From a virus, in IMG/VR virus record IMGVR_UViG_3300025849_000160, positions 1 to 28,461 of that record: a stretch of DNA of 28,461 bases. The stretch is one strand, 5' to 3'. How positions within the stretch are numbered: the stretch's first letter is position 1; every line of letters begins with the position of its first letter. The position numbers were made by a program, and so were the translations under genes. Below the pieces are notes generated by a model. The model saw only the letters and a program-made list of their open reading frames with translations. It was not told the DNA's origin and made no database searches. Shown here in pieces: positions 1 through 28,461 of the stretch.

Positions 1-1
1 T

Positions 2-595
2 TTCAAAAATGTCACAATCAAAAAGAGGGACACCGATGACATCGCACTGACTCAGGATGAGGTCAAGATCCTGGAATCAATAAAGCTCGATCACAGACTG
101 GACATGTTCAGGGATATGTTTTTGATCGGTGTGTACTCTGGACAAAGGTTTTCAGATTATTCTGTTTTTGAGAAAGCTGATGTCAGAAAAGGAATGATCA
201 TCAAAAGAGCTGAAAAAACTGAGACAAATTCATACATCCCACTCCATCCAAAACTGGAACAGCTCCTGGACAAATACAACTGGCAAATCAGAACAGTATC
301 ATCACAGAAATTCAACAAGGCAATTCAACAGATCTGCAAGATAGCAGGGTTTGAAGATGAGGTGAAAAAGACAAAATATCTGGGGTCAAAAAAAATGATC
401 GAGCGATTCCAACGCTGGGAGATTGTCACATCACACACAGCCAGACGAACTTTCATCACGCTATCCTCAGAGAAAGGAATGCCCGATCATATCATCATGT
501 CAATTACTGGAATAAGAGATCCAAAGACATTAAAAAAGTATAAAAAATTGAACCTGGATTCTGTCATGGACCAGGCGACAAAAGTTTTTCTTTGA
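2..595 (+). CDS. Tyrosine recombinase (phage integrase), 5' end outside the window
   Basis: Catalytic part of a site-specific tyrosine recombinase, which would integrate and excise the phage genome. The frame is open from base 2, so the first ATG at 104 is internal and the N-terminal arm-binding domain lies outside the window. Numbered from that ATG, box I is YSGQRFSD with Arg15, the beta-hairpin lysine is probably Lys38, box II is HTARR with His111 and Arg114, and the nucleophile is probably Tyr146 in KKYKKL. The usual GH before the tyrosine is replaced by TG (SITGIRDP), a divergent but plausible Bacteroidota-type arrangement. The 3' end overlaps the convergent repressor gene by 32 bases. 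I see no att site here. Family call is secure; activity is inferred. Confidence 0.9.
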   Translation, partial: FKNVTIKKRDTDDIALTQDEVKILESIKLDHRLDMFRDMFLIGVYSGQRFSDYSVFEKADVRKGMIIKRAEKTETNSYIPLHPKLEQLLDKYNWQIRTVSSQKFNKAIQQICKIAGFEDEVKKTKYLGSKKMIERFQRWEIVTSHTARRTFITLSSEKGMPDHIIMSITGIRDPKTLKKYKKLNLDSVMDQATKVFL

Positions 596-1172
596 TTTCT
601 TTCATCATTGAATGAGCATCTTTAGCAAATGCCACTGATTTCCAATAGGCATCAGACATCTCTTTTGCTTGTTTGGCAATTTTTTCTGATCTCTCTCCAT
701 TAACAGTCACAATTTCTGACATTTTCTCGTTTGTCTTTTTCATCTCAATGTGTTGTGATGTCATCTCATCAATTTTTTTGAAAAAAACATTTGTCATTTC
801 AGTCTGATGGATCATTCCTCTGTCAATTCTGTTTGCTAGTTCATTGATTGAATATTCTATTTTGTCAATTTTGTCCATTGTTTGCTGAAAGCGAGCCTGG
901 ACAGAAAGCTCATGATCATGAACTGATCTCATCATGTCTCCTCCCTCAGCCAACATTTCTCCAGCACCAACAAACACCCAATCATATGAAAGTTGTGGGA
1001 ATCGCCTTATGATGGTTTTAACAAGTTTTGAACTGGGATCTCTTTTTCCATTAAATACATTATAAAGAGTTCTATATCCCTCTGGATTTCCAATTTCTGA
1101 GGAAAATTCCCTGACGCTCAATGTTGTGGAGTCAAAAAATGCTTTCAGTCTTTCGCCTGGTGATCGTGTCAT
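564..1172 (-). CDS. HTH transcriptional regulator, probable phage repressor
   Basis: A 202-residue protein with an N-terminal XRE/CI-like helix-turn-helix (about residues 6-65: RLKAFFDSTTLSVREFSSEIG, then LYNVFNGKRDPSSKLVKTI), followed by RFPQLSYDWVFVGAGEML, a motif typical of Bacteroidota phage repressors. Residues about 85-195 form a charged, heptad-rich segment likely to be a coiled coil for oligomerisation. There is no visible S24/LexA-type peptidase domain, so RecA-stimulated self-cleavage is not expected from this sequence. It is the only gene I call on the minus strand, is divergent from the early genes and convergent with the integrase. Lysogeny repressor is the natural role from position, but an anti-repressor-controlled regulator is also possible. 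Confidence 0.8.
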   Translation of the reverse strand: MTRSPGERLKAFFDSTTLSVREFSSEIGNPEGYRTLYNVFNGKRDPSSKLVKTIIRRFPQLSYDWVFVGAGEMLAEGGDMMRSVHDHELSVQARFQQTMDKIDKIEYSINELANRIDRGMIHQTEMTNVFFKKIDEMTSQHIEMKKTNEKMSEIVTVNGERSEKIAKQAKEMSDAYWKSVAFAKDAHSMMKEIKEKLLSPGP

Positions 1173-1263
1173 GATAAATATGTGTAAAAAGTGAAAAAAA
1201 AAACAATATTATAGGAACTTTCGGAAAAATTTGTGTATTATTACACAAAATTAGAAAAGACCA
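1173..1263. promoter_or_regulatory. Divergent control region with palindromic operator candidate
   Basis: The gap between the repressor and the rightward early genes. It holds a perfect inverted repeat, TTTGTGTA-TTAT-TACACAAA, at 1230-1249. A further TGTGTA half-site lies at 1181-1186 beside the repressor start. On the minus strand, TAATTTTG (reading left from about 1255) matches the Bacteroidota -7 consensus TAnnTTTG and overlaps the palindrome, and a TATAAT lies at 1213-1208. The palindrome is directly visible; operator function and the promoter assignments are inference. Confidence 0.55.
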
Positions 1264-1599
1264 ATGATAAATAAACTTACAAACAAGATAGAAAAACTGG
1301 ACAAAAAAGCGTTCAATTCTGTCACAAAGTATTTAACAGAGTTGCAAACAATCAGGATCAAGGGAAAACCAATGAAAAACACTGATGGGTCAACAACAGT
1401 GGAGTTTCGCAGGAAATTATTCAAAACCGAAACACACGTTTTTCAACTATCTGGATTTATCAAAACAACAAAAAGACAACAAAAGCTCGTCTTTTTTGTG
1501 TCATTATTTGATCATAGTGATCACAAAAATCCGATTTCAATTTCACAAGAGCAGCACAAAAAAGTCACAGATTTAATCAAAGACAAAATCACGTATTAA
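1264..1599 (+). CDS. Small basic protein of unknown function, first early gene
   Basis: A 111-residue Lys-rich protein that I do not recognise. The N-terminal third is charged and helical (TNKIEKLDKKAFNSVTKYL). The middle looks like alternating beta strands (TTVEFRRKLFKTETHVFQL, then KLVFFVSLFDH). It begins 15 bases after the operator palindrome, so it is the first gene of the rightward early operon. Its stop overlaps the next start as TAATG, implying translational coupling to the Xis-like gene. Position suggests early control or excision, but nothing in the sequence proves it. Confidence 0.65.
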   Translation: MINKLTNKIEKLDKKAFNSVTKYLTELQTIRIKGKPMKNTDGSTTVEFRRKLFKTETHVFQLSGFIKTTKRQQKLVFFVSLFDHSDHKNPISISQEQHKKVTDLIKDKITY

Positions 1600-1889
1600 T
1601 GGGAATGACAGCAGAAGAAATTCGAGAGTTTGAAAAAGAGCATGGGGTGAGACCGATCTCAGAATTTGAGGCAGCAGTTGACAAATCAATTGCTCGGATC
1701 ATGGAACTCAACAAAATCATCAATCCAAATCAACCACAGCTTTTGAAAAAATCAGAGGCAATGAAAATCCTGGGATTGTCCAGAAAAACATTTGACCAGG
1801 CAATTGCAAAGAAACAAATCAAAACAGTCAACCTGGGAGGATCAACTCTGATTCCTAGAACAGAAATAAAACGTTTAACACAACTATAA
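1599..1889 (+). CDS. Excisionase-like helix-turn-helix protein
   Basis: A 96-residue protein whose C-terminal half (about residues 46-94) has the MerR/Xis-type winged-helix pattern of 'helix-turn-helix domain' excisionases: LLKKSEAMKILGLSRKTFDQ followed by the wing VNLGGSTLIPRTEIKRL. The N-terminal half is acidic and helical. Such proteins bend DNA at att sites to direct the integrase towards excision, or act as small regulators. The start overlaps the upstream stop and the stop overlaps the next ATG (both TAATG), placing it in a tightly coupled early operon. The HTH class is clear; excision rather than regulation is inferred from the nearby integrase. Confidence 0.75.
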   Translation: MGMTAEEIREFEKEHGVRPISEFEAAVDKSIARIMELNKIINPNQPQLLKKSEAMKILGLSRKTFDQAIAKKQIKTVNLGGSTLIPRTEIKRLTQL

Positions 1890-2002
1890 TGGAAACAACT
1901 ATCACACAAATCCAAAATCTTTATCTCCAGGGAGACATCACTCTTCATGAATTCTTAACAGCCAGGAGGGAGATCATGGCGTCAAAATCGAGTATTAATT
2001 AA
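1889..2002 (+). CDS. 37-residue early protein, unknown
   Basis: A short reading frame that starts inside a TAATG overlap with the Xis-like gene and ends with TAA at 2000-2002. The peptide begins METTITQIQNLYLQGDITLH and ends in a basic segment (ARREIMASKSSIN). The coupled start, its fit between two genes and codon use like its neighbours favour a real gene. No function is evident; it may be a small helical regulator. Confidence 0.5.
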   Translation: METTITQIQNLYLQGDITLHEFLTARREIMASKSSIN

Positions 2003-2013
2003 AATCAAATAAA

Positions 2014-2613
2014 ATGTCACACACACACAACCAACACATGAAGCACAGGCTCACACAATTGCCTGTGATGAACCTGAAAGGGAAATCCTATTCAGAAGTA
2101 AAAGACCGAATCAGATTTGTTGCTGAGAATTATGATTATGATGTCAAGATCCTAGGATCAGAATTTATTTCAGAGATCAGCGAATGGAAAATCATTGTCC
2201 AGGTGTCAATCTATTTTGAAGGCAAAGACGTTGCTCCATCAATTTATGATGGGATTGCATCTGAGCCACACAAAGGGAGAGGAGCAAACCAGACTCATGC
2301 TCTTGAGAATTGCTACACATCAGCAGTTGGAACAGCCCTGGGAAAAGCTGCAATCGGATTGCCAGCGAATGGACTTGCATCTTATGATGAGGTACAAAAC
2401 GCAATCACCAGACAGGACAAAGCTGCAAAGGATTTTGAGACTGAAAAGAAAAGCCTGGTTAAAAGGTATGCAGACATGACCTGGGATCAATATGAATCAA
2501 ATCTGTCAAAACATTATGATTTCACAGATCAAATGATTGACACCCTGAGAGACATGTGGATCGCAATGGCCACAGTTGACAAAGTAATTGAACCAGAAAA
2601 CACAGCAGCATGA
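2014..2613 (+). CDS. ERF/Rad52-like single-strand annealing protein (putative)
   Basis: A 199-residue protein with the layout of phage single-strand annealing recombinases. A beta-rich core (residues about 15-75, including WKIIVQVSIYFEGKDV) is followed by a helix resembling the ERF signature, ENCYTSAVGTALGKAAIGL then ASYDEV (about residues 94-125), and a charged helical C-terminus. These proteins anneal complementary single strands during recombination-dependent replication or repair. The A-rich leader (AAATCAAATAAAATG) is typical of Bacteroidota starts. The gene overlaps the next by ATGA, and an SSB-like gene lies in the same module. The family call rests on pattern recognition of one helix and context. 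Confidence 0.6.
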   Translation: MSHTHNQHMKHRLTQLPVMNLKGKSYSEVKDRIRFVAENYDYDVKILGSEFISEISEWKIIVQVSIYFEGKDVAPSIYDGIASEPHKGRGANQTHALENCYTSAVGTALGKAAIGLPANGLASYDEVQNAITRQDKAAKDFETEKKSLVKRYADMTWDQYESNLSKHYDFTDQMIDTLRDMWIAMATVDKVIEPENTAA

Positions 2614-3197
2614 GCAGATCATCAGAACAATGGATTGCATCCCAGGATGGTGTGATCGATACAACCACGACAATCAGAGAAATGGAAGTCCAGGAAATGG
2701 AGGTCATTGATCAAAGACATGAAAAGCTCTCAACTCTCCAGAGACATCGAAGAGCTGGAAAGCTGTTCATTGACAAAGCAGTCAAAGATGTTGAAGATGG
2801 GATCCTGGATCCCCTGGATGTTTTCATCGTATTCAAAACAATGGCTGAGCAATTGACCACTGCAAACAAAGAAATCCAGGATTTGGCAATTGACCAGGCT
2901 GAACTCCATGGAGCAAAGACATTTTCACATCATGGATATCAGATCGGAGTTGTCCAGGGTCGAACAACCTGGGATTTCAAAAACTGCCAGGGAGTTGTTG
3001 AGATGGAGGCTGAGGTCAAAAGACTCAAAGACAACCTCAAATCGATGAGAAAGGCAGCTGAGGCTGATGGTTATTCAGAGGTCGTGGAACTCAATGGACA
3101 GAAAGTCCTGGCAGCTCCAGATCAAAATGGAGAGCTCATCGCATTACCAGTCACAAAGAACGGAAAATCATATTTGACAATCAAGTCCACACATTAA
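2610..3197 (+). CDS. Recombination-module phage protein with coiled coil, unknown function
   Basis: A 195-residue acidic protein, translationally coupled (ATGA) to the annealing protein. The first half is helical and charged (RHEKLSTLQRHRRAGKLFID, FKTMAEQLTTANKEIQDLAI). A central segment, GYQIGVVQGRTTWDFKNC, is followed by a coiled coil (EMEAEVKRLKDNLKSMRKAA) and a C-terminal strand KSYLTIKST. This 'TTW/YDF then coiled coil then short beta end' plan is common in phage proteins beside recombination genes. A single-strand-binding accessory or nuclease-inhibitor-like role is possible but not shown. A terminator-like hairpin follows immediately. Confidence 0.6.
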   Translation: MSRSSEQWIASQDGVIDTTTTIREMEVQEMEVIDQRHEKLSTLQRHRRAGKLFIDKAVKDVEDGILDPLDVFIVFKTMAEQLTTANKEIQDLAIDQAELHGAKTFSHHGYQIGVVQGRTTWDFKNCQGVVEMEAEVKRLKDNLKSMRKAAEADGYSEVVELNGQKVLAAPDQNGELIALPVTKNGKSYLTIKSTH

Positions 3198-3203
3198 TCA
3201 AAG

Positions 3204-3245
3204 AAAGGGAGATCGGGCGAGTGGCTTTGTTTGTCTCCCTTTTTT
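3204..3245 (+). terminator. Terminator-like hairpin after the recombination genes
   Basis: AAAGGGAGA (3204-3212) pairs perfectly with TCTCCCTTT (3234-3242) across a 21-base loop, and Ts continue to 3245. The loop is long for an intrinsic terminator, so attenuation or RNA processing is also possible. Confidence 0.55.
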
Positions 3246-3258
3246 AAAACATAAAATC

Positions 3259-3747
3259 ATGGCAGTTAGAACCCCTTCAAAAACAAGACAAGCATTGCTC
3301 AATTCGATGCTGACTCCAGCTCTCAATGAATTGAATGAGATGTTCAAGATTGAAAACATCCTGGAAAGAAACAGGACAACAGATTTTGTCAAGGCGAGAA
3401 CATTCTTTTTTCGCTATTGCACAACCAGATACAAGCTCACCAGAAATGACCTGGGATGGTTTACTGGTCGAGATCATGCATCGGTGACACATGCTCTCCA
3501 AACATTCAGAAACATTTCGTCATATGACAGAGTATATGTTGACGAGTACACGTCAATCAGTACACGACTGGATGGAATCCTCAACAATGAGCCTGATGAA
3601 ACGCTCAGGGACTTTCTGGCTGAATATATCAGAGCAGCACCCTTGTCAAAGGTTGAGGAGATTTATATCTACATGATCAACTATGAGCCAGGGATCATGG
3701 ACAGCCTGGAGTTCATCCTGGAAAAGCAACAAATTGAAACGACATGA
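3259..3747 (+). CDS. DnaA domain IV-like DNA-binding protein
   Basis: A 162-residue protein carrying the DnaA-box-recognition signature of the bacterial replication initiator: ARTFFFRYCTTRYKLTRNDL then GRDHASVTHAL at residues 70-80, closely matching DnaA domain IV (GRDHxTVxHA). The AAA+ ATPase domain of DnaA is absent. The N-terminus is a short helical region and the C-terminus (about 100-162) an acidic helical tail. It could recruit host DnaA partners to a phage origin, compete with DnaA, or bind the repeats in the adjacent gene. It overlaps the initiator gene by ATGA. The domain call is strong; the biological role is inferred. Confidence 0.75.
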   Translation: MAVRTPSKTRQALLNSMLTPALNELNEMFKIENILERNRTTDFVKARTFFFRYCTTRYKLTRNDLGWFTGRDHASVTHALQTFRNISSYDRVYVDEYTSISTRLDGILNNEPDETLRDFLAEYIRAAPLSKVEEIYIYMINYEPGIMDSLEFILEKQQIETT

Positions 3748-4460
3748 GCAAAGATCCAGCTTTTTTGTTCTATCCTGGAGACTATCTCAGAGACACTCAG
3801 GTGCTCTCTGAGGAGTCACAGGTTGCATATGACAGAATCATGTGTGAACATATGAGAAACATATGTATTTCACAGCAACGTCTCAAATTTTTCATAAAAC
3901 GTCTGAATGATGATCATCAGGAAGAGATCATGTCTGTCCTGGAGGAGTGTTCTGATGGATTTCAGATCCCCTGGGTTGCTGAAAGCATCACCAAACGCAA
4001 GGCATACAGCGAATCCAGGAGGAGAAACAGAGCATCAAAACCTGATAAACATATGTCAAACATATCATCATCATATGTTCCACATATGGAAAATGAAAAT
4101 GAAAATGTAAATGATACTATAAATAAAACAGAAAATCAAGATGAAAAAATCAAAGTCGAAATCTTTCCAACTTTTGAGGACTTCTGGAATCAATATGACA
4201 AAAAGGTCGGGAGACCTAGATGTGAGAAACTATGGAAACAGATCAAACAAAAAGACAGAGAGTCTATTGTGGATCATCTGGACAAATACATCCCCAGTAC
4301 CCCAGATAAGATGTATCGAAAAAATCCAGACACCTATCTCAGGAACAAAGGCTGGGAAGATGAGATTCTTGAAAATAACATAAACAACAAATCAAATGGC
4401 AATTCAAAAACAAACTACTCAGCCCTTAGAGCAGAACTCGGGCTCGTTGTTGGTCAATAA
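3744..4460 (+). CDS. Phage replication initiator, DUF1376-type N-terminus with O-like C-terminus
   Basis: A 238-residue protein. Residues about 4-85 (DPAFLFYPGDYLRDTQVLSE) have the DUF1376-type winged-helix start of phage replication proteins. A low-complexity linker follows (about 92-140, rich in N, E, S and K). The C-terminal part (about 145-210) has the O/DnaD-like pattern FEDFWNQYDKKVGRPRCEKLWKQI, then TPDKMYRKNPDTYLRNKGWEDEI. Such proteins bind the phage origin and recruit helicase. The linker DNA contains AACATATG repeats and a very AT-rich stretch, so the gene may contain its own origin as lambda O does. It is coupled upstream to the DnaA-like gene and overlaps the downstream frame by 65 bases. 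Confidence 0.75.
   Translation: MSKDPAFLFYPGDYLRDTQVLSEESQVAYDRIMCEHMRNICISQQRLKFFIKRLNDDHQEEIMSVLEECSDGFQIPWVAESITKRKAYSESRRRNRASKPDKHMSNISSSYVPHMENENENVNDTINKTENQDEKIKVEIFPTFEDFWNQYDKKVGRPRCEKLWKQIKQKDRESIVDHLDKYIPSTPDKMYRKNPDTYLRNKGWEDEILENNINNKSNGNSKTNYSALRAELGLVVGQ
3847..4156 (+). other. Candidate replication origin inside the initiator gene
   Basis: AACATATG occurs at 3847-3854 and 3858-3865, 11 bases apart. A second cluster has AAACATATG (4047-4055), AAACATATC (4058-4066), CATATGTT (4072-4079, inverted) and CACATATGG (4081-4089). About 65 bases follow (4090-4156) with only some 11 G/C, including three GAAAAT units. Iterons in the linker of the initiator gene followed by an unwinding-type AT-rich stretch is the lambda ori design. 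The repeats are seen directly; origin function is inference. Confidence 0.45.
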
Positions 4461-4902
4461 TTATTTCCACAACAATATTAAAACAATAGATGACGCAAGA
4501 AAAGCAAAAGTCCCAACGCTTGCAGCAATGTCCAGAACTGTCCATGATGGAAGAGCTTTTGGAAAAGAGGAGGTTGTCAGACAGATCGTCAAATGGCTCA
4601 TTGAGCTTAATGAAATGATGGATCTCAACAGACCGATGACAAACGCTCAGATCCTGATGTGTGCCCGAATGATCATGGAAGATTTTTATTATCTCAAATC
4701 AACAGATCTGGCTTTGTTTTTTACTAAGATCATCAAGGGTGAGTTTGGTGAGATGTATGAATCACTCTCACTCACAAAGATCATGTCATGGCTGGCTATC
4801 TATTCAGAGGAGAGAATGAACATGTCAGCACAGGAATCACACATGAATCACGACAAGATCGTCTCCAGAGAGTCATGGGTTCCTAGAAAATCAGAACATT
4901 AA
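4396..4902 (+). CDS. Replication-module protein, possible helicase-loader partner
   Basis: A 168-residue, mostly helical protein of a type I associate with Bacteroidota phages next to the initiator. The core (about residues 55-140) includes EEVVRQIVKWLIELNEMMDL, NAQILMCARMIMEDFYYLKS and ALFFTKIIKGEFGEMYESL. Its place directly after an O-like initiator recalls lambda P, so a helicase-loader role is possible, but there is no Walker motif and no direct evidence. The ATG at 4396 overlaps the upstream gene by 65 bases; downstream TTG codons at 4447 and 4450 are alternative starts, and the conserved-looking part begins after them. Confidence 0.6.
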   Translation: MAIQKQTTQPLEQNSGSLLVNNYFHNNIKTIDDARKAKVPTLAAMSRTVHDGRAFGKEEVVRQIVKWLIELNEMMDLNRPMTNAQILMCARMIMEDFYYLKSTDLALFFTKIIKGEFGEMYESLSLTKIMSWLAIYSEERMNMSAQESHMNHDKIVSRESWVPRKSEH

Positions 4903-4926
4903 TTTTTAATTTAATACACACACACA

Positions 4927-5655
4927 ATGAACAAATTCAATTTATTCTTAAATGAGAACAGCAATCGCAAAATCAGACGCACAAAAGATTATCACAAATT
5001 TTCTTTCAGTGTTGACAACAGACCATTAAATCTGGCTCACGTCCACACTCTGACAAAAAGTATTGAAAAGTATGGACAACTCGAGGTCATTAAAGTCGAC
5101 TCCAGAGGAGTGATCAAAGAGGGACAACATCGATTCACAGCCCTCAAAAATCTGGGCGAGTGGGTTGAGTATTATGTGTCCGACAGCGACCAGGACAACA
5201 TCATCGAGATGAACACAGTGAGACTTAATTGGCAGCTTTCAGACTATTTAAATTTTTATGTCAAAAAGAATGACTGGGGATATGAGAGATTCAATGATCT
5301 TGTCGTGCATTTCAATGGATTCTCTGTTCCTGCAATCAACAAAGCAGTCGGATGCACCTCATCAAATTTCAAAAAGGGACATCTCCAGATCAATGAGACC
5401 ACCTACAAAAACGCTGAGACAATCCTGATGGGTTGTGAATCGATCTCTGGGTGGTTTCATGCTGCAAGAGCTACCTCATTTGTGGCGGCAATGTCTGAGG
5501 TGAGTCGAAAATACAAGATTAATGTTCAAGCATTTTTCGCAAAGGCGACAATGTACAAAGACTCAAAGATGCATCATTGCACATCGACAGCAGAATATCG
5601 ACAAATGATCATCAATCTGTGGAACTATAAAAATAGAAATAAAATTAAACAATAA
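4927..5655 (+). CDS. ParB/Srx-fold protein of the replication module
   Basis: A 242-residue protein with a ParB-like N-terminal domain (about residues 28-95). The signature is VIKEGQHRFTALKNLG, with GQHR at 66-69, the nucleotide-binding loop of ParB/sulfiredoxin-fold proteins. Residues about 100-235 form a second, mainly helical part with aromatic residues (YLNFYVKKNDWGYERFNDL) that may be an HTH-type DNA-binding region (GFSVPAINKAVGCTSSNFKK). Phage members act as CTP/ATP-dependent DNA-binding proteins or nucleases; which applies is unknown. It lies between the replication proteins and the SSB-like gene, behind an A/T-rich leader. A replication or segregation role is inferred. Confidence 0.7.
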   Translation: MNKFNLFLNENSNRKIRRTKDYHKFSFSVDNRPLNLAHVHTLTKSIEKYGQLEVIKVDSRGVIKEGQHRFTALKNLGEWVEYYVSDSDQDNIIEMNTVRLNWQLSDYLNFYVKKNDWGYERFNDLVVHFNGFSVPAINKAVGCTSSNFKKGHLQINETTYKNAETILMGCESISGWFHAARATSFVAAMSEVSRKYKINVQAFFAKATMYKDSKMHHCTSTAEYRQMIINLWNYKNRNKIKQ

Positions 5656-5659
5656 TAAT

Positions 5660-6061
5660 ATGAGCAAACCACTATCAATCGAAGGCTGGACAGTTGTTTC
5701 TGTCGGTCAAACACAGACAATCGGATCCAATGGATTCCAAAAGCGAGAACTCGTCATCACAGACAATGGGGACAAATATCCTCAATTTAGAATGATTGAG
5801 GCAACACAGGACAAATGTGTTGACCTAGACAAAATATCAAAGGGAGACAAAGTCACAGTTGATTTCTGGGCTGGAGGACGACAATGGACAAACCCCCAGG
5901 GAGTTGTTAAAACATTCAACCAGGACAAACTGGCGAGCATTCAAAAAACATCACATGACTGGGATGACAGTGTCAAAGGATCAATTGAACTTTTGTCTGG
6001 AACTGAGAACGCTTATGCAGACAACCCACCAAAGAACAAAGAGGAGGATTTACCTTTTTAA
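5660..6061 (+). CDS. Single-stranded DNA-binding (SSB-like) protein
   Basis: A 133-residue OB-fold-type protein resembling the DUF3127 family of Bacteroidota SSB-like proteins. The body shows alternating strands (WTVVSVGQTQTIGSNGFQKR, VTVDFWAGGRQWTNPQG, FNQDKLASIQ). The last residues are KNKEEDLPF, the acidic tip ending in Pro-Phe that SSB proteins use to recruit replication and repair partners. It should coat single strands during phage replication and could cooperate with the annealing protein at 2014-2613. It is the last gene before a strong terminator. The C-terminal tip makes the role fairly secure even though the core differs from classic SSB. Confidence 0.85.
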   Translation: MSKPLSIEGWTVVSVGQTQTIGSNGFQKRELVITDNGDKYPQFRMIEATQDKCVDLDKISKGDKVTVDFWAGGRQWTNPQGVVKTFNQDKLASIQKTSHDWDDSVKGSIELLSGTENAYADNPPKNKEEDLPF

Positions 6062-6241
6062 AACATGGACTGATCAACCTTACTGATCAAATTTTTTCAT
6101 TTTAAATTTAGTTAATCGATGAGAACCCTGGGAGAGATCCTGGGGTTTTTTGGTTAATAAATGACCAAAAATGACCCCGAATTGTTGATGAGGTTTTTTG
6201 TTTATTTACAATGCCACTCGTTCGATTTTAAATGATCGAGC
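6062..6241 (+). other. Intergenic gap closing the replication operon
   Basis: This 180-base AT-rich gap holds the terminator at 6124-6151 and little else that I can support. A 24-codon frame (6161-6235) starts in a good leader context but has no other support. I did not find a clear TTTG/TAnnTTTG promoter for the next operon, though one would be expected here. Confidence 0.5.
6124..6151 (+). terminator. Intrinsic terminator after the SSB-like gene
   Basis: AACCCTGGGA (6124-6133) pairs with TCCTGGGGTT (6138-6147) across a GAGA tetraloop, giving ten pairs of which two are G-T wobbles, followed by a T run ending at 6151. This is a textbook rho-independent terminator and separates the replication operon from the NinG-sigma-terminase genes. 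Confidence 0.85.
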
Positions 6242-6640
6242 ATGAACATAAAAAAGTATCAAGGAAAAACACTGAGCCAGCTCAAGGCAACCGCTGTCCG
6301 ACACTTCCACAAATTTATCAGAGAGAGAGACAAAGGCAAACCATGTGTCTCCTGTGGCAAATACACAACACTCCAGGCTGGTCACTTTTATTCAGCAGGA
6401 AATTTTCCAGAAACCAGATTCAATGAGGACAATGTGCATGGTCAGTGCAAAAAATGCAACTATTTCCTCTCAGGAAATCTCCTCCCATACAGAACAGAAC
6501 TGATCTCCAGGATCGGACAGGATCAATTTGATCAGCTTGAAATGATTAATCAGATGAGCAAAAGAACTCGATTCAAATGGGATCGCTTTTATCTGATTGA
6601 GACCATTGAGAAGTACAAAGAAAAAAACAAAAGCAAATGA
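6242..6640 (+). CDS. ninG: NinG/Rap-family HNH-type recombination endonuclease
   Basis: A 132-residue protein matching lambda NinG (Rap) in plan. It has a zinc pair CVSCG (Cys35, Cys38), QAGHFYSAG with His48, RFNEDNVHGQC with Asn64 and His66, and a second zinc pair CKKC (Cys69, Cys72), followed by NYFLSGNL and a helical tail. In lambda, NinG is a structure-specific nuclease acting on branched recombination intermediates. Here it would resolve intermediates made by the annealing protein. It is the first gene after the terminator and overlaps the sigma-like gene by ATGA. The ATG at 6242 is used because it precedes the conserved basic helix directly. Confidence 0.88.
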   Translation: MNIKKYQGKTLSQLKATAVRHFHKFIRERDKGKPCVSCGKYTTLQAGHFYSAGNFPETRFNEDNVHGQCKKCNYFLSGNLLPYRTELISRIGQDQFDQLEMINQMSKRTRFKWDRFYLIETIEKYKEKNKSK

Positions 6641-7173
6641 CCCCAGAGAAAACAATCGAGGAATTGTTCAAACGTCATAAGCTCTGGCTCGGCTTTGCAC
6701 GTCAATACATAACAAAGTCAAACATGATGCAGACTGAGGATGTTGTCCAAACAGCTTACATCAAAATACTTGTCCTTTTAAGAAACAACAAAGGCAAAAC
6801 AATCAATGACACTTATTTTTTTAACACAATAAAATATATCTGTTTCGATGATGCAAAAAGAGCCTGGGATCCTCTCAAACATGCCTGGTCAGGAACTGGA
6901 GATTTGAGAAGTGGTGATATTCAAAATCTGGAGGATCAAAGAGAACCAACAAGAGAGGATTTGGATGTCATCATGAAAAGCATTGACGACTATGTTGAAA
7001 CCTTTTATCATTTTGACAAACTTCTTTTCAATGCTTATCGATATGAGTTTCGATCAATTAGAAAACTTTCACAGGCGACAAAAATCGGACATGTTCAAGT
7101 GTTTGAAACAGTCAAGAGATGCAAAGAAAAAATCAACGATAAATTAAAATTCAAATATTATGGGAAAGAATAG
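6637..7173 (+). CDS. Sigma-70-family-like RNA polymerase sigma factor
   Basis: A 178-residue protein with the two-domain plan of small sigma factors. The region-2-like part (about residues 10-78) includes HKLWLGFARQYITKSNMM, TEDVVQTAYIKIL and YFFNTIKYICFDDAKRAWDP. The region-4-like HTH (about 130-172) includes FRSIRKLSQATKIGHVQVFE and TVKRCKEKI. It would redirect host RNA polymerase. Its place just before the terminase genes makes it a candidate activator of late transcription, comparable in role to Q or late sigma factors. It overlaps the preceding gene by ATGA and the next gene by 14 bases. The sigma family call is good; the target promoters are not known. Confidence 0.75.
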   Translation: MTPEKTIEELFKRHKLWLGFARQYITKSNMMQTEDVVQTAYIKILVLLRNNKGKTINDTYFFNTIKYICFDDAKRAWDPLKHAWSGTGDLRSGDIQNLEDQREPTREDLDVIMKSIDDYVETFYHFDKLLFNAYRYEFRSIRKLSQATKIGHVQVFETVKRCKEKINDKLKFKYYGKE

Positions 7174-7570
7174 AAAGAAAAAAGAGAGAATCAAAGGACT
7201 AGGAGATGCAGTTCATGCAGTCACCTCAGCTCTAGGAATTGACAAGGTGGTCAAAAAGACATTTGATGCAGCTGGTCTGGATTGCGGATGTGATGAAAGG
7301 AGAAAACGATGGAATGAACTTGTCCCCTTTACACGACAACCATATGATTGTCTCACTGAAAACGAATATAAAGAGCTCACAGTCATTTTCACAGAGCGAG
7401 GGGATATTATCACCATGGAGATGCAGAAACGTCTAAGAAACATCTCTGATCGCATTTACAGAGAGAGAACAGAGATGAGTTCATGTGGATCATGTATCCG
7501 AACACTCCACAAGAAAATGAAAGCTATTTGGGAAAACTACAAAGAGGATGAGGAAAAGAATCAAGACTGA
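7160..7570 (+). CDS. Conserved phage protein with paired cysteines
   Basis: A 136-residue protein that starts very basic (MGKNRKKKERIKGLGDAVHA). An amphipathic helix (SALGIDKVVKKTFDAAG) leads to a DCGCDERRKRWNELVPF motif (Cys43, Cys45). A second pair, SSCGSCIRTLHKKM (Cys107, Cys110), is near the C-terminus, so the four cysteines could bind zinc. I associate this 'GLGD...GIDKxV...DCGCxxRR' pattern with Bacteroidota phages, where it often lies near the terminase, but I know no function. A nucleic-acid-binding or packaging accessory role is a guess. It overlaps the following ParB-like gene by 23 bases. Confidence 0.6.
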   Translation: MGKNRKKKERIKGLGDAVHAVTSALGIDKVVKKTFDAAGLDCGCDERRKRWNELVPFTRQPYDCLTENEYKELTVIFTERGDIITMEMQKRLRNISDRIYRERTEMSSCGSCIRTLHKKMKAIWENYKEDEEKNQD

Positions 7571-7997
7571 GCTGCTCAAAGCTCATCCAGACAATCCCAG
7601 ATGGATCAGATCAAAAGACTTTGACAATCTGGTTGAATCGATCAAGAACTTTCCAGAGATGCTCAAGATCAGACCGATTGTGTGCAACCTGGATCATGTT
7701 GTCCTGGGAGGCAATCAACGTCTCCAGGCTGTGAGAGAACTCGAATGGAAATTTGTTGAGGTTGAGGTTGTCGATCTCACAGAGGATCAGCAAAAAGAGT
7801 TTTTGATCAAAGACAACAACAGCTCGGGTGACTGGAACATGGACATGATTGCAAATCAATTTGACATGACTCAACTGGAGGACTGGGGGATGAAACTTCC
7901 TGAGTTTGCATTTGATGCCAATGACCTGGACTTTGATCCAGACAGAGGAGAAACAACAAAAGATCAAACAGAAAAATGTGATTATTGTGGGAAATAA
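7548..7997 (+). CDS. ParB-like N-terminal domain protein beside the terminase
   Basis: A 149-residue protein with a clear ParB/Spo0J N-terminal fold. HPDNPRWIRSKDFDNLVESI (about 13-32) is followed by RPIVCNLDHVVLGGNQRLQA, with GGNQR at residues 54-58, then EFLIKDNNSSGDWNMDMI. Many phage relatives fuse this domain to a DNA methyltransferase; here it stands alone and ends with an acidic tail and a single CDYCGK knuckle, half of a zinc ribbon. It lies just before the terminase small subunit, a position that suggests marking or recognising DNA for packaging, though this is inference. The sequence is unrelated enough to the ParB protein at 4927 to be a separate lineage. Confidence 0.75.
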   Translation: MRKRIKTELLKAHPDNPRWIRSKDFDNLVESIKNFPEMLKIRPIVCNLDHVVLGGNQRLQAVRELEWKFVEVEVVDLTEDQQKEFLIKDNNSSGDWNMDMIANQFDMTQLEDWGMKLPEFAFDANDLDFDPDRGETTKDQTEKCDYCGK

Positions 7998-7998
7998 T

Positions 7999-8352
7999 GT
8001 GACAAAATATGACACTAAAAAAAAGGCAGTGATCAACGCAATGGAGAAATCCATGGGCATTGTCACTCAAGCCTGTAAACTGGCAGACATATCCAGAGAA
8101 ACATTCTATCGATGGATGAGAGAAGATGATGAGTTCCAGGAGCTAGTGACCCAGGCATCCGAACAGGCAAAAGATTTTGTCGAGTCCAAATTGTATGAAC
8201 AGATCTCTGAGGGAAATGTGCCCTCCATTATTTTCTACATGAAAACAAAATGCAAGGATCGAGGCTATGTCGAAAGAACAGAACACTCAATCCAGCAATT
8301 TATTGAACAACCACTTTTTCCAGATGTTTCAGAGGACGACAGCGATCAATAA
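7999..8352 (+). CDS. Terminase small subunit
   Basis: DNA-recognition subunit of the packaging motor. The HTH is VTQACKLADISRETFYRWMR, followed by DDEFQELVTQASEQAKDFVE and the typical oligomerisation segment LYEQISEGNVPSIIFYMKTK. I place the start at GTG 7999, directly after the upstream stop, giving 117 residues. The open frame reaches back to an ATG at 7906, but that extra stretch overlaps the ParB gene by about 90 bases and its peptide looks unnatural; GTG 7978 and ATG 8041 are other options. The gene lies directly before the large subunit, as usual. Confidence 0.82.
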   Translation: MTKYDTKKKAVINAMEKSMGIVTQACKLADISRETFYRWMREDDEFQELVTQASEQAKDFVESKLYEQISEGNVPSIIFYMKTKCKDRGYVERTEHSIQQFIEQPLFPDVSEDDSDQ

Positions 8353-9484
8353 ACTCATGAGGCTCACAAAGCCTCTCAGGATCATCCCAGGAGGATCATC
8401 AGCATCCAAAACATTCGGGATCCTGGCATTGCTCATTGATCATGCAATCAAAAACAAAGACTCTGAGATCGATGTTGTGGGATCAGATATTCCCATGCTC
8501 AGGAGAGGAGCTGTCACCGACTTCAAAAAGATCCTCAAATGGACAAAGAGATGGAGAGAGGAGCAGTTCAACAGGACGACTCTGACATACAATTTCACCA
8601 ATGGATCAACCATTTCATTTTTCTCAGCAGATTCAGAGGCGAAAGTCAGGGGTGCCAGGAGACAGATCCTCTATTTGAATGAGGCAAATCGAATTGACTT
8701 TGAGACATTCTATGCATTACGGATCAGAACCTCAGCCTGGACAATAATCGATTTCAATCCGACATCAGAGTTCTGGGCACATCAGGAGTATGTGAATGAT
8801 CCAGATGCTGAATGGTTGACACTAACATACAAAGACAATGAGGCAGCTCCAGAGTCAGCTGTCCAGGAACTAGAGAAAGCCAGGATCAAGGGAGAGAATG
8901 GCAATGAGTACTGGAGGAATTTCTATGATGTCTATGGTCGTGGATTACCAGGAAAGCTCCAGGGAGCTGTGTTCCAAAACTGGGAGGAGGGAGACTTTGT
9001 CCAGAAAGGGACTGTCCTGTTTGGTCAAGATTATGGATTCGCCAAAGACAGTTCGACCCTGGTGAAAACATGCATCGATTCAGATCGGAGGATCATTTAT
9101 GCAGAGGAGTGTTTCTACAAAACAGGATTGACAACCTCAGAGATCAGATCACTGAATCACAAATATGCTGGAGAGACTTCTCTGATTGTTGGTGATGTCG
9201 CTGAGAAACGATTGATCCATGAGCTCAAACATGGAGAGCCCAGACTCAACATGGCAGAATCAATCAAAGGGAGAGACTCAGTCAATTTCGGGATTGCACT
9301 GATGCAAGACTACAAAATGATTGTCAAAGGTCAGAACCTGATCAAAGAGCTTAAAGGATATATCTGGCTCGACAAAGGATTGCCCAAACCTCTCCAGGGA
9401 GATCACATCATTGATGCTCTGAGATATGCAGTCACCTATCAACTAAACAACAAACGAGCAGGAGAATATCATCTTTTTACCTAG
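8324..9484 (+). CDS. Terminase large subunit
   Basis: ATPase and nuclease of the headful-type packaging motor, 386 residues from ATG 8324. The deviant Walker A is IPGGSSASKTF (about 21-31) and Walker B is ILYLNEAN (115-122). The RNase H-like nuclease shows FGQDYGF (Asp236), IVGDVAEKR (Asp291) and GDHIIDALRYA (Asp360, Asp364). I chose 8324 because MFQRTTAINKL fits the usual N-terminus of this family in Bacteroidota phages. ATG 8267 would overlap the small subunit by 86 bases, while ATG 8357 would begin just after its stop. All catalytic residues are present, so it should be functional. Confidence 0.93.
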   Translation: MFQRTTAINKLMRLTKPLRIIPGGSSASKTFGILALLIDHAIKNKDSEIDVVGSDIPMLRRGAVTDFKKILKWTKRWREEQFNRTTLTYNFTNGSTISFFSADSEAKVRGARRQILYLNEANRIDFETFYALRIRTSAWTIIDFNPTSEFWAHQEYVNDPDAEWLTLTYKDNEAAPESAVQELEKARIKGENGNEYWRNFYDVYGRGLPGKLQGAVFQNWEEGDFVQKGTVLFGQDYGFAKDSSTLVKTCIDSDRRIIYAEECFYKTGLTTSEIRSLNHKYAGETSLIVGDVAEKRLIHELKHGEPRLNMAESIKGRDSVNFGIALMQDYKMIVKGQNLIKELKGYIWLDKGLPKPLQGDHIIDALRYAVTYQLNNKRAGEYHLFT

Positions 9485-9516
9485 ATAACACTAAACAAAA
9501 AAAACGTTCAACAAAT

Positions 9517-10191
9517 ATGCAAGCAGAAATCACAATTCCCTCAAGCATGAAAGAAATCACTGTTGACCAGTGGATGAAGTTCACAGCAATGACAAAAGAC
9601 ATTGTTGATGATGAGGTTTTCTTGATGGAAAAAACAGTCGAGATCCTTTGCAACATTCCCCTGGAGACAGTGAGAAAAATTCAGTATCAATCAGTCAGTC
9701 ACATGTGTGCTGCCTTGTCTGATATATTTGAGCAGGATCCACAATTTGAAAGATCATTTGTCATGGATGGGATCGAGTATGGATTCATCCCACAACTTGA
9801 TGACATCTCATTTGGTGAATACGTTGATCTTGACACCTTTCTCACAGATGAAAACAACTTGCACAAAGCCATGGCTGTTTTATATAGACCAATCAAACAA
9901 AAATTTTCAGATCATTATTTGATTGAGGACTATGATCCAGGCACGAAAAAGAAAATGAAATCGATGCCGATATATTATGCACTGGGAGCCCTGGGTTTTT
10001 TTTTGAATTTAAAGAACGAATTATTGAACAATACCCTGAATTATTTGGAGCAGACAACTCTGAATCTGACACCTCAGCAAAGGCTGGATTTGCAGAAAAA
10101 TGGAGCTGGTATCCGAGCATCTGGCACTGTGCTGGAGGAAGCCTTGCAAAATTTGACTATGTCACAGGATTACCTCTCACAACCTGCCTGA
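9517..10191 (+). CDS. Tail assembly chaperone-like protein, zero-frame product
   Basis: A 224-residue protein of a family I associate with Bacteroidota siphophages. The N-terminal part includes SMKEITVDQWMKFTAMTKDI, the centre FIPQLDDISFGEYVDLDTFL and KAMAVLYRPIKQKF, and then MPIYYALGALGFFLNLKNEL. At residues 160-163 the gene crosses nine Ts. The zero frame continues for about 60 residues, including LQKNGAGI and LEEALQNLT, and stops at 10189-10191. By analogy with lambda gpG it would bind and solubilise the tape measure during tail assembly. A companion -1 frame product is described separately. The function is inferred from the overlapping-frame layout, the tail-gene context and family memory. 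Confidence 0.7.
   Translation: MQAEITIPSSMKEITVDQWMKFTAMTKDIVDDEVFLMEKTVEILCNIPLETVRKIQYQSVSHMCAALSDIFEQDPQFERSFVMDGIEYGFIPQLDDISFGEYVDLDTFLTDENNLHKAMAVLYRPIKQKFSDHYLIEDYDPGTKKKMKSMPIYYALGALGFFLNLKNELLNNTLNYLEQTTLNLTPQQRLDLQKNGAGIRASGTVLEEALQNLTMSQDYLSQPA
9996..10005 (+). promoter_or_regulatory. Slippery sequence TTTTTTTTTG
   Basis: Nine consecutive Ts followed by G. The zero frame reads GGT TTT TTT TTG, so both T-TTT-TTT and T-TTT-TTG allow a -1 slip with full or near-full re-pairing. The run could also cause transcriptional slippage, since adding one U gives the same frame change. I did not identify a clear downstream stimulatory structure by eye. Confidence 0.65.
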
Positions 10192-10262
10192 CCTTTCTGG
10201 CATTTGAAAAGGAAAAAAACGAAATAGAAACACAACAGTTGAGAAATGGAAAACAGAGTTGA
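9996..10262 (+). CDS. Probable -1 frameshift extension of the tail chaperone (G-T-like)
   Basis: In the -1 frame relative to 9517 there is an open frame from 9936 to the TGA at 10260-10262 with no ATG or GTG, and no TTG until 10239, so it has no ordinary way to start. Downstream of the T run it encodes a convincing protein: EFKERIIEQYPELFG, then AEKWSWYPSIWHCAGGS, then KFDYVTGLPLTTCLTFLAFE and KEKNEIE. This pattern resembles chaperone C-terminal domains of Bacteroidota phages. A slip on the T run would join about 162 zero-frame residues to 86 from this frame, a product of about 248 residues. Its end overlaps the next gene by 17 bases. The open frame and missing start are seen; the frameshift is inferred. 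Confidence 0.7.
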   Translation, partial: FFFEFKERIIEQYPELFGADNSESDTSAKAGFAEKWSWYPSIWHCAGGSLAKFDYVTGLPLTTCLTFLAFEKEKNEIETQQLRNGKQS

Positions 10263-10518
10263 TTTAATTGACAAACTATACGATCTCGGAGTCATGGATG
10301 ACAATGATCAATTGTTGCTGTCAAATGGTTTTGATGATGCAATTATCGGAATCACAGCCATTCATCCAAAGAGAGTCATTTATGATTATTACAAAGCTGT
10401 TGACATACTTATGAGAGAAGATGGAGACATGGATCTGGATGAGGTCATCGAATGGCTAGAGGATCACATCAGTCATGATCTAGGAGAGCAAACACCAATT
10501 TTTATCAAAGCGATATGA
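10246..10518 (+). CDS. Conserved small phage protein, unknown
   Basis: A 90-residue acidic protein. The core reads GFDDAIIGITAIHPKRVIYD, then YYKAVDILMREDGDMDLDEV and IEWLEDHISHD, ending GEQTPIFIKAI. This 'AxIGI...VxYDYYKxxDILM...xxEExIEWxE...GExTPIFI' pattern recurs in many unrelated phages as a small hypothetical protein, but I know no established function. The start lies 17 bases inside the -1 frame chaperone extension and its stop overlaps the next start by ATGA. It is therefore part of the tail assembly operon, although homologues in other phages are not tied to tails. Confidence 0.7.
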   Translation: MENRVDLIDKLYDLGVMDDNDQLLLSNGFDDAIIGITAIHPKRVIYDYYKAVDILMREDGDMDLDEVIEWLEDHISHDLGEQTPIFIKAI

Positions 10519-10949
10519 ATACACTTTACAAAATAGTTGACGATATAAAAGGGATCCTGGAAAATGAGCCAGGGATCAACACTGTCTCATATGGAAACAT
10601 CGATGATGTTGATCTGACAAAGACAACCATTTATCCACTCGCTCACTCTATTCCAGGAAATGCAACAATCCAGGACAGAGTGATCCTGATGAACTTTTCA
10701 ATCATCCTGATGGATCTGGTTGATTTTAACAAGAAAGGGACAGACAATGAGCAGGATGTGCTTAACAGCCTTTTGGCAATTTCAGCTCGATTCGATGCTG
10801 AGATGAAAAGATCACAATTGTATCGGAATGATTATGAGCTCCAGGGATCAATCGACTGTGAGCCCTTTGTTGAAAGATTTGAAAACAATGCAGCTGGCTG
10901 GACTTTGTCTTTCACAGTAGCAATGAGAAATGAAATGACCAGTTGTTAA
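10515..10949 (+). CDS. Putative tail terminator/minor tail protein
   Basis: A 144-residue protein with an alpha-beta pattern: YKIVDDIKGILENEPGINTV, SYGNIDDVDLTKTTIYPLAH, RVILMNFSIILMDLVDFN, and a C-terminal strand GWTLSFTVAMRNEMT. The length and layout fit tail-terminator or head-tail joining proteins (lambda gpU type), which cap the tail tube. The neighbours are the chaperone upstream and an HK97 gp10-like protein downstream, the usual connector cluster. It is translationally coupled on both sides (ATGA before, TAATG after). The specific role is inferred from size and position. Confidence 0.55.
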   Translation: MNTLYKIVDDIKGILENEPGINTVSYGNIDDVDLTKTTIYPLAHSIPGNATIQDRVILMNFSIILMDLVDFNKKGTDNEQDVLNSLLAISARFDAEMKRSQLYRNDYELQGSIDCEPFVERFENNAAGWTLSFTVAMRNEMTSC

Positions 10950-11515
10950 TGAACATCAAAGAGACAAACAAAGCACTGAGCGAATGGGCAAATTTAATTG
11001 TCAAGGATGCACGATCCAATGCAGCACGAGAGTTTGGATCTGATTCAAACCTGGCATCTGCAATTGATTCTGAGGTCAAAGCATCAAAAAACTCAATAAA
11101 GATTTCATTCACTCCAGGATATGCCTCTTTTGTCGATCTAGGGGTCAGAGGAAACAAAGGAATCCTCAAAGATGGGAGACGATCATCGCCATATCAGTAT
11201 GGAAATAAAATGCCTCCCACATATGCCCTGGATAAATGGGCAATCAAAAAACTGCCAAAAGCAACCAGAAATGCAAAAGGTCAATTTGTAAAAAGGGAAT
11301 CACTCAAGTTTGCAATCGCAAAAAACATCCAACAATATGGCATCAAACAAACGCTTTTTTTCACTAGACCATTTGAAAAGTATTTTAAAATCTTACCTAA
11401 ATACATCACTCAAGCATATGGAGAGGATGTGGCGAAATATTATGTCACAGCTTTCAAAGATTCAATCAGTGATCAGTTCAAAATTGCAGCTGAGAAAGCT
11501 CAAAAATTCAATTAA
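10949..11515 (+). CDS. HK97 gp10-like tail completion/connector protein (putative)
   Basis: A 188-residue protein beginning in a TAATG overlap. The N-terminal helix (NKALSEWANLIVKDARSNAA) is followed by KISFTPGYASFVDLGVRGNK, a motif typical of gp10-like neck proteins in which a 'Y-x-FVDxGxxG' strand-turn is conserved. A basic loop and a helical C-terminus follow (AYGEDVAKYYVTAFKDSISD). Such proteins join tail to neck. I prefer ATG 10949 over a TTG six bases earlier because of the stop-start overlap. The family match is by pattern and context. Confidence 0.6.
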   Translation: MNIKETNKALSEWANLIVKDARSNAAREFGSDSNLASAIDSEVKASKNSIKISFTPGYASFVDLGVRGNKGILKDGRRSSPYQYGNKMPPTYALDKWAIKKLPKATRNAKGQFVKRESLKFAIAKNIQQYGIKQTLFFTRPFEKYFKILPKYITQAYGEDVAKYYVTAFKDSISDQFKIAAEKAQKFN

Positions 11516-11519
11516 AATC

Positions 11520-12290
11520 ATGTCAAGAAAAATCAACGTCAGATCTCCATTTTATCTTTTTGTCAAACCGACACCTGGACAGACAACGACAACCACAACT
11601 GAGGCAACAACAACAACCTCAACAACGACAGATGCTGCAACTACCACTCAAGCAGCAACGACCACTCAGGCTGCAACAACGAGCACATCAACTCAGGCTG
11701 CAACAACGAGCACCTCAACTCAAGCAGCAACAACAACAACAACTCAAGCAGCAACAACGAGCACATCAACTGAGGCAACAACAACAACCTCAACAACGAG
11801 CACAACGACAGCAGCTCCATCTTGCACATCTTACACTCTAGTTGTTGATAGTGGTGAAACGACTGCTAATTGGTCATATGTTAGTTGTGAAGGAACATCA
11901 ATGACATGGTCTGGTGTGAGTGGTGATCAGGAAATTGTTTGTGCACAAAGCATTCCAACAAAGACATCAGGATATGGAAGCATCTTCACTGGAGCCGCTT
12001 GCTCAAGCTCAGGAACAACGACAACAGCTGCTTCGACGACAACCACGTCAACTACCACTCAAGCAGCAACGACCACGTCAACGACCGCTGCACCGAGTTG
12101 CACTGAATGGGAAATAAGCAATGAAGCAGATAGTCCCAGCGGTTTTGATGGTGATTATTCTTACACTAATTGCAGTGGAACTGTGCAAACAGGATATCTA
12201 GCATTTGGACAAACAGTTTATGTGTGTGCTCAATCTGTCACGTCTACACATCCCGATATAACATACTATGATACAGGAACGTCATGCTAA
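11520..12290 (+). CDS. Thr-rich (mucin-like) fibre protein with two Cys-containing modules
   Basis: A 256-residue protein. MSRKINVRSPFYLFVKPTPG is a likely anchor segment. Residues about 21-98 are almost entirely Thr, with Ser, Ala and Gln. A first module (99-about 165) starts APSCTSYTLVV and contains WSYVSCEG and IVCAQS. A second Thr-rich linker (about 166-190) leads to a second module (191-256) starting APSCTEWEIS with YSYTNCSG and YVCAQS. Each module has four cysteines in the same order, so they are diverged copies. The frame extends upstream to an ATG at 11310, but that lies inside the previous gene; ATG 11520 has a good A-rich leader. A virion fibre or adhesin role is inferred. Confidence 0.7.
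   Translation: MSRKINVRSPFYLFVKPTPGQTTTTTTEATTTTSTTTDAATTTQAATTTQAATTSTSTQAATTSTSTQAATTTTTQAATTSTSTEATTTTSTTSTTTAAPSCTSYTLVVDSGETTANWSYVSCEGTSMTWSGVSGDQEIVCAQSIPTKTSGYGSIFTGAACSSSGTTTTAASTTTTSTTTQAATTTSTTAAPSCTEWEISNEADSPSGFDGDYSYTNCSGTVQTGYLAFGQTVYVCAQSVTSTHPDITYYDTGTSC
11578..11813 (+). repeat. Low-complexity CAA/ACN tandem repeats coding for Thr tract
   Basis: Imperfect tandem repeats built on ACA/ACC/ACG and CAA-type triplets, including units of about 27 bases that encode TQAATTSTS. A 28-base segment at 11638-11665 recurs exactly at 12049-12076 in the second linker. Such DNA can change length by slippage or recombination without breaking the frame when whole units are lost. Confidence 0.8.
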
Positions 12291-12302
12291 AAAAAAAAAA
12301 AA
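12289..12302 (+). repeat. A14 homopolymer at the glycosyltransferase start
   Basis: Fourteen consecutive As run from the fibre stop codon (TAA at 12288-12290) into the ATG at 12302. If translation starts at 12302 the run is an A-rich leader; if at 12284 it encodes Lys residues and any length change shifts the frame. Confidence 0.75.
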
Positions 12303-13231
12303 TGAAATATCTTTTATCACAGCCAGCTGTCAGATATTATGAATGGCAAATTGAAATTTCAATTAATTCACTGCTGGAAAATGGAGTTGACCCTGGAGAC
12401 ATTCACATTGTCTCTGGGATGCAGAATGGAATTGTTTCTCCTGGCTTTGATCTATTGCAAAAAAAATATCCTGAGATCATTTGGGCATTTTATCATGACA
12501 ATCGATCAGATCGCTCCAGAAAATACATTCCATCAATTAGACCACACCTCAACAAAAAACACTGGAGGAAGCATCCAGAGCTCCAGGATGAGGTCATCTT
12601 TTATATGGAAGCAGACACAATTTTAATCAAACCAATACCAAAAAAATTTAAACTCTCAAGCACATGGTTTCTATCAGACACAAAATCATACATCGGTCAC
12701 GACTACATCGTCAAAAAAGACAAACGTTTTCTCGACCTCTTTTGTGGTATCGTTAAAATTGATCCAGAGGTTGTCAAAGCAAACCAGGAGGGATCAGGAG
12801 GTGCTCAATATATCATGAAAGGATTGACTGAGCATTACTGGGAGAAAGTCGAGAGAGACTGTGTTGAGATCTACATTCAAGGATCAAAACTAAACCAGGA
12901 GATCAAAGCTGAGGATCCTGAGTGGCATGAGCTCCAGATCTGGACTGCATGCATGTGGGCACATCTTTGGAATGGATGGCTCCTGGGATATCAAACAGAA
13001 TGTCCAAAGGAACTTGATTTCACCTGGGCAACAGATCCAAAAGAAAACATTGTAAAAAACAGAATTTATCACAATGCAGGAGTCACAAAAAAACACAAAG
13101 GTCTGATGATGAAATCAGATTTTATCAATGAACTCCCATTTGATAAAAAATTAAATATAAATCAAAATCTCGCTGGCTCTTATTACTGGGCAAAAGTCCA
13201 AAAAGTAGGAAAAACCAGCTGCCTCAAATAG
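12302..13231 (+). CDS. Glycosyltransferase-like protein (GT-A type)
   Basis: A 309-residue protein from ATG 12302. The pattern fits a GT-A fold: SINSLLENG and DIHIVSG in the first Rossmann part, KKYPEIIWAFYHDN, then VIFYMEADTILIKPIP with an acidic EAD at 103-105 in the place of the DxD motif. Further on come SDTKSYIGHDYI, GSGGAQYIMKG, IWTACMWAHLWNGWLLG, and IYHNAGV near the end. No signal peptide or membrane segment is visible, so it would act in the cytoplasm. It lies between two genes whose products carry Thr/Ser-rich tracts, so virion protein O-glycosylation is an attractive role. ATG 12284 is an in-frame alternative, but fourteen As lie between the two. Confidence 0.7.
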   Translation: MKYLLSQPAVRYYEWQIEISINSLLENGVDPGDIHIVSGMQNGIVSPGFDLLQKKYPEIIWAFYHDNRSDRSRKYIPSIRPHLNKKHWRKHPELQDEVIFYMEADTILIKPIPKKFKLSSTWFLSDTKSYIGHDYIVKKDKRFLDLFCGIVKIDPEVVKANQEGSGGAQYIMKGLTEHYWEKVERDCVEIYIQGSKLNQEIKAEDPEWHELQIWTACMWAHLWNGWLLGYQTECPKELDFTWATDPKENIVKNRIYHNAGVTKKHKGLMMKSDFINELPFDKKLNINQNLAGSYYWAKVQKVGKTSCLK

Positions 13232-13238
13232 TAAAATT

Positions 13239-14225
13239 ATGCCCTTAAAAACTGTCAAAATAAATCTTTTCATTTATGATGGAACTGTCGGAGTTTACAC
13301 AGCAAATGATTTAAAATATCGACTCACAAAAGATGTGATCGGTGATCAAGGAAAAGCAATTCTTGAAATTGGAGAGCTAGTCAGAGACCACGTTGAAAAC
13401 ACTTTTGATGGATCAACATATCAGTCAAAAACAAAGTGGGTGACAGCAGCTGCTCAATTATTTGATGAGACAGGAACAGACATGCAGGATGATCAATCAT
13501 TTCATTATCTAGCAGTTGATGGCTTTGGAACCTTTGAACAGGGAATCAATCCTGATTTGGACAATCATGTTTTGCAATCAAATGACATCATGTATGTCCT
13601 GGATGGACAAAGAGCACAGATCCCTGTTTTTGCTGAGAGCTTGTCTCAGATTACATTCTACAATGGAAACACAAACATCGGATCACAGACAATCACAGAC
13701 AATGGAAATTCAAATCAAAAGATCCAGTTTGTTTCTCCTCCATCTAATTGCACCAAAGCAGTTTTTGATTCGATAACAGAAAGGACAATCACAATCAATC
13801 ATGTCTGTGAGAATCTACACACAACACATGACATTCATTTCATCAATAAATTTGGAGCCCTCCAAAAAATCACATTTTTCAAGAGAAGCGACAAGACCAT
13901 GAAGATCAAAGACAGAACATTTCGATCAAACACTCTCGATCATGCATCTGAAAACTACTCAATCAGCAGGGGTCAATCAAAGAGATACAATGTCACAGCA
14001 AAATCAAACATCACAATGAACACAGGATTTGTTGATGAGTCATTCAACCAGGTGATCGAGGAAATGCTTTTATCAGAGGACATCTGGATCAACTACAAAA
14101 ACCAGACTCTCTCTGTGATTCCAACATCCAAAAGTCTGAAATACAAAACAAACCTCAATGACAAGCTGATCAATTATTCTTTTGATTTTGATTTTGCTTT
14201 TGACAAATTCAACCTGATCAGATAA
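13239..14225 (+). CDS. Tail structural protein (distal-tail-like), putative
   Basis: A 328-residue, beta-rich protein of the tail cluster. The N-terminal strands (VKINLFIYDGTVGVYTANDL) are followed by an Ig-like mid section (SLSQITFYNGNTNIGSQTI) and a C-terminal domain with INKFGALQKITFFKRSDK, SKRYNVTAKSNITMNTGFV, FNQVIEEMLLSEDIWI and SFDFDFAFDKFNLIR. The last part resembles the structural proteins that precede the large tail protein in Bacteroidota siphophages. Its stop is followed at once by the next ATG. Distal-tail or baseplate-hub function is inferred from position just before the large tail protein. Confidence 0.55.
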   Translation: MPLKTVKINLFIYDGTVGVYTANDLKYRLTKDVIGDQGKAILEIGELVRDHVENTFDGSTYQSKTKWVTAAAQLFDETGTDMQDDQSFHYLAVDGFGTFEQGINPDLDNHVLQSNDIMYVLDGQRAQIPVFAESLSQITFYNGNTNIGSQTITDNGNSNQKIQFVSPPSNCTKAVFDSITERTITINHVCENLHTTHDIHFINKFGALQKITFFKRSDKTMKIKDRTFRSNTLDHASENYSISRGQSKRYNVTAKSNITMNTGFVDESFNQVIEEMLLSEDIWINYKNQTLSVIPTSKSLKYKTNLNDKLINYSFDFDFAFDKFNLIR

Positions 14226-16571
14226 ATGAAACAAATTCAACTATACATCGAGGATCAACGTGTTGAGCTATACAAAGACGAGAGCATTGTCTTGACTCAG
14301 ACTGTTCAAAATGTTAAAGATATTGGAAAGGTGTTCACTCCCTTTTCCAGGAGTTTCACTGTTCCAGCTAGCAGAACAAACAACAAGATTTTCAAGCACT
14401 TTTATAATTCAAGCATCATTGATGCAATTGATGTCAGAGTGAGAGTTGATGCAAGAATTGATCTGAATCATTCAAGGTTTGAAAAGGGAAAGATTAAACT
14501 GGATGGGGTACAAATGAAAAACAACAAAGCTGATTCATACAAGATCACCTTTTTTGGAAACACTGTGACCCTCCGAGACAAGCTGAGAAATGACAAACTT
14601 GATGCACTTTACTGGTTGAAAAATTTCAATTTCTCTTATTCAAACACCGCTGTCATTAATGCGTTGTCAACTGGAAAAGACGTTTCGATTGATGGAGTGA
14701 ATCATCCAGATGCTTTTGTTGTTCCACTGATCACTCATGAAGATCGACTCATTTATGATCCAGGATCACCAGATGACAAAAATCTTGCATACAACTCCCA
14801 GACAGTTGGTGGTGTTGATTGGCAGCAATTAAAGCCAGCAATCAGAATTGATCATATCATCAGAGCGATTGAGAAACAGTATGACATTGAGTTTTCAGAT
14901 CATTTTTTTAATGATTCAAATCCAGCTTATTGGGATTTATATATGTGGCTGCATAGAAAAAAAGGACAGATCAATGAATCTGCTCAAGGTGTTGACACTT
15001 ATATCGATGCTTTCAATTTTGAAAATCAAACGTGGGGGAATGGTTTCATGACAAATCCGTACGGGTATACAATGAGAAACATCACATCAGTTCCAACTTA
15101 TTCAGGCTATCAAGACAATTATGATCAATTTGACTGGTCACAGCGACCACCTACATCTGTCAACTATTACACAGTCAGACACTATTTTGTGCCAAATGAT
15201 CCCACTTTAAAATATGCAATAGTGATCAAAATTGATGGGAGATTGATTGAAAGGATTGAAGATGTTGAAGGTTCCAAATTGGTTCAAATTATACACAGGG
15301 AAAATGGAAACGTCACTGTTGAGGTTGAAGCAAATCAAACAATGAGCTTTCTCCCAACAAGAATCAGTGTGATTGCTGAGCAGCATTATGGAGTGACAAA
15401 GTGGAAAGTCTTTGATTCACAATCATTGACTCTGGCTCCAGATTTCACATTTGATTCAACTAGGGAAATTCCAGAAATAAAAGTTGTTGATTTTTTATCT
15501 GGACTTTTTAAGATGTGGAACCTGGTTGCCTATGTTGATTATGATGGAAAGATCATTGTCAGAACTCTTGACAGTTGGTATCAATCCAGTGACAACACCT
15601 TTGACATCACTGAGCACATTGACTCAACAAAAAGCACAATTGACACTGCTTTACCATATAGAGAAATCCTTTTTGATTATGAAGGCAAACAGTCATTCTT
15701 TGCAAAAAATCACAATGCTTTATTCAACTATGAGCATGGTGTCGAAAGATACAGGGGTGATGACAACAAGCTCTTGTCTGGGGCAGATTATCGAATCAAG
15801 ATTCCATTTGAGCATCACAAATTTGAGAGACTATACAATCCATCCTCTGGAACAGCAACTGACATTCAGTGGGGGTGGTCTGTTGATGACAACATGCAAT
15901 CAATCCTGGGAAAACCCCTGTTGTTTTATCCTATACAGCAGTCAAATTCAACACCGATTGCAGTGAGATCAACTCCCACAGCTCATCAAAGTGTCTCGAC
16001 ATATTACATTCCATCAAATAGCTTGTCCCTGGATCCAAATGTTTCATCTGAAAATCTAAATTTTAAAGCTGAGATCAATGAATACACAGCGACAACATTC
16101 GATCAAACTTTGTTTAAAAAATATTATTCAAAATATATTTCAGAAACTTTTGATCAATCCAGAAGGTTGACAAAATTTACAGCCAGACTCCCCATGAGTT
16201 TTTTGTTGAACTATGAACTCAATGATCTGGTGATTGTGTTTTCAAGGCTTTACAAAATAAACGCAATTGAAACCAATCTGTCAACTGGTATTTCAAAACT
16301 TGAATTGATAAACTCTCCAGAGTCTCAGATCAATGCAGCTGATGACACGTTGCTTTATACATATATTGACTCTGACCTGGGTACATCTGATTCGGATGAT
16401 GTGACTGTTGACACTGACGATGAATATACTCCTGACATTGTAGGGATTACCACTCAGGCTCCAACAACAACAACAACAATCAATCAAACTTCGACGACCT
16501 CAACAACAACCTCATCAGGAAGTGGTGGCGGTGGTGCTGGCGGTGGTGGAGAAAAACTTAATGAAGATTAA
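14226..16571 (+). CDS. Large tail (tip/hub) protein with Thr-Gly-rich C-terminal tail
   Basis: A 781-residue protein. The N-terminus includes IEDQRVELYKDESIVLTQTV and FTPFSRSFTVPASRTNNKIF, a signature I associate with large tail proteins of Bacteroidota phages. The middle (PEIKVVDFLSGLFKMWNLVA, then YVDYDGKIIVRTLDSWY) and the C-terminal part (MSFLLNYELNDLVIVFSRLY) look like a tail-hub domain. Residues from about 745 form a low-complexity tail, TTQAPTTTTT then TSTTSTTTSS and a Gly-rich GSGGGGAGGGG. This closely resembles the Thr tracts of the fibre at 11520. The stop overlaps the next small gene as TAATG. Tail tip or hub is inferred; the low-complexity tail is plain to see. Confidence 0.65.
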   Translation: MKQIQLYIEDQRVELYKDESIVLTQTVQNVKDIGKVFTPFSRSFTVPASRTNNKIFKHFYNSSIIDAIDVRVRVDARIDLNHSRFEKGKIKLDGVQMKNNKADSYKITFFGNTVTLRDKLRNDKLDALYWLKNFNFSYSNTAVINALSTGKDVSIDGVNHPDAFVVPLITHEDRLIYDPGSPDDKNLAYNSQTVGGVDWQQLKPAIRIDHIIRAIEKQYDIEFSDHFFNDSNPAYWDLYMWLHRKKGQINESAQGVDTYIDAFNFENQTWGNGFMTNPYGYTMRNITSVPTYSGYQDNYDQFDWSQRPPTSVNYYTVRHYFVPNDPTLKYAIVIKIDGRLIERIEDVEGSKLVQIIHRENGNVTVEVEANQTMSFLPTRISVIAEQHYGVTKWKVFDSQSLTLAPDFTFDSTREIPEIKVVDFLSGLFKMWNLVAYVDYDGKIIVRTLDSWYQSSDNTFDITEHIDSTKSTIDTALPYREILFDYEGKQSFFAKNHNALFNYEHGVERYRGDDNKLLSGADYRIKIPFEHHKFERLYNPSSGTATDIQWGWSVDDNMQSILGKPLLFYPIQQSNSTPIAVRSTPTAHQSVSTYYIPSNSLSLDPNVSSENLNFKAEINEYTATTFDQTLFKKYYSKYISETFDQSRRLTKFTARLPMSFLLNYELNDLVIVFSRLYKINAIETNLSTGISKLELINSPESQINAADDTLLYTYIDSDLGTSDSDDVTVDTDDEYTPDIVGITTQAPTTTTTINQTSTTSTTTSSGSGGGGAGGGGEKLNED

Positions 16572-16705
16572 TGAAAGAAATACTTGAACTTTTAAAAATT
16601 GCCAGGACAGAAAAATGGTCTGGATCATCAATTGACATTGCCCTGGGAAAACATAAGATGCCCGAATCTTTCCATGAATTAAAACAAAAAATCAAACGCT
16701 TATGA
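16571..16705 (+). CDS. 44-residue protein before the tape measure
   Basis: A short gene fitted exactly between the large tail protein (TAATG overlap at its start) and the tape measure gene (ATGA overlap at its end). The peptide begins MKEILELLKIARTEKWSGSS and continues IDIALGKHKMPESFHELKQK. It is helical and basic with no membrane segment. The coupling at both ends argues strongly that it is translated. Function unknown; an assembly factor for the tape measure is possible from position only. Confidence 0.6.
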   Translation: MKEILELLKIARTEKWSGSSIDIALGKHKMPESFHELKQKIKRL

Positions 16706-18603
16706 GCCAGAAAATTCTTGTGGACATGTCTGTCGATGTCAAGTCGGCAAACAAAAACATTGAAAAAACAAAAGAGGCACTTGGAGATCTGATCGATGTC
16801 CAGGTTGAGGCTCTTAATGAAATAAAGAAATCAAACAAAGCAAATGAGGAGGCAAACAAAAAACTCCTCAAGTCTACCAAAAAAGCTGAGGGAGGATTCA
16901 AAAGTTTTTTCAAAGTATTAAAAGGAGCAGCGATTTTGACTGTGATTGTCAAGGCTGTCCAAATGCTAGGATCAGCACTTGCATCAAACCAGGTGATCGC
17001 TGACAAGATTTCTGTTGTGTTTGGAACTATCTCATCAGTGATGACTCAAGTGGGAACAGCTTTCGCAGATGCAGCAAAACAAGTATCATCAACAGGTGAA
17101 TCATTTGAGGGAATCAAGGGAGTCCTGGGAGGCTTAGTTGATGGAGTCCTGGCAACATTCAAGGGGACCATTGATGGGATCAGGCTCGCTGTGTATGCTT
17201 CACAACTGGCATGGGAGGAGTCTTTCTTTGGAGACAAAGACCAGGCAACAATTGACAGACTCAACGGAAAAATTGATGAAACAAAACAAAGTTTATCTGG
17301 AACCTGGGAAACATTAAAAACAGCAGGATCAGAAATCGCTGACAATTTTGGAGAGGCAATCAATGAGATCGGAAAGGTCACAACTATTGCTGTTGATCAG
17401 ATCAAAGAAATTGACGTCAAACAGACTGCATCCAATCAGGACAGATTGACTCAATTAAAAAACCAGACAAAGATTGCAATCGCTGAGAATGACAAACTGC
17501 AATTCATTTATCAAAGAGATGCAGAACTCCAGAGACAGATCAGAGATGATGTGACTCTCTCCCTAGCAGACAGAAAAACCGCAAATGATGAGCTCGGGAT
17601 TGTTCTTGAAAAACAACTGGAGCTCCAGCTGGCAAACGCTAAAAAAAGAGAGGAGCAGGCACGATTTGAATTGTCATTAAACAAAGACAATGTCGATCTG
17701 CAAGTCCAACTCCTGGAGGCTGAGAAAAATGTCGCTGATGTGAGAGAAAACATTTCAGGATTCCAGTCTGAGCAGATCAAAAACAGTCAAGATTTGCAAG
17801 TTGAGGAGATTGACATGATCAATTCCAAAGCTGAGGCTGAGGCAAACAGAGCACTCAATGCTCAAGCATTTGCAGCTGAAAGAGAAACTGATGAGATTGC
17901 CAGACTTGAGAAGCTTAGAGAAAACCTGGATATTGAGGAAGAGATTGAAACAACAAGGCTTGAGGCTCAGATCGGAAAATACAAAATAGGAACTCAAGCT
18001 CGACAGGATGCAGAACAACAGCTCCTAGACTTTCAACAGGATGCTGCTCAAAGAGGTGAAAAACTTGATGATGACATTTCAAAGAAACAAACAGCCAGAG
18101 ACAAAGCAGTTGCAAAGCAAAAGATTGCATTGACAGCTCAAACCTTTGGAGCACTCGCTGGGATCCTGGGAGAGAACTCAGCAGCAGGAAAAGCCGCGGC
18201 CATTGCTCAGGCAACGATCAACACATACCAAGGTGTCACAGAGGTTCTGGCAAACAAGTCAATTTTACCTCAACCATTTGCAACAATCGAGAAAATCGTG
18301 TCGATTGCAGCTGTCCTGGGAACTGGTTTGAAAACTGTGAAAGAAATCACAGCAGTTCCAAAGCCGAACATCCCTGGAGGACGAGGAGGATCATCTGGAG
18401 GAGGACGAGGCATCAACACATCAGTTGCAAGCACTCCAGCTGCTCCTCCTGCTTTCAATGTTGTCGGAGCCAGTGCAACATCACAACTGGCAGAAACGAT
18501 CAGCAACAAAGAGGAAAAGCCTGTCAAAGCCTATGTCGTGAGCAATGATGTCTCATCGGCTCAATCAATGGACAGAAACATTGTGGAAAATGCATCAATT
18601 TAA
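16702..18603 (+). CDS. Tape measure protein
   Basis: A 633-residue helical protein that sets tail length. The N-terminus is coiled coil (NKNIEKTKEALGDLIDVQVE). Hydrophobic helices follow (about 73-150: LKGAAILTVIVKAVQMLGSA, VFGTISSVMTQVGTAFADAA). A long charged coiled coil runs over about 250-480 (RDAELQRQIRDDVTLSLADR). A second Ala-rich hydrophobic part (about 480-560: GKAAAIAQATINTYQGVTEV) ends in a Gly/Pro-rich region (GGRGGSSGGGRG). At roughly 0.15 nm per residue the tail would be near 95 nm, a flexible siphovirus tail. It is coupled to the 44-residue gene by ATGA and is the last tail gene before the head genes. Confidence 0.88.
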   Translation: MSQKILVDMSVDVKSANKNIEKTKEALGDLIDVQVEALNEIKKSNKANEEANKKLLKSTKKAEGGFKSFFKVLKGAAILTVIVKAVQMLGSALASNQVIADKISVVFGTISSVMTQVGTAFADAAKQVSSTGESFEGIKGVLGGLVDGVLATFKGTIDGIRLAVYASQLAWEESFFGDKDQATIDRLNGKIDETKQSLSGTWETLKTAGSEIADNFGEAINEIGKVTTIAVDQIKEIDVKQTASNQDRLTQLKNQTKIAIAENDKLQFIYQRDAELQRQIRDDVTLSLADRKTANDELGIVLEKQLELQLANAKKREEQARFELSLNKDNVDLQVQLLEAEKNVADVRENISGFQSEQIKNSQDLQVEEIDMINSKAEAEANRALNAQAFAAERETDEIARLEKLRENLDIEEEIETTRLEAQIGKYKIGTQARQDAEQQLLDFQQDAAQRGEKLDDDISKKQTARDKAVAKQKIALTAQTFGALAGILGENSAAGKAAAIAQATINTYQGVTEVLANKSILPQPFATIEKIVSIAAVLGTGLKTVKEITAVPKPNIPGGRGGSSGGGRGINTSVASTPAAPPAFNVVGASATSQLAETISNKEEKPVKAYVVSNDVSSAQSMDRNIVENASI

Positions 18604-18626
18604 AATCAAATTAAAATCAAAATAAA

Positions 18627-19235
18627 ATGGAAATCATTGAACTAATTATTGACGAGGAAATGGACAACGCTGGAATCGAAGCGGTCTCAATAGTGTCTGA
18701 GCCAGCCATTGAGGAATCGTTCATCGCATTAAGTAAACAACAAGAGATCAAACTTGCTGAGGTTGACTCTGAAAAAAGGATTCTGATGGGAGCTGCTCTT
18801 GTTCCTGGTCGGATGATTTATCGAAATGGAGGAAAGGACAAGGATGGATTTTATGTTCATTTTTCTGAGGCGACAGTCAGGAGAGCATCTGAGTTGTTTT
18901 TCATTAAAAGCAACCACATCAATGCAACCCTGGAGCACGATGCCCCCCTGGACCAAATGACAATTGTTGAGTCCTGGATCGTTGAGGATCCCGAGGTCGA
19001 CAAATCAAAATTGTACGGGATGGATCTTCCAAAGGGAACCTGGATGATCAGCATGAAAGTTGATGACGAAGAGATCTGGGAGGATCAAGTCAAAGGAGGA
19101 CTGGTTTCAGGTTTCTCAATTGAAGGATTTTTCATGGATCGTGCAAAGCTAGGACTCAGTGTTGACAGCGATGAAATCGAAGCTGAAAACGAGCTGCAAA
19201 AAGTGAGAGACATCATTCAAAAAAATAATCAATAA
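18627..19235 (+). CDS. XkdF-like prohead serine protease
   Basis: A 202-residue protein matching the XkdF-type phage protease family, which processes the prohead. The N-terminus has AVSIVSEPAIEESFIAL, a typical start. The core holds RILMGAALVPGRMIYR, FYVHFSEATVRRASE, the likely catalytic His104 in NATLEHDAP, and GGLVSGFSIEGFF with the likely nucleophile Ser161 (or Ser164). The C-terminus is acidic and helical. It opens the head module directly after the tape measure and precedes the scaffold candidate and major capsid gene, the expected order. The A-rich leader AAAATCAAAATAAAATG fits a Bacteroidota start. Confidence 0.82.
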   Translation: MEIIELIIDEEMDNAGIEAVSIVSEPAIEESFIALSKQQEIKLAEVDSEKRILMGAALVPGRMIYRNGGKDKDGFYVHFSEATVRRASELFFIKSNHINATLEHDAPLDQMTIVESWIVEDPEVDKSKLYGMDLPKGTWMISMKVDDEEIWEDQVKGGLVSGFSIEGFFMDRAKLGLSVDSDEIEAENELQKVRDIIQKNNQ

Positions 19236-19247
19236 ACCCCCAAAACT

Positions 19248-19628
19248 ATGCAAAACGAAAAACTGAGACACTACCTCGGAGCAATCGGAGTCTTTCTCCT
19301 GGTCATCTTCTTACTTATGTTCTTAGCATTCAATGAGATTCCAGCAAAAAACAAAGACATTTTTGTTTCAACTGTCGGAGTGATTACAGGAACAATCGGA
19401 GCAATCATCGCTGTGATTGTTGGACGTGATCCAGATCGAGAAAATGCCCTAGCCAAAAAAGTTGAAAGCCAGGCTGATCAAATAGATTTTTTAATCAAAC
19501 AAAAAGACGAGCTGGAATCAATGCTGATCAAAATGCAGGAATCTCTGATCGACAACATGTCCATTCTGGGAACAACTCTTTTTGACACAAAGATCAACCC
19601 ACCAAAAAAAACAAAAAAAGATGAGTAA
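19248..19628 (+). CDS. Two-helix membrane protein with coiled-coil tail
   Basis: A 126-residue protein. Two transmembrane helices are evident (about residues 9-28, YLGAIGVFLLVIFLLMFLAF, and 41-60, VSTVGVITGTIGAIIAVIVG), followed by a cytoplasmic charged coiled coil (about 68-105) and a Lys-rich end. The topology would place both ends in the cytoplasm. It sits within the head genes, away from the lysis cluster. A holin-like or membrane-anchoring function is conceivable, but I cannot assign one. Its end overlaps the next small gene by eight bases. Confidence 0.6.
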   Translation: MQNEKLRHYLGAIGVFLLVIFLLMFLAFNEIPAKNKDIFVSTVGVITGTIGAIIAVIVGRDPDRENALAKKVESQADQIDFLIKQKDELESMLIKMQESLIDNMSILGTTLFDTKINPPKKTKKDE

Positions 19629-19782
19629 ACAATTGAAAAAAAAGGGATGGGATCGGAGAGCAGATTCCAAAACATCTCCCAGGGGAGGCAAACAACCATG
19701 TCTTTGTCCAGATAACACATATCACCCAGACTGCTGTGATGGATCAATGTATGCTCAAGGAATTGGACAGACTGAGGCTTAA
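19621..19782 (+). CDS. 53-residue Cys-rich mini-protein (CLCPD...CCDG)
   Basis: A small protein starting at ATG 19621, inside the end of the preceding gene. The basic N-terminus (MSKQLKKKGWDRRADSKTSP) leads to a compact motif, PCLCPDNTYHPDCCDG, then YAQGIG. Four cysteines in CxC and CC pairs could bind a metal or form disulphides. I recognise the 'CLCxDGTY...CCDGxxxAQGIG' pattern as recurring in short proteins and C-terminal tails of Bacteroidota and their phages, but I know no function. An upstream in-frame ATG at 19582 is less likely because it lies further inside the neighbour. Confidence 0.6.
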   Translation: MSKQLKKKGWDRRADSKTSPRGGKQPCLCPDNTYHPDCCDGSMYAQGIGQTEA

Positions 19783-19832
19783 AAATAACACTTTAGAAAT
19801 TTGTCGTTTAACATAAAAGCAAAAAAAAATAT

Positions 19833-20429
19833 ATGAAAGCAACTGAAATTCTATCTGAGATCAAGACTGTTCTCGGAATCGACCTCAGCGAGCAAACTCC
19901 AAAAGATGATATCCAGCTTGCTGTGGAAAAATTAAGCAACGGGACAGAGGTCAAAACAGATGATCAGTTTGTTCCTGGAGCTGCTGTGTTCATAGTGACC
20001 GAAGATGGAGACATCGCTCTCCCTCCTGGTGAATATGAAATGGCTAACTCCCAGACTCTAGTTGTTGAGGAGGAGGGAATCATCGCTGAGATGAAAGATC
20101 CATCTGATTCAAAAGATGAAGCTCCAGCCGAGGAAGAGGTTGAGGCAGCAGAGGAGGAAGCTCCAGCAGACGAAAAAGTTGAGGCAGAATATGTCACAAA
20201 AGAGGAGTTTGCAGCAGCAGTCAATGAGATCAAAGAAATGATCGAGGAGAAATTATCAAGCCCTGCTGAAAACATTGAAGTCGAAGCAGAAAAAGTTGAG
20301 GCAGCATTGTCTGTTCAACCAATTGCTCACAATCCCGAAGCAGAAACAGCAAAGTTCAATTTTGCTTATCAGGACAATGTCCGACAAAACCGAAACCAAC
20401 GAATCAAATCAATCTTAAATAAACTTTAA
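19833..20429 (+). CDS. Acidic scaffold-like protein before the capsid gene
   Basis: A 198-residue, strongly acidic protein. The first part (about residues 48-95) is beta-rich, with FVPGAAVFIVTEDGDIALPP and QTLVVEEEGIIAEM. A Glu/Ala-rich low-complexity stretch follows (about 100-130), then a coiled coil (EEFAAAVNEIKEMIEEKL) and a short basic C-terminal end (NRNQRIKSILNKL). An acidic body, a coiled coil and a basic tail just before the major capsid gene and after the protease is the usual plan of a phage scaffolding protein, whose tail contacts capsid subunits. Scaffold is inferred; a decoration protein is an alternative for the beta part. Confidence 0.6.
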   Translation: MKATEILSEIKTVLGIDLSEQTPKDDIQLAVEKLSNGTEVKTDDQFVPGAAVFIVTEDGDIALPPGEYEMANSQTLVVEEEGIIAEMKDPSDSKDEAPAEEEVEAAEEEAPADEKVEAEYVTKEEFAAAVNEIKEMIEEKLSSPAENIEVEAEKVEAALSVQPIAHNPEAETAKFNFAYQDNVRQNRNQRIKSILNKL

Positions 20430-20432
20430 ACA

Positions 20433-21365
20433 ATGGCACTAACCATCAACAATTCAAGCTATTCAGGTCAACACGCAGGCGAATATTTAGCGGCGGGACT
20501 TTTAAGCAATGACACAGTCGCAAATGGCGGTGTCACTGTAAAAGCAAACGTACTTCACAAAGAAGTACTTAACACAGTTTCAACATCTGGAAATTTAATC
20601 ACATCTGCAAGTTGTGATTTTTCGGACAGTGGAAATGTGGCAATGAACGAAAGAATCCTCCAGGTTGAGGACTTCCAGATCAACAGCAAAATTTGCAAAA
20701 GCACGTTCGCAAATGATTGGCTGGCTGCAGAAGCCGGGTTCTCAAGCCACAGATCTATGCCCGATACGTTCGAGAAGTTCATCATCGAATACTTTGCAGG
20801 AAAAATCTCTGACCAAATGGAAAGAACTATCTGGGGAGGAGTAAATGCAAACGCTGGTGAATTTGATGGATTTTCAACTCTTGCAGCTGCTGATTCTGAT
20901 GTGATCGATGTGACATCTGACGCAATCACCTCTGGAAATATTTTAGACAAACTTGCTGAGGTTGCAAATGCAATTCCAGGAACCAAAGTTTACAGCCCAG
21001 ACATGAAAATCTATTTATCAAGCAAAGACATGCAAAAGTATGTTCGAAGCCTTGGAGGATTTGCAAGCAATGGAACTGGTGCAGCTGGTATCGAGAACAA
21101 AGGTTCTCTTTGGTATGATGGACAAGGATTGAAATTCGATGGAATTTCTTTATTCCATGCTCCAGGATTAGCTGAGAACACTGTGATCGCTGCTGAATCA
21201 ACAAACTTATTTTATGGCTTGAGTTTATTAAGCGACACTCAAGAGATCAAAGTGATCGACACGTCTGCAACACTAGGAGATGACAATGTTCGTTTCGTTG
21301 CTCGCTTCTCTGCTGGGGTTCAATATGGACTTGGATCAGAGATCGTGTACAGAGTTAATGCTTAA
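20433..21365 (+). CDS. Major capsid protein (HK97 fold, putative)
   Basis: A 310-residue protein following protease and scaffold candidates. An N-terminal arm (NNSSYSGQHAGEYLAAGLLS) is followed by an early beta region (ILQVEDFQINSKICKSTFAN), a helical spine (TFEKFIIEYFAGKISDQMER, then TIWGGVNANAG), and an A-domain-like region (MKIYLSSKDMQKYVRSLGG). The ending includes KGSLWYDGQGLKFDGISLFH and RFVARFSAGVQYGLGSEIVY. This is the characteristic layout of Bacteroidota phage HK97-fold capsids. It lies four bases after the scaffold candidate, and strong expression would be expected. Confidence 0.82.
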   Translation: MALTINNSSYSGQHAGEYLAAGLLSNDTVANGGVTVKANVLHKEVLNTVSTSGNLITSASCDFSDSGNVAMNERILQVEDFQINSKICKSTFANDWLAAEAGFSSHRSMPDTFEKFIIEYFAGKISDQMERTIWGGVNANAGEFDGFSTLAAADSDVIDVTSDAITSGNILDKLAEVANAIPGTKVYSPDMKIYLSSKDMQKYVRSLGGFASNGTGAAGIENKGSLWYDGQGLKFDGISLFHAPGLAENTVIAAESTNLFYGLSLLSDTQEIKVIDTSATLGDDNVRFVARFSAGVQYGLGSEIVYRVNA

Positions 21366-21386
21366 TAACCTATAAATCAATTAATT

Positions 21387-21941
21387 ATGCCAAATTGCGA
21401 GTTAACAAAGGGCAGAGCCCTGAATTGCAAAGATCAAATCGGAGGGGTGGAGAAAATTTTCTTCACCACCGATTCTCTAGGGGCGTTGACAATTGGAGCT
21501 GAGGATGAAGTCACCGACATAGCTGGGACAGGAATCGAGGTTTTTCAATACGATGTCAAGGGAGCCAATGGTCTTGAAACTGCAATCAACAGCAGCCCAG
21601 AATCTGGGACAACATTCTTTGAATCAACTTTGACTTTGCAATTGCCAAAGACAACAAAAGAGGATTTAAAAGAAATAAAAATGCTTGCTTACTCTCGACC
21701 CAGAATTTTCATCCAAACACGAAATGGAGACGTTTTGTTGATGGGCGAAAAATATGGAGCTGAGCTTTCAGGCGGTTCGATCACTTCTGGACAGGGATTT
21801 GCAGATTTTACAGGAATCAATTTGACATTCACAGCTCAGGAAGCAACAGCTCCTAGATTTGTTGTGTTGTCAGGTGCAACATCTGATGATCCATTTGCTG
21901 GAGAAACTGAAATCACCACAACTGTGGGGACTAACTCTTAA
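21387..21941 (+). CDS. Putative major tail tube protein
   Basis: A 184-residue beta-rich protein that starts CELTKGRALNCKDQIGGVEK and contains FFTTDSLGALTIGAEDEVTD, EVFQYDVKGANGLETAI, GTTFFESTLTLQLPKTTKED, EIKMLAYSRPRIFIQTRNGD and INLTFTAQEATAPRF. I associate this pattern with an abundant structural protein in Bacteroidota phages, commonly the tail tube or a capsid-associated protein. It is followed by a strong terminator, so it ends an operon that also makes the capsid protein in quantity. Tail tube is my preferred call, but decoration or stabilisation of the head is possible because it lies between head genes. Confidence 0.55.
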   Translation: MPNCELTKGRALNCKDQIGGVEKIFFTTDSLGALTIGAEDEVTDIAGTGIEVFQYDVKGANGLETAINSSPESGTTFFESTLTLQLPKTTKEDLKEIKMLAYSRPRIFIQTRNGDVLLMGEKYGAELSGGSITSGQGFADFTGINLTFTAQEATAPRFVVLSGATSDDPFAGETEITTTVGTNS

Positions 21942-21986
21942 ACAACATTCATCTGTGTAAGTTGAATTTTAATGTGTGAAAGGAGG

Positions 21987-22018
21987 AGGGGCGGTCTTGA
22001 TTGACTTGCCCCTTTTTT
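21987..22018 (+). terminator. Intrinsic terminator after the capsid operon
   Basis: AGGGGC (21987-21992) pairs with GCCCCT (22008-22013), extended inwards by GGTC (21993-21996) with GACT (22003-22006) and one bulged T, and followed by a run of six Ts (22013-22018). It separates the abundantly needed capsid and tube genes from the portal genes. Confidence 0.82.
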
Positions 22019-22034
22019 AATTAAAACAGAACCC

Positions 22035-22391
22035 ATGATCAAACTTGATAAAACAACAGACAACCAGACGATCTCATTCATCCCACGATATCATGTAATT
22101 GATGCAGAATATAACATCAAAATCACAACAGAGGGAGAGGGAGAGGTCATCCATGATGCAACTGTCACTGGACTCACTGCTAAAAAATATTTTTATCAAT
22201 ACACAGCAGCATTCAATTTCAGACTTGACACAACATATCAACTAGAAATCACACATGACAACACTCTGATCTATCAAGACAGAATCCTGGTGACAAACCA
22301 GACAGGAAATTATTCTGTCAATGACCAGGTTTACACATACAAAACCACACAAAACAATTCAACAGAAAACAAATTCAAAATGTACTCATGA
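22035..22391 (+). CDS. Small beta-rich structural protein, unknown
   Basis: A 118-residue protein rich in Thr, Tyr and Asn with alternating strands (NQTISFIPRYHVIDAEYNIK, FNFRLDTTYQLEITHDNTLI, YQDRILVTNQTGNYSV). The repeated strand pattern suggests an Ig-like or beta-sandwich fold, as in head decoration or connector accessory proteins. It overlaps the portal gene by ATGA, so the two are translated together. No specific family is recognised. Confidence 0.6.
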   Translation: MIKLDKTTDNQTISFIPRYHVIDAEYNIKITTEGEGEVIHDATVTGLTAKKYFYQYTAAFNFRLDTTYQLEITHDNTLIYQDRILVTNQTGNYSVNDQVYTYKTTQNNSTENKFKMYS

Positions 22392-24166
22392 AAGATTCAA
22401 ACATTCACGTCATAGAATTATCGGCATACACCAGACCAGAAATCACAGAATCAAAACAAAGAGACTGGATTCACTTTGGTGATGACAATAACTTTCCGAA
22501 ATATTTGATTAACAGATACATCAACTCTCCCACAAACCACACAATCATCAACTCGATTGCTACTCAGGTGTATGGAAAGGGTCTTGATGCCTTTGACAAA
22601 TCACAAAAGCCTGATGAATATGCAGCAATGATCAACATGTTCAAAAAGAAAGATCTCAAGAGATTAATCCTGGATCTCAAGATCCTAGGAATGGGAGCTC
22701 TTCAGGTGACTTATAAAGGAAAACGAGTTGACCAGGTCACACATTTTCCGATGGAAACTTTGAGACCAGAGAAATGCAATGACAAAGGAGAGATCGAAGC
22801 CTGGTTTTATCATCCAGACTGGCAGAAAGCAAAACGAAATGACAAGCCCTTAAGGATTCCAGTGTTTGGATCAGGTGCCTCAAATGAGATCATGATCCTT
22901 GGAAGATACATTTCATCAATGAAATATTTGTCCCTCCCTGATTGGATGGGGTCAGCAGCATATTGTGAACTCGAGGAAAACATTGCAGACTATCTTTTGA
23001 ACACTGTAAACAACTCATTTTCAGCGAGTAAAATGATCAACTTTCCAAATGGAACTCCATCCAGAAACAAAATGGTTGAGATAAAAAACGATGTTGTCAG
23101 AAAACTCACATCACAGCATGGAGACAAAATCATTGTTTCATTTTCAGAAAGCAAAGAGACAGCTCCAGAGGTGATTGATTTGCCGATCCAGGATGCTGCT
23201 CAGACATATGAATACCTCAGCGAAGAGTGTTCCAGAAAAATCATGATCGGACACAGAGTGACCTCTCCTTTGCTTATTGGATTGAGAGATGGAAATTCTG
23301 GACTCGGATCAAATGCCGATGAAATTATCAACTCCTCAAGGCTATTCACAAACGTCACGATCAGACCATATCAGGAACAGATCATCGATGCTCTTGATGA
23401 GATCATGGCTGTCAATGGATTGTCCCTGGACATGTATTTTAAAACTCTTGAGCCTTTAGAATTTAGAGAAGCAAACAACGTGATCACACAGGCTGATGAG
23501 GATGCTGAGGACACAGATGAGCTCTCTGTTGGACTTAGTAAAAAAAAAGATGAAAGACCATATCTGAATGATGATGATGCCTCAGACCTCTTTGAACAGC
23601 TCCAGGAGTTTGGCGAGGACATTGACTCGAATGAGTATGAAATGATCGGAGCTGAAACAACCGAAGATGAGCCAGAGGATTTTGATGTTGAGGCATATTT
23701 GAACGGAATGAATTTCTCAGCAAACCAGGATTCAGCTCAAGACAGTGAGAGATACAAAGTGAGATATCGATATGTCTCAGGAACAAACAGAACAACAAAG
23801 GGAGGAAGCTCCAGAGAGTTCTGCAAACAAATGCTGAAACTTGACAAATTATATCGCAAAGAGGACATTTCTCAGATGAGTTTTAAAGGGATAAACAAAA
23901 GCCATGGTCACAAAGGGAGACGATATTCGCTTTTCCGCTTTGGAGGCGGTGTCAACTGTGGTCACGTATTCCAGCGAGTCATCTTTCGAAAGCGATTTAA
24001 AAAGGATGGAACGCTCTGGGGAGGTGATGCTTTAGCTGGGACAAATTATGTCAATGTGAATCAAGCTGTGAGAGAAGGTTTCAAACTACCAAAGAACCCA
24101 CCAGAGGTCTCTCAAGCAAATTCAACCAGGGCTGACAAGGGTCATCATCCAAATTGGAAAGGATAA
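22388..24166 (+). CDS. Portal protein with an extra C-terminal domain
   Basis: A 592-residue protein. The portal part covers about residues 1-380: RDWIHFGDDNNFPKYLINRY, HTIINSIATQVYGKGL, ILGMGALQVTYKGKRVDQVT, GSAAYCELEENIADYLLNTV, MIGHRVTSPLLIGLRDGNSG, then IRPYQEQIIDALDEIMAVNG. It forms the ring through which DNA is packaged. An acidic low-complexity linker (about 385-455) leads to a basic C-terminal domain (about 455-592) with RYKVRYRYVSGTNRTTKGGS, REFCKQML, YRKEDISQMSF, SHGHKGRRYSLFRFGGGVNC and GHVFQRVIFRKR. That part is reminiscent of minor-head/MuF-type sequences, with conserved-looking Cys and His. The portal call is strong; the extension is unassigned. Confidence 0.82.
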   Translation: MKDSNIHVIELSAYTRPEITESKQRDWIHFGDDNNFPKYLINRYINSPTNHTIINSIATQVYGKGLDAFDKSQKPDEYAAMINMFKKKDLKRLILDLKILGMGALQVTYKGKRVDQVTHFPMETLRPEKCNDKGEIEAWFYHPDWQKAKRNDKPLRIPVFGSGASNEIMILGRYISSMKYLSLPDWMGSAAYCELEENIADYLLNTVNNSFSASKMINFPNGTPSRNKMVEIKNDVVRKLTSQHGDKIIVSFSESKETAPEVIDLPIQDAAQTYEYLSEECSRKIMIGHRVTSPLLIGLRDGNSGLGSNADEIINSSRLFTNVTIRPYQEQIIDALDEIMAVNGLSLDMYFKTLEPLEFREANNVITQADEDAEDTDELSVGLSKKKDERPYLNDDDASDLFEQLQEFGEDIDSNEYEMIGAETTEDEPEDFDVEAYLNGMNFSANQDSAQDSERYKVRYRYVSGTNRTTKGGSSREFCKQMLKLDKLYRKEDISQMSFKGINKSHGHKGRRYSLFRFGGGVNCGHVFQRVIFRKRFKKDGTLWGGDALAGTNYVNVNQAVREGFKLPKNPPEVSQANSTRADKGHHPNWKG

Positions 24167-24206
24167 CAGTTGAAGATTTTGTCGTCTAATAAATAACAAC
24201 AAACAA

Positions 24207-24707
24207 ATGAAAGCACTTTTTATCAATGATAAAGATGTGAAAACATTCACGTCAATCAATGGCAACCTTGATGTTGACAGATATGTCAATGCAGTATATC
24301 TCGCACAAATCACTCACATTCAATCAATGCTGGGGACTGATTTGTATGAAAGACTGACAACAGACATTGAAAATGACACCCTTTCTGGACCATATAGATC
24401 GCTCTTAGAGGATTATATCAAACCAGTTCTCATCCATTATTCAATGGTTGAGATGTTGCCTCGAATCGCCTATCAAATATCAAACAAAGGGATTTTCAAG
24501 CACCGATCAGAAAACTCGGAAACTGCAAGTGCAGACGAGATTGACGACATGATCGAGAGAGAAAGATCAGCTGCACAATTTCACGCTGATCGCTTTCTCG
24601 ATTATATAAGAAACAACACAACAACATTCCCAGAATATTTGTCAAACAGCTCAAGTGACATGTACCCAGATCATGCAAGCTATTTCACAGGATTTGTTCT
24701 GGATTAA
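24207..24707 (+). CDS. Head-tail connector (head completion) protein
   Basis: A 166-residue helical protein fitting the DUF6712-type connector pattern of Bacteroidota phages. It has an N-terminal YVNAVYLAQITHIQSMLGTD, LYERLTTDI, then LLEDYIKPVLIHYSMVEMLP, ISNKGIFKHRSEN, a coiled region with RERSAAQFHADRFLDYIRNN, and TTTFPEYLSN. Such proteins bind beneath the portal and close the neck. It follows the portal directly. A short motif in its leader (TTTGTCGTCTAA at 24178-24189) also occurs before the scaffold candidate. Confidence 0.7.
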   Translation: MKALFINDKDVKTFTSINGNLDVDRYVNAVYLAQITHIQSMLGTDLYERLTTDIENDTLSGPYRSLLEDYIKPVLIHYSMVEMLPRIAYQISNKGIFKHRSENSETASADEIDDMIERERSAAQFHADRFLDYIRNNTTTFPEYLSNSSSDMYPDHASYFTGFVLD

Positions 24708-24721
24708 TATGATAAAAACAA

Positions 24722-24913
24722 TTGGCAAACAACGTGAATTTCGGGGAGACATATGTTGTCTCAAATTGGGGAGAGGAGCCTGCAAAGCATTTAAAATCAA
24801 TCATTGCAACTGCAACTCTAGGACTCCAGGCACTTGTCAGATTAACAATCGACACAACAAAAATCATGATCTCATCAATAAGAACAAAAATTGATCAAAC
24901 TTTAAAAATTTAA
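24722..24913 (+). CDS. Short protein after the connector (frame uncertain)
   Basis: A 63-residue frame with TTG 24722 or GTG 24734 as start, encoding NVNFGETYVVSNWGEEPAKH and LKSIIATATLGLQALVRLT, then an amphipathic helix (DTTKIMISSIRTKIDQTLKI). The 'NFGxxY...WG' opening recalls short proteins seen next to connectors in related phages. A competing frame from ATG 24709 to 24894 gives a Cys/Asn-rich peptide that looks less protein-like, although it has the better start codon. I prefer the TTG frame on composition. Function unknown. Confidence 0.4.
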   Translation: MANNVNFGETYVVSNWGEEPAKHLKSIIATATLGLQALVRLTIDTTKIMISSIRTKIDQTLKI

Positions 24914-24914
24914 A

Positions 24915-25709
24915 ATGGCACAAATTGACTTGAATCTTGGAACAGAGGCAAATGATTCCACTGGGGACAGCTTAAGAGCTGCAATGCAAAAAATTCAGAC
25001 AAACACGTCTGAGATTTATGCAAAGGGAGTGACTCCTTTGTTTTCGACTTTGGCTGATTTACCAGCAGCAGCAGATCATCATGGGATGTTTGCTCATGTG
25101 CATGAAACTGGAGCAGCTTATTTTGCACATGCTGGAAATTGGGTTGAATTGCAAAATAAGGGATTTTTTACGACTGGAGCAAATGTTGCAATTTCAGCAA
25201 ATGGTGAAATTAGCTCAACTGACACTCAATTGACAGATTCTGAAATTGCTGCATTGGGTTATATAAAAACATATACCGACACCCAACTGACAGATTCTGA
25301 AATTGATGCATTGGGTTATATTAAAAGCATTGCTGATAATTCTGTGACACATAACAAGCTTGAAAATAGATTTACAGAATCATCTACAATTAGCACATTA
25401 ACAGGAAATGTTTCTTTTGACTGTTCAACAGCTTCTGTTTTTAAACTAAGCGGCGATTTAACGGGTGCATTTACAATCAATTTAAGCAGCTACAAGAAAG
25501 GCCAGGTGATCAGTGTGTTTCCTTTAAAAGGGCAAACAGTAACTCTGGCCGCACAAGGAAGTGCAACCAATACATTTAATAAAATAGCAGAATCAGATTA
25601 TGATAATTCAGTCACTAGTTTATTGCAAATCGAATGTGTGGACGATTCAGCAACAGATCCCGTTTTCTTTTATTCAGTAGCTACTTTTGCTGCTGATAGT
25701 TCAATCTAA
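24915..25709 (+). CDS. Tail fibre-like structural protein
   Basis: A 264-residue protein. The N-terminus (IDLNLGTEANDSTGDSLRAA, then MQKIQTNTSEIYAK) is a typical virion-attachment segment of tail fibres. A following domain, LPAAADHHGMFAHVHETGAA, then YFAHAGNWVELQN, also occurs in fibre proteins of marine phages. Two 19-residue repeats (DTQLTDSEIAALGYIKTYT and DTQLTDSEIDALGYIKSIA) form a shaft-like section near residues 103-140. The C-terminal part is a beta-rich domain. Base usage changes from about 25400 on, where the GATC-rich style fades. Receptor-binding role is inferred from the pattern and from the adhesin gene behind it. Confidence 0.7.
   Translation: MAQIDLNLGTEANDSTGDSLRAAMQKIQTNTSEIYAKGVTPLFSTLADLPAAADHHGMFAHVHETGAAYFAHAGNWVELQNKGFFTTGANVAISANGEISSTDTQLTDSEIAALGYIKTYTDTQLTDSEIDALGYIKSIADNSVTHNKLENRFTESSTISTLTGNVSFDCSTASVFKLSGDLTGAFTINLSSYKKGQVISVFPLKGQTVTLAAQGSATNTFNKIAESDYDNSVTSLLQIECVDDSATDPVFFYSVATFAADSSI
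25221..25326 (+). repeat. 57-base near-identical tandem repeat in the fibre shaft
   Basis: Two copies (starting at 25221 and 25278) differ at a few bases and encode 19-residue units, DTQLTDSEIxALGYIK. Loss or gain of a unit would keep the frame. Confidence 0.8.
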
Positions 25710-25718
25710 ATTTATTTT

Positions 25719-26600
25719 ATGTTAAATAGAAGATTTTTATTTCCAGTTTCAGCAGGCGCTGCACCTTATACGGCTGACTTCTTAATTGTTGCAGGTGGTG
25801 GAGGAAGCGGTTCAAGAAGAGGCTCTGGAGGTGGAGCTGGAGGTCTTAGAACTTCTTACGGTTCTACTTCAGGTGGCGGTAGTTCATCAGAAAATAGCAT
25901 AAATTTTATTCCTGGGACTACATATACTATTGGTGTTGGTGGCGGTGGTTCAGGCGCACCTGCAGGAACCTCTGGCATAGCGGCAAAAGGTGGTAATTCT
26001 TATATAAGCGGAAGCGGTTTAACAACAATCACTTCTATCGGTGGCGGTGGAGGAATGGGTATGACAGAACCTCATAATTCCTCAATAGCTAACGGAGGTT
26101 CAGGAGCCGGAGGAGCAGGGGCAGGAGCTTGCTCTGGTTTAACGAAAGGAAACGGTACAGCAAATCAAGGTTATGCAGGAGGCTACGGCTCTAAAACCCA
26201 TAATGGCGGAGGAGGCGGAGGCGGAGGCGGTGGAGGAGCCGCTGGTGCTGGTACAAATGGAGTAGGTTGCGCTAATAACTATTACGGAGCAGGTGTAAAA
26301 AACGGAGGTCCAGGATTAGCTGTTGCTATTTTAGACGGTACAACTTACGCTTCGGGAGGTAGAGCCACGAACGGCACCGGAGGCGGTGGGTTTAATGGAG
26401 CTACTAATGAAGGAGATGGTGCTGCCGCATCAGGAGAGGGTGGAGTTAGTTCTGGAGGTTATTCAGGTGGTTCGGGGATAGTTATTCTTAGAATGCCAAC
26501 TGCAAACTATACGGGTACTGTTACGGGTAGTCCGTCAGTTTCTACTAGCGGTTCAGATACAATAATAAAATTCACAGGTTCAGGTTCTTATACAGCATAA
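25719..26600 (+). CDS. Glycine-rich tail adhesin (gp38-like)
   Basis: A 293-residue protein. After a short N-terminal segment (LFPVSAGAAPYTADFLIVAG) it consists of Gly-rich stretches separated by short variable loops, for example GGGGSGAPAGTSG, GGSGAGGAGAGACSG and a ten-Gly run before AAG. It closes with SGGSGIVILRMPTANYTG and a strand-rich end. This matches the glycine-rich domain family that includes phage T2/S16-type gp38 adhesins, where poly-Gly helices present loops that bind receptors. It probably sits at the fibre tip and decides host range. Base usage differs from the phage core: I found no GATC in it. Confidence 0.72.
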   Translation: MLNRRFLFPVSAGAAPYTADFLIVAGGGGSGSRRGSGGGAGGLRTSYGSTSGGGSSSENSINFIPGTTYTIGVGGGGSGAPAGTSGIAAKGGNSYISGSGLTTITSIGGGGGMGMTEPHNSSIANGGSGAGGAGAGACSGLTKGNGTANQGYAGGYGSKTHNGGGGGGGGGGGAAGAGTNGVGCANNYYGAGVKNGGPGLAVAILDGTTYASGGRATNGTGGGGFNGATNEGDGAAASGEGGVSSGGYSGGSGIVILRMPTANYTGTVTGSPSVSTSGSDTIIKFTGSGSYTA

Positions 26601-26602
26601 AT

Positions 26603-26974
26603 ATGGCACATTTCGCGAAATTAAATTCAGATAATAAAGTAATTGATATAGTTGCTATAAATAATAGCGTAATGCTTAAAGCAGACGGAACAGAAAGCGA
26701 GTTAAAAGGAAAGCAGTTTTTAAATTCTCTATTTGGTTCTGCTACTTGGAAGCAAACATCTTATAGTGCTAGTTTTAGAAAAAACTTTGCAGGTATAGGT
26801 TATGAGTATAGAGCAAATTTAGATGGCTTTATACCTTTTAAACCTTATGATAGCTGGGTACTTAACGAAACTACTTGTCAATGGGAATCGCCAGTAGCCC
26901 ACCCAGACGATAATACTATTTGCGAATGGGACGAAGAAAACCAAGAATGGATTAACTGTATTACAATAATTTAA
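26603..26974 (+). CDS. Fibre-accessory protein of marine-phage type
   Basis: A 123-residue protein with the pattern MAHFAKLNSDNKVIDIVAIN, ADGTESELKGKQFLNSLFGS, ATWKQTSYSASFRKNFAGIG, YEYRANLDGFIPFKPYDSWV and ETTCQWESPVAHPDD. I recognise this as a family found widely in cyanophages, pelagiphages and other marine phages, next to tail fibres, with unproven function (structural or chaperone). It follows the Gly-rich adhesin by two bases and shares its unusual base usage, so the two probably moved together. This is one reason for proposing a marine host. Confidence 0.7.
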   Translation: MAHFAKLNSDNKVIDIVAINNSVMLKADGTESELKGKQFLNSLFGSATWKQTSYSASFRKNFAGIGYEYRANLDGFIPFKPYDSWVLNETTCQWESPVAHPDDNTICEWDEENQEWINCITII

Positions 26975-26985
26975 AATAAATCAAA

Positions 26986-27087
26986 ATGAATAGAAAAATC
27001 ACAAAAGCAAAATTCAACCTTGAACAGCTTCAATTCGGACATCAATCATTTGTGATTGCATTGCGGTCAGCTTTAAAAGTCAAATAA
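26986..27087 (+). CDS. 33-residue basic peptide, unknown
   Basis: A short frame with a good leader (AAATAAATCAAAATG), encoding MNRKITKAKFNLEQLQFGHQ and then SFVIALRSALKVK. It is basic and may form an amphipathic helix. It lies just after the fibre module, where base usage returns to the phage norm, and is followed one base later by the small membrane protein gene. No function can be assigned. Confidence 0.45.
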   Translation: MNRKITKAKFNLEQLQFGHQSFVIALRSALKVK

Positions 27088-27088
27088 A

Positions 27089-27235
27089 ATGGATGTAAAG
27101 CCTTTATTCTTGAACATATTCGCATTGATTTTTTCCTCAGTTCCTGAGATAAATTCATTTCTTCAAACCCTTGTCCTGGTGTTGTCCATTGTGATTTCAA
27201 TTTGGCAAATCAAAAAGATGAATGATGGAAAGTGA
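27089..27235 (+). CDS. Small single- or double-span membrane protein, holin candidate
   Basis: A 48-residue hydrophobic protein starting MDVKPLFLNIFALIFSSVPE, with a second hydrophobic helix (FLQTLVLVLSIVISIWQI) and a charged C-terminus KKMNDGK. The leader CAAATAAAATG is good. Its end overlaps the endolysin gene, the usual place for a holin. Very small membrane proteins of this plan occur next to M15 endolysins in Bacteroidota phages. Holin function is inferred; the larger protein at 27653 is a competing candidate. Confidence 0.55.
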   Translation: MDVKPLFLNIFALIFSSVPEINSFLQTLVLVLSIVISIWQIKKMNDGK

Positions 27236-27608
27236 ATTTTTCAAAATTAGTGAGTTTGATTGTCCTGGTTTGCCAGGCTCAGGAATCAACATGTCAAAAG
27301 ATTTGGTTTCAATCCTGGACAACATGCGAAGAAGTCTAAAAAGGCCGATTCGGATTTCAAGTGGATATCGAACAAAAGAACACAACGAAAGCCTCATTCA
27401 AAGAGGGTACAAAGCCAGCAAAAACAGTGAACATTTGCGAGGGAATGCGGTTGATATTTTTGTCAATAGCAGCTCCGAAAAATGGGAAATTGTAAATGTA
27501 GCAATTGAAAATTCAATCACCAGGATTGGAATCAGTTCAAATTTCATTCATCTAGACATTGGTGATCGCGATGGATCAAAACCTGGAAATGTCATCTGGA
27601 CATATTAA
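27222..27608 (+). CDS. M15-family peptidase endolysin
   Basis: A 128-residue peptidoglycan peptidase of the M15 (VanY-like) class. The motif ISSGYRTKEHN carries the conserved Arg50. Zinc ligands are likely His71 and Asp78 in SEHLRGNAVDIF and His110 in FIHLDIGD. Such enzymes cleave peptide cross-links in the cell wall to release phage. No signal peptide is visible, so access to the wall should need a holin. ATG 27222 overlaps the preceding membrane protein gene by 14 bases; ATG 27225 is an equivalent start. Confidence 0.88.
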   Translation: MMESEFFKISEFDCPGLPGSGINMSKDLVSILDNMRRSLKRPIRISSGYRTKEHNESLIQRGYKASKNSEHLRGNAVDIFVNSSSEKWEIVNVAIENSITRIGISSNFIHLDIGDRDGSKPGNVIWTY

Positions 27609-27652
27609 ACAGAAAACGCTGGATCGACGCTCATGAATTAAAATAAACAATC

Positions 27653-28069
27653 ATGAGTAAAGAAAAAAAACCTTTTAAAAATACCAAAGTCGGAAAATTT
27701 CTCCTGGACAAAGCTCCAGCATTTTTCGCAAAAATTGCTGACGACACAATTGTCGGAAATGTCATTGAGGCATTAATTGAGCAATCACCAATTCCACAAG
27801 AAGATAAAACAGTTGCACTTGCAAAGCTTGACATTGAGAGAGCTGAGATCGATGGAGTCACCAGGCGTTGGGTTTCTGACTCCAGGAGTCAAAGTGCTTT
27901 GGCGAGAAACATTCGCCCTGCTGTGCTTTTGATCCTGGTGATCGCATATGTGATCGGATGGTTTTATGGACTAGAGACTGGAGACACCTCTGATCTTTTG
28001 GTGTGGGTCCTGTCGGGATATTTCGGAGCGAGATCAGTTGATAAATTAGGTATTAAATTAAATAAATAA
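27653..28069 (+). CDS. Holin-type membrane protein
   Basis: A 138-residue protein. The first half is soluble and helical, with VGKFLLDKAPAFFAKIADDT and LAKLDIERAEIDG. The motif VTRRWVSDSRSQSALARNIR, followed by PAVLLILVIAYVIGWF, and a second helix LLVWVLSGYFGARSVDKLG match the '3TM holin' family common in Bacteroidota and in gene-transfer-agent-like elements (RRWxxD...NIRP, GxxFGxRxxxK). It follows the endolysin. It probably forms or regulates the membrane lesion that frees the endolysin, although members of this family have not all been tested. Confidence 0.72.
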   Translation: MSKEKKPFKNTKVGKFLLDKAPAFFAKIADDTIVGNVIEALIEQSPIPQEDKTVALAKLDIERAEIDGVTRRWVSDSRSQSALARNIRPAVLLILVIAYVIGWFYGLETGDTSDLLVWVLSGYFGARSVDKLGIKLNK

Positions 28070-28070
28070 G

Positions 28071-28461
28071 ATGAGCAGAGATACAAAAGTTTATAGATTC
28101 CCAAAGCACTTTGATCCATACAGAAACAAGATCAGTCAGCTCACAGCAAAAGACTTGGGGGTTTTGTTTGGTGATGACCACAAAGTACTCCAGGAGGAAG
28201 CTGAGAGGCTAGGAATACCAGCCAAAGATGTCAAACACTACTGGCATAAATCAAAACACATCTCAATGTTTGTCAAAAACCATGGCAAAACATATCAGCA
28301 GATCTTTGACGAGCTAAAGGATGAGATGATTGCAGCTGCTCCAGTATATCCAAAACTTAAAAGAGAGCAATCAAAAGATTCACATCTCCTGGTCATTGAT
28401 CCAGCAGATATTCACATCGGAAAACTTGCAACAGCATTTGAGACTGGTGATGCATACGATG
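28071..28461 (+). CDS. Metallophosphoesterase-like protein, 3' end outside the window
   Basis: A frame of 130 codons open to the window end. The N-terminal part (about residues 1-100) is basic and helical, with HYWHKSKHISMFVKNHG, and may bind DNA. From about residue 109 it reads HLLVIDPADIHIGKL, which fits the first metal motif (DxH) of calcineurin-like phosphoesterases such as the SbcD/Mre11 class. The rest of the catalytic domain is missing. It could be a DNA repair or recombination nuclease. Its place beyond the lysis genes suggests either the start of the next module or the end of the prophage. Confidence 0.6.
   Translation, partial: MSRDTKVYRFPKHFDPYRNKISQLTAKDLGVLFGDDHKVLQEEAERLGIPAKDVKHYWHKSKHISMFVKNHGKTYQQIFDELKDEMIAAAPVYPKLKREQSKDSHLLVIDPADIHIGKLATAFETGDAYD

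Follow-up and report, generated by a model that had tools for sequence, protein, structure and literature searches.

Phage tail-assembly chaperone genes usually adjoin the tape measure gene, and in lambda, where G/GT adjoins the tape measure gene H, the shift between the two frames is made by ribosomes on GGGAAAG. Chaperones of the G/GT type bind the tape measure and the tail tube protein and do not form part of the virion. The lambda proteins gpG and gpGT are two products of a -1 shift, made at a ratio of 30:1 and endowed with a chaperone role (PMC5009743). In SPP1, the pair 17.5/17.5* would arise from a -1 shift at a U-rich sequence, with an N-terminal part of 112 aa common to a short form of 173 aa and a long form of 297 aa, and the heptamer thought to be used is UUUUUUC (PMC6316719). 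The tail-chaperone precedents in the literature that we searched (lambda, SPP1 and others) are ribosomal, and such frameshifts have so far been viewed as a translational device. Expression of the Shigella gene mxiE proceeds through a single U added within a run of U (PMC1088944), and slippage receives a passing mention for a prophage tape measure gene (PMC6095929). We found no report of a conserved T9 or of polymerase slippage in a tail chaperone in the literature searched, the coverage of which was partial.

Here we analyze a stretch of 28,461 bases of phage DNA (the window), which is a virus record in its own right, and a gene within it that is like lambda gpG/gpGT in having two predicted products through a -1 shift, with no recognizable homology to that pair. 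The gene is also like SPP1 17.5, in which a zero-frame tail of about 61 codons follows the shift (PMC6316719), so the long zero-frame tail of the window family is not unique. It differs from SPP1 17.5 in having T9 instead of the UUUUUUC heptamer and in its place, as SPP1 17.5 immediately precedes the tape measure gene, and no sequence relation between the two was found. Our proposal for the switch resembles the case of mxiE, where a U run joins overlapping ORFs through one base inserted in part of the mRNA (PMC1088944), although mxiE is a bacterial regulator gene and not a phage structural gene. The true homologues of the window gene are genes 40-41 of the Nonlabens phage P12024L and genes 38-39 of P12024S, and in both of these annotated GenBank genomes the gene is split into two separate "hypothetical" proteins. 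Its PHROG (32199) is labelled "unknown function", and the family is so far without functional annotation.

A predicted two-product gene with its switch at a run of nine T

In the window, the zero-frame ORF encodes a predicted short product of 224 aa, and the -1 frame relative to it is open for 108 codons (9936-10259, with a stop at 10260-10262), has no ATG or GTG and has its sole TTG at 10239, exactly as the initial annotation had described it. That annotation had also placed a T9 in slip-ready phase at the junction, and the run does lie there, in the register GGT TTT TTT TTG (Table 1). It is the only run of at least 8 T in the window, where dinucleotide content leads one to expect 0.33 runs of 9 or more. 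The AlphaFold model of the N-domain is confident (pLDDT above 90 in most blocks), and the final helix of this domain continues into the zero-frame end and into the -1 end alike.

Table 1. Features of the switch gene and of its neighborhood in the window
Feature	Coordinates	Strand	Remarks
Terminase large subunit	8267..9484	+	upstream neighbor in 273/299 loci with room
Predicted short product	9517..10191	+	shared N-domain (~162 aa) and zero-frame tail (62 aa); PHROG 32199, E 3.4e-21
T9 shift site, GG TTTTTTTTT GAA	9996..10004	+	run length at least 9 throughout 265 distinct relatives
-1 extension of predicted long product, ~86 aa, W[GS]W[YF] motif region	10002..10262	+	conserved in relatives; reached only via the shift
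Dual-coding stretch, both frames read	10005..10188	+	synonymous divergence and open-frame tests
Small ORF, 90 aa, next gene downstream	10246..10518	+	overlaps end of -1 frame by 17 bases
Conserved downstream neighbor, PHROG 30964 ("unknown function")	10515..10949	+	present in 304/322 loci
Neck/tail-completion-like protein	10943..11515	+	weak, PHROG 5, E 2.6e-4
Tape-measure-like protein	16702..18603	+	PHROG 9483, E 4.6e-11, partial match
Head maturation protease-like protein, start of head module	18627..19235	+	-
Portal protein	22388..24166	+	E 2.2e-82

Relatives were gathered by tblastn, which led to the cultured phages P12024L and P12024S, and by scans of sequence collections. Together these gave about 315 related loci, nearly all from IMG/VR and one from a MAG contig, and removal of duplicates left 265 distinct proteins, which form 82 clusters at 70% identity. 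The layout of a short and a long form, with a common N-part and a -1 extension, is conserved among them as coding potential, and 44 of 47 members match the profile of PHROG 32199 over the N-domain. Both Nonlabens phages have the same T9 and the same -1 frame as the window. The run has 9 T in 257 of the 265 distinct relatives, 10 in seven and 11 in one, and it is never shorter; leaving it in the -1 frame leads to a conserved KWGWY-like motif. Among first-round loci with both ends present, all but L011 and L162 pass from the zero frame through the T run into the -1 frame, and the same -1 shift is found in 154 of 154 second-round loci (T9 in 149, T10 in five). Because the scans used peptide patterns, with Phe written as TTY and with one pattern consisting of the KWGWY motif, distant from the run, run length was not itself selected for. 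Upstream of the run, 26% of Phe codons are TTC and just 40% of V, L and I codons have a final T; within the run, Phe is never TTC. The T run is the sole conserved slip-prone sequence in the shift region. Upstream of it the -1 frame soon closes, with a stop at a median distance of 17 codons and at 3-6 codons in some clusters, so the shift must be local; the third frame, which is the one expected from other indels, shuts within 8 codons in 81 of the 82 clusters. This comparison of 265 distinct relatives supports the -1 switch on the T run that the initial annotation had claimed and confirms, at the level of coding potential, a two-product gene with a common N-part, two different C-terminal ends and a switch at T9.

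One alternative is that the junction is an artefact, either a sequencing error at T9/T10 or a recent frameshift mutation in a single gene. The locus L011 (478-1239) does have the look of a homopolymer error, as its T10 lets it be read as a single-frame fusion, and because its zero-frame tail stays open for about 90 codons in the shifted frame, we take L011 itself to be a recent change or error. In L162, a single contig, the -1 frame is broken. Against reading the junction at large in this way stand its recurrence in 265 distinct sequences, two cultured isolates among them and every one with T9 or longer, and the selection on both frames described below. The conservation of T9 in relatives rules out a sequencing or assembly error, and an artefactual origin of the switch is, on all this evidence, exceedingly improbable.

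Alternatively, the -1 region could be an independent gene that has a start codon to itself, which is how GenBank treats gene 41 of P12024L, with an ATG 76 bases past the run. However, 68 of the 82 clusters have no ATG or GTG before the motif, 42 have no ATG, GTG or TTG there, and conservation of the -1 frame starts right at the run, upstream of the annotated ATG. With most clusters devoid of a usable start, we reject an independent gene as highly improbable and retain the two-product gene.

The gene most likely belongs to long-tailed phages of marine Bacteroidetes. Searches found no cultured relatives besides P12024L and P12024S, and the scan of genome contigs gave one match, to a MAG contig of probable phage origin. 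The contig of the locus L168 (PAPR01000049.1, 652-1388) was assigned to a bin of Pseudooceanicola, an alphaproteobacterium, whereas the cultured relatives infect Bacteroidetes; it is probably mis-binned phage DNA.

Selection on the overlap of the two frames

Both frames had been judged protein-like over 10005-10191 from the window sequence, with about 190 bases read twice, and the comparison across relatives bears this out. In 48 clusters, the open stretch of the zero frame past the run measures 181 nt on average, whereas permuting the -1 codons among synonyms would leave 76 nt open. Among 57 disjoint pairs, the -1 frame has a pS of 0.30 where the frames overlap, compared with 0.59 in the upstream shared N-part and 0.56 past the zero-frame stop, while pN is flat across the same three regions (0.13, 0.12 and 0.12). 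The suppression of pS follows the zero frame class by class: it ends near base 165-190 in families with a zero-frame stop there, and it runs to the end in families in which the zero frame reaches 240 or more. Codons at identical residues differ in 7-12% of cases just after the run versus 28-45% just before it. RNA structure as a cause of the synonymous suppression was considered and rejected, as there is no stable structure and no Rfam family and the suppression ends near zero-frame stops. The lowered -1 pS together with a zero frame that is kept open means that about 60 codons in the window encode two selected ends, and the data support selection on both frames of the overlap.

Zero-frame residue identity is 0.715, a slight excess over the 0.698 of shuffled codon pairs (maximum 0.704), and much of what looks conserved in the tail, such as NGDGI and NYLE, mirrors the -1 frame. 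Because identity is barely above that of the shuffles, selection on this tail may be partly for openness and general helical character. The dual-coded stretch offers a natural example of unusual clarity for work on overlapping genes.

Polymerase slippage or ribosomal slippage

The initial annotation left the choice between frameshift and slippage open and suggested looking at the conservation of the T run and of its phase in homologues. The length of at least 9 is kept, but the phase is not constant, and a run of 9 is found in all three codon registers. In the register NNT, 13 of 13 sequences have at least 9 T, where a heptamer would need only 7; in the register NTT, 247 of 247 have at least 9, where a heptamer would need only 8. 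The flanking T's of the NTT register are partly due to the hydrophobic residues encoded, so the shifted registers are the informative cases. In sequences that lack the left T (GGT, ACT and AAT codons) the run reaches further to the right, and in those that lack the right T (TTT CTG, TTT GCT) it reaches further to the left. L266 (GGTTTTTTTTTGGC) and L280 (GCGGTTTTTTTTTGCT) encode proteins that are 96% alike, with a different register and the same run length, and the pair L280/L294 set against L266/L291 exemplifies this sliding of the register at length 9. In many bacterial genomes, selection against slippage comes into view once runs reach nine (PMC1088944). The junction carries a mark of transcriptional slippage, an unbroken run of about 9 or more T whose length is independent of codon register.

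A stem-loop or SD-like stimulator is common, if not obligatory, in -1 ribosomal frameshifts. Nearest-neighbor folding with a pseudoknot-free model found no conserved RNA structure downstream of the run (mean z about 0), SD-like motifs are in no excess (13 of the 82 clusters versus 18 in the control), and no conserved bases were found upstream of the run among clusters. The same two-product gene could still be switched by ribosomes, with the P- and A-site tRNA-Phe slipping on U UUU UUU. Since any T9 holds this heptamer in register, ribosomes could slip at each of these runs, and the heptamer is indeed present in the run of every relative; the heptamer thought to be used by SPP1 and the ribosomal precedents noted above lend this route further weight. 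On the other side, a run of at least 9 is kept beyond the heptamer whatever the register, and no stimulatory element was found, and we regard ribosomal switching as doubtful. A register-independent T9 with no stimulators fits polymerase slippage better than tandem tRNA slippage. The comparative data thus lean towards the transcriptional route, and we think polymerase slippage rather likely, given a real switch.

The full explanation that we lean towards, with some reserve, is a two-product virion-assembly gene, a tail chaperone, switched by polymerase slippage on T9. Unaltered U9 mRNA would yield the short form, presumably the abundant one, in which the N-domain is followed by a short helical zero-frame tail. 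RNA polymerase would slip on T9 in a minority of transcripts and add one U; by a less likely route, ribosomes would step back one base on this U run. Reading of the U10 message would join the N-domain to the -1 frame and give the long form, with a predicted end of 86 aa that is basic and helical and carries the KW(G/S)WY motif. By analogy with lambda G/GT, the short form might form a coat on the tape measure and the long form might bring in the tail-tube protein, at a fixed ratio. Polymerase over ribosome, the product ratio and the chaperone function are what we infer here, unlike the switch, its conservation and the dual coding.

If this explanation is true, a strict T9 without translational stimulators would mean that these phages obtain two products at the level of transcription. 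It would parallel dnaX, for which Thermus and E. coli reach one outcome by two routes, transcriptional and translational. We offer, tentatively, the broader idea that a large clade of Bacteroidetes phages may set the ratio of two chaperones by polymerase slippage on T9, with both ends under selection. For annotation, the T9 together with the -1 motif provides a rule that marks the gene at once across hundreds of phage contigs.

The predicted protein and its gene neighborhood

The initial annotation had called the gene a tail chaperone. The two-product -1 architecture of that claim held up, and the chaperone identity would follow from this architecture, from the gene's location and from weak fold similarity. 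For the N-domain, VIA-align ranks 2OB9, the tail assembly chaperone of HK97, highest (Z 3.3, rmsd 4.2, 67 residues aligned), a match that covers residues 1-71 only at 8% identity and lies within noise. Foldseek with the N-domain model gave no PDB match under E 1, and PDB fold searches with both models gave no confident match, the rows for the tails being generic helical hairpins. In BFVD, one match, at E 0.1, is a predicted viral structure labelled as a tail assembly chaperone; the same database has uncharacterized relatives of 240-270 aa, a length sufficient for possible one-frame versions. PHROG 166 ("tail protein") has weak matches in 12 of the 47 members (best E 5e-4); T4 gp26/gp51 were considered as the meaning of this PHROG and rejected, as they belong to other PHROGs. 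There was no convincing match in Pfam or NCBIfam, and the profile libraries give the family no name.

In the window, the chaperone candidate precedes the neck-like, tape-measure-like, protease, capsid-like and portal genes. It does not directly adjoin the tape measure gene, from which it is 6-7 kb apart in relatives as well; the distance of 6.5 kb given by the initial annotation agrees with a tape-measure-like gene that starts at 16702, the assignment of which is weak. Because adjacency to the tape measure is lacking, we do not file the gene as a proven member of the G/GT type. The switch could be real and the product another virion-assembly factor, of a head-tail joining or scaffold-like kind, as might be suggested by a gene that adjoins the terminase, stands far from the tape measure and has no clear PDB match in the fold search. 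The two-product -1 architecture and the weak similarity to the HK97 chaperone and to "tail protein" speak against such a factor, which we consider unlikely. A tail-assembly chaperone is probably the right reading, given the architecture, the place in the virion module and the weak HK97 and "tail protein" similarity, with homology only conjectural.

The gene order across 8267-24166 is unusual, with the terminase, the putative chaperone and the tail genes followed by the protease and capsid-like genes and the portal coming last. Two ParB-like genes (4927-5655 and 7548-7997) are present in this one small phage genome. A run of 14 A at 12289-12302, six bases into the ORF 12284-13231 (ATGCTAAAAAAAAAAAAAATG), is absent from the relative L002, and it could serve in slippage or phase variation or else be filler ahead of a second ATG. 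At about 11520-12290 lies a gene for a Thr-rich, mucin-like repeat protein (TTTTSTTT and AATTTQ repeats), which is common to the nearest relatives only and is possibly displayed or adhesive.
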